From assembly GCA_009746045.1 (NCBI GenBank), contig RPFO01000296.1, forward strand, positions 717,739-781,738: DNA of 64,000 bases, read 5' to 3'. Below, piece after piece: positions 1 through 64,000 of this stretch. A model generated the notes under the pieces. It saw only the letters and a list, made by a program, of their open reading frames with translations. It did not search any database and was not told the origin of the DNA. Positions within the stretch are counted from its first letter, which is position 1. Each line of letters starts with the position of its first letter. The position numbers were made by a program, and so were the translations under genes. The DNA comes from Mesostigma viride. Its lineage: Eukaryota; Streptophyta; Mesostigmatophyceae; Mesostigmatales; Mesostigmataceae.

Positions 1-590
1 GCACAGCCAGCGGGGAGAGGCGAATGTTGGTCCTGCAGATGGCAGGCATTCTGGCCGACACGATGGTCACGGAAGTTGGCTATACTGGGCCACGCCACGC
101 TCCGATTCAAGTGATTCTGGAGCTGGCAGCAGCCGGCCGAGTACCTGGCGAAGCTGATCACGGCGTGCCAGTTGGTGGAATCATGTGGGGTCGACGGGCG
201 CTGGAAGGGCACTCCTTCGGCAATGCTGCCATCAGTCCAGGAGGGTGGGGCGATGCTGGCGTCTCCCGGGCGGTCCGGGCTGCGATGAGCATGGGGAAGC
301 TTCAGCCGACAAGCTGGAGCAAGGGCCCCGGCAATTAAGAAGAGGCATGCAGGGCGGCCCGTCCAATTAACAACAACAAGTGAGGGAGCGGTGCCTCCTT
401 CCGCTGCCTCTTCCAGCGCCGCTTCCAGCTCGTGACTGGTGGCAGCAGCTAGGTACGCTCAGGCCGTAGGCGCGATAGGATGAGTCGGGCTTTTAATGCT
501 CGCACACTAGACTGTCAAGTGAAGCGGTCAGGGCGTTAAACTGGATGGGGGGGGGGGGGGCGAGACCCGCCTGCTGTAAATTCAGCCCGT
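1..590. other. Unassigned left edge
   Basis: No recognisable gene. A 104-codon open frame starts at 24 on the plus strand but matches no family I know. A run of about 14 G lies near 547-560. This stretch may be the 5' part (ORF1/gag side) of the DIRS-like retrotransposon that follows, because reverse-transcriptase-like sequence begins within a few hundred bases, but nothing here proves it. Confidence 0.3.
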
Positions 591-768
591 GTGCCCGCCG
601 GGCCTCTGCAGCAGGCGGCCCTAGATGGGATCCATGATGCTTGCAGGTCCTTTGTCCGCCGGCCGGAACGGTGGTTCCGTAGTAGCGGCAATGGCAGGAT
701 CTGTATAGTGGATGGGGGTGAATATGCTGAAGGAGCCCCTTACGAACCGTTAGTAGCCGCACGCTTAA

Positions 769-1326
769 TTGGCCTTGCCTGCATGGTCCGGGGAAAGGTG
801 GCCAAGTGGATGTGCTGAACTTATACTACCCCCCTCTTGGGGAGCAATTTTGAATGATGAGAGTATAAGATGGTGCGGACGCTGCATTAGCCCAGCAGAG
901 CGGATATCTTGCAGAAGTCCATGCGGCTCTCGCGGGGGTGTAGCTGCCATGGAGGAGTTCACGCGGTTTTGCTCGGTGTGTGTGGAGAGGGGGATTTTGG
1001 GTGGATTTTTTGAGGAGGAGCCGCCTATGGTGAACGGTACTTTTGGGGTCGGAAAGCCCCGCGACGGCTGTATACGGCTGATTGTGGACAACCGTCGTGG
1101 CAACATGCCACTATATACCAGATCCTCTGCCCGCTTTTTTAGCACACCTTGGCGTGATTTGCGATTTGCCCACGCGCGCTGGGGAGGATGTTTTTGGGGG
1201 CGTATCAGATTTGGATTCGTATACTGCAACACACTCCGCCTGCCCGTTTGGATGCGGCGGTAATGTGTCTGGATGCCGCGGTGTGGTCGGATCTGGTGGG
1301 CCTGAGTGGGGCAAATCGGAAGGTGT
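769..1326 (+). pseudogene. Reverse transcriptase, N-terminal part (DIRS-like)
   Basis: The frame from 769 contains PPMVNGTFGVGKP followed by RLIVDNRRGN at about 1024-1103. This is the finger/palm entry typical of DIRS-type reverse transcriptases (a hydrophobic-V-x-K motif followed by RLI-D-R-x-N). Further downstream SDLDSY appears in another frame (about 1206-1226), so at least one frameshift is present. The sequence stops being RT-like exactly where the LTR element begins at 1327. Confidence 0.65.
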
Positions 1327-1877
1327 TGTTAAATAAAGCATCAATTACAAGCTTAAGGAGTTGGCGAAGATCCTCGAAGATGATGGTAGTGGGTATTGTG
1401 CTCAGATCCATAGCCCGCAGCCCTTAGGCCCGTAGGTGCGCGCGCTCACATGGTGATTGCGCCCCAAAATGTAATGACGGCTGCCTTTGTGGATCATCAC
1501 CGCAACGCATCAGCTCAACCACAAGACACACATACCGCGAACTGAAGTTATCAACGCGACACCACAAAGTACCCAGAAATAGAGCGATACCACCGCAAGT
1601 AGTAAAACTGCACAAGTACCGGCGCGGCGCCACACACATCGGCCACAACCGAAAGTACTCAACTTCCGTTCACTGACAGACTTCCGCCCACTCGATTAGT
1701 CACAATACCAGATCAACACATAGCCCACATCAGCTCATCAAATACCAACACCAATCAACACAGACAAGATGGGTGAACACAAACTTGTATGAATTACCAC
1801 CAGTTGGTTAATGCACCAATCAACACAGGTTGTTATAGGTTACCCACCAATGTGACTGCGAGCCATAAAAGACAACA
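1327..1877 (-). repeat. LTR (left copy, 551 bp)
   Basis: TG...CA termini, near-identical to 7373-7923. Contains an AATAAA hexamer near 1332. Small differences from the other copy (for example near 1550, 1670, 1724 and 1755) are substitutions only. Confidence 0.85.
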
Positions 1878-4800
1878 CCAGCCCATTTTTCCCGAGCAGT
1901 CACATCCCCATGTGATTTTCAATCAGAACCACACTTAGCCTGTCCGCACCCACAACTGATGCCATTTCACAACAACTACTCGTCATCACCTCTCGACATA
2001 ACATTATGTAACTGTCACATGACACACCATTAACTCCTCAAGCAAAACCAAGACCCACAAATAAACACTGTTGGTCACAACCATGCATACCAAACAAAGA
2101 CAATAAGCGAGAATCAATGAGACAACCAAGATAACCAAAATCAACATCACTTGGCTATAACGGTATCACTTGTCAACTACACATCACTAAATGTATCAAG
2201 GAGACAACCAGCGCAGGCCAGAAATCATATATGCATACGCATTGACGATTATCCAACATGGATCTGCCACCACCACACATCAGCATACTCAGCCTCAACA
2301 TTGCACAGATCATCTGCACACACCACACAAAATAATACGAGCCAGAACATTATGTACTAGGGGAGTGCCAACCCCGTTATCAGGCGCCCATTGATGCCCT
2401 GCTCATATTATCAGCATGTGCTAGAAAGTCATGTAAGCAAGCGAGAATACAAGACTGGTCCACCAAGACCATCTGTGCCACTGACCTCATCAAGTACACT
2501 CAATCACTTTACGCCAGGCACTAGGAATCACACAGCCACCTTTGCGGCTTTGCCAGGTCAACCAGGTGAGTCATTTGCCCACTGCCCACCAGATGATCCT
2601 TCCTGGACCAAAGTACCCGACTTCCCACGTACCCGAATAAAACGAACATGAGCTGACACGGACCCGTGGGGTCAATACCACGGCACTGACCATCAAGAGA
2701 GAAGCAAGAAATGGATCAAGAACTCAGGTACTCAGACCTGTTCAGCAATCAGATTTTCAGTGCCACATTATTCCAGTAGGCTTGATATTACCGGCACACA
2801 CGCCCAAGGCCTTCCTGGCCCATGCCCTTGCCTGCGGCCTCCCCAACACCAAGGCATACACTGCAAGTGGTTCACACTGACTATCAACAAGCCATACGGT
2901 CACAGAACACATTCCCTCACTCCCATAAAGTAGACACCACTCACAAGGACATCTAACTCCAATGACATGCTCTCACCAGCATCCATGCTTTGTCCACATA
3001 ACATTCATCGCGGCCCCCAAGTATACACCACACCATCTACTCAGGCCACAACAAAGTGTAGGGCAAACTGCCCACCATATTCCCGTTAAACTCAGACCTG
3101 CTCACATAGCCTCACTCTTATAGGAAATGTCACATATTGATGCATATCAATGGGGTGATTTCAGCCAATTCACTCGTTTGCACGTTTGGATGCCTATGTC
3201 AAAACTATTTACGATCATCTCACAGCTCACAGCACCACATCATATGCAACAAGGACCATCACTGAATGAGACAACTCAAAACTGTGTGCATAATTCACAT
3301 GCATCATGCAACACTGATCCTATGCCCACATACCCATCCTCACAAGGTGCTTCGCTCATAAAACCATCATGCTGCGGAAGACCCTCGACACATCTACATT
3401 CCCGTGCATCTAAGCACATCCAGTGCCCACAACAAGCATACCCCGCCTGCGGCATGCACCACGCACTGCCGGCCCGCGGTGTAAAATCCCAGGCGTCATC
3501 TCCTTCCGCCTCATCATCAACACGTCTCTCCAAAGCGTGTATCCTCGCCTGTGGTTGATGCACCTTGCACCACCAGCCCGCGATTGAGCGCCATCGGCTA
3601 GTGCCCGAGCACTACCGGACCCCGCGCTCCCTTGCCTTCAGTAGGTGTCACAGCACCTCTGGTCCGCAAGACCCCAGCAGTCGCTTCATACCGGGCAAGT
3701 ATGAGCCTCGCAGACTGCTCGCATTACCATCAGCAAGTGGGGCAACCCCCGAAATGCCTAGGTACTCTAGCCGTACTGCCCCCGGATTTGGGCAACCCCT
3801 CATCCAGCAGAAGTGGCAAGTAGGGTAGCTAGTCCTACTCTCACCACCCAAGTCAGCTTCCAAGCAGGGTTTCCCCCTCCTCAACATCAGGCATCAGCCT
3901 ATGTCCTGTTCACCATCTGTCGCGGGGAGTGTGTCAGGGCCACCGTCTCCCCATGGTGCTGCTGGAGCTGAACTTCCCAGGCTAGGCACACACGTTCAGC
4001 TCTGCTGTTGTCAAGCATTATTGAGCCTGAACACAACGACCAGGGCGCGCGCATGACTCCACTCATGCTCCCCATTGGTCCCGCACCACAGACCCACTGC
4101 TTGGCAACATAAATATATCGGGGCATGTACACCACGGGTGCAGATCCGTTCATCACCAGACCAAGTATCTGTCTGCTAGCTCCCATCTCTGAACAACCCA
4201 AACCAGTGTCATGGTCACAGCCACCGTTCCAGAACAATACCAACTGCGCAAAACCCGAGTTGTTACCAAACGCGCATGAGGTACTTCTACGCCCGCAAAA
4301 CAGTACAATTCCCAACGCTTTCCTTTTATTAAGGAGTAAAATGTGCGTTTGACCGACCAACACGAGCATAAGGACGCGTGAAGTGACACGCCACGGAGCT
4401 AACGCACCACGATGGGTTGGTTTAGAAGAAAAGGTCGTTGGCGGAGAGGAGACACAGCAAGTTCACACAAGCAACACCTGACTGCAGTTACCACCGCCAA
4501 ATCGGTACCTGCACTAGTAACCCCACCTGATCGCTGGTACCCAAAACGTTGTCACTCACAGCACCGGCACCTTAGGGAACAATACCACAGAGATTAGCTG
4601 CACGCCCAGAGAGGTACTGTGTGATGAATCAGACACCGATCTCAATCTGCCACCCATGCCCCACCAAGCGTCCGGATACTAAGTGGGACAACTTTGTCTG
4701 TGGTGGGCCCCCTTTTAGTGTACTCAATTCCAAGCTCCCATTTCTTCCTCGTTCCCAAGGGTAGCTTCCCCCGCTCACAGCTCCCTTTGCCCCAGGCGGG

Positions 4801-7372
4801 ACCCTCCTACATGCAAGCTCCAGCGGGATGCCCCCTTTCTGTGCACACCCGCGAGCGATCTCTCCATGGACCGAGCTGCTGCCTGGGCAACCGAGAAGGG
4901 ACTAAGTCTCGGTGGGTCAGACCTAACATGCCCCCTTCAACATGAGCATGCAAGTCCGCAGTGAACGCCATCAACCGGCACGCACCTTGACCTTAAATCG
5001 GCACGCACCATCTGACCTTCAACCCCAAACATATCCAGAGCACACTCACCAAGTTCCCTTCTAGAGGTCTGCACTGGCACAATCAAAAGGTGCCGCCAAT
5101 GACTCAACATCATGCCACAGCACAGGCCATTCACATCAGAATTCAACTCCATGGAAGCTCAGGCACACAAATTACAACCATGGCATTTTAGGCTATTCCC
5201 GCTCCAATCCATGCAGCAGAGGCAACCTGACCCAGACTATGCACAAATGGGCCCTTAGTCTGCTATACTGTTGCCTCCTCCCACATCTACAGAAATAGTC
5301 GGCGCATGGACAGAGCTCAAAGCAAGAAGACACGGGATAATGCCACTGTCAGGCCAGCTCTGCCAGCCCCTGTCAGGCACATCTAACAGGCCTGTAAGCT
5401 ATCACATGAATGAACAACGCACATCCTGTCCACATCAAGCCACATTAATTAATTAATTAATTAAACTCGTGCTCTCGTTGGGGAGTCACGGAGCACCGAA
5501 GTGCTTTTAATCCCTGTGCGTGCACAACAGGAGAAAGGGCAGAGACCCCCAGTCTCCTTCATGCCTAAGGCATGCCACAGCTGCATTCGGGTGCGCTAGC
5601 TAAACGGACACGCTCAAGCCAAATGGAACCTCCACATGATACGCACTGCCTGAAAGAAACGCCATACACAAGACTAGCCACTGCAACCTTGCTTAGCGGG
5701 TCACCATCCCACAACCCATTCAAATGTGCAATCTCAGCTTAGACACCGCCTTGCAACTTCGTCAGATGTAGAGGCAAACTCTATCATCAACTCATAGACA
5801 GCACGGAGCAACCCTAGCCACAAAAAACAGATGAAAAACCACAGATGAAAAAACAGAGAGAACCCATCGGAGGAAGTCGTTAGAGAAAACACGCCCCCTT
5901 CCCAGGTTTATAAAGGACACAGACCCTTAGTCCAAGTAAGCCTCCAGTCATTGACACATAGAAAACAGCGTGGGACATCTCATCACTGTCCGCTCATAAA
6001 CAACTGCCTTCATCCCAGCTGCCCAACCATAACCGGCAGCCACAAACATTAGCATGCCACACAGAGGCACCACGCATCATCCAACAAACGCCAAGCGACA
6101 AGTGTGACAGCCACTCATTCATTCACAAATTCTAAATAATCACCACATGGCATGTCCAAGTAGAGCGTCACACATACTCCCCGATAACACAAGGCTCACT
6201 CGACTCAGTGATACAGTTTCGTTCTCGGATTCCACTGCACCAATATTGCCCCAATGGGCAGGATGCACCACGGCTGGTTCAGCCAGACCACCATACCCAG
6301 TCACACACGGGTTACTGAAAATGCCTCTCACAATCATCATCACCACTGGTATCCCAACTCTCTGTCTCAGCAGGGCACAGCCCAACACTGCGCATGCGCA
6401 TGTGGTATAAAATGCAACCGTTACCTGGGAGAACGCTGAACAGCGCAGCCAGTACACTGTTCTTGACATGGCTGAAATGGAGAAAAGAACACTAAGAGCA
6501 GGCACACTCAGTGGCCCTCAGTTGGCGCAAGCGTCCCAAAGCCGGTAGCACATAGCTCATGGTGCTGCGGACAAGGAACAAGATGAAGCAAGCCTCTTCT
6601 CGGTACATGCAACTTTCATCACATGCATAAACTTTATTTGAGTACGCTTAGCACCCAGGCTGAGAAGGAAGCCACCAGCCGAATCAAAAGAACAAATTAT
6701 ACATTGCAAGTCGTCATGGACTTGCTCCGGAGAACTAGCAATTTCGGCGCAGAAGAAGCGCAGATAACGTCAAATAACAGACTTTTGTAACACACACAGA
6801 GCCTACGTTTCCTGCACAAAGACTTGCCCGTAGGCAACCACAACGTCTCGAGACAAGACAATAGTGCCCAGTTGACGCAGAGAAATAGCTAGCATACTGC
6901 ATGCAGCAAGTAACGACCCAAGAAAACTGCATTCCGACAATCAGCATGACGAGCATGACCCACAAGAGATCATCTCAGTCTATTTCGTTTGGGATACACA
7001 GCGCACAGTTACGGAATCTATTGCAAACTCAATCGACACGGCTATCATAATAAATCCATTAGCATTCTTAAAGGACAAGCGCACAGAGAGAGATTCTGGC
7101 GCAATTCAGTCGGTCAGTCGAGACGACCCGAAATTCCAGGCACATCGCCTACCGAGCTCCGTTTCAGATCGAATTGTCGCAGCTTCAAGCAGCCAATCAG
7201 GAGTAGCTCGCCAAGATATAGCAGAGGACATTTCCTTCGTCACTTCCGTTTACATTACCGCTAGAAAGTGTACAATTCCGTTAGAAATTCCGCATCATTT
7301 TCTCTTGGACAAATGCCGCCATGGTCAACTGACGCTTTTATGCAGCTAAAACGAGAACCCCAACCTAGTACA
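1878..7372. other. Internal region of the LTR element, no coding capacity seen
   Basis: About 5.5 kb, C- and A-rich on the plus strand, with only short open frames on either strand. The longest (minus strand, 3899-4369 and 6140-6505) resemble no retroviral protein. A (TTAA)n tract lies near 5449-5464. Confidence 0.6.
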
Positions 7373-7923
7373 TGTTAAATAAAGCATCAATTACAAGCTT
7401 AAGGAGTTGGCGAAGATCCTCGAAGATGATGGTAGTGGGTATTGTGCTCAGATCCATAGCCCGCAGCCCTTAGGCCCGTAGGTGCGCGCGCTCACATGGT
7501 GATTGCGCCCCAAAATGTAATGACGGCTGCCTTTGTGGATCATCACCGCAACGCATCAGCTCAACCACAAGACACACATACCGCGAACTGAAGCTATCAA
7601 CGCGACACCACAAAGTACCCAGAAATAGAGCGATACCACCGCAAGTAGTAAAACTGCACAAGTACCGGCGCGGCGCCACACACATCGGCCACAACCGAAA
7701 GTACTCAACTTCCGATCACTGACAGACTTCCGCCCACTCGATTAGTCACAATACCAGATCAACACATATCCCACATCAGCTCATCAAATACCAACACCAA
7801 TTAACACAGACAAGATGGGTGAACACAAACTTGTATGAATTACCACCAGTTGGTTAATGCACCAATCAACACAGGTTGTTATAGGTTACCCACCAATGTG
7901 ACTGCGAGCCATAAAAGACAACA
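7373..7923 (-). repeat. LTR (right copy, 551 bp)
   Basis: Direct repeat of 1327-1877 with the same TG...CA ends, followed by the GGTGT target duplication at 7924-7928. Confidence 0.85.
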
Positions 7924-8191
7924 GGTGTGGCCGTGGATGTTGTGCTGGCCAATGGGAAACTGTTGTACCGCTGTGGCCCCAAGCCCCCGTTGGAGGCTAG
8001 TCGTGGGCTGAGCATCGACATGACAACGCTGATCCTGGTGGCGGAGGCCAACGAGGCGGGGGAGACTGTCCGGCTGAGGCTGGAGGAGGACCCTGCTGCG
8101 CCCTTGGCGCCCTCGCCGTGCTTCGAATCTCGGCAGGATCTGGAAGGTATGCATGCTGTGACGATCGATGACCTCAATTTCACCCACTGTG
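7924..8191 (+). pseudogene. Reverse transcriptase, later part (DIRS-like)
   Basis: The open frame reading AVDVVLANGKLLYR is continuous, after removing the LTR element and one GGTGT, with the frame that ends GPEWGKSEGV before 1327. TIDDLN at 8161-8178 sits roughly where the catalytic Y/V-D-D box would be expected. The frame is cut at 8191 by the foldback element and resumes after 8685. Assignment rests mainly on position between clear RT and RNase H segments. Confidence 0.45.
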
Positions 8192-8688
8192 GGCCGGGCC
8201 CACTTCAAATGTTCCGAAAAGTGTGACACTTTTTGTCGTTTTTTTTACTTTTTCGACGATCGTCACTCTGCAGAGTGATTCGTCGTGCGAAATCGTGCGA
8301 AATTGTGCGAAATTTGCTGAAATCGTGTGAAATTTGCTGAAATCGTGCGAATTTGTGCGAAATTTGCTGAAATCGTGCAAAATTTCATGTGAAAAATGTC
8401 GACGGTAAAAAAGTTTGATGTGCACAACGTGTGTGAATTCATGCGAAATTTTGTCAAACGTCACTCCCCAAAACGACCCTTGGTTGAAATCCATGCGAAA
8501 TCGTGCGAAATCATGCAAAATTGTGCGAAATCGTGCGAAATCGTGCAAAAATGTGTGAAAATTTTGCGAAAATCACGCGAAAATCACGCGAACTCGTGCG
8601 AATTTTTTTTTTTTTTTTGCAAAAATAGCGAAAAAGTGTCACACACTTGGCTTGGACGGCGGAACATTTGAAGTGGGCCCGGCCTGTG
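8188..8688. mobile_element. 493-bp foldback/MITE-like element (8192-8684) with 25-bp perfect inverted ends
   Basis: GGCCGGGCCCACTTCAAATG... at 8192-8216 is the exact reverse complement of 8660-8684. The element is flanked by TGTG on both sides (8188-8191 and 8685-8688), a likely 4-bp target duplication. The interior is AT-rich and made of imperfect repeats around TCGTGCGAAAT and TTTGCTGAAA. Just inside the left end is a short hairpin (AAAAGTGT-G-ACACTTTT). There is no coding capacity. Confidence 0.75.
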
Positions 8689-9390
8689 CGTCGGTGGATG
8701 GGGTGAATCAGCAGCTAGATCACGTGTTCAGGCTGCCTACGCCGCTGTTGGGCTGGTGCAGAAGTCTGACAAGGTGGTACGGGCGACAGCTGAGCAGACT
8801 GGTGTGCAGTCGGTGGGTGTCATTCACCAAAGAGATGGCGATGTGCATGGTGCCTGTTCCTGAGCGTGTACGGTGGCGGTTATCGCTGCTACTCATAGAA
8901 TCTTGGATCGCGGGTTTACATACTCCCGCGAACTTAGTTCTGTGCTTAGGAAGCGGGTGTGGATGCATCAGACTGCTGTGCCGCCCTATGCTCTCGGTGT
9001 GGTCTGCAAGACGTATCGACTGCTAGCAGCCATGAACGCCTCCCTGCCTGGGCGCCGCTGGCGCCTCCCTGTGGGGGCCCGCCAGGAGCTTCAGGCGGCG
9101 ATCGACCTGGCCCCCTTTTTGAGGGCTGCCAGGGCCCGCCCCCTTTCTGACCGGGTCGTCGCAAGTGATGCGAGCAGTTCCGGCGGTGGGGTGGTCTACA
9201 GGGACCTGCCTGGGGCCGATTGTGCCCGGCTTGCGACCCGGCGCGAAGCGCGCGGGGGGATGGCGGACGACAGCCTTAACGTCTGGGGAGGACTGGGACC
9301 TGGAGCGCAGCATGGAGGAGGGGGACTACAGCCTGCTGGACGGTGGCCACTGGCGTACGGCACTGTCCTACAGGTGGCGGGGGCAGCCTA
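8689..9390 (+). pseudogene. Reverse transcriptase thumb and RNase H start (DIRS-like)
   Basis: After the foldback insertion, frames read YAAVGLVQKSDKVV, then from 8873 LDRGFTYSREL, and finally VVASDASSSGGGVVY at about 9153-9197, the first catalytic-Asp box of the RNase H of DIRS-like elements. Stops and frame changes are present, so this is a decayed copy. Confidence 0.65.
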
Positions 9391-9896
9391 ACCACATCAA
9401 CGTCAAGGAGGCGATTGCTGTGACGCAGGGGGTCGAGTGGTCGTGCCGGACCAAGGCGTGTCGAGGTAAGCGAGTCGTCCGGCTCGTGGACTCTAGTACG
9501 TGCTGTGCATGGTGGGGGTGTAATTGTCATCTAGCTGAGGGCGGTCGTCTTCCTATACCGCCTCAACCATGCAGCTGGTTCGGCGCTACTGTGCTCTGTC
9601 ACTGGCTGGCGACATCAGTGCAGAGCCACTGGGTCTGGGTGCATGGCGGCTACCGACCGCACAACCCAGCTGACAAGGCCAGTCGGCGTGGCGCTTGGAT
9701 TCCTGACTTGACCCGCTGTGGTGACGTGCATCCCAACCCTGGGCCTGATGGGGCGCGACGCCCTCGATCGGGACTTGGCACTTTTGTTGGAGGGCACAGT
9801 CAACCCTGTGTCTACCTACTAATTGCCAGCGTATCGGCGCGCGGCGGCTGTCTACGTGGCGTGGGTGCCACCTGGCCCGGCCGTCGACCCAGCTGA
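9165..9896 (+). pseudogene. RNase H C-terminal part with 2A-like motif
   Basis: This frame has HINVKEA (the Glu box, about 9397-9417), RLVDSS (Asp box, about 9480-9497), and WVWVHGGYRPHNPADKASR near 9630-9690, the classic NPAD-x-x-SR ending of this RNase H family. It then reads DVHPNPGP at 9723-9746, which resembles the 2A ribosome-skipping consensus (D-V/I-E-x-NPGP) except for His in place of Glu. The 2A-like box falls between RNase H and recombinase, where a polyprotein would be separated. Confidence 0.6.
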
Positions 9897-10053
9897 CACG
9901 GAAGCCATTTTCTGTGAGTGGATTTCTGCTGTCTACCATGCCAGAGGTGGGCGGGGGCGTATCTTACGCCAGCACGCCAAGGCCTGTCTGCACCTGTACT
10001 ACCCCGGCCGACATTGTTCGGAATTGGGTACTGGCGGACCGCCTGCTCAGTAG
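9823..10053 (+). pseudogene. Tyrosine recombinase N-terminal region, copy 1
   Basis: The frame reads AYRRAAAVYVAWVPPGPAVD followed by a helical, Arg-rich stretch, resembling the SAM-like DNA-binding domain at the start of tyrosine recombinases. It is separated from the RNase H frame by a stop and a frame change. Confidence 0.4.
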
Positions 10054-10636
10054 CAGGTTGGCAGCGGCTTGTTCCGGCTCATGTCAGCCCTGAGTCCGCC
10101 TATGCCCTGGCGCCTTTGCTATTTCACTGCCCTGTTCACTAGTTTCACGTCGACAGGTGCGTTGATTAATTATTATTGCTTTCCAGCAGTATTTACGCAT
10201 TAGCGAGGCGCTAGGGCTGCGGGTTCGGGAATCATGTGGCTCATCCTGGCCACCCCCTTCTCGAGCCAGGGCCCACGGTCGGTGCCCTTGTGCTGCGCAA
10301 CCCCAAGACTGCGCAGGGGGCCGGCGGCCCAGCACGTCCTCGTCCGGGATCCACTTTCCTTTGTCTAATTCCTACCGCCTCAACCATGCAGCTGGTTCGG
10401 CGCTACTGTGCTCTGTCACTGGCTGGCGACATGCAGAGCCACTGGGTCTGGGTGCATGGCTACCGACCGCATGCACAACCCAGCTGACAAGGCCAGTCGG
10501 CGTGGCGCTTGGATTCCTGACTTGACCCGGTGTGCCGGTGACGTGCATCCCAACCCTGGGCCTGATGGGGCGCGACGCCCTCGATCCGGACTTGGCACTT
10601 TTGTTGGAGGGCACAGTCAACCCTGTGTCTACCTAA

Positions 10637-10903
10637 TTGCCAGCGTACCGGCGCGCGGCGGCTGTCTACGTGGCGTGGGCGCCACCTGGCCCGGCCGTCG
10701 ACCCAGCTGACACGGAAGCCATTTTCTGTGAGTGGATTTCTGCTGTCTACCATGCCAGAGGTGGGCGGGGGCGTATCTTACGCCAGCACGTACGCCAAGG
10801 CCTGTCTGCACCTGCACTACCCCGACATTGTTCGGAATTGGGTACTGGCGGACCGCCTGCTAGCAGGTTGGCAGCGGCTTGTTCCGGCTCATGTCAGCCC
10901 TGA
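10637..10903 (+). pseudogene. Tyrosine recombinase N-terminal region, copy 2
   Basis: Second copy of the segment at 9823, in the second unit of the tandem duplication. Small indels relative to copy 1 shift the frame. Confidence 0.4.
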
Positions 10904-11014
10904 GTCCGCCTATGCCCTGGCGCCTTTGCTATTTCACTGCCCTGTTCACTAGTTTCACGTCAACAGGTGCATTTAAGAGTGCGTTGATTAATTATTATTG
11001 CTTTCCAGCAGTAT

Positions 11015-11480
11015 TTACGCATTAGCGAGGCGCTAGGGCTGCGGGTTCGGGAATCATATGTGGCTCATCCTGGCCACCCCCTTCTCGAGCCAGGGCCCAC
11101 GGTCGGTGCCCTTGTGCTGCGCAACCCCAAGACTGCGCAGGGGGCTGGCGGCCCAGCACGTCCTCGTCCGGGATCCACTTTCCTTTGTGGCTCCTAGCTG
11201 CGACGCCTGACGGCTGGCCAGCCCCCGGATGCACTTCTTTTTCGGGGTTTTAACGTACAGCCAGGCTAGGCAGCAGTGGCAGGCTGTGCAGGCCCGCATG
11301 GGCATCCCGGGGATATGTTTTCCTTTCACAGGCTGCCTCAGGCATGGGGGGGCGACGCACGACGCCATCGCTGGCTAGTCGCCGGAGGCCATTCAGCTGC
11401 GCGGCCGGTGGGCTTCGGCCCTGACTCGGTCACGCGCTACATAATAGGCCTCCACCGCAGCCTCCTGGGGCGAGACATCC
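11015..11480 (+). pseudogene. Tyrosine recombinase catalytic domain (DIRS/Ngaro type)
   Basis: YLRISEALGLR near 11018-11050 matches the conserved Arg-I region (G-x-R-hydrophobic-SEL). LVLRNPKTAQG near 11110 fits the Lys hairpin. LRHGGATHDAIAG near 11330-11370 followed by EAIQLRGRWAS is the H-x-x-R box and the following GRW helix, and TRYI near 11428-11440 would hold the nucleophilic Tyr. An in-frame TAG and at least two frameshifts separate these boxes. The motif set is characteristic of YR retrotransposon recombinases. Confidence 0.7.
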
Positions 11481-11596
11481 CGCCTGCCCTCTGGGCTCAG
11501 GCCCTGGGTTTTGACCCTGGCAGCGGCTTTTCGGCGCGCCACTTCGGACTGGCGTCGAGTTTTGACGTCTTCCAGTTTTCAGCTCTCGTCTTTTAG

Positions 11597-12796
11597 CTAT
11601 AGCTATCAACTGACCTCACCCTTGTGACAGTGGGAGGTCAGGGGGGAAATGGGTGAACCCGAGGGTGAACCTGGGTTGGGACAAAGTACCCCCATAGCTA
11701 CTGTAGGTATAGTTTAAGTTTTCTTTTATGCATGTCCTACGTAATTTTTTTTCGGCTGTTAGCCATGTAAGGAGATGTGGGTAAAGCAGGGGCACCCAGG
11801 TTGGCTGGACAGGTGGTTGCTATAAAAGGTGGGCTTCCATTCTAGGGAAGCAGGTTGTTAATTCTTTTGCCTCCCACCCACCCACCCACCCTGGCAAAAG
11901 GGGTAGAGCAGGGGCACAGCTGCTGTCAGGGCTGGCCCTGCATATTCACATAGTGTGCTCACCCTAGCATACAGATGGCCGTGTTGCCATCTGGTAGACA
12001 TGTCTGTGTTATTCCACCGTATATAGAGCTAGCACACATATTGTAATAATAAATTTGATGTTTTGTGGTGATGCATGCAAAGCAAAGTAAGGCCAGAAAT
12101 GGATCGTGAGATGTAAAATCCGCTTCCCAGACCGGGAATTCTATTATAGCTGTCCAATATACCGTCGTGCAGTACCACCAATGCCTACCATTGAAATCAC
12201 CGATACCGCTGGAGGTATGCCTCGCATTTAATTTCGCCATGCCTCTTTCCAACTCCGAAGTCCAACTCCAACTCCAAGCAATTTTTTCACGGACTTTTAT
12301 TCTACAAGCACCATCAGCTTGCGCCTTAGCCGACGTCTTGAGCCCACCTCACCTTTGTAGCATACGCTATGCGTCAGCCTACTATACCTATGGTACTGCA
12401 TGGTACGTTGTATCAATTGCATCGATCCACAGTGTTGCGCCCCGGCACCATGCAGTCGAGAGAGCGCTCTGCCGCCTGCCCACTTGTGGCCTGAGTAAGA
12501 GAACTAGGGCGCCCTCCCTCCTCGTTGTGTATCTAGGGTTGAAGGAATTCCTTTACTCTGTATTGGCACCCACATGATCCTCTGTATTGGCGCGTGGTAC
12601 GCAGTCACGTGCTTATTAATTAATTAAGTACAGTAGTTCTATTCTACACTCGGGGGCAGCGCCCGTAGACCGTGGTGCACACCTTAGCATACTAGCAAAC
12701 ACGGCAATCCCTGTACTGCGCATGAGCGCTTAATTTGTACATGAAATTATCCCCAGTGTTTTTCAGCTCTTTGTCGGGCCACCATGCGCACATACA
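11597..12796. other. Intergenic, no gene seen
   Basis: Only short frames in all six readings. Contains a (CCCA)n run near 11874-11892 and a (TTAA)n tract near 12614-12627. May include the 3' end of the DIRS-like element. Confidence 0.5.
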
Positions 12797-13322
12797 CTAG
12801 GAGTTAATTTTACGGGGCGTAAACGCCCCGGTTGAGGTTACCGGGGCGGTTACTGGCCAGTAACCATGTACGTTTCAGGTTACCGGCCAGGTTACCGGCC
12901 GGTAACCTTAAACGCGACAGACTAAATACCGGCCGGTAATGGTTACCGGGCGGTAATAGTTACCGGAACGTTTACTGGGCGGTAACTTTTACCGGAGCCG
13001 TAACCATGCCCGTAACCTATCTGGGTTACGGTCATGGTTACGGCCCAAGTAGAAGTTACCGGGCGGTAAACTGCCATGGTTACGGGACCAGTTCTGAGAA
13101 CCGGGATGGGTTACCGGCATGGTTACGGGACCAGTTCTGATAACCGGGCCTGGCTACTGGCCTGGTTACGGGTCCGTCAACCGTCCCGTAACCTGCAGTA
13201 GTTACGGCCCAGTAGTTAACCCTGGCTACTGCGGTGGTTACGGGGCCGGTTATGCCCCAGTAATAATAGTAACCCATGCCTACAACGCAGCCTGTCCGGG
13301 TTATGGCCCCGAATTCTAAAAT
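12797..13322. repeat. GGTTACCGG-rich degenerate repeat block, copy 1
   Basis: Dozens of imperfect GGTTAC/GTAACC and ACCGG/CCGGT motifs occur in both orientations, giving many small palindromes such as GGTTACCGGCCGGTAACC. The left end reads ACACTAGGAGTTAATTT; the same sequence in reverse complement ends a similar block near 45855. The two blocks therefore look like dispersed copies of one element family. Confidence 0.65.
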
Positions 13323-14620
13323 GCATTGACCCCGGCTATGGTGAGTGGCTTGCATGATATTCTGATCAGGCACTCCGCAAAGGTGAAAACCTTTGCGTTC
13401 AGTGCCGGGCCGCGGAAAACGCGGAAAACGCGATCTGCAAATGAATCCGACCGGAATCGAACTGGGGACCTCTCGCACCAATTTTGCTGACTATAGGACG
13501 GACGTCTCCGGTTACCATGGCATCGCCAACTTGCATTTTATGTGGCTTGCATGATATGTTGCTTTTCAAGATGCATTTTTGAATCGGGGTTCTCTGAACA
13601 TAGTTTCTTTATAGTGATACGGAAGGGGAGCCGCTGATGCTAGGTGAAATAGAGCTGGGTGATGTGATCGTAATAAGGTTGATTAGGCTTCTAGTGTACG
13701 AGTATTACGGAAGATATGGCCTAATTGTTGCGGCCCATACCTTGACGGTGTGCTGAGTACCTTGACGACGGATTTTTGCGTCTAGGTTCTCCTAGCAGAT
13801 CTGTGATTGCGGACGGGTTTGCAACAGGCAATATCTGAAGTAAAACTTGACGGCTAAAACTGTTTAGAGGCCGTTGCCGGATCTGGCCGTTGGTAGAGAG
13901 CCGTTGGCCTTGAAACACGATAAAAGCTTGCTCACCTAGCTCATGGCGGTCTCTTTTGTTTTCATTAAAATGTTTAAGAAGTCATTAATAATCAATTGCA
14001 CGAATCACTTCCATCCGATGTTGTCAACGTGGGCTTCATGATGAAATCGTGGAGATGACGCACATGAAGTTCACGGAACATCTTAGGTAATAAATCAAGC
14101 CGTTACGGCAGTAGAACCTTGGCCGATGAGGGTGGCGTCTTGAAGCTGTTGTCACCCTCAAGTCCGCTCGGCCAGGGGTAATCGCCCATGTTGATTTGAA
14201 AGGTACCGCCGTCCATATGGCGGCTCCGCTTTTGGTGCGAGTTGACCAACTTCCCGTCTTAATCATTCCGGATTGCCTGCAGTTCATTCCGCCTTTGTCC
14301 AAGTAAGACAGCAACTGTCACGCACTCATAGAAAACGCAAAATGCCCCGAATGCAGTTACGGCCATACGGTAGCGAGGAATAGCAGTTGAAATTTCTAGT
14401 ACACAGGCAACTAGTAAGAAAAGGGACGATGCGTGCACCACCACCAATACGTACGTGCATCCCTCTCTTGAAAATGACAGCATCTTCCATGCCGTCCAAG
14501 AAAAACGCAACGTATTTAACATGAACCCGAATGCAGTTACGGTCGTAGAGTAGTGAGGACTGGCAGCTGAAAGTTCTAGTTGATGGGCTGAGAATAAGGA
14601 AAAAAATGATGCGTGCACTC
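13323..14620. other. Intergenic, no gene seen
   Basis: No convincing frame. Near 13440-13510 the minus strand has a T-arm-like GTTCGATTCC, but no complete cloverleaf can be formed. Around 14330-14400 and 14510-14590 a ~65-bp segment (GAATGCAGTTACGG...) is present twice as an imperfect direct repeat. Confidence 0.4.
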
Positions 14621-14629
14621 ACCTACCCT

Positions 14630-15870
14630 ATTACGTCCCTCCCATGGCGAGGAACCAGCAAAACCACCCACATACCCTGTTGTGTCCCTCCCTTGACAAG
14701 GAACAAGCACGTGCACATGCCCCACCCCATGCATGCCTCCCTTGACAAGAATCGAACGGGCACGTGCACCCACCTACCCTATGTGCACCCCTCCTTTGAC
14801 AAGGAACAAGCACGTGCACGTGCCTACCCCACATGCATGCCTCCCTTGACAAGAATCGAACGAGCACGTGCACCCACCCACCCTGTGTGCACCCCTCCTT
14901 TGACAAGGAACAAGCACGTGAACTCACCTACACTACGCGCGTCCCTCCCTTGACAAGGAATAGGCACGTGCACATGCCTACCCCACATCCATGCCTCCCC
15001 TGACCAGTAACAAGCACGTGCACCCACCTACCCTACGTGCATCCCTCCTGTGACATGGAACAAGCACGTGCACCCACCAACCCTATGTACGTGCCTCTTG
15101 ACAAGCAACAAGCACGTGCACCCACCTACCCTAAGTGCCCCCCTCCTTCGACAAGGAACAAGCATGTGCACTCACCTACCGTACGTGAATCCCTCCCTTG
15201 GCAAGGACCAAGCACGTGCACCCACCTACCCGATGTCCGCCCCTCCCTTGATAAGGTACAAGCATGCCCACCCACCTACCCTACCTGCATCCCTCCCTTG
15301 ACATGGAACAACCATGTGCACATTCCTACTCCACATGCCCCCCTCCTTTGACAAGGAACAAGCATGTGCACTCATCTACCGCACGTGCATCCCTCCCTTG
15401 ACAAGGAACAAGCAAGCCCACCCACCTACCCTACCTGCATCCCTCCCTTGACATGAAACAAGCACGTGCACATGCCTACCCCACATGCATGCCTCCCTTG
15501 ACAAGGAACGAGCACGTGCACCCACCCACCCTGTGTGCACCCCTCCTTTGACAAGGAACAAGCACATGAACTCACCTACACTACGTGCGTCCCTCCCTTG
15601 ACAAGGAATAAGCACGTGCACATGCCTACCCCACATCCATGCCTCCCCTGACCAGTAACAAGCACGTGCACTCACCTACCCTACGTATGTGCCTCTTGAC
15701 AAGGACCAAGCTCGTGCACCCACCTACCATACGTGAATCCCTCCCTTGACAAGGTACACGCATGCCCACCAACCTACCCTACGTGGGCCCCTCCCTTGAT
15801 AAGGTACAAGCATGACCAGCCACCTACCCCGCGAGCCTCCCTACTTTGACAAGGAACAAGCATGTGGGCC
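14630..15870. repeat. Minisatellite, ~50-bp unit, about 24 copies
   Basis: The unit reads CCCTCCCTTGACAAGGAACA then AGCACGTGCACCCACCTACC then a variable CTACGTGCAT. Nearly every unit carries CACGTG (E-box/G-box palindrome) and an inverted TTGACAAGGAA core. Open frames across it are repeat artefacts. Confidence 0.85.
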
Positions 15871-16894
15871 CGCTAGCATGGCAGCAAGGAAGACATTACC
15901 CTAACATGGCATGGCCAAAGCAAAAGAGACAGAGAAGTCAATGGAGAGAGAGCTCCTAAGAACTCCTAGTAAAATTGGAAACCATGGAGGGCAAAAAACG
16001 TTCAACAACTTACGATGGGCATCGGCACATACAGAGAAGCCCAGGTGTGCCAGGTGTAAAATAAGCGAGATTGAAGTGTCGCCTACCTCGTGGGAGACTT
16101 TTGGTATCTGGTAAACAATGAAAGCGAGTGGAAAGATGGACAACGTGAAAATAACATACAATCCACTGCAATGCATGCAAAGAGGACAGAATCAGTAATA
16201 AAGCGCGCTGCATTCAGGCAGCGCTGAGCAATTGAACGGTGAACAATTTAATCCGGAACGAATTGTCTACGCGACTCGATGCGACTAAACGTGGCATGCA
16301 TACGCGGTCGCTGACTGAAGACATTGTGTACCTGGCTCAGCAAGGTGCGCTTGCAGCCGCTTTCTTAAATATGCCGCAGGCGCACGATGTAACGAATTGA
16401 AGTTTGCATGTAGTAACAAAGGCAAGAAAAGCGGTGTAGCTGGCTACCGACTACGCCATAGTAAGCTGTATCGGAGTTGGCGCTGCCGATGGCTGGAAAC
16501 GGATGACCGAATCATGCTAAACTGGGGCTCCAAAAGGGCTTGTCATGCATCCTAGTGCGCCTTTTGCTTTTTTTTCTTCAAGCATCGTGAGCATGCGGGT
16601 TTAGGGGGGCGCTTATTCTTGCACCACTATCAGTCGGCTGGACTGCAATCGGCATAGCCAGCGCAAGGTGATGCAAGGGCAGGCAAACTTTACCAGCTCG
16701 TTCAAGGCTCGTTGATGAAATTCAAACATCTAGGCGGCGCGTCTGCAACGGCTCATCGCAATTCGAATTCGCAAGCAGAACCCTCGTTACACGTGGCGCA
16801 TGCAGAGATCTGCTTCGGGCGGCTTGGCGTATCTCACTGCGTCGTGACTCGAGTACATAGTCAGCCTAGTTAGTACTCTGGGGGCCTCGAGTTC
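15871..16894. other. Intergenic, no gene seen
   Basis: Short frames only, on both strands, none family-like. Confidence 0.4.
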
Positions 16895-17487
16895 GGCAGT
16901 CCCCTATTCGGAAATCCCGGATCATATGTACTCCACACTATGTACTCTTGGAGTACATAGTGTGCCACCCTATGTACTCTTGGAGTACATAGTGTGGATT
17001 ACATAGGTAGTCACTCCTTCCTATGTAATACGGGCGTGTCTCACCGCGTCGGCAGTCCCCTATTCGGAAATCCCGGATCATATGTACTCCACACTATGTA
17101 CTCTTGGAGTACATAGTGTGCCACCCTATGTACTCTTGGAGTACATAGTGTGGAGTACATAGTCACTCCTTCCTATGTAATACGGGCGTGTCTCACCGCG
17201 TCGGCAGTCCCCTATTCGGAAATCCCGGATCATATGTACTCCACACTATGTACTCTTGGAGTACATAGTGTGCCACCCTATGTACTCTTGGAGTACATAG
17301 GTGGAGTACATAGTCACTCCTTCCTATGTAATACGGGCGTGTCTCACCGCGTCGGCAGTCCCCTATTCGGAAATCCCGGATCATATGTACTCCACACTAT
17401 GTACTCTTGGAGTACATAGTGTGCCACCCTATGTACTCTTGGAGTACATAGGGTGGAGTACATAGTCACTCCTTCCTATGTAATACC
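16895..17487. repeat. Palindromic satellite, ~152-bp unit x4
   Basis: Units start at about 16895, 17051, 17203 and 17354 with GGCAGTCCCCTATTCGG. Each contains a perfect hairpin, CACACTATGTACTC-TTG-GAGTACATAGTGTG, and a second near-perfect one with CCCTATGTACTC arms. Small length changes between units lie near the hairpins. Confidence 0.9.
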
Positions 17488-17577
17488 GGTGTAATCATGC
17501 GTAATCATGCGTAATCATGCGTAATCATGCGTAATCATCAGAGTAATCATCAGAGTAATCATCAGAGTAATCATCGT
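17488..17577. repeat. Short tandem repeats GTAATCATGC / AGTAATCATC
   Basis: About five 10-bp GTAATCATGC units are followed by about four 11-bp units with a CAGAGTAATCAT core, directly downstream of the palindromic satellite. Confidence 0.85.
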
Positions 17578-17597
17578 CCAGACAAGCTGCACTGCCC

Positions 17598-18062
17598 CTA
17601 AGACCCTAACTTACACAAGATGGCGATGGTCGTCGCCGGCAGCTCGACAAGTTCAGGGCAGCACGAAATAAGACAGGCAAGCCGACGCTGGCGCTCATCC
17701 CAATGAGGCCATTCATCCGAAGCAGCCTCCATAACCTGGCCGCTCTTAGGGTGGCGAATCGGGGCGTCGTTGTCGTTGCGGAGCTTCAGCACGCTTGTCA
17801 CAGCGGCGTCATTGTAGGCGAGTAAGGTATCGATGTCTGCCAGGCTCAAACGCTGGCCTGGCATGTAGAATGAGGAAGAAATGGCGTCCGGCAAGGAGGT
17901 TTCAGCAGCTATCGGAGTTGCTTCCGAAGTTGCTTCCGAAGTCTTGGATCGCTTGTTAGCGGCGTTCTTGGCGACGACAATGTCGTGGGCGATTTTGTTT
18001 GCAGCAATCTGGGCATCAATAGAATCGGCGGCAAGAGCTGAAGACGATGCGGGGACCTCCAT
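17598..18062 (-). CDS. Hypothetical protein, 154 aa
   Basis: An intact minus-strand frame with an ATG at 18062; the frame also has an in-frame GTG six codons upstream. The protein begins MEVPASSSALA, has an Ala/Ser-rich first half with a basic patch (NAANKRSK), and a more ordered second half (MPGQRLSLADIDTLLAYND, then an aromatic/charged WPHWDERQRR segment and a Cys pair). I do not recognise the family. It is not repeat-derived and has mixed, protein-like composition. It lies just outside the left end of the viral element, so it could be an exon of a host gene, a solitary gene or a fragment. No promoter was identified. Confidence 0.4.
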   Translation of the reverse strand: MEVPASSSALAADSIDAQIAANKIAHDIVVAKNAANKRSKTSEATSEATPIAAETSLPDAISSSFYMPGQRLSLADIDTLLAYNDAAVTSVLKLRNDNDAPIRHPKSGQVMEAASDEWPHWDERQRRLACLISCCPELVELPATTIAILCKLGS

Positions 18063-18277
18063 AGCTACGTTTAATAGCACCTAGACGAGGGCAGGGGGCG
18101 CAGGCACACTGATCACGTGCGTGGTGCCGCCATAATGTGCAGAAAAATAGCGAGATCTGCTGGGCAGGCCGCTGGCGATAACTTGCGAAATCCTGGGCGA
18201 TGGCTGCCAAAAATTAGATCGGCGTGTTCGTCATCAAAAGGCGAGTCTATTGCAATTTACCCGACCAAATTTCATCA

Positions 18278-18620
18278 TGGAGGGAGGGAGGGAGGGAGGG
18301 AGGGAGGGAGGGAGGGAGGGAGGGAGGGAGGGAGGGAGGGAGGGAGGGAGGGAGGGAGGGAGGGAGGGAGGGAGGGGGGGAGGGAGGGAGGGAGGAGGGA
18401 GGGAGGGAGGGAGGGAGGGAGGGAGGGAGGGAGGGGGGAGGGAGGGAGGGAGGGAGGGAGGGAGGGAGGGAGGGAGGGAGGGAGGAGGGAGGGAGGAGGG
18501 AGGGAGGGAGGGAGGGAGGGAGGGAGGGAGGGAGGGAGGGGGAGGGAGGGAGGGAGGGAGGGAGGGAGGAGGGAGGGAGGGAGGGAGGGAGGGAGGAGGG
18601 ATGGATGGATGGATGGATGG
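18278..18620. repeat. (GGGA)n microsatellite, then (GGAT)n
   Basis: About 320 bp of near-perfect GGGA with occasional single-base slips, then a short (GGAT)n at 18598-18620. It abuts the left end of the viral element. All GREGG-type frames across it are artefacts. Confidence 0.95.
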
Positions 18621-18627
18621 ATGTTCT

Positions 18628-19952
18628 TAATTAATTAATTAATTAATTAATTAAGTAGCTTCCATCATCATTCCGTCATCATTCCGTCATCGCGGCTCAC
18701 AGAAGGGCACCAGCCTTATGCTGGCATCTGCCACCCCTATAGTGACCCTATAGTGACCGCGGCCTAGGGTGGGGTATCACCCTAAACCCTAAACCCTAAA
18801 CCCTAAACCCTAAACCCTAAACCCTAAACCCTAACACTGTCTCCAGACACCCACGGCATCCCCCCACCCTGGCTATCACCCTCCCACTGTGACTAAATTT
18901 ACTAAGTTTACTATGGGTTTTTGGTTTTTTTTCTAGGAAATTCAAGCCAGCTGCCGTGAGGTCAAGGTGCTACAGGTGCCGTGTGGTACAAGGTAGCTAT
19001 AGTGACCTTATAGTGACCATGGTGGTAGACTCTTATGCTGGCATCCCAGGGTGACTAAATTTACTAAGTTTACTATGGGTTTTTGGTTTTTTTTCTAGGA
19101 AATTCAAGCCACCTCCCATCACCCTCGTGGTCATGCAACACACTAGTGGAGAAAGCCTGAGCAGAATTGCTCCGACCCCCTGATACAATGACACTAGTGT
19201 TGCATGTAATTTTAGTTTCCCACGGGAGTAGCTATAGTGACCTTATAGTGACCATGGTGGTAGACTCTTATGCTGGCATCCCAGGGCGACTAAATTTACT
19301 AAGTTTACTATGGGTTTATGGTTTTTTTTCTAGGAAATTCAAGCCACCTGCCATGAGGTCGAAGTGGTGACACAACTGGTTGAGGGCCATGTGGGAGATG
19401 GACTAAGTCATTTCCCGTGGGAAACTACGTTTACTAAGTTTACTATGGGTTTTGGGTTTTATTCCTAGGAAATTAATTCAGGTGTGCACCACCAAAAACA
19501 TGTCTGAATTTCCCAAAAAAAGAACCCCCAAAAAACTTAGTAAATATAGTCTCCCACGACAAATGGTCATGAAAACGTAGTTTCCCACGGCAAAATGACC
19601 AATAAATCCATCTCCCACGGAAAAGGCCATGGGGGCCGGCCAGCGGGGATGCAGCGGAGGGGCGCGGACTGCCAAGCAGTGGCGGGACTGCCAGGTGGTG
19701 GTGATGGGGTGAGGGCTTGCTGTGTTTTCTCGTGGGAAACTATATTTACTACTAAATTGATATTTTCAGTTGGAAATGGAGGTTTTATTCGATGTGAGTG
19801 AGAGTGCATGCACAGGCTTGCATAATTTCCCGCAGACAAAACCCAAAACCTGTAGTTAGCTTAGTAAATTTAGTAAGGTGCTGGAGGGTCGAGCAGTGCG
19901 TGGGAGTTGGCGGACCCGGCGAGGGCCGCGCGGCGGGGTGTGCAGAGTGTCA
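18628..19952 (+). repeat. Left terminal inverted repeat of the viral element
   Basis: About 1.32 kb, reverse complement of 36987-38294 with small indels. From the outside in it contains (TTAA)n, a direct repeat TTCCGTCATCA, a CCCTAAA array, four copies of a block around CTAAATTTACTAAGTTTACT, and several TTTCCC-N2-GGGAAA-like sites. Two units repeating TATAGTGACC and TCTTATGCTGGCATCC are also present. The inner boundary is at TGCAGAGTGTCA (about 19952). Confidence 0.9.
18780..18834 (+). repeat. Telomere-like (CCCTAAA)8 array in the left TIR
   Basis: 55 bp of perfect CCCTAAA heptamers, the plant/algal telomere repeat. The C-rich strand runs inward, the same orientation as at a chromosome left end. 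It lies about 150 bp inside the element terminus and is mirrored at 38100-38148. Confidence 0.95.
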
Positions 19953-20019
19953 CTGGGTCTACACACATCTGGAAACTAAGACGATTGACACGTGAAAAAT
20001 CGTTTCATTAAAATATTAC

Positions 20020-21237
20020 TTACGAAGGGCAATACCGCCATCCAATAAAACAATTCGGCCTGGAACCGTCGCTCAACTTGTACTGAGTCAGCCTGCAGCC
20101 CAGAACCGCCTTTGCCTCGTCTCCAAATAATTTCGCCTTGTAGCTATCCATACCAGTCGAAGCAATGTACTCGTCGAGAAGAACCTTTACAGGCACTGCC
20201 TCTCCGCTGCACTTGACAAGCTCGCCGCTTTTCTTTAGCTCCTCGATAAAGGCACCCACACCATCAGACGAAACCTTCGAGTCCGTCTTCAGGACTCGCA
20301 TCTCCTCCGACCTAGGCGGCCACCTCTCGTCCTTGCTGGTTGCTGCCAGGTATACTACGCACTCTCTAATCGAAATCGCCATCAATCCTAACGCAAACTC
20401 CTTGGCACGCTCGTTCAGTGTGGTGTCCACGAGATGCATGTGCGGACGATCAGGTTCATCGGCCATCTCTTTCCGCGTGCAAAACTTGCTCACGAAAGGG
20501 TACATGACAGCGCGGTCCCACAACCCCTCGCAGTGCTCGTCAAATTTCACGTCGTTGTTTGTGTCCAAAATAAGCTTGAATGACGTGGGAAATTGCACGT
20601 ACTCGTTAGAGTGGAGAGCGCGTGCCTTCAAGACGCCATTGCCTGTGATGTTCTTGAATTTTGATGCCACAATAGGGACGTTGCGCTGGAGCTCGTTCGT
20701 CAAACCGATGCGCATGCCGCGCATTCTCAAAACTTCTGGCGTCGCCACATCACTGTCCCGCTCCTGCGAAGTGTAGAAAGCAGTACGAACGGTGTCCGCA
20801 TTGTCGCCGTATGCCTCTCTGATTACTTTCATCAGGAAGCCCTTCCCGTTCCGTCCTGAACCCTTCCAAAAGTATCCTTGCTCGTCACGATTGTCCCCCA
20901 CCATCAGTGAGCCAAGGAAACGCTTAAAGTGGGCCCGGGTCACCTCGTCTGGGAAAATTTCCTCCAACTTCACTTCCATAGCACAAGTGTCGGCGTCTGG
21001 CGTGTAGGGAATTCTCATCTGCTTGGAAAGCATGTCGTCGGGCCGTCCAGGGCGCAGGGTCATTGTAGTAAGTTCCAGCACCCCGTTAGTGAAGCACAGG
21101 AGGTATGGATTCCGGTCTAGCCGCTCCACGAAGTCCGTTGGCTCGGCGTATATGATCGCCCTGACCTCGTTGCGGATGTAGTTGATGTAAGGACCGTCAC
21201 GCAAGTTGCGAGAGATCTTCGCAGCGGAATCTGCCAA
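20020..21237 (-). CDS. SF3 helicase / D5-like primase-helicase C-terminal part
   Basis: About 405 residues, open from just after a TGA near 21244. It shows the D5_N signature (FTNGVLEL, about residues 49-56), a Walker A of the SF3/P4 type (GSGRNGKG, about 126-133), a motif B region (MRIGLTNELQ, about 175-184) and motif C (LILDTNN, about 222-228), followed by an Arg-finger-like WDRA. This is the replicative helicase of PLVs, virophages and NCLDV-like viruses; it unwinds DNA as a hexamer and is usually fused to an N-terminal primase. Here no ATG precedes the conserved core: the open frame begins with TTG, and upstream codons in the same frame contain stops. The primase part is therefore truncated or frameshifted, or the start is non-canonical. 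Confidence 0.85.
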   Translation of the reverse strand: MADSAAKISRNLRDGPYINYIRNEVRAIIYAEPTDFVERLDRNPYLLCFTNGVLELTTMTLRPGRPDDMLSKQMRIPYTPDADTCAMEVKLEEIFPDEVTRAHFKRFLGSLMVGDNRDEQGYFWKGSGRNGKGFLMKVIREAYGDNADTVRTAFYTSQERDSDVATPEVLRMRGMRIGLTNELQRNVPIVASKFKNITGNGVLKARALHSNEYVQFPTSFKLILDTNNDVKFDEHCEGLWDRAVMYPFVSKFCTRKEMADEPDRPHMHLVDTTLNERAKEFALGLMAISIRECVVYLAATSKDERWPPRSEEMRVLKTDSKVSSDGVGAFIEELKKSGELVKCSGEAVPVKVLLDEYIASTGMDSYKAKLFGDEAKAVLGCRLTQYKLSDGSRPNCFIGWRYCPS

Positions 21238-21244
21238 GGGGAAT

Positions 21245-24200
21245 CAAGTAACGGCCAGCGAGCTTGCTTATCGGTCACCTAGGATTGCTCGCCTTATCAC
21301 GGCCAGCATGCAGGAATAGAGAGCGCTGCCAACCCTCCTGGCAGTGAGGCTTAAACGTGGACTTGTCCGGCATCTACGGAGATGCGTTCCGCAGAGGTTC
21401 GTGCATCATCAGCTGGCCCACCTGTGGTCCCTGAAATTCCACAACGACCCACCCATGTACCCCAAGTTCCGCAGCAAATCCATCCACACAGGCCTCGGCC
21501 TTACACCGCCGATGAGAATTCCAAGTGCGCGAGAACGTATGATGTCGTGGCGTCCTCATGGAAAAGCAGAGACTTCGAGTATGTCGCGGAGAGCGACAAC
21601 TTCGTCGAGAAGTCGCGGAGAGAGAGGAGGGGCAAGCAAGGAAACAGCCACGGTCTCAGATGACGATAGGATGACATCCACACACTGTCATGCCCAAAGA
21701 ACACCATGATGGGGAAAAGGCAGTTCCATGCAGCTGAACATCCCGAAGTCCGTATACATTTGGTGAAACAATGCCGTACGGCGATACGACGAGTAAGTTG
21801 TGCTCCCTGCTCGCGGCCGCTCCGAGCACAAGTGGCTGAAACTGCGCATACGCTACTATTGTGGTCATCGGTACCTCGAGTAAAGTGATGAAGCTCAGCA
21901 GCATATCCAGCGCATTGGATCTTTCCAAATCTCGTGAGATGAAGTATGGTAACCCCGTCCAAACATCTCTACTAACTCAGCCACGATATGCGCGAATGTT
22001 GACAGTGACGTGGCCGACTTCGTCCACTTCCATGGTGCTCTGATGTTCGATCGCTGCTGTGGCGAAAACCCTCTATCGCTATACAGAGGCCCCAACGTCG
22101 ACGCTCCGCCACTCCGCTCGACTTTTTCCTTTTCCTCTGAGAAGCGGAAGACGTCGATCAAGTCGTCGACAAGGCACCCACTTTGCATCGTCGTTCCACC
22201 AATTGAGCGACAACGTTCGATGGCTCGTGTCGTCAACGGGATGAGAGAAATTGGCATCCTGCTCGACGTTCCATTCTGTATATAACACACAGTTCAGCAA
22301 TCTCCTCGTTGTAAATGAATCGTCCCATCGCGGAGCTGCAGAAGTTTGTCCTTCTGAGACCCCATATCCTTCACCGTCACTTTCAACCCTTCACGTACCA
22401 CGAACGAGTACGTTGAACTCCTCTTGCCACTTGTTTCGACCCACACGCGGACGACGCGTGATACTTAAACGTTCTCATGTTGATGTTACAATTTATCGAA
22501 GACGTCACCGTGATGATGTCGTCGACGGTTTGACTCCGGCTTCTCCTTCCTCTCGTGATCGAATTTAGGTCGTAATCGAGATATGGCTGACCAACATCGT
22601 CTTCTTTTTAGAAACCTCGCACCAATGCCGCCAGCCGAATGAGCCCTGAGCGTCTTAGCGGATACTCTAGCACGTATCGTTCCAGTCTTAGATTTAATCC
22701 TCCCGCAGCTTGATCATCTGCGTGATGGGTGGACCGGGAGCCTCCTTGTGGAAGCGCGAGAGTGCGATTTTCGTGGGAGAGTCCGCCTTATTCCCGTGGA
22801 GATCTCCCACGAGGAATCGAACGTTGTCGCTCTGCGGTTACGTTGTCGGATCGACCGTGTCGTCATGCAGGTTGAAGTCGAGGACCATTCTGAAGGTGTA
22901 GTACCGTATGCTTAGAAAAAAAAAAAAAGTGCGATTAAACAAAATTTTCGTTCGTCTAAAAACCACACAGACCTCGACTCGACCCTTGAAAAAATGTCCC
23001 AGAACTTTTTATTTCCGTATTAAATGCATTTGCAGTTTAGATATCCTTTTCGACATTCATGAAAAATTTCCCACGGGAAAACTGTCACTTTTTCCTCGGC
23101 CTCACCGTACGTCCGCCAGTTCGCCGCCCTGAGAGGTCCCCCCCGCCGCTCGTACAACGCTCCTGTAAGTACGTCGCCCATCAAGTCACCCAGCCCATTT
23201 TCCCGCCTTTTTCCACGGCAAAGCGCCCTATCAAGAAAACGTAGCAGGCTTAACTGAGTACGCTCTAGCCTGCGTTCAATTCAATGCCAAGATGTCAATA
23301 CCAGCTGCTCACTTCGCAGACCAATTAACTATCGATGACTTCATGCTATACACGCCGCACTGGATTTGTGGCAGACCCCACTCCAACAGAACACACGATA
23401 ACTTGAACAAATCATCAAGCTCGAGCTCCTCAACGCGATTGAATCGTTACGTTACTTGATCTTACCCGTCTGGAATTTCGAGTAGTCGTTTTAACGTGCC
23501 TACGGTGCTCATGACCTGCTCTTTAAAACGTTACATTATCATGCGCCGCCGCTCGGGAATGTATCCGTCTCTCGTGTGGTTCTCGTGAGCTCGCTTGATA
23601 GACACTGACCGCCGCCACACTTGTCCGTAGTTCGCTACCCTCGTCCCACCGTGATGGGCCGTGCAGTTTCTCGCCGGACAGGTAAATAAGACCCATCAAG
23701 AAGCACGCGTTTCAGAGGTCAGGGGTCCTTCATTAACGTACCTGACGCGCCGGCGATCCCTGGACTGCTCGTACGGTACCTCAGTGGCTTGCTCTTCGGC
23801 CCTGTCGAATTTACCCTGTCGAGATCGCCACCTTCAGTCTCATGGACTCGCGACAGCAGGTACGCGTCACGTCACGTCGCTGGGAGCCTCTTCTCATGTG
23901 CCATCATATCCGATTCCAGCACCGTTTTATCACTCCCAGCAATGTTCATTCTCGCTCTCCCTACACGACAGACTCTCTTATCCGAGTGTGCGAAAAGCCT
24001 TGCTGTTTGAGGAGTTGCCAGAGTTTCGTGGACGACGCGCAGGACACCGGCACGGTGTCGCGAGGCAGTCGATGATTCGTCCTGCGACACCCCATCCTTG
24101 ATCAGAGCGAACCGCAGCCTGACGACGAAGTGTATTTTACCCCTTCCGTTTTGCGCGTCCCCCGCGCTCTCTCGAGCGGCAACCTCCAGGCTCGTATGCT

Positions 24201-27200
24201 CTGGCGGGAATTCCGCCTGCAGCCACCCGCGAACACCGGCCTGCGCTTAAGCATGCAACGCCCAATATTCGCCCTCCCTCAGGTAGTCTCGGCAGGCGGT
24301 TCCTCGTGGCTCGGGGTGAGCTCCCGCAACGGTGGCGTCGGGCTGGAGAGTCGGCGCTGCAGAGACCGATGTTTCCGCCGCACTCGGGGTATTTGCGATC
24401 CATCCGTGCGCTGGGATTCCAGACGCCCTCCTTTTGAGCACTGCCTGTTCGCCGAAGATGCAGTGCGTCTCTGCGCGCACGCCTGTCGGCGGCAGCCGCG
24501 ATTGCTGCGCCTTTTCCCTGGCCCGTCCCATTGCTCGCGACGCTCCTTACGTCACCGTCATCTGATGACTGAACATGAGACAATTTTTTGGTCGAGCTTT
24601 GTATTACCCTACGGGGTGGATCCTTGGCGCCCTCGAGGCCGTTTTCGGTTTCGTTCGTTTTCTTTTGCCAGGTGAGCCCACGTGACGCCTCATCGCCCAC
24701 CCAAGCGAGGATGCCAAGTCGGATTCGGAGGCATGTCGTGACAACGTTGGACGGAATCGTGTCGTAGTGGCCTGCTTCTTTGAAAGGATCACTGACGACA
24801 CTCTCTAGAGTTTTGCCCCAGATCGACAACCCGAACAATATCGGAGGAGTGCTTGGGGTCCAACACGTACTCCTTCTCGCGGCCTGCGTATCGTTTGGTG
24901 ACGGAATAATCCATAGTAACAGTTCAAGAAAATTATTTATCGAGGAAAATGTATGGAAGTTTCGTCGAAACATTTTTTCGGGTCGCCTGGTCGGAAGTCG
25001 ACAGCAAATAAGTCGTGAGATCGGTCCTTGACGCGTGTCCCATAGCCGAAAACTCATCCGGCGCCACAACCCCCGCTCTCTTCCCATCTGTCGCGCGGCT
25101 CGATGGTTCCTTTCGTTTAACAGCGCAAGAAACGATATAATTCGCTCGCACTGCTCCGGTACCGCCAACCGTCGTGTACGCCTTGGCAGGAAAAATCATG
25201 CTCGTGAGGAAGTGTCTGTGTATGAACGCGAAACGCCCGCAAGCGTTTTTCCTAGCAGGCCCTGATAGAGTGCACGCCGCATGTCGGCATCAGATCTCAC
25301 AGATGAGCGATCGAACGGAGCAGACACCTGCGTGCAAACCCTGCGCAGGTTGTATCCCAGTCATTGCATCAAGGCGTAGTAGGCGTACATGAGAGACGGT
25401 CCCATGCAGTTCGGTTTTTTTTCCCATCCACGTCATTCGCGTATTTGAACGTTCCCAGAGCACATTCGAGATCTACGCTTGACCTCTCGTATTTCGTGGA
25501 GTCAGACTTATAGATCAGCGAAGTGCTATCATCCCAACGAGAAGAATGCAGCGTTAGAGCATGCATCTTCCATCGCATAGCTAAGTTCCAGGACCGAGCT
25601 CTCTGTATTTCGTCTTCCGTGGGGCACTCCCTGAAATGAAAGCTGTCGAATGACGTTTACAAAGTAAGCCCTTCGCCATTTGACTGTCCGATGTAGTTTT
25701 CCCAGACCGTCGAGCTCCGCAGAGTTTAAAGTGAAATGAAGACTCGCGTCGGGACATATATCGGTGCTGGACAGAGATCGCATAGTGGGCCTGTATCGGT
25801 TAGCTTTGATCATCTATATCTCAAGATGAAAATCGTCGCGCTGCGATGATAAGCCATTATCACTGAAACATTTAATCGTCCAAGACTAGCAGAGAGACGC
25901 TCGGATGCGCCATGCGCATCTCGCATATGCGTCTATCGCACAGGGGCGGTCGCGTGGCTGTCGAGCTGTCGGTCATTGATCGGTCTTTTTTCCAGGCGGC
26001 TCATCGCCGGTGCGGAGAGTCCGGCTCTGTCTCCTTGGTGCTTGCGACCCCCGTCTTGTTTGGGTGCCTGTCGCGGGTTGAGCGACGGAATCTCACGAGA
26101 AGGCTTCAATCCGCGATTGTTGCGAGCTTCTTGACACTCGAGTTCGACTAGCCTGCCGCCTGAATCTCCAATTCCTTTGCAAGACCTTTTTCGTTATCTC
26201 TCCCCCGTATCTCTCTCATTTGCGTCTCTTCTCTCGTGCGCGCTGTGTCAGCGCGTGCTGGTAAACCATCATTTTGTCGCGAAGGCTTTTTCTGTCAAAC
26301 ATTCAGCGTTGCCCTCGAATAGTCCTGACCATGGCTCAACAAGCCGCTCTTCCCGCCGTCGCGGGGCGAAGTTCGTGGCTTGGTAGCATCAGTTGTGAGT
26401 CTCTGAAGCCTCAGAGGCCATGTATTTCTAAGGTGAGATAAATAAATGTCAGTTTCACTCTAACACATGATAGCAGGACAAGGAAGATAAAGCGCCCGAC
26501 CAAATCTACGCCACCGGGGTTAACCTCCGACCCTGAAATGGAAGGACGTTTTCTAACATCTAACAACTATCAACATAGATGAGAAGCTTTCAAGCCCATT
26601 AGACGTACTTGTCACTTACTTGCATTCGAGCATCCATTCGACTGGAGCACTCTCACGTTGTCGAACGAGACTCAAAAATTTCTACCGAGCAGAGCCGACA
26701 AATGTGCGACTCGAGAAACAACGACGACGAGACCGTCATAAGACGATCCCATTCGGAACTGCTATACAGTCTCGTCTTGATACCGTGGATTAATTCACTA
26801 TTTAAATCAGAGTGACTACTTTATAAGTCGACGATCTTCACGCTAAATGAACCCTTACCTAGTACGGCGCAGATAAGTTGGAGCGACCCCAGGTACCACG
26901 TTCTCCTGATCTTATAAAGGCCCTGAATACGTGCTAGACCCTCTTGGGGCCGCAGAGTCCTGACCCACAAAGCCCGCAATTGGACTACTTCTTTGAACAA
27001 CATCGGCTGCGTAGCAAAATCGACGATAGCAACTTGAACGGGGATTTCGCCCTCCATCTCGAAGACGGACGACACGCATGTCGCACCAAAAACGCGTCAA
27101 CGTCATCAATTACCAGGATTGCGAGTTCCAGGCTGCCCTACAACGTTGACGAAGGGCACGCGAGTGGAATCTGTAGTTTCCTATCGCGGACCTACCACAC

Positions 27201-29369
27201 GACCCGGCCGCACGGGGAGAGCGGTAGTGGACGAGAGGTAGATATCCGTACTTTCGGACTCTTTCTATGTCTCGGCGGATCTCGATTGAACCGGCCTCCT
27301 CTCCGCGTGATGTTAGTTGTCGTTTCGCCACGATTTTCGCGACGGTACCACCGCCCCTTCCAACTAACTGGAGATCCTTCACCATCACCTACTTACTCGC
27401 CATGACGGACGTGCGAATGGTGCCGATGACCCTAGTGAACGCACTCTACTGGAGCAACCAATCCAACCACCGCTAATTGCGCGCTTTACGAGTACCGTAA
27501 AGCAGGGAAACACCCTCAACAGAGTCAGGCGGTCACCCATACAGAAGGCATTACGACCGCCCTTCGCAACCAACGGGCAAGAAATCTCTACAAGACCCCA
27601 TACAGGTACACTACTGAATTCCAACCCACATCACGCCGACCACTCGACATCGGCGGTGATCTCCCCTCTCGCCAAAACGGGGGACCTGCGCGGGGAAAAC
27701 GCTCCTAATCACTCCCAGTCGCCGCGCAGATCCAGTAACATAATATTATGAACTACGAGCATAGATTCTTACAAAACGGAAACTCACCCTCACCTCCTAC
27801 ACCACCCCTAACACGAGGGCTGATGCTACGTTGTTGTCTACAAAAATGAAGCCAACTCGTTCCACTCCTGCATCCCGGACACCCAGTTCTTACTCTCATT
27901 ACCTATAATTCCTGTCTAACTATAGAACTCCGCATCAACCGGGCGTCCTACGCACCCCATACTGTGGGTGTGCGGGAAAGTGTATGACTCCTACTCACCG
28001 GTTTTATCCTTATGTGCGCGAACTGCTCTCTCTCTCCTCTCTCTCTCAGTATCTCAAGGGCTCCCTTTGCGATCTGGGACGTGGTACACAACGACTTTAA
28101 AATCCTATCCGCTAAGCCGTATCGATTCGAGAACTCATGAACAGATCGTAACCCGTAATATGGCACTTCGCCCAAACTCCTCCTGTCTTCTCGAGTGAGA
28201 TCCGTCGGTATGCTACGACGCGCTTCCCCTGCTACGAGCTCTCATCTCTCTCACATCATCTCTCCGCGCTCCCCCTCCCAGTGACCACCCCTGCAAGCAG
28301 ACAGCTCACAATACTTTGACAGCCCCCGAACAAAATTCTTTTGTACAAAAACAAGCCCCTCCCCCCAGGCACCAAGTTCAAATTGTTTTTTTCACCGCCC
28401 ATCGACGCCCCATCCTATCTGTTTTCCCGCCTATATTGGGGCAGCAGATGCCTTCGTCTCCCGTTTGCAGAAACAATTACTATGCCTTTGACGACAGATA
28501 AATATCACCCCGGCCACGACCAATGCCCCCATCAGATTGAGTAGAAATGCGGCTACGACGCATTCGGGTATGCTGCCGTCATCAATCTGCACCATAGTGA
28601 CTATGCACCTCGATCTGCTCTTGACAATCTGTTAACAGTCGAAGGTCTCGAACACCGTTAAACTCATCATGAGACCACAAAAACAGCTACTGCCCCGCGG
28701 TGCTTTCGAAAAAATCGATGGCCAAGGCGGAGCACACGTCTATAATCCAAAACAACTCCTCAAGAACTTAGTGACATGCACTTAAAATCCTCAACACTCG
28801 CTCGCTATCATTTACAACCCATCCTCACAGCACCATTCCTTGACCCGCCTCTAATCCATCCCTCCGACCAGTCTTCCACTGAGCGGAGAGTACCACGGCC
28901 GCGACTAGTCTGCCAATCAACAGCATGACCTACAAGACATACGAGTTCGACTCCTCTCTAAAACACCAAACAACCCCATCCATCGTACACAGCCGCGGAA
29001 GACGTGTTGACTGCGTCACAGGTTCCACCTCGCTCGAGAATTGTAGCACAAAATAGCGTCACCAAAAACCCGTACGGGCTGTGGCGGATAACGGTTAGAG
29101 CTAACAACTCACCGAAGGACGAGTGTCATCCGCACGGTCGTTAAATGCGTCTCCCGCACTGTTCAACATACGCGTGCACATGACAAAATCTGCCGCAAAA
29201 TATATGGATTCTACCAGCCTCGTCACTCCGTACAGAAGTCTTTAGTAAGAACTGATCTTTCAACAACCACAAGTTGAGCAATATCCGTGCTTATCACGCG
29301 CTAGTCGTTGAGAAGCGTGACTGCGGTTTTCTTACAACACAATACTCAAAATCCGCTTCGTACGTTGAA
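21245..29369. other. Unresolved 8 kb of the viral element; decayed or heavily frameshifted genes
   Basis: No frame here matches a known family, which is unusual for a compact virus that elsewhere is almost fully coding. Short coding-like strings do occur: on the minus strand NALDMLLSFITLLEVPMTT (21656-21928) and FEMEGEIPVQVAIVDFATQP (26821-27075); on the plus strand KCARTYDVVASSWKSRDFEY (21382-21663). LAILVIDDVDAF on the minus strand near 27090-27125 resembles a Walker B. The longest frame (minus, 24137-25168) is Arg-rich and low-complexity-like and I do not accept it as a gene. A TTTCCC-AC-GGGAAA site sits at 23067-23080. Confidence 0.5.
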
Positions 29370-30020
29370 TACCCGTGATCATATTTCACTGGTTATCCTC
29401 CAGTACTGTCCTATGATCCATTGGCGACCGTGACGCTTCAGTATTCAGATCACACAGTATCTGGCCCCGAACCCCCGCTTGTATTCTGCTTCTAGCCTAA
29501 GCTACTATTATGGTTCAAGCCTGTCGTCAATTGGCGGCAATCACGGGATGGACGTGGCCCTGTATGAAGATGTCCGAGAAACTAGGCGTATATCGCACAC
29601 GATATTGGAAGCAGATTCTTTGGTCGGTCTGAGGCAGCCCATATACGACTACCCGCTTCCGCAATTTTGGCACGGCGCCCCTGTGGCCGTGATGTCTTTC
29701 CACGACCCGGCCAACAATCGGAACTAACTCTTCCGACCGCGTTGACCAATATCCTTGTCAGGTTAACATTTGATAACAACCCACCAACGATTCTCGACAT
29801 ATCAAACCCATATCGCTTAACGGCTAGCGGCCTGTCCGTCTGGCCGGTAAACGTTATAATTGGCAGCAACTGGAATGTTGTTTCAGGATACGAGGAGGAT
29901 GACGGGGTGTTTGAAATCGCATTGCGGATTCCTCGCATCACCACTGACACGTCAACAAACATAGCGACTCTCTACGGCGTTTTGCAAGTCGCGCGCTGGA
30001 AAAATGGCCGTGTCGACTAA
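29370..30020 (+). pseudogene. Viral hypothetical (probable virion protein), frameshifted
   Basis: Three overlapping plus-strand frames read on from each other: DPLATVTLQYSDHTVSG (about 29415-29465), then from 29479 a frame containing MDVALYEDVRETRR and LRQPIYDYPLPQFWHGAP, then from about 29710 LTNILVRLTFDNNPPTILD to the stop at 30020. The last part is beta-rich and lacks low complexity. It is the first gene of the plus-strand virion block, 47 bp before the zinc-finger gene. I do not recognise a family. At least two single-base frame changes break it. Confidence 0.5.
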
Positions 30021-30040
30021 CAAGACCCTCACTTGGACGT

Positions 30041-30050
30041 TATAAAAATC
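30041..30050 (+). promoter_or_regulatory. TATA-like box before the zinc-finger gene
   Basis: TATAAAAATC lies 18 bp upstream of the ATG at 30068 in the short gap after the previous gene's stop. A similarly AT-rich stretch precedes other virion genes (near 32019-32033, 33541-33567 and 35262-35290). Confidence 0.3.
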
Positions 30051-30067
30051 TATGATTATATGCAGAA

Positions 30068-30570
30068 ATGGCAAGGCGTCAGAAATCAGCACGGCGCCGT
30101 CCTTCAAGTAAAAGGGGAAAACCGAAGCGTAAGGTCGCACCCCAGTCGCAGGTGACCGCTTCATCGACCAACACCATTGTCATCCACAGCGCGCCGGTCC
30201 GAAGAGCGGTGAACAAAGGGAAGGTCGCAGAGGCGCGAGGGTTCAAGGATGCCCTTCTCATGGCGTCAGTGATGGCGAACTCTAGACCGGTCGCGTACCC
30301 CCCATTGTCCGCGTATGCCCAACCGGCCCCTGTCGCGCCGGCTCCCGAACCGTTGTCGTCGATGAAGCAGTGGCGGCACCCCCGGAGCCTGCGGGTGTAC
30401 CTGTCGGGAAACGAGTCCAGGTGGGAGGCGCGAGGTGGAAATGCCCACAACCCGGGTGTAAGAGCACGTTCGCAAACGAAAAAAACCTCCTGCTGCATCT
30501 CAGGAGGGTCCACAACACGGTCGTGGGAATTCCAAAAGAAGGCGCTGAAAAAAATCTCACAGAAGAGTAA
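30068..30570 (+). pseudogene. Basic C2H2 zinc-finger protein, one frameshift
   Basis: The frame starts MARRQKSARRRPSSKRGK, a strongly basic nuclear/nucleic-acid-binding N-terminus. It continues through a Pro/Ala-rich linker and shifts frame near 30350. The second frame carries WKCPQPGCKSTF...LLLHLRRVH, a single C-x4-C-x12-H-x4-H zinc finger (about 30436-30510), and ends LTEE at 30570. With the frame change it would be about 167 residues. It could be a viral DNA-packaging or transcription factor; PLVs often carry small zinc-finger proteins, but I cannot name this one. It is followed 2 bp later by the next ATG. Confidence 0.6.
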
Positions 30571-30572
30571 AC

Positions 30573-30839
30573 ATGAGCAGCCCGCTGTTCACTGACGCCG
30601 AGATGCTCGAGATCTCTCAATGGATGACCCTCCATCCAAATGTCCCACGAGAGTTCATTGAGGCAGCCATGCTCTACTGTAAGAAGAAGCCACTCACAGG
30701 GAAGACAAGGCGCGCCATGAAAAGGGCATCGGCGAAAATTGAGGAGGGCGTCGTCAAGGTTTTTGGGACAAACGAAATTACTTCTGAGCTATTGTCAGAA
30801 GAAGTGGCCGATGAAAGGAGTTCATCCAGGAAACGCTGA
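30573..30839 (+). CDS. Viral hypothetical protein, 88 aa
   Basis: Intact frame starting MSSPLFTDAEMLEISQWM and ending in a basic RSSSRKR tail. It is predicted mostly helical, with a Lys/Arg-rich middle (KKKPLTGKTRRAMKRAS). It starts 2 bp after the zinc-finger gene stop and overlaps the ATG (30811) of the next gene. Tight packing and intact coding support a real gene. The function is unknown; size and charge would suit a small virion or DNA-binding protein. Confidence 0.65.
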   Translation: MSSPLFTDAEMLEISQWMTLHPNVPREFIEAAMLYCKKKPLTGKTRRAMKRASAKIEEGVVKVFGTNEITSELLSEEVADERSSSRKR

Positions 30840-31672
30840 CACTCACTCTTCGCACGGAGAACCGAACTCGCGGGACGCTAGTGGATCCGGTATGGGACAT
30901 CCCGGCGGGGCTCCTTGACGATTATCACGACGTCGGGCTTACCCTCATGACCATCCCGTTTGAACAGACTCACATCAGCGAAGGAAACCGATACTTCACT
31001 GTCCGTTTGTCTGGCAGCGAGTCCCCTACGAAGGTGACCTTGCCGCTCGGCTCGTACACGACTATCGAAAACCGAAAAAACATAGAGGACTTTGAAGGCG
31101 GTAGATCCTGGGTTCTCGGTCACGTACAACAGGGCGACTAGTCTTTTTACCGTGACAAATGCCACCGAGTTCTCTGTCGCGGTGGATGAGCCCACGGGCC
31201 GGGTGTTGGGGCTCATGGAAGGATCATATCCTTTCACAGGTGTCCTCGCTAGCAACCGGCCAGCAACGAATGGGAGACTGAGAATGGTGTATGTATACAG
31301 CGACATCGTTCGAGGAAACGTGATATCATCGTCGACAGGCACGGGATATGGAGGCCTTTTGGCCGTCTGTCCCAACATGTCGCAGTTCTTAGAACCCATT
31401 GTTTGGCAGGCAGCGACCCTTTGTGGCAGCATCTCAAGGACTCTCCCAGCAACATCACGATCCGACTGCTCGACGAGGACGACGCTCCTATAACTGTCTA
31501 CTCGGATTGGGCTCTTCAGCTCTCCTTCCGCATAAGCCCTCAGAAGGCGATGGGAATAGAGGCGAGGAAGATCGGGAGCGTTTTGAAGTATATGGCCCTT
31601 GACAGGACCGTCCAGCCACAAACCAGATTTATTTCTCAGCCATCTAGTACTATCGAGGACGATGAAAGTTAA
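30811..31672 (+). pseudogene. Candidate minor capsid (penton-like) protein, frameshifted
   Basis: The gene is spread over three frames. After the ATG at 30811 one base must be skipped to reach ETLTLTLRTENRTRGTLVDP and WDIPAGLLDDYHDVGL. The frame changes again near 31090 (GFSVTYNRATSLFTVTNATE) and near 31410, ending with NITIRLLDEDDAPITVYSDW and DES at 31672. The protein of about 287 residues would be beta-rich. The closing RLLDEDDAPI...DWALQLSF pattern recurs in small virion proteins of PLV-like elements; minor capsid is an inference. The stop overlaps the ATG of the next gene. Confidence 0.5.
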
Positions 31673-32018
31673 TTTTGGAGCAATCGGAAACGTGGCTAGA
31701 CGCGTGGGAGAGTTTGCCGGCAACGCTATCAAGAGGGTCGGCGACGGGGCGGCCATCGTGTCAGCTGTCAAGAAAGCCGGGCACGTCGCTGGCGAAGTCA
31801 TCTCAAAAATTGGCGACGGGGCGCGGGCTGCCAAACAGGCGGCGGGCATTGTCGATTCCGCGCTCGGACACATCCCATCCAACATGATCGCGAAGAGTAC
31901 GCTGCTCGGGAAAGCGTACTCGGTCGCAAACACTGGTCTGAGCGCCTTGTCCAACCTCGAAAGACGGGTTGATGGAGCGAAGGTAAAAAATCCCATACTC
32001 GGCCAGCTTCTTCAGTAA
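31662..32018 (+). CDS. Small amphipathic Gly/Ala-rich viral protein, 118 aa
   Basis: Intact frame starting MKVNFGAIGNVARRVGEF. It is built of amphipathic helices rich in Ala, Gly, Val and Lys/Arg (IKRVGDGAAIVSAVKKAGHV), with no Cys. The ATG at 31662 overlaps the stop of the preceding gene (31672), and the major capsid gene starts about 30 bp downstream. Position next to capsid genes and composition recall membrane-active or core proteins such as adenovirus VI, but that is an analogy only. It might alternatively be a packaging cofactor. Confidence 0.6.
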   Translation: MKVNFGAIGNVARRVGEFAGNAIKRVGDGAAIVSAVKKAGHVAGEVISKIGDGARAAKQAAGIVDSALGHIPSNMIAKSTLLGKAYSVANTGLSALSNLERRVDGAKVKNPILGQLLQ

Positions 32019-32048
32019 AAATATCTCATTCGAATGTATACACAATCT

Positions 32049-33361
32049 ATGGCTTCGGACAATTCCTGGTACTCGCGCGCTATCCCCAAGTCCATGCAAT
32101 ACCTCGTGAAGGCGCTGGGTCAGCAACACGACTCAACGAGTCCATCTCAGCACCCTCTCAGCAAGCGACGGCATCAAACAAGGGTCTGTGGTCGCGGTCC
32201 GCCTCCCCACGTCCGGGTTCGTGGACTTGCACTCCTTCGCAATGTTTTTCACGGGGACCCCCACGACCACGGCGGGGTTCGCAAAGTTCCCCGCGTACAC
32301 GTCCTCCATCATCAGGCGCCTCGAGGTACTGGCAGGAGGTCAGACCGTCGACAGCATCAACGACTACTCCCAGCTGTTCCATACGCTGCTCTCGGTGCAC
32401 GGCGGTGTCGAGTACAATCTCGCGCAGGCTCCCGCTGGTTGGTCGAAGAATAACAACATCGTCATTGCTGATGCGGCTGGCGCTCTCACAAACAACGTGA
32501 AGGCAAACACCGCAGTGGACGGCGTCATTGACCACTTTTTTTTTCCTGGAGCGAGGAGCCTCGGATCGTGGATCTGAGTCTCTTCCCTCCCATCGAGATC
32601 CGAATCACACTCATGGACGGAGGGGTGATGCTTCCTAGCGTGGCGCAAGCAGCTGCTGGTGCCGTCGTGGCCGTTGACGCAGGAACGGGGGTTGGTTTCG
32701 AATTGAGCAACATCCACTTTAGCATCGACACGTACAGGTTCCAAGAGGATATCGTGGGCCAGATTTTCTCGTCCAGGCTTGCCGAGGGTGGAACTCTTTC
32801 ATTCAAGTGGCGAACGTGGCAGTCTACCAAACAGTCGCTCGGGACTCGTTCTCCCTATATGCCATCAAGGCGTCGCTGTCTTCCGCGTCCGCCAGCAAAC
32901 TCCTGGCGATTCAGGTTGCTGCCGGCGCGGACGTGACCAACGCATCTGGCAATACGATGTTCAATCACATCGCGGATGGTATGACTTCCTACCAATACGA
33001 CATCAACGGATCCAACCTGGCGCCTGGATACCGTACGAACGCAACGGAGGCGTGGATCAATCTGTTGTCTGCGTTCGGTGACCAAGGGAATGTTTTGTCC
33101 TGTGTCCGTGAGGGCATGACTCCTACCACGTGGCTAAACAACAACTTCACGATGGCGTGTCACCTTAATATGCCATGTGCCGGTCCAGAGTACATGAGCG
33201 GCCTTGACCTTCGTGGCACGGCATCGGTGGTCACGCTGCGAGTCGAGAAGGGAGCAACGGACTGTATTTCCTACCTCTTCACGGAATGCGAATCGAAGAT
33301 GGACATCTTGCTGCAGGCAGGCAGGCAGCCGTGTACCTCTAAAAAATATATACGTGTGTAA
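32049..33361 (+). pseudogene. MCP: Major capsid protein (double jelly roll type), frameshifted
   Basis: The start MASDNSWYSRAIPKSMQYLV is at 32049 (an in-frame ATG also occurs at 32034). Frame changes occur near 32120, near 32540 (at an eight-T run) and near 32795. The segments read FVDLHSFAMFFTGTPTT, then SSIIRRLEVLAGGQTVDSIN and YSQLFHTLL, then SLFPPIEIRITLMDGGVMLP, then VYQTVARDSFSLY, ending at 33361. Total length is about 435 residues. The RRLEV-x-x-GGQTVDSIN-x-YSQLF region matches the conserved N-terminal jelly roll of PLV/virophage-type major capsid proteins. This forms the icosahedral shell. No in-frame stops besides the frame changes were seen. Confidence 0.75.
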
Positions 33362-33370
33362 TGACAAACG

Positions 33371-33541
33371 ATGGACTACTTTCGAGACCCTAGCATCACA
33401 GCTAATCCGTTTAACAGGTTGAAGTTGATTTTTGACATTCCTGAAATGGCAGATTCTGGTCTGTCCATGACAATGCCAGCTAGACGAGCATTGCCCCTTC
33501 TCCCCACCTTCAAGTATCCGCTACCAAACTCTAAAAAATAA
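33371..33541 (+). CDS. Small viral protein, 56 aa
   Basis: An intact frame nine bases after the capsid gene: starts MDYFRDPSITANPFNRL and ends PLPNSKK then TAA. It contains a Pro-rich tail and no repeats. It is short, but its position in the tight gap between capsid and spike genes and its ATG support it. Function unknown. Confidence 0.5.
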   Translation: MDYFRDPSITANPFNRLKLIFDIPEMADSGLSMTMPARRALPLLPTFKYPLPNSKK

Positions 33542-33567
33542 TGTGACGATGATATTATATTAGCTCC

Positions 33568-35258
33568 ATGTCGTTTGATTATGGTATTTGTCCTGCTTTG
33601 ATTCGCAAGAAGCGCAAACCGGCAAGGACAGCGCCGTCAATCACGTTAACAACTACACACGGACTGTATCCTAGCGCGGTACCGATTACAATGACAGCAG
33701 CATTCAGCGAAACAGTCACCGGGTTCACCTTGGGTGATATCGTTGTCATAAATGGTACTGCATCTGGTTTAACGGGTAGCGGCGCCTCTTACACATTCTC
33801 TGTGACTCCAGCTGTAGCTTATTCACTGACAACAGTCACTGTTGGAGGGAACGCAGCAAGCAGCGTGCTAGGAACCGGCAACACCGCAGCAACTCCGTTA
33901 GTCTTCACGTATTCGCCACCTCCAACGGTAACCCTCGCGACGACCGCGGGCTTGACGCCATCCTCATCACCCGTGGACGTGACAGCCACGTTCAGCAGGT
34001 CGGTGACGGGGTTCGCGTTGGGCGATATCACCGTGACCAACGGGACCGCCGCCAACCTGACCGGAAGTGGGGCGTCGTACGCCTTCCAAGTGACGCCAAC
34101 CATCGCCAATTCTACCACAAACGTTAGCGTTGGCGCGGGCGCTGTTGTGGACGCATCGACAGGAACGCCAACGCGGCATCTAACACACTGTCGTTCACGT
34201 ACTCGGCAAATCCGTCGGTGACTCTTGCGTCCGGAACTCCGACGGGTGCTGTTTATCCGATCACGGCCACTTTTAGCACATCGGTCACTGGGTTCACGTT
34301 GGGCGACATCGCCGTGACCAACGGAACCGTGTCCAACTTGCTGGGAAGCGGTGCCACGTACACATTCGATGTGACCACTACCATGTCGGACTTCACGACG
34401 ACGGTAAGCGTGGGCGCGGGCGCCGTGACGGGCGCAACGTCAGGGCTTGGAAATGCATCATCCAACACGCTGTCATTCACGTACTATTACAACCCGGCAA
34501 CAGACCCAGCGTTGTTTGCGTGGTACGACCCGTCAGACAGCGCCACGGTGTTCAGCGACGCGTCGGGCACAACCCAGCAAAACACGGCAGGAGGGAACGT
34601 GATGCGCGTGAAAGACAAGGGACCGAATGGGTACCACGTGACACAGGCCACTTCCACCAAGTGTCCTACGCTGGATGCGGCGGAGCTTAACTCGAAACGG
34701 TCCCTCCGCTTTATCAACTCGCGGTCTGGCTTGTTAGCGTCCGTGAGCAATTTCTGGAGCGCGATTGGGGTCAGTGCGAGCATCCTCCTAGTCGCCAAAC
34801 AGCTAACGACTGCAACGTATCCAGAAATAGGGGGTTATACGGGTATTAGAGGTTATATGCTTGGATCGACGGATGGCAATGGTTATCTCATGTCTTATCA
34901 GTCAGAGGTACAGACCGTTCTCCTATTCGCTCCCGGTACTGTATACGAAACCGTGAGCACCAGGGCTCAGTTCTTTGACAACAAGGCACACGTCATGGCG
35001 ATTTCATGCAACAGCAGTACAAACGCACTTTTCACCCGCTTCGACGGAAGAGCTGGTTATAACAGAATCGGATCGGACCCTACAACTGGTTCAGGAAATC
35101 TCGCTATTGGAGGAGACTCATCCAACGCGAGTCGTGCCTTTGACGGGTGGATCGGCGAGATCCTTATCTACAACACAGCCAAGACGTCAGCGGAACTTGA
35201 ACGGATCCGCGGGTATCTTGTTGCCAAGTGGGGCACTCCCGCCGCCATCCCAGCGTAG
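33568..35258 (+). pseudogene. Spike/fibre-like protein: Ig-like repeats plus ConA/LamG-like domain, one frameshift
   Basis: Starts MSFDYGICPALIRKK and reads through two Ig-like repeats, then changes frame near 34163 and continues through a third repeat into a ConA-like domain ending at 35258 (about 563 residues). Each repeat of ~85 residues follows VTxATxxG...VTGFxLGDIxVTNGTxxxLxGSGAxYTF. The C-terminal part has WYDPSDSATVF, RVKDKGPNGYH and DGWIGEILIYN, typical of the ConA-like lectin/LamG fold found on phage and giant-virus surface proteins. The architecture suggests a receptor- or glycan-binding spike. The Ig repeats share long identical stretches at protein level, so recombination or slippage between them is likely. 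Only one frame change interrupts it. Confidence 0.75.
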
Positions 35259-35291
35259 AAATATTATCTCGTATAATTTTGCAATAAAGCA

Positions 35292-35801
35292 ATGGAATAC
35301 CCCACCTATTACCAAATAGTGCTAGATTCCAATGCCTCTGAAAACATGATTGACTCCACCACCGGGTTACGTCAATTTAGAATCAAACCAGACCCGAGGG
35401 CGCCCATCATTGACAGTACATGGCGTGGTGGTGTGCATTATGCCTACGTTGACGCAGTACCTTTTGATGAGGACCATGCTATTGTCGGGCTTGTTTCCAC
35501 GAGTTTCTCCGGTGGTGAGCATAACCAACAGGATTGCATTGTTTTATGCACAGAGACTGTCATGGGTGGATCAGACGGGGACATCTTTTCTTACGCCATG
35601 ATCAACGAACACGCGTTTTTTAACCTAAAGAACCCACACCTGTTTAGAAACGGAGGACATATTACGGTAGGAGCGTCGTACATTGACAGACTTGACGTAA
35701 ACGAGACTCAATTCCCCCCGTTGCAGACGGACGGTTTTTTGTGCATCCTACGTTTTGAAAAGATTCGCGGGTTCAATAAGTGCAATTGTCATGGCAAGTA
35801 A
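35292..35801 (+). CDS. Viral protein, 169 aa, candidate single-jelly-roll minor capsid
   Basis: Intact frame starting MEYPTYYQIVLDSNASEN. It is beta-rich with repeated short strands (FRIKPDPRAPIIDSTWRGG, AIVGLVSTSF) and lacks low complexity. The N-terminal pattern of residues around N-x-x-x-T-x-x-F-x-I followed by W-x-G resembles small jelly-roll or penton proteins of PLVs and virophages, and the length suits a single jelly roll. The assignment is tentative. The last codons overlap the ATG of the next gene at 35791. Confidence 0.55.
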   Translation: MEYPTYYQIVLDSNASENMIDSTTGLRQFRIKPDPRAPIIDSTWRGGVHYAYVDAVPFDEDHAIVGLVSTSFSGGEHNQQDCIVLCTETVMGGSDGDIFSYAMINEHAFFNLKNPHLFRNGGHITVGASYIDRLDVNETQFPPLQTDGFLCILRFEKIRGFNKCNCHGK

Positions 35802-35994
35802 TTTCTACGAATTATACATGGGTGGGTGCTTTGGAAAATTTACCTGCGTGGATACCTTAGAAACCTCGTTCAGGCGATTGACAAGTGACCCAGTTGATTA
35901 CTCGCATGCTTACGAGTCTTTTTACCTAAATTCACGTCCCAGAACTCGCCACGTGGTAGAGGCCACCTTAGACTTGCATCGCTCCGAAATTTAG
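35791..35994 (+). CDS. Small viral protein, 67 aa
   Basis: Intact frame starting MASNFYELYMGGCFGKF, overlapping the end of the preceding gene by 11 bp (ATGGCAAGTAA). Aromatic-rich N-terminus and a charged C-terminal half (RTRHVVEATLDLHRSEI). No family recognised; the overlap makes a translationally coupled or co-evolved gene pair plausible. Confidence 0.5.
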   Translation: MASNFYELYMGGCFGKFTCVDTLETSFRRLTSDPVDYSHAYESFYLNSRPRTRHVVEATLDLHRSEI

Positions 35995-36144
35995 CCAAGT
36001 TCGACACTTGTACAAGTCCAGCCACCTTCGCGTCCTGTCCAGGCCGTGCCAGCAGACGTAACGGACCTTGGCACATTGTGCACAAATAGGCAAAATCACG
36101 TGCAAGTCACGCATCTCACGTTAACAAGCTCTCTGCCGGTAGCC

Positions 36145-36717
36145 ATGGCTTCCCGAAACGCAGGGCCTTGCGAGAAGGCGTTGGCAATGCTTGGAAAAAT
36201 CCTCGATGGTCTCGAGGACGGCCAGACAAAGATATCTGACCAGCTCGCACACCTGACGCACAAGGTCTCCCTTCTTTCCGGAAACGAAGGTGCTGTTGGA
36301 GGCATCGGACCTACCTGCGAGGTATTCAAGATTCACGACGCCGGATATGACGATGTCGACCGCAAGACGCCAAAAATTTGCGTCGAGTGGGTCTACGAGA
36401 GGAACGCGGCAAGGCCGAAGAAGGTCGAGGACCGCTGCGAGTGGATTCGCCTCGACCAAGCCGACGGGTGCGTTAAGATGGTTGACGATTTCCTCAATGG
36501 CTTCTCCAAGTCCAAGCGCCAGCCAGGCATTTCCCCCATTGCCCTCTACAAGGCATGGGAGGAGGCAAAGAAGGGTTTCGAGGACGCAAAGACCGCCACT
36601 TCCAATGGCAGGAAGAGGAGCCGCGAGGGAGCGTCAAGCTCCCACGGCCATGGCGACAAGAAGAACTCCGCCTCGTACGTGAAGAGCCTGACTGGACACT
36701 CCAAGGACAAGGAGTAG
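36145..36717 (+). CDS. Viral hypothetical protein, 190 aa
   Basis: The ATG at 36145 (MASRNAGPCEKALAMLGK) is preferred; the frame is open upstream to a GTG at 36046. An N-terminal helical, coiled-coil-like region (ILDGLEDGQTKISDQLAHL) is followed by a mixed domain with Cys residues and WVYERNAARP, then a Lys/Arg/Ser-rich tail (NGRKRSREGASSS) that looks like a nuclear localisation or DNA-binding tail. It is the last gene before the right TIR and is intact. No family recognised. Confidence 0.6.
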   Translation: MASRNAGPCEKALAMLGKILDGLEDGQTKISDQLAHLTHKVSLLSGNEGAVGGIGPTCEVFKIHDAGYDDVDRKTPKICVEWVYERNAARPKKVEDRCEWIRLDQADGCVKMVDDFLNGFSKSKRQPGISPIALYKAWEEAKKGFEDAKTATSNGRKRSREGASSSHGHGDKKNSASYVKSLTGHSKDKE

Positions 36718-36986
36718 ATTGTCGTCTTGTTGACGACGGCAACGAGCTTGCCATTTCGCTCTTGTCGAGCTGATAACGAATGTAAACGTGTTATATATTT
36801 TAATGAATTCGTTTATGCAGTATAAAACGCGTCAATGTATGCTGAAAACAATTTTCATTTCGTCTCGAATTGCAGTTCTAACTGCGGGTTTAAAAAGTAG
36901 AGTAAACCTCTCATGCATCGACGCAGGTCGTATGGGATTCTTGCATAGGTCGTCTGAGTTTCCAGAGGTTACACAGAGTAATAAAA
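36718..36986. other. AT-rich spacer before the right TIR
   Basis: No gene seen; short frames only. Confidence 0.5.
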
Positions 36987-38294
36987 TGACACTCTGCACA
37001 CCCGCCGCGCGGCCCTCGCCGGGTCCGCCAACTCCCACGCACTGCTCGACCCTCCAGCACCTTACTAAATTTACTAAGCTAACTACAGGTTTTGGGTTTT
37101 GTCTGCGGGAAATTATGCAAGCCTGTGCATGCACTCTCACTCACATCGAATAAAACCTCCATTTCCAACTGAAAATATCAATTTAGTAGTAAATATAGTT
37201 TCCCACGAGAAAACACAGCAAGCCCTCACCCCATCACCACCACCTGGCAGTCCCGCCACTGCTTGGCAGTCCGCGCCCCTCCTGCATCCCCGCTGGCCGG
37301 CCCCATGGCCTTTTCCGTGGGAGATGGATTTATTGGTCATTTTGCCGTGGGAAACTACGTTTTCATGACCATTTGTCGTGGGAGACTATATTTACTAAGT
37401 TTTTTGGGGGTTCTTTTTTTGGGAAATTCAGACATGTTTTTGGTGGTGCACACCTGAATTAATTTCCTAGGAATAAAACCCAAAACCCATAGTAAACTTA
37501 GTAAACGTAGTTTCCCACGGGAAATGACTTAGTCCATCTCCCACATGGCCCTCAACCAGTTGTGTCACCACTTCGACCTCATGGCAGGTGGCTTGAATTT
37601 CCTAGAAAAAAACCATAAACCCATAGTAAACTTAGTAAATTTAGTCGCCCTGGGATGCCAGCATAAGAGTCTACCACCATGGTCACTATAAGGTCACTAT
37701 AGCTACTCCCGTGGGAAACTAAAATTACATGCAACACTAGTGTCATTGTATCAGGGGGTCGGAGCAATTCTGCTCAGGCTTTCTCCACTAGTGTGTTGCA
37801 TGACCACGAGGGTGATGGGAGGTGGCTTGAATTTCCTAGAAAAAAAACCAAAAACCCATAGTAAACTTAGTAAATTTAGTCACCCTGGGATGCCAGCATA
37901 AGAGTCTACCACCATGGTCACTATAAGGTCACTATAGCTACCTTGTACCACACGGCACCTGTAGCACCTTGACCTCACGGCAGCTGGCTTGAATTTCCTA
38001 GAAAAAAAACCAAAAACCCATAGTAAACTTAGTAAATTTAGTCACAGTGGGAGGGTGATAGCCAGGGTGGGGGGATGCCGTGGGTGTCTGGAGACAGTGT
38101 TAGGGTTTAGGGTTTAGGGTTTAGGGTTTAGGGTTTAGGGTTTAGGGTGATACCCCACCCTAGGCCGCGGTCACTATAGGGTCACTATAGGGGTGGCAGA
38201 TGCCAGCATAAGGCTGGTGCCCTTCTGTGAGCCGCGATGACGGAATGATGACGGAATGATGATGGAAGCTACTTAATTAATTAATTAATTAATG
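36987..38294 (-). repeat. Right terminal inverted repeat of the viral element
   Basis: Reverse complement of 18628-19952, about 1.31 kb, with small indels (for example one telomeric heptamer fewer). The outer end is TAGCTACTTAATTAATTAAT at about 38268-38294. Confidence 0.9.
38100..38148 (-). repeat. Telomere-like (TTTAGGG)7 array in the right TIR
   Basis: 49 bp of perfect TTTAGGG, G-rich strand running outward, mirror image of 18780-18834. Confidence 0.95.
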
Positions 38295-38599
38295 GTCAAA
38301 TTAAAGGCAATCATGGTACATGAAGCGAGACAAATCATGCCTGGACGCATGGCGATGTAAGAGCCCCCCCTCCCCCACGCCAGGAGGAAGGGGTGCGTGA
38401 CTGAGTAGAGTAGTTAGGATTTTGTATTACGAGAGACAACTTTGTATATTATCAACAACTTTGTATATTATCAAGGAGACAACTTTGTATATAAGATTAG
38501 AGTGAGATCAGCTAGTCTTCGCGGCTCAGTTCTAATGCACCCACCCCCATCAGTCCATGGAATACGTGCTCCTGCTCCAGATCCTTAATTAAGGCCAAA
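38295..38599. other. Flank right of the viral element, no gene seen
   Basis: Contains a threefold repeat of ACAACTTTGTATATTATCAA near 38440-38490 and otherwise only short frames. Confidence 0.4.
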
Positions 38600-40330
38600 A
38601 TGAGTCCCTTCCAAACAACGTTTGCACTTAGATAGTTAGACGAATTATGCCCGACGAAGCTGGAACTTAACAGCCACAATGAATTACGGTTGTTCAGACC
38701 TTGTACAACGCCTCAGGGCATTTGGAGCCCTGAATGGTAACAAATGCTAACAAGGTAGTGTTGCTATCAATAATGATTTTAAAAATTAATATGATGTCAT
38801 TAATTAATTAATTAGTTATCAACATCACTCCGTTGGGAGTAAATGTAGCACATATCCCTGAGAAGGGGCATATGGCTTTTAATACATTCTAGGCTACTTC
38901 ATGCAAGGGTGGGAATGTAAGCTACCACTGCTCTAGGTGCACCAGGGCACCTGCACCACCATGTCATATTACAACCAAAACTGGTCGTCATCATGCAAGC
39001 ATCTGAAGCATGGTCGCAAAACTTCGTGTGCAAAATCTCATGTCATAAGGAGCCCAACATTATGACAATTGCCAGGCTTTGTAAAGATTTTTGATTTAAC
39101 GATGACTACAGCACAAACAGTGAGCGAAACCCTGGTGCATGTGAATGCCTGAGTGGCGACTGTTCCTAACAGAATGCAAGATGTAAGGTAGACATTGCGA
39201 GTATGCCACAAATGTGTGATGTGCAGTGCACATGCATGTGAGCTACCATGGTCCGGATTCTCCCGATTTCTGGCCTGCGCTGGTTGTCTCCTTGATGTAT
39301 ACCCCATGACACCATACTTCTAAACTACTTAAGAACCTTGGCACATTGCAAAATGGGAAAGAAAGCTGAACAATACATGCAACATCACTCACTAACACAG
39401 CCATGTGATTGCTACCAACACGTACCATGTACATCCTGTGTGAAATTATTGGCAACGACACGCCAAGCAAACGCCAAGGTATAGTATAACTGCGACAGGC
39501 TGGCACATGTCACCTGGCATCCACGTATGCTCACCCCAAGGCATTGGCATATCCCCATGTCTATATCCGTTGCCCTTTGTGCGTACCGAGTCACCCATGC
39601 AGTCACCCACCCATGCATCCACCTGGCCCACCCACACAAGTACTCATACACTTGCGCACCTGAGTACCCAGCCACCCACTGGTCCACCCACCCGGTGACC
39701 CAGCCAGCCAGCCACGCACCTACTAAACCAACCTATCTAACCACTCGTGCACCCAGGCACCCAGCCACATACCCACCCACTGGGACATCCACCCACCCAG
39801 CTAGCCACATATGCAATCTACCCACCTAGGCAATAAGGAGGCATTCACCCATCCTTTTATCCAGGCACCCATTACTAAAACCACGCAGCCACCTAACCAC
39901 CCAGCCAGCTGGCCCCATGTGTGCCCACCAGGCCGCCCACCCCTGACCCACCCACGCCCCTTCCCACTCGACCACTCTTTCCCCCCATACCCTTATACCC
40001 ACCGACCTGCACCCACTCACCCTCACACATCCACATCCTCTCAGCCAGTCACCCACCCATCTCACCCCTAACATGCACAGCCCTCCACCCGCGATAGGTG
40101 AGTCGATCCCAACTACAAAACCACCCACCCACCCATATCCGTGCACCCACCCACCCATCTACCTTCCCCATCGCTCACCCCACCCACTTCTAATCACAGC
40201 TACACATCCACCCGCCACAAACCAACGGTGCAAATCCTCCAGCCCATGCAACAGTTTCACTCAGGCATCCAACAATGCACCCACCTAGGAGTTCCCAAAC
40301 CCCGTCGATCCCCCAGCCACCTGGCGATTC
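38600..40330. repeat. Segmental duplication, copy 1
   Basis: Shares blocks in the same order with 42600-44290: CATTTGGAGCCCT, the CTGAAGCA region, ATACCCCATGACACC, CACATGTCACCTGGCATCCA, then a long CCACCCACC-rich tract and GCCCATGCAACAGTTTCAC-like sequence. Divergence is considerable with many indels. Copy 1 has a 160-bp element at 38801 that copy 2 lacks. Confidence 0.75.
38794..38967 (+). mobile_element. 160-bp MITE-like element with 7-bp target duplication (38801-38960)
   Basis: The element starts (TAAT)n-GTTATCAACATCACTCC and ends TGCACCACC. ATGTCAT flanks it on both sides (38794-38800 and 38961-38967). The paralogous locus near 42819-42827 reads AATAATGTCAGAATG with no element, i.e. an empty site. 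Related sequence is found at 46637-46803 and, inverted, at about 50800-50965. Confidence 0.7.
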
Positions 40331-40387
40331 ACTTATAAGCAACCACCCTTGCACCCATCCACCCACCATAACCACCCACCCACCCGC

Positions 40388-40511
40388 CCTCCTCCCTCCC
40401 TCCCTCCCTCCCTCCCTCCCTCCCTCCCTCCCTCCTCCCTCCCTCCCTCCCTCCCTCCCTCCCTCCCTCCCTCCCTCCCTCCCTCCCTCCCTCCCTCCCT
40501 CCCTCCCTCCC
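40388..40511. repeat. (CCCT)n microsatellite
   Basis: About 124 bp of CCCT with one slip near 40432. It reads as GGGA on the minus strand. Low-complexity frames across it are artefacts. Confidence 0.95.
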
Positions 40512-40529
40512 GCCACCCCACCCACCCAC

Positions 40530-41791
40530 CCTCTCCAACTGCATGTGGACTGCCTCTCCCAGCGACTCGGCCAGCCGTTTGAGTGTGTTTGGGACCATAT
40601 GCTGATGCCCATGGATATTACGCGCGCCATCAACCAGGCAACACCAGTGACACTTGAGCTCCTTGTTATCCTTCTCATCGGATGTACTGACGACACCCTG
40701 CACAATTACAGCTCACAAGGCAACTAACATGCTGGAGGAACGCATCCGCCGCAGTGGACGTCAGTAACGGATGTTGCAATGTTGCTGGAGGGAGGTCAAT
40801 CGACCGCACCCGTACATACAAGGGGCAATTATTGATGCGTCATACCCAAAACAGGAAGAAAATGTGGCACAACTAACCTTGCCATCAACATGGATGGACG
40901 GAGTTGGAGACCAACTGCAGCGCGGCATTCGCAAGGGCACAGGCTGTGTTGTTCAGCAGGTCCACCGCTGGACTGCCCGATGCCGAGTCCAGGTTCTTCC
41001 TTACACAAACTCTCCACAAGCGTGATTGTCGTGTCCTTGGCTGCCAACTGCGGAAAGGAGGCCAGTGCTCGCTTCAGCAGGAACTCGGCAATTGCAATCA
41101 CGGTGGGCCCTGGCACGATTTGCAGGCCTACACATGCTTGCCCCGCATGTGCCTCCCCCACGTGTGCATCCACCGCAGTTGACGTGCTCGCTCGCAGCTC
41201 CCACTACCGCTGGCTTCGTTGCCATGTTCCTCCACCCGTTGCCTCTTGCATCTTAGCTGTTCCTCGCGCTTCTCCGCAGCCTCTCTTTCCCTCTCTTCCT
41301 CTCTCTTTTCTGCTGCCGTTCATGCCTTGCTCCAGATATAGATGTGGCTGCTTAGGCGTTCAATCTGCATCACAGAATTGGACGATATGCACGTCAAAGG
41401 AAAGCCAACCAAGCAGCAACATTACCAACAATGTAGCGGGAGGGTCAGTGCAGAGGCCAGCAACATAACTGCCTTAGTCTTGTACTCCTACCATACACAT
41501 TAGGGAAGACTGCTGGCATGGCAGCCTGCATCACAGCAATGAATTGCCGCCAACTAAAATAAGAGAGTGACTCACCGCTACTCTTCCCTGAAGCCGACTG
41601 GTCACACCTCCATTGTGGCGTTGTTTTACCACTTTAAGGCTCTTCCACAGCGTGCGATTTTGTTGATGCCATTTTCTCAATTCCTGTAGCATATATTTTG
41701 CCCCCGCCGCACGCTTCCATGGGTTGCCATGTACATCATACTTTGCTGATGCTGCAGAGAAGTCAAGCGGTTCTTTGCATTCCCTCACCTG
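40530..41791 (-). CDS. Candidate host gene (exons only partly resolved)
   Basis: The minus strand has coding-like blocks separated by non-coding sequence. Exon candidate 1 (about 41791-41576) reads CKEPLDFSAASAKYDVHGNP and ends at a GTGAGT donor (41570-41575), preceded by a TACAG acceptor. Candidate 2 (about 41128-40880) begins after GTGTAG and reads LQIVPGPTVIAIAEFLLKRA. Candidate 3 (about 40703-40530) reads ELKCHWCCLVDGARNIHGHQ and ends at the CCCT microsatellite. No domain is recognised. The blocks have mixed amino acid composition unlike the surrounding repeats. Exon borders and strand are inferences, and the gene may be fragmentary. Confidence 0.3.
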
Positions 41792-41852
41792 TATTCAACG
41801 GCAACGCCAAAACGGAATGCCAACGAATGCGGAGCGGGGGAACAAGGCATAA

Positions 41853-42073
41853 ATCAACGCATGGTGAACCGGCAGATGCTGAGGCAGACACGACAATGCA
41901 CTGGGTGCATGGCAACCATGTGAACACTGATGGTAGCACTCACATGCCTAACAAGCATTTTCTTTGTTTCCCCTGGGTTAGAGTGTAAGGCCTATGCCAA
42001 CCAAGGTAAACAACAAAACAACACATCCTAAACTGCCCTAACTGACATGGGCAACAAACATGGCCAATGGAGG
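41853..42073. repeat. 220-bp direct repeat, copy 1
   Basis: About 220 bp starting AATCAACGCATGGTGAACCG, repeated at 42206-42422 with a few substitutions and a ~130-bp spacer. Same orientation. Confidence 0.85.
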
Positions 42074-42205
42074 ACAAGGAACCAAGTAGGATCATCCAAC
42101 AGGATCATGGTATTATGGCAGCTTGCATGCAGTAAATTACATCAAGCATGGTTGGCTCAGCACATTGAAGTATTGTCACATCATTAGAACAAGGGAAAGT
42201 CAGAA

Positions 42206-42422
42206 ATCAACGCATGGTGAACCGGCAGATGATGAGGCAGACACGACAATGCACTTGGTGCATGGCAACTATGTGAACACTGATGGTAGCATTCACATGC
42301 CTAACAAGCATTTTCTCTGTTTCCCCTGGGTTAGAGTGTAAGGCCTATGCCAACCCAGCTAAACAACAAAACAACACATCCTAAACTGCGCTAACTGACA
42401 TGGGCAACAAACATGGCCAATG
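42206..42422. repeat. 220-bp direct repeat, copy 2
   Basis: Second copy of 41853-42073. Upstream and downstream sequence differ. Confidence 0.85.
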
Positions 42423-42599
42423 GACACAACACCTTGAAATGGCCTTTTTTTTACATAAATTATGGCCCATGGCAAGTTTATTGTCCGATTGACCTAGGAT
42501 TGGATCCCACCACTCCCCGGGATGTGTCTGGCTAGTGGTGGAGTAGTTGAGTCAAAATGTTAAGTTTACATGGTACTCCCTGCTTAAGTTAACTCCAGA

Positions 42600-44290
42600 T
42601 CCAAGGCCAAAACTGGCCACCTAAACCACTTGCACTTGCATAGAAACAATAGTTGATCTCAGATTATGCTGTAACTTTGCAGTGGTGATGAATAATAGTT
42701 GTTCTGACCTTGTACAAAGTTCTACGCCATTTGGAGCCCTAGTTGGTGACAAATGCTAGCAAAATTTTGCTAGCATTTGTCATTAATGGCCATTTAAAAT
42801 CAATATTTAACCCAAATAATGTCAGAATGCCACCAAAACTTATTGCCATCATGCCAGCACCTGAAGCAAGGTCTCAACAAGTCATGAGCAGAAATTCAGA
42901 TCATGCAGAGCCCAAAATGGTGACATTTGCCAGCAATTGTCACCATTTTTTGCTTTTTTACCCACAATTTTAACAACATTACCCACCAAAACATTCTCCA
43001 AGCTGGGGCGCATCATTTAAATCTTTGCAGGCAACTCAAGAATGACTAGTACAAACAGTGTGCAAAACCTTGGTGCATGTGAATGCCTGAGTGGTGACCA
43101 TTGCTAGCAGAATCCATCATGTAAGGTAGGCATTGCCAGTATGCCACAAAGCTGTGATGTGCAGTGCATGTCCATATGTATACCCCATGACACCGTGCCT
43201 CTAAACTACTTGGCACATTGCAAAATGGGAAGGAAAGGTGAATAATACATGCCACATCACTAACACAGCCATTTGAATGCTACCAACACGCACCATGCAT
43301 GATATACACTGCGTGTACAGTAATACATGTCGAGAATATGCCGAGCGAGCATATCAAGGTGCAGTGACCCCAACGCTGGCACATGTCACCTGGCATCCAC
43401 GTATGCTCACATGATATGGCATTGGCATATCCCATGTCTCCATCTCTTGCACTTTGTGCGCACCAAGCCACCCATGCAGTCGCCCACCCATGCAGCCACC
43501 TGGCCACCCACCCACACAACTGCTCACACACTCGCGCGCCCGTGCACCCAGACAGCCACCTGTCCTCCCACCCAGTGACCCACCCACCAAGCCAGCCGCG
43601 CACGTGCTTACCCAACTTATACAACCATGCGTGCACCTAGGCACCCAACCACCTACCAACCCACTTGGACATCCACCCACCCACCAAGGCACCTGCGCAA
43701 CCCACACACCAACTAGGTAATAAGCAGGCATTCCCCCATCCAATGAGCCAACCACCCAACCACCCAACCACCTAAACACCCAGCCAGCTGGCCCCATATG
43801 CACCCGTCCGGCCACCCACAGTTGACCCACCCACGCACCTACCCACTCAACCATTCACTGCCCCCACACCCTTATACCCACTGACCCACCCACTGACCCA
43901 CCCACACATGCATTTTCTCAGCCAGCACCCCGGCACCTACCTCACCCCAAACCTGCACAGCCCTTCACCCGTGATAGGTGAGTCGGTCCCAACCATAAAC
44001 CCATCCACGCATCCATATCTGTGCGCCCACCCGTCCATCTACCCGTCCCTTCGCCCACCCACCCACATCTAGTCATCTACACATCCACCAGCCACCAGCC
44101 ACCAATGGCCCACCCACCAACCCACACACACACATACATCCCTAACCAACCAACCACCAACACACCACCCTCAAAAACGTGCAGTTGTTTCACTCATGCA
44201 TCCAACAACCCACCCACTTCAAAGTCCCCAAAGCCTATCATCACCCAGCCACCTGGGCATCTGCCAATAACCGACCGCCCTTGCACTCAT
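42600..44290. repeat. Segmental duplication, copy 2
   Basis: Diverged copy of 38600-40330, without the MITE-like insertion and without the CCCT microsatellite directly after it. Confidence 0.75.
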
Positions 44291-45539
44291 CCACCCACCA
44301 TGACCAGCCAGCCAGCCACCCACCCTCTCCAACTGCCTGTGCTCCCACCTACGCAGCCAGCCATTTACCAAAGCATCCACCTATCAGCCACCCACCTGCC
44401 ATTGAACCCACCCACGCCTAGGCATCCCTTGAAGCATCTATAGCCCAAGCCTCCCACCCAAGGCTCTCTGGGCAATCAAACAACCAAACAACCAATCACC
44501 CAGCTATACAACCACCTAACCACCTAACCACTCAACAACACAATCACCGAACCACCTAACTACCCAACACCCAAACCAGCCAGGCATGTGCCCGCCTCGC
44601 ATGCCCTCACCATTGCAACACCCCATACACGCCCCGCTCACCTAGCCAGCCACACACCCAGCCAGTCTCCTGCTCAACTCACGCATGAAGGCAATATCAG
44701 CCATGCATGGCCTCACCTTGCATCACTTGCATTGCCTGGTTAATTTGCATGAGACAGCTTCCATCTCATTGTCAGCAACTGAAAAGGCTCTTTCTTCACA
44801 GTAATGAATAAGCTACAACGTTGGAAACGTTCTCCCATCCCTCTTTAAAACAGTCTTTAAATCAGAAAGACAAGGGCAAATCTCTGGACAAGGTGGCAAT
44901 AACCACTGCACCATGCTCTTGAGAAAGTCTTAACAACCCAGCTTTCTACCCTTTTAGAAGCTGCCTTGCGTTAGCAACGATTCTGGGCCCTCTGGCTCGC
45001 TCACCTGGCTTAATCTGCGCTTCTTTATGGCTGCCGGGATATGCGAAGCTTGGGCCGAGGGTGTCGTGGCGAGGTCGTCTGCCCGACTCATCACTTCTCG
45101 AAACCGCACTGCCGACTAATAAAAACGATGCCCCCCTTTGCCTTTTGTATCTGGCGTCAAAAGAACAATGAACTCGCTTGGAAACACTGTCGCAAAGAGC
45201 TTCCTACAGGCATTATAAGCAATTTTCGCAGCTTTTACCGCACTTACTGCACATCCGGAAGACCATTAGCGGCCTTCGCGCGGAATCTTGGGCACGCCAT
45301 ATCTTCTGCTGGCTCATTGCCGCAGGCTGGCAGTATAGGAAGGTCGGGCATAGCCTAAAGAGCTGATTATCTGACGACAAAGATATGCATTGCATGAAGC
45401 AAGAAACAGACGGATTTCGCACCCCCATATTTATTCACGTCAATGCCGGACAATTAAAAGCGAAACTCAAAAAACGAAAACACTAACGTTTTCGGGAATA
45501 TTATAACGAACAAGCTGAGCTGCCAGCTATGTCGCGGTT
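44291..45539. other. No gene recognised
   Basis: Short frames only; the longest plausible one is a 105-codon plus-strand frame at 45041-45358 that matches no family. The first 350 bp continue the CCACC-rich tract. Confidence 0.35.
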
Positions 45540-45860
45540 TACGATCCAGTTAACGATAACGGCTCCGTAACCACCCCAGTGCCTAATATTGGGGCAGCTA
45601 TGGCGCCGTAACCACTACCTGACCCGTCCCGTATACCCCAACGTAACCTGAACCGAAGCCGTTCACGCCCCCGTAAACATAACCGGCCCAGTTACTGGGC
45701 CGTACCGAATCTCGGGGCCAATATTCCGAATGGTACCGTAACCGGTCCGGTAACCCAAACCGCCAACGAATACGGACCCGTAACCTGGCCCGTCGAAGTT
45801 ACCGGGCAGGTTACGGGGGCGTCGAAGTTACCGGACAGGTTACGGGGGCTTCAAATTAAC
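45540..45860. repeat. GTAACC/GGTTAC-rich degenerate repeat block, copy 2
   Basis: Same motif mix as 12797-13322. It ends AAATTAACTCCTAGTGTAATG, the reverse complement of the start of the first block, and abuts LINE ORF1 sequence. Confidence 0.65.
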
Positions 45861-45870
45861 TCCTAGTGTA

Positions 45871-46567
45871 ATGTCAACACATCTGCACATTAGCAGCCTG
45901 CTACATGCAGTGCTGTACACCGCGGGCCTCACCGCCCAGGCGGTGAAGGACATTGCCGCCAAGCCAGCCTCCGCCGTGCATGGCCCGGCAGGCGATGCTC
46001 CCCCCCAGACCTGGGCGGACATGCTGAAGCACCACACCACCTCCACCACAGCTCCACCATCGCGGAACAGCTCAAGCTCAACACACACTCAACCTCCGCA
46101 AGGAGGCAGACCTCACCAAGCGCAGCCCGGCACAATGTTATCGTCAAGCACTTCGACCAGCCGGCAGGTGCATGAGACGTAGGAGTCTCGTGCCATATCG
46201 TTTAAGCGCGACATTCTTACCCCCATGCAACTCACTGCCGGTGGGCTGCGGATGTCGGCCGCGTCCCGGCCTTCCCCGCACGCGGGGTAACTAGGCTGGC
46301 CCGGCTCCCCTGCTCCTCACCTTTAAGTACATGGCGGATAAGCTGTCGTTTCTTAAATGCCGCAAGAAGCTCTCGGGGACGTCCGACACGCTGGACGACG
46401 ACTTGACCCTGGCACAGCAACAGCGGCGACGGGAGCTATAGATGGCCGACCTACCTCCGGGCTCCGGCAGAGCTCAGGGGGGAAACCGGTATACTGGAGG
46501 GGGGAGGTCATCCACGTCGACCACAAGCCCTGGCAGGCCCCCCTGCCACCCGAGCAACCCCGAGTTT
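45871..46567 (+). pseudogene. LINE ORF1 fragment, plus-strand copy
   Basis: LTAQAVKDIAAKPASAVHGP and TWADMLKHHTTSTT match the protein read on the minus strand at 49151-50161. Downstream, ATGGCCGACCTACCTCCG...GGCAGGCCCCCCTGCCACC near 46441-46555 matches the same copy's end. Frames are broken and the middle is shortened, so this is an internally deleted, dead copy. ORF1 in LINEs usually encodes an RNA-binding chaperone. Confidence 0.65.
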
Positions 46568-46571
46568 AGTA

Positions 46572-47096
46572 GGGAATATATAGCAGTAGTAGATTAGTCA
46601 GGCTTAGCCTAGTCTGTGGCTCACGCTTACGCGCATTAATTAATTAATTAATTAATTATCAACATCACTCCGTTGGGAGTCAATGTAGCACATATCCCTG
46701 AGAAGGGGGCATATGGCTTTTAATACATCCTAGGCTACTTCATGCAGGGGTGGGAATGTAAGCTACCCGTGCTCTAGGTGCACCAGGGCACCCGCACCAC
46801 CATGCTGTCTCAGGTTCAACCCGCCTAAGGGGGGATCCTGGCACGGGGGAGGAAGATCATCGTAGCTATACAAGAGCTAGGACATGGCTTCTCGACAGAG
46901 AGCATCTCTCTGCATGGCATAGCATGGCTAAATTCTTAATGCAACATCCATGGGGGTCCCATTATATAGGCATGGATGGCGTGGCTAAATTCTGAAGGCA
47001 ACATCCATGGGGGCCATTATATAGGCGCACATGCGCGTGGGCCACATGCTATGTAGGCTAAGCCTTACTAATCTACACTACTGGTATATATATTCC
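46572..47096. mobile_element. MITE-like element with ~40-bp imperfect inverted ends, inserted in the LINE
   Basis: Left end GGAATATATAGCAGTAGTAG followed by ATTAGTCAGGCTTAGCCTA; the right end (47053-47096) is its imperfect reverse complement. A block at 46637-46803 matches the small element at 38801-38960, and the segment around 46845-47045 matches 50600-50790 in inverted orientation. It separates LINE ORF1 and ORF2. No coding capacity. Confidence 0.6.
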
Positions 47097-47102
47097 TAGC
47101 CT

Positions 47103-48966
47103 ATGTACGCTTGGACAGCCGTGTGCTACGGCCAGCCCGGCCAACTGGTTCACATCATGGAGGACGGCACTCGCGGCGGCCTGCTGTCGCGGTCGGGCAC
47201 CAGCACGGGGGCCCCCCGGGGACCCCTGTACTTTGCCGCCCCCCTCCAGGTTTGCCTCCAAGCGGTCCATGCTGCCCACCCGGCGGTCGCTATTCAGGCC
47301 TACTTGGATGATATCTACCTTCTGGGCCCTGTGCCGGACACCACCGCGGCTCTGCTGGCACTGCAGACCGCGGTGGCCGACATCAACCTCCAGTTGACCC
47401 TGGCCAAGTGCGCGGTGTACTCGCCCCAAGGTGATTGCTCCGGCTTTCCGCCCCAGCTCTTGGGCCGGGACGAGCGCCTCCATGGGTTGGATGTCCTCGG
47501 CGTTCCGGTTGGCGACCCCGCGTTTGTCATCGATGCTCTGCGGGCCGCCCTCGAGGCACGCACCGGCTGAGGTACTGCCCTTGATTGCGCGCCTTCATGA
47601 TTCGCAGACCACGGGTCTGCTTCTGTGGTTTTGCGCTCACCCTCGCGTCGTTCACTGGCTCCGGGGCGCTCTTCCGGCTCAGGTCCGGCTGGCCGCCGAG
47701 GGCCATGACGAACGCATCCAGTCGGCCTTGGCGCAGCTGGTCCTGGGCCCCGACCTCCCGCCACATGCTATTCGCATTGCCTCCCTGCCTGCACGGATGG
47801 GTGGCTGTGGTCTGACTCGTGCCGCCCGGCTGGCCCCAGCAGCATTTTTGGGCTCCGTCGCTCAGTCGTGGGCGGAAAGCTGCCGGCTCCTGCCCCTTTT
47901 GGCAACGGCAGCGCCTGACCTCCTGGACCCCAGCAGCCCTTTGCCCTTCGTCACCGCCATCCAGGAGGCCTATGCTGAGATCCAGCAGGCCTGTTCTCCC
48001 GTCCGTGCCGCTCAGGCGGTACAGCGCCACCTCCCTCGCGGCACTCCCTCGGTCGCCTCCGTTCAATCTCCCGCCGCATTCCCTGCTCGCGTCATCGATA
48101 AACACCAGAAAACCTACGCGGGTATTCTGCCCACGGCTGATTGGATTGCTCTTTTCGCGGACCTCAACGCCCAGGGACGTGCGTGGCTGTTCTCGCTTTC
48201 CTTGCGGAGTGTGGGCTCGGCCGGTACCTTCGTGCTCTCTCCATGGCCCCCCCATTCGCCTTGGCTCCCAGCCACTACTCGGTGGCGCTCCGGCACCATG
48301 CAGCTATTTGCCCCGCAGCCTCTTGTTCCGGCCGGGCGGCCTTGTGGTATAGCTGTGGGCAGCCGCTGGATCCCACGGGGACTCACTACCTTGCCTGCAT
48401 GGGGGGCAAACAGAATCAGAATTGGTATTTGTATTTGCACACTGTCCTCCTGACGGTGGTGCTCGCCATGATTCGGTCGGTTTTCCCCACGCGAACATCC
48501 GGTCCGAGGATGCGGATGGCGCTGCCTTCTATTCCCCAACCACCGGCCTGACATCGTGGTGCTGGACTTTGAGGGGGTGGCCGGCATCTGCTTATTGACG
48601 TTTCGGTGGCGCGGCCCTTGGCTCTTAGCCACGTGGCTGGGGCCTCCCTCACGGCAGGTTACACGGCGGACCGGGTGGAGCGGGCCAAGCTCCTGGCCTT
48701 AGTACGGCGACGTCGGGCACCATCGTGTGGTGCCCTTTGTCCTGGAGGAGTTTGGGGCCATGGGGCCCCTGACCTCCGCCTTCTTCAAGGAGTGTTGCCG
48801 GCTCCGGGAGGACCGGCTGGACCTGGAGGGCCAGCGGGCCCCATGGTCGGCGCGGACCTGGACGTCATATTGGCGTCAGCGCTTGTCGGTGGCGCTGACT
48901 CGGGCCATGGCTGACATCATGCTCCGCCGTACGCGGGCTGATTTTGCGGTGCAGCAGGGCTATTAG
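47103..48966 (+). pseudogene. LINE ORF2: reverse transcriptase plus restriction-like endonuclease (partial, frameshifted)
   Basis: From 47103: RSGTSTGAPRGPLYFAAPLQ then AYLDDIYLLGP, the catalytic Y-x-DD at 47301-47312. A second frame from 47431 continues with the RT thumb (SLPARMGGCGLTRAARLAP). A Cys/His cluster (CGQPLDPTGTHYLAC, about 48350-48400) follows. RPDIVVLD at 48544 and IDVSVARPLA near 48594-48620, followed by RVERAK, form the PD...D...K signature of the restriction-like endonuclease of R2/NeSL-type LINEs. The finger subdomain at the N-terminus is missing and there are at least three frame changes. The element copies its RNA at a nicked target by target-primed reverse transcription; this copy is inactive. 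Confidence 0.75.
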
Positions 48967-48969
48967 GTT

Positions 48970-49110
48970 CCTCCCGTTAGGCGTTTCCATTGGTCTTATC
49001 GTAGTATAGAGCTTTGACATGGCTCTGTACATAGGTTTATAGCTGGACGTTTGCTTTGGTTTGAGTGATTTCACTCTGCTGTAAGTAATTATATTTTTAA
49101 ATATATATTC
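48970..49110 (+). other. LINE 3' untranslated tail
   Basis: AT-rich tail after the stop at 48964-48966, ending TTTTTAAATATATATTCCTA where the inverted ORF1 copy begins. Confidence 0.4.
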
Positions 49111-49150
49111 CTAGTCTGAGGTGGCAGGAGGGGGCTGCCAGGGCTTGTGG

Positions 49151-50472
49151 TCAACGTGGATGACCGCCCCCCTCCAGTATACCGGCTTCCCCCTTGCGCT
49201 CTGCCGGAGCTGGAGGTAGGTCGGCCATAGCTCGCGTCGCCGCTGTTGCTGGGCCAGGAGTCAAGTCGTCGTCCAGCGTGAAGTGAGTCTCCGATAGCTT
49301 CTTGCGGCATTTAAGGAACGCCAGCTTGTCCGCCATGTACTTAAAGGTGAGGAGCATGCACGGGTGCCGGGCCAGCCTTCCCCCGCGCGCGGGGGAGGCG
49401 GACAGCCGACATGTCCAGCTCACCAGTGAGTAACATGGGGGCAAGAATGGCGCGCTTGAACATGCCTCAAGAAGGCTCGTGGAGGTCTCACCTGCCTGCT
49501 GGTCGAAGTGCTTGACGATGACATTGTGGCTGCGCCGGGCGATGTCGGCTTCCTCGCGAAGGTCGAGGGCTTGTTGCTTGAGTTGTGCCGAGATGGTGGA
49601 GGTGGTGGAGGTGGTGTGCTGCTTAAGCAAGTCCGCCCAGGTGGAGGGAGCATCGCCGGCCGGGCCAGCAGGCGCCGGCTGGGCGGCGATGTCCTTCACC
49701 GCCTGGGCGGTGAGGCCGGCGGTGTCATGCAAGCTCTCAAGGGCGTTGGCGGTGGCTTGAAGGCATTGGTCGAGGTCGAGGAGCTGGGCTTTGATGTCGG
49801 CAGTGGAGGCGGAAATGGCAGTGGAGGTGGAGGCGGCGGCGGTGGAAATGTGAGGAAGTTCAGCAGTCAGCGTGCCACCGATTGCTGCTATGTCGGCAGC
49901 AAGGGGGGTCACGTGCTGCTGAAAGGCTTCCGTGAGGATGGAACGGAGGGTGGGGGCAGAGATGGATGGAGCCCAGATCTCGCCGTCAGAGCGCATGAGA
50001 AGGGAGTTGAGGATGGTGTGTTGGAGGTGGGCGCGGTTGCACCCGTCCAGCACGCTGATGTTATGCCACCAGCTGCCGTCGGCGCAGATGAGGCGATTGA
50101 TGTCGTAGAGATGGAGGCACAGGTCATATAAAGCGAGGCGTAGTCCCCGTGGAAGAGGCAATGCAGGGCAGTTGCCGGGGACATGTTGGTCCAGTCGTGA
50201 TCATCGACCTTGAAAGGTTCAGGCCGAAAGCGCGGTTCTTTGGGGCGTGAAAACCCTCCTGTGTTGTCGGCTGGGCGGCTGCGTTTAGGGTCAGGCGATG
50301 CCGATGGCGAGGCATTGAGCCCGGGAGGGTGCTGGGCGACCACCAGTGCAGGACTAGTGTCACCGCTGCCTGCCGAACCTGATGGCGAAGCTGCAGCCGG
50401 AGCTGCAGACGTATTTTCATTGCCGAGCGCAGCCGCCAGGCTGCGTTGCGTCAAGGGGCGTTTGCTCGCCAT
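49151..50472 (-). pseudogene. LINE ORF1, inverted second copy, one frameshift
   Basis: Starts MASKRPLTQRSLAAALGNEN at 50472, is Ser/Pro/Ala-rich and basic, then at about 50140-50160 changes frame into a 336-codon frame (ALYDLCLHLYDINRLICADG). This contains a predicted helical/coiled-coil region (STADIKAQLLDLDQCLQATA, then LTAQAVKDIAAQ and LREEADIARRSHNVIVKHFD). It ends at 49151. Same family as the fragment at 45871-46567. ORF1 proteins of this kind bind element RNA. It lies head-to-head with the 3' end of the plus-strand ORF2 copy, so it belongs to a different insertion. Confidence 0.6.
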
Positions 50473-50599
50473 ATATTGCGTAATAGCGTCGGAAAATTAT
50501 ATCAGCATGTGCGTCTTAGAAAGACGAAGCGATAGTGATATTCACGACTAAATTCGGTGCTCAAACGTGAAAGTTATGAGCTCCGACAGCCATGGCTAC

Positions 50600-50965
50600 C
50601 TCGTGGCCGGGATTTGGCTTGACTCGGCATGGACATGTGCTACACTTACGCGCATGTGCGCCTATAATGGGACTCACGTACCATGGATGATGCATGAAGA
50701 ATCGAGCCAAGCTTTGCCTATGCAGAGAGCTCCTCTCTGCTGAGAAGCCATGCCATAGCCATTGTTTAGCTATGATGATCTTCCACACTCTGTCCGCGCC
50801 TTAGGTGCTGGAATACATAGTGGTGCAGGTGCACCTTGTGCACTCAGAGCAGGTGTAGTTTACACCCTACCCTTGCAGGAAGTAGGCACGAATGTATTAA
50901 AAGCCATATGCCCCTTCTCAGGGATATGTGCTACATGTACTCCCAACGGAGATATGTTACAATTT
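50600..50965 (-). mobile_element. MITE-like element, inverted copy
   Basis: Reverse complement of parts of 46637-47045: GGAAGATCATC-AGCTA, ATGGCTTCTC...GCAGAGAG, and the block CTCCGTTGGGAGTACATGTA with AGAAGGGGCATATGGCTTTT. It flanks the inverted ORF1 copy on its outer side. Confidence 0.6.
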
Positions 50966-51740
50966 TAATATTATTTTTTAATTTGTTTTTTACAGTGTTG
51001 TTTAACCGAAGATGCACACATCTATTAGCTCGTTAAGTAATTAATTAGTTAATACACGTGGACTGCGGCACATGAGTACAAGTCCTCCATGGGATCGCTA
51101 TGAATGCCATACTGGGTCACACGCGGTCGACGGTGCCCCCACCGACTGGGTGGTGGTGTCCTATTAGCTCATGTGAGTGCCGAAATGCCACTCGTTTCGT
51201 GCTGAACACAAAAACTACCCCAGCATAGTCCACCTGGTCTCACAAGCACCAAAAAATATGAAGTCATGAGCCAGGCAAACAATATGGTTTCTGGGTGAAA
51301 GCTCTGCTGTTTACATAGTAGTATGCTGTTTACCTATATACTGCTAGCTGTCAAAGCTCTGGAACATCTACACGCCATGCTACAGTAGTAGTACTTACCA
51401 GCACTAGCTCTTAAGTCGTAAGCTCCTAAGTGGTAAGATCCTTCCGGCCATGGAATGCTGGTCCTGCTCCTGGTTCCCCTGAATGCACATCTGGGGCTTC
51501 TTTGCCGGCCTAGCTTGCTCTTCCGATGCAGGGAAAGCCTCCCCATTTATTCCACGGGCATGCAATCTGCACGACATGATGGCCCTGTGGCCTTCGTTTG
51601 GTTTGAGGATTTGTTGCATTGTTTGGTGCTATGCGTGCTGCAGGCATTGCTCGGTGCTGGATCTTGACAATGAGGGCACATTAGTCGCCGGCGTTGTCTG
51701 ATCAATGCACCACATGCCATGCCCTGCATCATCAGCCCAT
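50966..51740. other. Intergenic, no gene seen
   Basis: Short frames only; (TTAA)-like tract near 51036-51050. A short palindrome-rich stretch (CTTAAGTCGTAAGCTCCTAA) lies near 51411-51435. Confidence 0.4.
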
Positions 51741-51741
51741 C

Positions 51742-51909
51742 CCCCCCCGCCCAGTCATCCAGGTCATTGTAGGCGACCACACTACCCCATAGTCATCCAG
51801 GTCATTGTAGGCGACCACACTAGCACATAGTCATCCAGGTCAATGTAGGCGACCACACTCCCCATAGTCATCCAGGTCATTGTAGGCGACCACACTAGCA
51901 AATATTGCC
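51742..51909. repeat. Tandem copies of the Deg1 stop-codon region, ~38-bp unit x4
   Basis: Units of AGTCATCCAGGTCATTGTAG followed by GCGACCACACTA. On the minus strand each begins CAATGACCTGGATGACTA, nearly identical to the last coding bases of the protease gene (NDLDD then stop, 51910-51927). They lie directly 3' of the stop codon. Confidence 0.8.
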
Positions 51910-52020
51910 CTAGTCGTCCAGGTCATTGTTGAAACTCATCATGACCGGGATCTGCTCATTCGACCGCAGCGTGATCGTGAACTCCTCCTTCTGGTCGCCC
52001 CGGAGGACCTCCACCTTGAC
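51910..52020 (-). CDS. DEG1: Deg1 exon 5 (PDZ C-terminus)
   Basis: Preceded by GAGCAG. Encodes VKVEVLRGDQKEEFTITL and ends SFNNDLDD then TAG. Confidence 0.85.
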   Translation of the reverse strand, partial: VKVEVLRGDQKEEFTITLRSNEQIPVMMSFNNDLDD

Positions 52021-55000
52021 CTGCTCAACAACCAACAAGGGCATGCCAACCGGGCATTTGAGCGGGAGCAAAGGGCCATTGTTACAAAGGAAATGAGGGG
52101 AAAGTAGGCCGAAGGGGGGGGGAGGGGGCGGGGGCGAGGCAGTCCTTGATGCAGACAAGCTCACGCCAGTGGTAGTCAAAGAGGACCAAATGAACTAAAA
52201 CTAAATGGTATACTTCATTTACTACAGCAGCATTGCAGAGGCCACGGTTGACATATTCCAAAATCCCCATCGTGGGATGGAAAATTAAACAAGAAACCAT
52301 TGAACCTGATTGATTTCCCGGACAGATCATTCTTGTTTGTTTGCACCGTGTGTACACGTGGCCGTATCGCGCCATGGAAGTATTTTTCGGAACAGAAAAC
52401 AAGAGCGATGTGTGACAAGAGCCAATTCTGGCACACTGGCCATCCAGATCTGAACTGAAAATTTTCCATATCCTTGAATCAATACTAACGTTTTACTTGA
52501 TGACCAGTGTTTTGACCCTATCTGATGCGTGATCGTACCTGGTCCCCGACCTTCTGCTTGTCCAGTATCTTGTACAGATCCGACGCCGTCTTGATCCGGT
52601 TTCCATTGATCGCGGTGATGATATCCCCCAGCACCAGCCTCCCGAACGAGTCCCTCGAAGTAGGCCTCAGCCCCGCCTGCCCCGCCGGCCCGGATGGTGG
52701 CGCGTCCAAAATCAACACCCCCTGCACACCCAGCTGCTCCACCGCGGCATCGGGAGCGAACGTAATCCCAAGAATCGGCCGCACCACCCGGCCATACTTG
52801 ATAATCTGGTCCACAGCAGATTTGACCGTGTCGACGGGAATGGCAAACCCGACGCCCGCGGACGCACCACTTGGCGAATAGATGGCGGTGTTCACGCCGA
52901 TCAGGTCGCCGCTGGAGTCGAGAAGGGGGCCGCCCGAGTTGCCGGGGTTTATGGCTGCGTCAGTCTGGATGACACCCTGGATCGGCCGGCCGTTGGAGGA
53001 GTCGATTTCGCGGCCAAGGCCGCTGATCACGCCCACCGTGAGCGTGTGGTCAAGCCCAAACTGCAAGCAAGCAAAGGAGCAAAACGCGTGCATGTGTCAC
53101 TTAGGATACCGAAACCACTGCATGGTCGACAAACCCATGGTCAACTCGCAATCAATTAGGCAAGAGCCATTCTTCTCCTTATATACACTGTAACAAACAA
53201 GAGCCATTCATCTCCTAGTCGTTACAAGGGCCGCCCCCCTTATTAAATGAGCACAGCATTGGTATAGTTAGCACGGCATTGCTAGAATGAACACAACCTT
53301 AATATAGTGAATACAACATGAGTACAGTGAGCACGGCATTGCTAGAGTGAACACAACCTTGATATAGTGAATACAACATGAGTACAGTGAGCACAACATG
53401 GATAGAGTGAACACAACATTGCTAGAGTGAACCCGAAATTACCGGCATTGCAATGCCATGCAACACACATTTACCCACCGGGTTGCCGATCGCGTACACT
53501 TTCTGCCCCACGAGCAGGTCGTCCGAGGTTCCCAGCGTGACAGGTTCCAGCAGCTTCTTGGGCGCCTTCACCTTGAGCACGGCGACGTCCTTGTCACGGT
53601 CCACGCCCACCACCTCAGCCTCGTAGGTGGACTTGTCGCCCAGGGTCACCCTGGCGCGCCGAAATGGAGGCGGGGAAGTCGCGTAATTCACGTGCGCGGG
53701 ACAGGGTAGAGACAGCGGGGGAGGCAAAAGGTGGAAACATGCAGAAAGTTATAAAACGCTTTTGCCTCAGCTGGCATCCACCAAAGCGAGGCAAGGAAAG
53801 TAATAAGTGCTTCAAAATTACCATCAGCTGCGATATGCATGGGCGTGCGGGGGTACCCGGGGGAGATGTGCATGGGTGCGACGGGTGGAGGAAGGGCGGC
53901 ATCCAAAACAAATAATAGTATCAGTTGGGAATGGTAAACGATGTGGGAGCCGCACCAAACGGGAACCGAAATTCATGGGCCCGCTAGGGTCAAGGACCGG
54001 GGGAGGCAAAACTACAACATGCATGTGCATGGGGCCAGGGTTTTCTTGGACTCATCAGGAACACATGCCCTCCCCTCCAATCAAAGACCACAATCCTCCA
54101 AGACATCCTCCAAGACATGCCTCAGCTGAGGTACTTTTTGTGTTGGGGGCCAGCGCCTTCACCTCAGGTCGGATGCATCGCGGATCACGTGGACATGCGC
54201 CAAAACCAATCTAGTCACACTGCCTTGACAACAAAATTAGTAGGGACGCTTGTGTTCACAGACGCAACTTGGTCCGAAACAACTAAGCAGAAGTTGACGA
54301 CACAAGAACCTTGTTGGGGAAGTCCCGGGTTGAAAGTCCCAGGGATTAAAAGTCTACGGTCTGTGGATTAGGGTTTAGGGTTTGGCGAGGAGGTGCACAC
54401 GCGCTCACCTCAGGTCAGACATGCCACGGATGCCGCGGAGGGCAGTGCGTAAAAACTGCCGAGGAGATCTCATGGAATGCCAAGGGGAGACTCGTTTTAG
54501 CCCCAGCGCCGCCGGCTTCTGCGCTATGTTGCCGGCGCGGGGCCGGCGGTGGAAAAAAAGTCTAAAACGAGCACTGGGCGTGACCAAAACTAGCAGGAGG
54601 GTTTATGGTCTAGGGTTTAGGGTTCAAGGCTCAACGACCGATAGAGTTACATCAATATGGGACGCGCCTGAAGGGCTACAACCCACCTCAGGTCTGACGC
54701 GCCGCGGATCACGTGGAAGTTTGTCACGATGTGGCCGTCCGTGTCCCACACAAAGCCCGACCCGGTACCCTGCGGGACTGACATCACGTCCAGCGTGTAG
54801 TAGTCGCGCCTGCAATGGGTTGATGGGCCAGGGTTTGCCAGAAACGTTGACGGGCCAGGTTTGCCAGAAACGTTGATGGGTCAGGTTCGCCAGAAAATAT
54901 GACGTGTCAGCTTCGCCAGAAACGTTCCATGCACAGTCTATTGCACGTACTCATCGATGAGTTGGAAAATTAGTGCGGCGTGTGGTGAGCGACCAGTCAC

Positions 55001-56063
55001 GTTCGGCAGAAGCACACGCAGGCGATGGGAATGGACACGCGAGGAAAAATCACCACCAAACGAGGAAGTAGTTTTCAGGGAAAATAGTAGTAGTAAATTT
55101 GCTACCAAAAAGCTCCATTGACGCCTGCACATACCCATTCACTACTACTCGTACAAGTGACCAGTAGTCAACTAACCTCATGCGATGCATGCCCACCCGC
55201 CCGCATGCCCGTATGCCGGCGTGCCCACATGCCCGCCCGCCCGCCCGCCCGCCCGCCCGCCCGCCCGCCCGCCCGCCCGCCCGCCCGCCAACAAAAAGCC
55301 TCAAATCATTCCTCATATGACCAGACCCGGATCCATCTCACCTGACGGCCAGGTTGGTCACATAGACAACACTCGGCGTGTTCTTCTTGAACAAATTGAT
55401 CGTCGCCTGTTCATCCGCGGTGAGCTGGCGCATCTTGCTCATCACCGCCGCCGCCGCCACGCCACCGTCCCCCGCCGGCAAGACCAGCAAAGGACCCGCG
55501 TCCGCCACCAAAATGCTGGCGGCCGTCACCATCACTGCCAGTGATGCGGCGATACCAGACCGCACACCCTCCCAGAGACGACCGCCCGTCATTCCACCAC
55601 CTTTCACGCCTCCTTCAAAATCGTTCTGAACATCCGCCGCATGGGGAGTATGGGTCGAGGGCGTGGCATGCTGCGAAGACTGTACACCTCCCCTCGGAAC
55701 GGCTCCATCATCGCCCTTGATTTCCTCACCGCTACCTCGGCCTGATTCAGGGTCGAGGACCCCCTCCTGAAGGCACGCGGCCACCACCGCACGGCGGCCG
55801 GATCCCAGGGAGACCCTGCTCAGGGGGAGGCCCCCATGGGCGGCGCGCTGTGGAGCGAGAGCGCTTCCAGGGGGGAGGTTGTGATGCCGCGACGAAAGCG
55901 AGAGGGCTCCCAACAAGGGCAGAGAGCCTCCCATGAATGGGCTCGTCCGCCCAGTTGTGTTAGACACCACCGAGGCCACGGCGCCATCGGAGTATGAGGA
56001 TGATGTTGGGGATCGTGATAAGGATGGCTTAGTTGGGAGGGCTGCCCGGGGAAATGAGAGCAT
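51910..56063 (-). CDS. DEG1: Chloroplast Deg1-like serine protease (HtrA/DegP family), five exons
   Basis: Exons 56063-55342, 54809-54687, 53650-53479, 53060-52539 and 52020-51910 join in frame (1650 bp, 549 residues plus TAG); all introns are GT..AG. Residues 1-160 are Ser/Pro/Gly/Ala-rich, like a transit peptide. A hydrophobic stretch follows at about 169-196 with AAAA-type residues at about 203-206, suiting thylakoid-lumen targeting. The trypsin-like triad is visible: His273 in TNFHVI, Asp303 in DRDKDVAVLK, Ser381 in GNSGGP. A single PDZ domain spans about 430-549 (GVLILDAPPSGPAGQAGL, GDIITAINGNRI). This matches land-plant Deg1, which degrades damaged lumenal and photosystem II proteins and acts as an assembly chaperone. 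The start could lie further upstream if there is a leader exon. Confidence 0.9.
52539..53060 (-). CDS. DEG1: Deg1 exon 4 (catalytic Ser and PDZ)
   Basis: Preceded by TTGCAG, followed by GTACGA. Encodes FGLDHTLTVGVISGLGREI, INPGNSGGPLLDSSG and most of the PDZ domain up to KQKVGDQ. Confidence 0.9.
53256..53440. repeat. Minisatellite in Deg1 intron 3 (~18-bp subunits, ~72-bp higher-order unit)
   Basis: Subunits such as AGAGTGAACACAACATTGCT, ATAGTGAATACAACATGA and GTACAGTGAGCACGGCATT alternate in a repeated order. Confidence 0.8.
53479..53650 (-). CDS. DEG1: Deg1 exon 3 (catalytic Asp)
   Basis: Preceded by GCGCCAG, followed by GTGGGT. Encodes RVTLGDKSTYEAEVVGVDRD then KDVAVLKV and SDDLLVGQKVYAIGNP. 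Confidence 0.9.
54155..54200 (-). pseudogene. Decayed copy of the end of Deg1 exon 2, first
   Basis: CTTCACCTCAGGTCGGATGC followed by ATCGCGGATCACGTGGACAT closely resembles the 3' end of exon 2 plus its donor (ACCTCAGGTCTGACGCGCCG... at 54683). It lies inside intron 2. Confidence 0.6.
54403..54440 (-). pseudogene. Decayed copy of the end of Deg1 exon 2, second
   Basis: GCTCACCTCAGGTCAGACAT followed by GCCACGGATGCCGCGG again matches the exon 2 end and donor. A TTAGGGTTTAGGGTTT stretch lies about 25 bp upstream, as a TAGGGTTTAGGG stretch also lies upstream of the real exon 2 end (54610). Confidence 0.6.
54687..54809 (-). CDS. DEG1: Deg1 exon 2 (catalytic His)
   Basis: Preceded by TTGCAG, followed by GTGGGT. 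Encodes YYTLDVMSVPQGTGSGFVW and GHIVTNFHVIRGASDL. Three-prime parts of this exon recur as decayed copies in the next intron. Confidence 0.9.
55226..55290. repeat. (GCCC)n microsatellite in Deg1 intron 1
   Basis: About 60 bp of perfect CCCG tetramers about 50 bp from the exon 1 donor. Confidence 0.95.
55342..56063 (-). CDS. DEG1: Deg1 exon 1 (targeting region and start of protease domain)
   Basis: Codes residues 1-240 and two bases of codon 241. Ends CCGTCAG followed by GTGAGA. Includes QATINLFKKNTPSVVYVTNL, the conserved start of the Deg1 protease domain. Length beyond the family norm is in the disordered N-terminal part. Confidence 0.85.
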
Positions 56064-56209
56064 GCTGCCAGATGTAGGTCCAGACGCGGCGAGGCCCGGG
56101 TCTCTCTCTCTTCTGCTGGCAGAGCCGCAACGGCCGAGAGCTCTGCCAAGACCTGCAGGGGACGAGAGGATAGATCAGGAGTGTGTTAGGACTGGGTTAG
56201 GAAGTGTGT

Positions 56210-56212
<3 letters not shown>

Positions 56213-56275
<63 letters not shown>

Positions 56276-56346
56276 AGGAGTGTGTCGGGAGTGTGTTAGG
56301 AGTGTGTTAGGAGTGTGTTAGGAGTGTGTTAGGAGTGTGTTAGGAG
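56213..56346. repeat. (GT)n microsatellite and GTGTGTTAGGA tandem repeat upstream of Deg1
   Basis: About 60 bp of GT dinucleotides (56213-56273) followed by about seven 11-bp GTGTGTTAGGA-like units to 56346. It lies about 150 bp 5' of the Deg1 start, in the likely promoter region. Confidence 0.95.
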
Positions 56347-56349
56347 ACG

Positions 56350-57700
56350 AGGGGTAGGGTCGGGTGAGGTAGGAAGGAGAGGGTAGAGGGGGGGAGGGGG
56401 GGGAAGGGGGGAAAGGAGGAGAGAAAAGGGTACCGGGGATGGAGGACACCTTGGTGTGAGAGGCAGGCAAATGTCACCTGGTGGGAAACTAGCAGGGTAC
56501 CACACAGTAAAAGGAGAGGGTAGAGAGCTGGTGGCTGCTTTTAATGACTCTACTATTAGCAAACCTTGCTAGTCCACATTTAAAGACCTTTGATGACGAT
56601 GGAGACGCAAACGATCAGTGGACAACCAGTGCCTACTTGGTGAGTTCTGGCTTACAGCTTATGAGCTTGAAAATTAGTGTTAAAACAACTTGATGCTGCC
56701 TGATTTTCTGCGCAAAAATGTCGATGAGAAAGCCAACACTGATCTTACAGCCACGGATAGTAAGTTGCATATGGAAAAATCAGAATTGACAATAATAGCA
56801 ACAGCTAATAATAGCGTGGCACCTTAGCCGCATACAGGAATGTAAGCACATTCAGTTTTCAGAAGTCAGGATGGGTGAATCACATAATTGTTCTGGCCCC
56901 AGATCATGGGCAAAGTGGGCTGTGCGAGAAAAAAAAACCTTACTGGTAGCGCCCCTGGCAGACTATTAACCCAGTTAATTAGTCGCACACATAGCTACAG
57001 CTAAGCTAGCCCTATCAAGAAAGAGAGATAACATTAATAGAAGAAAGATAGCCCGTGTCTAGATTTTCAAATAGATCCTCAATTTGCCTGAAGGAACACC
57101 AAGCCCATGGTTATTTCGACATGGCGGCCTCAGGGGCCCCAGGTTTGGTTGACCATAAGATTTGGAACCCAGAAAATGGGAACACTTTGGCTACGCCATT
57201 AATGCATGTGTCTGTGTGTGCATGCGCTAGGGGCAGGTGGGGGGAAGGGCGGCTAAAGGATGGCGGAAAAGTGGGGAGGGGGGAGGGGGAGAGGCAGATA
57301 TATTGATATGGCCAATTAAATCAGCACTCGATGGGTGAAAGGTGCATACCAGCCTTGTTTGTGCTGAGGAAAGAAAGAAACCGAAAATATAGAAGGTGAT
57401 CAGACAGCCGCAAAAAGAACGCGGTGCACAAACTCCACGATCTTACGTCATGCACTCGAAATGACGTGATCGAGCCCCCGGCCCCCCGGCCAGAGTAGTC
57501 AGCAATAGAAACGAACCCCAATTAAACAAAAAACAACCAGCAGTGGGCGTGGCCGCCGAACCACAATGACCCGGCAAAAGCCAGCTCCTGAGTCCTTTCT
57601 CACTGTAAATTTCCCAGTTAGCTGCTCTTCAAAATAACCGGCGCGCCCATGATGATTAAATGCGTACACATGCACAGCAATTGGACGGTAACGGCGCGAG
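56350..57700. other. Intergenic, no gene seen
   Basis: G-rich purine tract at 56360-56430; other frames are short. No family resemblance. Confidence 0.4.
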
Positions 57701-57764
57701 ATGATAATGGGAACAGGAAGACAAAATGTTCACATCGCATTACACGCCCATGGAACAGATATTA

Positions 57765-59232
57765 TACATGCTCCAACCTCCGAACCACTCAAATTCTTCA
57801 TCCCATCCCTGGCAAACGAAACGCGCGTCTCAGAATTCCCTTCAATTACCTGCAACCCGTAAGCTTCGTTTTTCCGTGACTTGGCTGCACTGTTTCTCGA
57901 CTCCGCAGAGAACGCGCGAGCACGTGAGCGACGCCGTGGCCGACGACTGCATCTCCTCTAAAGTGCGTTTGGGTTTGGGTAGAGATGGGGCTATGGGCAA
58001 TGGTCGTGGATGGCGACGAGCTCCTAAATTGCAGGCAGTTAGGCTGATCGCCCCAGCAAAGTGCACGCGATGCTGACACACCATTATTTTTCTGATTTGT
58101 TGTCCTCTAGAGGTGAGCAGTGTTTTTTTTAAGGTTTTCGTTACTAGTGGCGCTAGGCCACTTGTGGCGTTTCGAACTATGAAAACTTCAGTTTACTCGG
58201 CCAATGTGTGGCTTTAAGCCAATTAAAATTGGGCTTGGCACGGCCACGTGTGGCGGGCTGGCTTTTTGGTGCAGCAAATGACCCTACCGGCAGCGGGGTC
58301 AGCGCGGCGCGGCGCCGTACTGGCATTCCAAGTTCAAAGTAGTTCAGAACAGTATGTTTAATTATCTTAAGTTCAAACTAGTAGAATTTATTATAATCAT
58401 TCACGCCTTAAGTTGGGTTCACGCCTGAAGTTGGGTTGACCAAAAACCTCGAACCCAACTTAAGGCGTGAATGCCTGTACACAAGGCGGGCGAGCGTCTC
58501 CGTCTCAGGCATCGGCGCCGGGCGTACTTGGTAAATTAACAACAACGATTACCACTACAGCCACTGCTTAACAAAACGATTACTGAAGTGCCGAAAGTCG
58601 AAACACATAGTCAATGCAATGCAGTACAGTACTGTATGGCTGGCGAGTGACTGGAACTGAGGCGCCAGCCGCCAGGCCGCCAGCCAGCTGAAGCCAGAAA
58701 ATGCACACAAGCTGCAGTCTGCACAGTGCACTCTGGTCTCTGGCAGCGGGCCACTTGCCACTTGGCACTTGGCCGGGCTCTACGTACATGCACTATGCAG
58801 TCAGTAAGTCAGTCAGTCATAGTAATACTCATAGTAGTTCTAGTACTAGGGAGGCTTGTGGCGGAACGCCGGCCGGAAGACCGGCTGACACCGCCAATTG
58901 TGGCGTAGCCTGTACTAGAGTGAACTTCAGGCACGGCCACCCTGTGGCGAAACGAAACTACAAAGTAGAACAGCACGGCCAAATTGTGGCTTCTTGGGTG
59001 CCCTGTCCAAGTGGGTGGCACCGCCACATTTTGCCAAAAAAAGTGCCACACCGCCACATTTGGCGGTGTATCGCCACTAAAAAAAACACTGGAGGTGAGG
59101 ATGAAACACGTTGCCGATTATGAAACCAAGGCGTTTCCCGCCAGTATCCGTCTGGAGTACGGAACCGCGACATCGGGAAGCTTCCACATTCCTCCGTTCC
59201 ATCATCAACAACCTTCGGAACAGCTTCTTTAG
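57765..59232 (+). CDS. Candidate host gene 3' end interrupted by a hAT element
   Basis: Three plus-strand blocks look like exons. Block A ends CAACCC at about 57858, followed by GTAAGC. Block B (about 57909-57961) follows CCGCAG and reads TREHVSDAVADDCISSK, followed by GTGCGT. Block C (about 59094-59232) reads VRMKHVADYETKAFPASIRL and ends PSEQLL then TAG. Blocks B and C join in phase when AG within the hAT target site is the acceptor. No domain recognised. The hAT element lies in the last intron/exon border. Reading frame of block A is uncertain. Confidence 0.35.
58110..59099. mobile_element. Non-autonomous hAT-type element, 974 bp (58118-59091) with 8-bp target duplication
   Basis: Begins CAGTGTTTTTTTTAAGG and ends TAAAAAAAACACTG, 14-bp inverted ends. 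Flanked on both sides by GAGGTGAG (58110-58117 and 59092-59099), the 8-bp duplication typical of hAT transposases. Near both ends are many copies of GGCCA...TGGCG motifs (GCCACTTGTGGCG, GCCACGTGTGGCGG, GCCAATTGTGGCG, GCCACATTTGGCG), i.e. subterminal transposase-binding-like repeats. No transposase gene. A 23-bp perfect inverted repeat sits at 58398-58420 and 58451-58473. Confidence 0.85.
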
Positions 59233-59239
59233 ATGTTGA

Positions 59240-61985
59240 CTCGATGCGGTTTTATAACTGTTACTGAGTCTAAAGCTACTAGCCATGAGTATCTTTACCA
59301 AGAATAGTTGGACGAAGTACTATCATCCAGGTGGCACCTATCGGCCAGCGGCATTCGTCGGAAGCGCATAATTTGGCTCTGATGACACAAACTCTAGTGC
59401 GGGGGTGAGTGCGGGGTTCCGGGACACCACCGCACTAAGTCCGACGCGCCTGCCCAGGCCACGCCGCGCCGGACCGGCACACGAGTTACGCGGGAAAAAA
59501 GGGCCTGCAGCGCCAATTACTGTAGGACTTGGCTAATTTCTTTGTTGACTACAAGCGCAGTCAAGGATGCAATTGGCATCATTGCATTATTTTTGCCAAG
59601 GTGCTGGCAATTTACGCTTGAAGGTGGCAAAAATCTGGTTTCTTTGTGATGCAGTAGTGACTATTGCCTGGCAATTGCGCAGCCGGGAAGTTGGGCGACG
59701 AGAATGCCATGGTTGTTCTAAAGTATAATCATCGGACCCTAATTTGTCTAAAGTAGGAGACAAACAGTCTTTGACGTCCCTGGGATCCATAGCAATAAAA
59801 AATCTGCTTTCTCTACTCGCAGTAATGTCGGCACACTTAGTTTCCTCTTCGAATCGATCTTTTGTCTGGCAATCTTTCCCTCTCTCGTTTTTTTCTCACT
59901 CCCTCCCTCCCTTGCTCGCTCCCTCCCTCCGTCTCATGCGTTCCTCCAACGTCCCGTCTTGTCTTCTTCCCCCCACCCTGCCTTCTCTCGTTAGCTTCCG
60001 AGCTTTTTATGCATTGCCTCTCCATACCTCGCTACCAAGTTTCCAAGTAGACCTTGAAGAGATATACCGGGAAATGCGTCTGGACGCGGTCATCGTGCGC
60101 GCCTTTCTCTTCTGATTTTCTGCGTAAAGCTTGGTAGCACACCTTGTCGGCCCTCGCGGAACTGTCAGCCCGTATCTGGGAACTGGACCACATGTATCTG
60201 TTACAGTATCTTGCTTATTTTGCGTAGGTTGCTAGTGTTGCTGTATCCTTCAAGTTTAGTGTTGCAGAGTGTGACTGACCACTGTATCATTTGGTGATGG
60301 GTTTGTTGAATGCTGGGTTTGTTCTTGTATGAGTGTTTGTATAGGGATCCTTGTGTCCTAAAGTAGAAAGCTTGTCGTTGATACTGCTTCTTCTTTTTTT
60401 AGAGTAGCCCTTGGGACATGCAGGCAAGGATGGCATTACAAATATCAATGAAATACAGTACCAAGCTTTTTACCACTGACGTGCATTGTAAAATAGGTGC
60501 AGGCAACTGCCGTGCACATGCCGTGCCTGAAAATTGTTGAGCCCATGGTGAGCTTTTTTGGTTATTTGGTAATTACAGCGTCAATACGTTGTCTAATGTC
60601 AACCAACGTGGATCGACCTGGGCTGAGGTTGTCAGTGTGTGCGTAAATGTAAAGCACACATGTATGGCTCGCATGTTTGGGAGCCGATCCTAGCCGAATC
60701 ACACTTTGTTGGCACCCATGCCTGCAGCTAGTGGGGTCTTTGTGGCTAGGTACCTTGGGACAGTGTTGGGGTTGGCTAGCTAGACTACGTGCAAGATGAT
60801 TCCACCACTGGCCATCAGTGGCTCGGTCCTTAGAGCAGCCAACATACCAGCATACTCGCGCATATTTCAGCTTTAGCACACCCACAGTTTGCCATAGTCC
60901 AACGAGCGTTGAACGCAGCTGTGGCCTGCCTTCGGGCATGAGTGAGGACGCAGGTGTCTTTGCCCCTTTCCCACTGTGCAACTTACAGGGACTGGACAGC
61001 ACTCTAGGTGCTACATGCCCACCCCACCGAGGCATGCTATAATTTATTTAATTTAATTTTAGAGCAGGAAACATGTTCCTGTCATCCATGAGATAGCGGC
61101 CATTGGCATTGTGAGGATGGATGCACGTCAGATCATATAGTAAGAATTTGGACAATCAAGAATGTGTTTGACGCTCTTTCAACCCAAATTAAGGTTTGAC
61201 TGATAATTTGGTCGGGGCTCATTGCTCAACCATTCCAATGGGGATGTATGCTCGTTGACGCAGTCAATCATGACATCTTATGATTATTACTTACGGCAAC
61301 GTGACGTGTGGATCCGCCAATAAATTAGCTATCAAGGTCAACCAGCATCGGTATGCATTATTAAATCAGCAGACGCATGCATGTGTTGAATGTTAGCAAC
61401 GAATACCTTGTGTTGGCCGGCCACCTGCAAAATTACTGACCAGGTAGATGTTGAAGAACCTCACAATCATCCAGTTGTCGCATGGATCCTAGCTAGCCCA
61501 CGAGGAAAATTTTCAAGGTGCCCAGTTTTATAGCAGTATGCATATAAGACCCATGATACTGCACCACTGCGGCTAGCTTATGACTGTCCCCATCCCCCCT
61601 TCCCCATTCCATCAGGAAATATGCTGACGCTGTCTACGTGTTTATTAATTTATTCATTCATGACTGTGTAACATGGCCAACGTGAAGGCAGGCCTTTATG
61701 ATAATGGGCCCTTCAACTCGAGAGCTCCATCCATTGCAGCCCTTGGGCATTTGCAGCTGCCAGCTGATAATGCTCCAATATGAGGGTAGTCTTGGAATCT
61801 TCATGCCGAAAGCTCGGTCACCACCTCCTGCATTAAGAGCAAATAGACAAGCACTGAGTTTAGAACCCTGGACTCAACCACACACAAACATTACATGCAC
61901 ATGCACAACCACAATACAATAACGGGGGAGAAAAAGGGAAAAGGAAGCCCAGCAGAGAGAGACGCAGTGAGAGGGAGTTCGTTAG
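59240..61985. other. No confident gene
   Basis: Two frames are long enough to mention: 59744-60115 plus (123 codons, begins MSKVGDKQSL, Ser/Pro-rich) and 60562-61035 minus (157 codons, Cys/Trp-containing). Neither resembles a known family nor shows splice-site support. Confidence 0.35.
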
Positions 61986-61988
61986 GTT

Positions 61989-62608
61989 GGCAGTCGGGCA
62001 GTCGGGCAGTTGGGCAGTCGGGCAGTCGGGCAGTCGGGAAGTCGGGCAGTCGGGCAGTCGGGCAGTCGGGCAGTCGGGCAGTCGGGCAGTCGGGCAGTCG
62101 GGCAGTCGGGCAGTCGGGCAGTCGGGCAGTCGGGCAGTCGGGCAGTCGGGCAGTCGGGCAGTCGGGCAGTCGGGCAGTCGGGCAGTCGGGCAGTCGGGCA
62201 GTCGGGCAGTCGGGCAGTCGGACAGTCGGGCAGTCCGGCAGTCGGGCAGTCGGGCAGTGGGGCAGTGGGGCAGTCGGGCAGTCGGGCAGTCGGGCAGTCG
62301 GGCAGTCGGGCAGTCGGGCAGTCGGGAAGTCGGGAAGTCGGGCAGTCGGGCAGTCGGACAGTCGGGCAGTCGGGCAGTCGGGCAGTCGGGCAGTCGGGCA
62401 GTCGGGCAGTCGGGCAGTCGGGCAGTCGGGCAGTCGGGCAGTCGGACAGTCGGGCAGTCGGGCAGTCGGGCAGTCGGGCAGTCGGGCAGTCGGGCAGTCG
62501 GGCAGTCGGGCAGTCGGGCAGTCGGGCAGTCGGGCAGTCGGGCAGTCGGGCAGTCGGGCAGTCGGACAGTCGGGCAGTCGGGCCGTCGGGCCGTCGGGCA
62601 GTCGGGCA
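61989..62608. repeat. Octamer array (GGCAGTCG)n, about 77 copies
   Basis: About 620 bp of an 8-bp unit with scattered single-base variants (GGAAGTCG, GGACAGTC, GGCAGTGG, GGCCGTCG). The 8-bp unit leaves long frames open on both strands (VGQSGSRA and LPDCPTAR repeats), none of them real. Confidence 0.95.
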
Positions 62609-62772
<164 letters not shown>

Positions 62773-62890
62773 CCCCCGCCCCTGCCCCCGCCCACACACA
62801 ACATGCCTGTGAGGAATGACTTCGCCGAAGGACATTGGCTCTTGCACAGTGTATTACCTCCACATGTATGCCTCGGCAGCTTGAGCTCCA

Positions 62891-64000
62891 TCACAAGCCG
62901 TGGTCGACAGCCGCTTGGCCGCCTTCCGGCATGGCCAATGATGAATCCGACGCTTCAGCAAGTGGAAAAGAACATAGTGGATTGCTTTGGGCTCGGGACC
63001 CCGCACCATTGCTTGCCTCACTGGCAGCATCTTTCTGCAATCGGCCCATGACGCTCAGCTTCTGTTTCTTTGCCCCACCATTCCGACGGACAAATGCACG
63101 TTTGACACCACATTGTTGCCCGAATACAGCGGGGTCGTGCCGAATGTCTCGAGTGCCTCTCCTGACCGCAGGTTTATCAACAGGGCGCAAGGTAGGTGTA
63201 GGCGGAACATTGCCCACTGCTGCCCTTTGCCTATCCAAGCGCACAAAGTCTTCAATTTGTCGCGCCACGTCCGCCAAAGCTAGACTTGTGAGCTCTTGGG
63301 CGCGCCGCAAACCATCCTCGGTTGCCGCCCCATCCCATGCAGCCTCGATTCGGCTAAGCATCTGCCGATTCTTCTCCTTCACGGAAGATGATGCTTGACC
63401 TTTGTCGTGATTGGCAGGTTGACCAAAGTCGGGTGGCTGGGCGTCATCGGGAGTTTCATCGACGTCAGCCGTGTCAGGAAAATCCGAAGCCTCCCCTTTC
63501 TCAGATGGAGTTGCCTTGTTTCTCACCCAGAGCAATTCCTCAAGGAAGTGCACACAAGAGTGCTTGTTTGGCGGAACACCGAATGCTGCCCGGCGTTTGA
63601 TCACAAGCTCAATGTCCTCACGGGTAGCCACACCGGAGAGCATGAGGTCGACCAAGAAATGATGACAAATGTTTCCTGTTTTAGAGTCGGTGCAGTCGCA
63701 AGTGGCCGTGTTAGAGTTGAGGTCAATATTAAATGACCTCACGCAAGTCACGAAATCCACCACAACGCGACGGGATGTGCAAGAACCATCCGTGACCATC
63801 TCCGCCCAGCAGCTCCTGGTTTTACCTTGCTGTATTTCCGCTTGGAGATTACACGCCTTGTCAAGCTCCGCCATCTCTTCTTTCCGCCGACGGTGATTTA
63901 TGATGACACCACGGGTTTTGAGCTGTTGGTCCCTTTCCAGCCACCCAACAATCAACCCAAACATGTAAATTAGCCAGTCAAGACGTTGGCGCCCACGGTT
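62891..64000 (-). CDS. SWIM zinc-finger protein, C-terminal part; probably MULE transposase-derived (runs off window)
   Basis: An open minus-strand frame from the window's right edge to a TGA at 62891. It reads RLDWLIYMFGLIVGWLERD and REEMAEL-like helices, then a SWIM zinc finger, CDCTDSKTGNICHH (C-x-C-x8-C-x-H, about 63660-63702). A low-complexity acidic linker (TADVDETPDDAQPPDFGQP), a helical stretch and basic regions (VRRNGGAKKQKL) follow. The YMFGLIVGW helix before a SWIM finger is the usual C-terminus of Mutator-like transposases and their domesticated relatives (FAR1/FHY3 type). The DDE domain would be upstream, outside the window. The frame is intact for at least 370 codons, which favours a functional gene or a young element. 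The start codon is not in the window. Confidence 0.65.
   Translation of the reverse strand, partial: NRGRQRLDWLIYMFGLIVGWLERDQQLKTRGVIINHRRRKEEMAELDKACNLQAEIQQGKTRSCWAEMVTDGSCTSRRVVVDFVTCVRSFNIDLNSNTATCDCTDSKTGNICHHFLVDLMLSGVATREDIELVIKRRAAFGVPPNKHSCVHFLEELLWVRNKATPSEKGEASDFPDTADVDETPDDAQPPDFGQPANHDKGQASSSVKEKNRQMLSRIEAAWDGAATEDGLRRAQELTSLALADVARQIEDFVRLDRQRAAVGNVPPTPTLRPVDKPAVRRGTRDIRHDPAVFGQQCGVKRAFVRRNGGAKKQKLSVMGRLQKDAASEASNGAGSRAQSNPLCSFPLAEASDSSLAMPEGGQAAVDHGL

Follow-up and report, generated by a model that had tools for sequence, protein, structure and literature searches.

The window analyzed here (the whole stretch of DNA, 64 kb) contains at positions 18634–38293 an endogenous Polinton-like virus (PLV) of ~19 kb, which is present in many genomic copies in an alga-like host. 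This reading is supported by terminal inverted repeats (TIRs), a primase-helicase, a double-jelly-roll capsid protein and a weakly matching A32-like ATPase, and also by five further loci at which copies are paired. The joint claim, that this is an endogenous PLV in a nuclear genome and that it comes from a large, recently active family, is in our view very probably correct, and means that an alga-like genome houses one more PLV family with many copies and recent activity.

Layout of the element and its copies in the host genome

Within the window, a left TIR (18634–19952, plus strand, its first bases lying inside a TTAA tract) and a right TIR that pairs with it (36987–38293, minus strand) enclose a primase-helicase of the D5 type and, on the plus strand, a module of virion genes. 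A preliminary description of this DNA had proposed long TIRs of ~1.3 kb, and the alignment of the left TIR with the reverse complement of the right one agrees with this, as all 1307 aligned columns match (1307/1307, 0 substitutions) and the only differences are five indels. The concern raised there, that repeats and interior might not form one element, is countered by the same layout in other copies. In the 440 Mb host genome the TIR was scored at 40 places and the capsid gene gave 158 matches. Six inverted TIR pairs, the one in the window included, span 18.5–19.7 kb with TIRs of ~1.3 kb, within the range of PLVs (14–40 kb, long TIRs), and at all six loci the paired TIRs are virtually identical and joined to host TTAA tracts.

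Near-identical copies of the element occupy different loci. Elements of this kind misassemble readily, which would suit a free viral genome that was mis-joined to host contigs and never integrated, but this is highly unlikely given that the flanks of the six paired elements differ, that the two flanks of the window recur in contigs C543 and C851, and that several other element flanks contain repeats present elsewhere in the window.

The corrupted block and the gene content

The period-3 coding signal is clear at 19.9–21.4 kb and in most intervals across ~30.7–37 kb, and weak or absent at 21.4–30 kb. The signal missing from this middle part, together with capsid, penton and spike genes that are split over several frames, could point to a decayed, pseudogenised element whose middle degenerated by mutation. 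Against such decay, which we regard as very unlikely and rejected for the middle, stands the excess of indels over substitutions: in the first-compared part of the block, the window differs from a clean copy by 555 extra and 209 missing bases (764 in total) vs. 74 mismatches. Moreover, the block edges are sharp, with the sequence immediately outside being 99–100% identical to other copies, and contig C543, which has the left flank of the window in common, is clean in the piece read (1201/1201 positions identical to a distant copy within the same stretch). The coding desert at ~21.24–29.50 kb (block at 21240–29495, with indels like those of raw long reads) and the truncated helicase resulting from it are thus an artefact of assembly from uncorrected long reads and not decay. 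We also rejected a foreign insertion of large size, as over this stretch the distant clean copy has viral-type genes, namely those for the primase part, for a frame that may be a tyrosine recombinase, for the A32-like ATPase and for a protein of 921 aa. The preliminary description had suggested a possible distinct lineage from several genes considered unassignable, in part because of this 8.3 kb block of sequencing errors. A coding desert inside an endogenous virus can therefore be due to sequencing errors alone, and surveys that count ‘degraded’ endogenous viruses would be misled by it.

The genes next to the left TIR lie on the minus strand. The C-terminal D5/SF3 helicase part of the primase-helicase (20020–21243) matches Pfam D5_N (E 1.1e-13), a PHROG primase (E 6.8e-49) and the solved primase C962R (E 2.9e-14), so that the SF3 helicase proposed earlier holds; its frame is truncated because the error block begins there. 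The frame is longer in several other copies, on one of which NCBIfam TIGR01613 was found with E 8.4e-25, below its cut-off. The primase part (21406–22911, placed by alignment) is corrupt here and an open frame in copy C1952, and Herpes_UL52 primase was matched with E 7.6e-6 on L079:8-1357. It is followed by a 438-aa frame (23088–24608, corrupt here; L079:1536-2849), a possible tyrosine recombinase, in which an R/K/R/GH/Y signature was read by eye that we take to be of the tyrosine recombinase type; profile, sequence (including PDB) and fold searches gave no match for this frame, and its predicted fold (pLDDT 44.4) had no PDB match with E < 1e-3. Integrases, either tyrosine recombinases or rve, are found in many but not all PLVs. 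The A32-like packaging ATPase (24940–25871, corrupt here, 296 aa in C1952) is weakly matched by Pox_A32 in the frame L087 (E 3.9e-4, 20.4 bits vs. a cut-off of 22.8), and contains GARRSGKT and LILIDD, read as Walker A and B. A 135-aa frame without match (25875–26295) is also corrupt here.

The TIRs, the capsid genes and the many genomic copies would equally be expected of a Maverick/Polinton proper, with pPolB and a retroviral-type integrase. This is extremely unlikely, since no PolB or rve integrase was found in the frames scanned with Pfam (a subset of all frames), the replication gene is a primase-helicase, and there is no target duplication beyond the TTAA tract, the only sequence shared by the flanks of paired elements, which could mask a 5–6 bp duplication.

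The compact plus-strand virion module noted before is real, and in another copy it starts earlier, at the equivalent of ~26.4 kb. Its first member is a 921-aa frame without match (26446–29497, corrupt here; L080:1131-3893), considered a large virion protein by position only, followed by a frame without match that has 214 aa in C1952 (29396–30042) and a basic protein (30056–30592), whose frame in C1952 has the same N-terminus and extends into a weak C2H2 finger (below cut-offs). The product of 30720–31669 is a probable minor capsid (penton) protein, presumably so from its position, where PLVs would be expected to have it; it is fragmented here, forms one 317-aa frame without profile match in copy C1768, and the sequence L088 is 99.46% identical to positions 30715–31813 of the window. 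Between penton and capsid, an amphipathic protein (31587–32018, 139 aa from the start codon) weakly matches phrog_31167 (E 8.8e-4), a family of unknown function.

The major capsid gene (32019–33361) is divided into four frames here, while in many other copies it is one open frame of ~440 aa. The product models as a double jelly roll: the model of one intact copy, of low confidence, aligns to double-jelly-roll capsid proteins in the fold comparison, in agreement with the capsid-like protein suggested before. PDB sequence searches with the capsid found no relative, and a match with E 1.5e-4 to 23 residues of an engineered repeat protein was taken as chance. The element had been described as PLV or virophage-like; the PLV part is upheld by TIRs, genes and copies, whereas with virophages (Maveriviricetes) only the fold and gene types are in common. 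A virophage in place of a PLV is very improbable, as the best rows of the capsid fold comparison were not virophages and the top viral match came from a PLV-group virus (grouping according to the accessible part of PMC4642659), and as no maturation protease was found in the frames scanned with Pfam (a subset of all frames). Single-protein scans and a capsid-alignment scan, an approach that detects mostly close relatives, found none in the viral contig collection.

Downstream of the capsid, the spike (33553–35258, one frame change) consists of Big_12 Ig-like repeats (E 2.2e-20 and 5.3e-8) and a Laminin_G_3 lectin domain (E 9.1e-7). The module continues with a 169-aa protein (35277–35801, counted from the start codon) and a protein of 223–240 aa with a basic C-terminus (35995–36717, similar frames in other copies), both without match.

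Telomere-type repeats and TTAA insertion sites

Both TIRs hold a (CCCTAAA)n array (left 18779–18834, plus strand; right 38100–38148, minus strand), located ~150 bases from the TIR tip and in telomere orientation at both ends, i.e., with the C-rich strand inward, like that of a chromosome end. In every TIR locus read (30/30) there are 3–11 perfect CCCTAAA units in this orientation, with at least five in 25/30, and the unit number is equal at both ends in 5/6 paired elements. The left TIR also has two 127-nt direct repeats (18993–19354, plus strand, 97.6%) that belong to a set of iterated motifs. CCCTAAA is probably the host's own telomere repeat, the host type being judged from contig C1468. 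A green alga may be the host, judging from TTTAGGG and from a DEG-type protease.

The element is bordered by host tracts of (TTAA)7 on the left (18627–18654) and (TTAA)5 on the right (38273–38292), and tracts of at least three units adjoin 28/29 of the outer element ends read. The number of TTAA units is unequal between the two ends of the element and the TIRs are equal, so we read the tract as the target and not as part of the element.

We propose that the element would replicate as a linear genome through its own primase-helicase, with its TIRs copied from one another, that the A32-like ATPase would package this genome into a capsid with a lectin-type spike, and that the possible tyrosine recombinase would join the element to TTAA tracts. 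A function of the telomere-type array, by which the virus might borrow the host telomere machinery for protecting or maintaining an extrachromosomal linear genome and insert at TTAA tracts upon integration, is conceivable but rather unlikely. In the literature searched, which included few subscription papers, no such end maintenance is described for PLVs, and we found no report of PLVs or virophages whose TIRs contain telomere repeats, nor of microsatellite targets. The two features are concrete and checkable, and bear on how PLVs maintain linear ends and choose insertion sites.

Comparison with known systems

Herpesviruses such as HHV-6, which are unrelated, have linear genomes with telomere repeats of the host type close to their ends, in which they resemble the present element; the latter, in contrast, integrates at TTAA tracts and not at telomeres. 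The PLVs of the PgVV/Gezel and TVS groups are described in the accessible parts of PMC4642659 and PMC10675990 as ~20 kb genomes with long TIRs, MCP, mCP and packaging ATPase, some with AEP primase and SF3 helicase and some with Yrec, integrated in many copies in algal genomes. Size, long TIRs, the capsid and replication genes and multi-copy integration in an alga-like genome are in common, and the penton, ATPase and recombinase genes may be, whereas telomere-type repeats in the TIRs and insertion at TTAA tracts are features of the present element that those parts of the two papers do not mention. Cryptophyte PLV expansions comprise hundreds of complete TIR-bearing copies, with YREC elements mostly lacking target duplications and with Laminin_G_3 fibre domains occurring (PMC12220804, accessible part). 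The present element resembles them as a multi-copy TIR element with Laminin_G_3, but its spike joins Big_12 repeats to the lectin domain and its TIRs hold telomere-type repeats, while telomeres are mentioned in the accessible text of that paper for assembly only. The endogenous mavirus-like virophages of Cafeteria are likewise bounded by TIRs in a protist genome; according to the accessible part of PMC8547959, however, their integration is not sequence-specific and produces short target duplications, in contrast to the preference for TTAA tracts found here.

Terminal repeats, copies and insertion sites

The 1.3 kb inverted repeats that the preliminary description had placed at 18628-38294 were confirmed, with arms at 18634-19952 and 36987-38293 that showed no substitutions and five indels over 1307 aligned columns. 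The terminal inverted repeats (TIRs) contain iterated motifs, among them 127-nt direct repeats, as well as a CCCTAAA array; CCCTAAACCCTAAA was found nowhere in the 64 kb window besides the TIR arrays, and 100 shuffles also gave 0. When the host genome (439.9 Mb, 2243 contigs) was searched with the left TIR, at least 171 aligned pieces were recovered (40 of 478 candidates scored). Among the 40 places scored, 23 were full or near-full length at 93–100% identity and 17 were partial, and 12 of the 23 formed six inverted pairs, a lower bound: the window (19,660 bp) and contigs C1535 (18,910 bp), C113 (18,465 bp), C1768 (19,306 bp), C1 (19,285 bp), and C1107 (19,055 bp). The two TIRs of one element differed at 0/1278 positions in the window and at 1/1290, 0/1287, 0/1290, 0/1289, and 5/1281 in the other five pairs, while left TIRs from nine loci, including the likely second haplotype of the window, differed by 0–3% in 36 pairwise comparisons.

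Capsid genes were located inside the TIR pairs of C1535, C1768, and C1107, and a match to the window interior inside those of C113 and C1. As such matches recur between other TIR pairs, repeats and interior belong together as one element, against the case raised earlier that they might not. A piece of the capsid-like gene described previously (32723-33358) had at least 158 matches in the host genome (150 of 594 candidates scored); those listed had 57–100% identity and many had open frames near 440 aa without a stop.

Four further capsid genes (loci L081-L084 on C1710, C1579, C224, and C1) had single open frames with 69–72% identity to the window family and appear to represent PLV lineages of this genome that are sister to it. 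D5-type helicases (PF19263, set G000) were present at 76 places, with frames reaching 845 aa; no DNA match to the window was found at the eight fetched loci (L001-L008), and the set probably belongs to other viral or mobile families. At L038 (C1591:1397398-1400877), a capsid gene directly adjoins a stretch that matches window 47864-49108 at 97.9% identity and may be a retroelement inserted into the viral element.

The number of TTAA units outside the two ends differed in all six pairs (7/5, 3/4, 9/4, 5/3, 4/3, 3/1), while CCCTAAA counts were equal in five (7/7, 7/7, 9/9, 5/5, 5/5; window 7/6); the TTAA tract therefore behaves like the target sequence of the host, and the CCCTAAA array like a component of the element. 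On L039-L068 (L062, which has no anchor, was left out), 28 of the 29 ends read adjoined at least three TTAA units, although not all ends are independent, as some contigs have flanks in common. The exception, the right end on C1107, had one TTAA unit with another TTAATTAA a few bases beyond.

Element-free TTAA tracts are also found at 5445 and 46636 of the window. Host repeats at 38799-38963, 46639-46804, and 5437-5614 have a TTAA tract at one edge, and their relatives flank several element insertions. Elsewhere in the window, 551 bp direct repeats (1327-1877 and 7373-7923, 99.3% identity, 6 kb apart) are possibly the LTRs of a retroelement, and exon-like frames at 52518-56174 (−), which we take to encode a DEG/HtrA-type protease, probably represent a gene of the host, of the type seen in the green lineage. 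Tandem arrays were observed at 61989-62609 (8-bp unit × 77.6), 14612-15866 (50-bp unit × 25.1), and, 1.1 kb left of the element, 16893-17486 (152-bp unit × 3.9 with 32-bp subrepeats).

The telomere-type array

Fourteen ends of seven large contigs were inspected, one of which was N throughout. Among the 13 readable ends, that of C1468 contained 35 copies of CCCTAAA within 250 bases of its start, and no CCCTAAA array was found at the other 12; TTTAGGG is thus likely the host telomere repeat. The largest contig (C1, 14.3 Mb) had a short TAGGGG array, not TTTAGGG, at its far end (L090), which would be either a repeat that arose by chance or a variant type of chromosome end. Relative to the tip, the TIR arrays are oriented like the array of C1468, and perfect units were present in 30 of 30 TIR loci (3–11 units, at least 5 in 25). 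We consider a functional role unlikely, since an array captured by chance and then copied with the TIRs would look no different. None of the literature searches made turned up PLV TIRs with host telomere repeats.

Gene content and the error-rich middle

The SF3 helicase reported initially proved to be the C-terminal portion of a primase-helicase of D5 type at 20020-21243 (−) (D5_N, E 1.1e-13; PHROG DNA primase, E 6.8e-49; solved primase C962R, E 2.9e-14). In the plus-strand virion module that the preliminary description had also noted, domain matches at 33553-35258 (+) comprised Big_12 Ig-like repeats and a Laminin_G_3 domain. The period-3 signal was strong at 19.9–21.4 kb and over most of the stretch between about 30.7 and 37 kb; in the gap separating them it was weak or missing.

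This middle (21400-29400) had 76–78% identity to other copies over the longest pieces (30 of 333 candidates scored; in the best match among them, 7,634 bases of the window aligned to 7,058 of the copy), compared with about 91–99% in most loci for the TIR, helicase, and capsid regions. Aligned to C1952, a distant copy with a clean middle, its first part agrees at 3218 positions and differs at 74, with a further 555 bases inserted (270 runs) and 209 deleted (184 runs). Insertions outnumber deletions and substitutions are few, as is typical of raw long reads from the presumed sequencing platform. The block is sharply bounded, near 21.24 kb on one side and 29.495 kb on the other, and identity directly beyond these edges is 99–100%. 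Contig C543 matches the window over 17155-21466 (96.9%) and, as it shares 1.5 kb of the left flank, is probably a second haplotype or duplicate of this site; a 1.2 kb piece of its interior was identical to C1952, a different locus, at 1201/1201 positions, and had 80% identity with 95 gap openings to the window. Given the indel pattern, the sharp edges, and the clean C543 piece, the block is very probably an assembly artefact and does not imply that the element has decayed or lacks a set of genes. Protist assemblies with false fragmentation of this kind are described in the available text of Bellas et al. (PMC10120064). Frame changes, either errors or lesions, also affect the capsid, penton, and spike genes of the window outside the block, with open frames present in other copies.

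Block genes were read as frames of C1952, their window positions being set by alignment. They comprise a primase part (Herpes_UL52, E 7.6e-6) whose frame overlaps that of the helicase part and which may form one protein with it, a 296-aa A32-like packaging ATPase candidate (Pox_A32, E 3.9e-4, below gathering score), a 438-aa putative tyrosine recombinase, a 135-aa frame, and plus-strand frames of 921 and 214 aa without matches in searches. For the 438-aa frame, we assume a tyrosine recombinase from the family signature R...K...R...GH...Y, spotted by eye; profile, sequence, and fold searches gave no support (the fold model was poor). A 317-aa frame in the copy on C1768 is presumably the penton, based on its position.

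Proposed cycle and comparison with known PLVs

The element has matched TIRs, junctions at TTAA tracts, and replication and capsid genes, and has spread recently. In each cycle, one TIR would serve as template for the other, the putative recombinase would join the element to TTAATTAA-type sites, and the progeny would be packaged in a predicted double-jelly-roll capsid with a lectin spike. From the initial proposal of a PLV or virophage that would form a distinct lineage, the PLV half holds, because size, TIRs, modelled capsid fold, primase-helicase, and candidate A32-like ATPase group the element with PLVs as described in the available text of PMC4642659. The absence of a visible target duplication resembles the YREC-type PLVs, as far as these are covered in the accessible part of PMC12220804. 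The portions available of PMC10675990 and PMC12220804 describe large populations of endogenous PLVs from green algae and cryptophytes, which makes the class an ordinary one.
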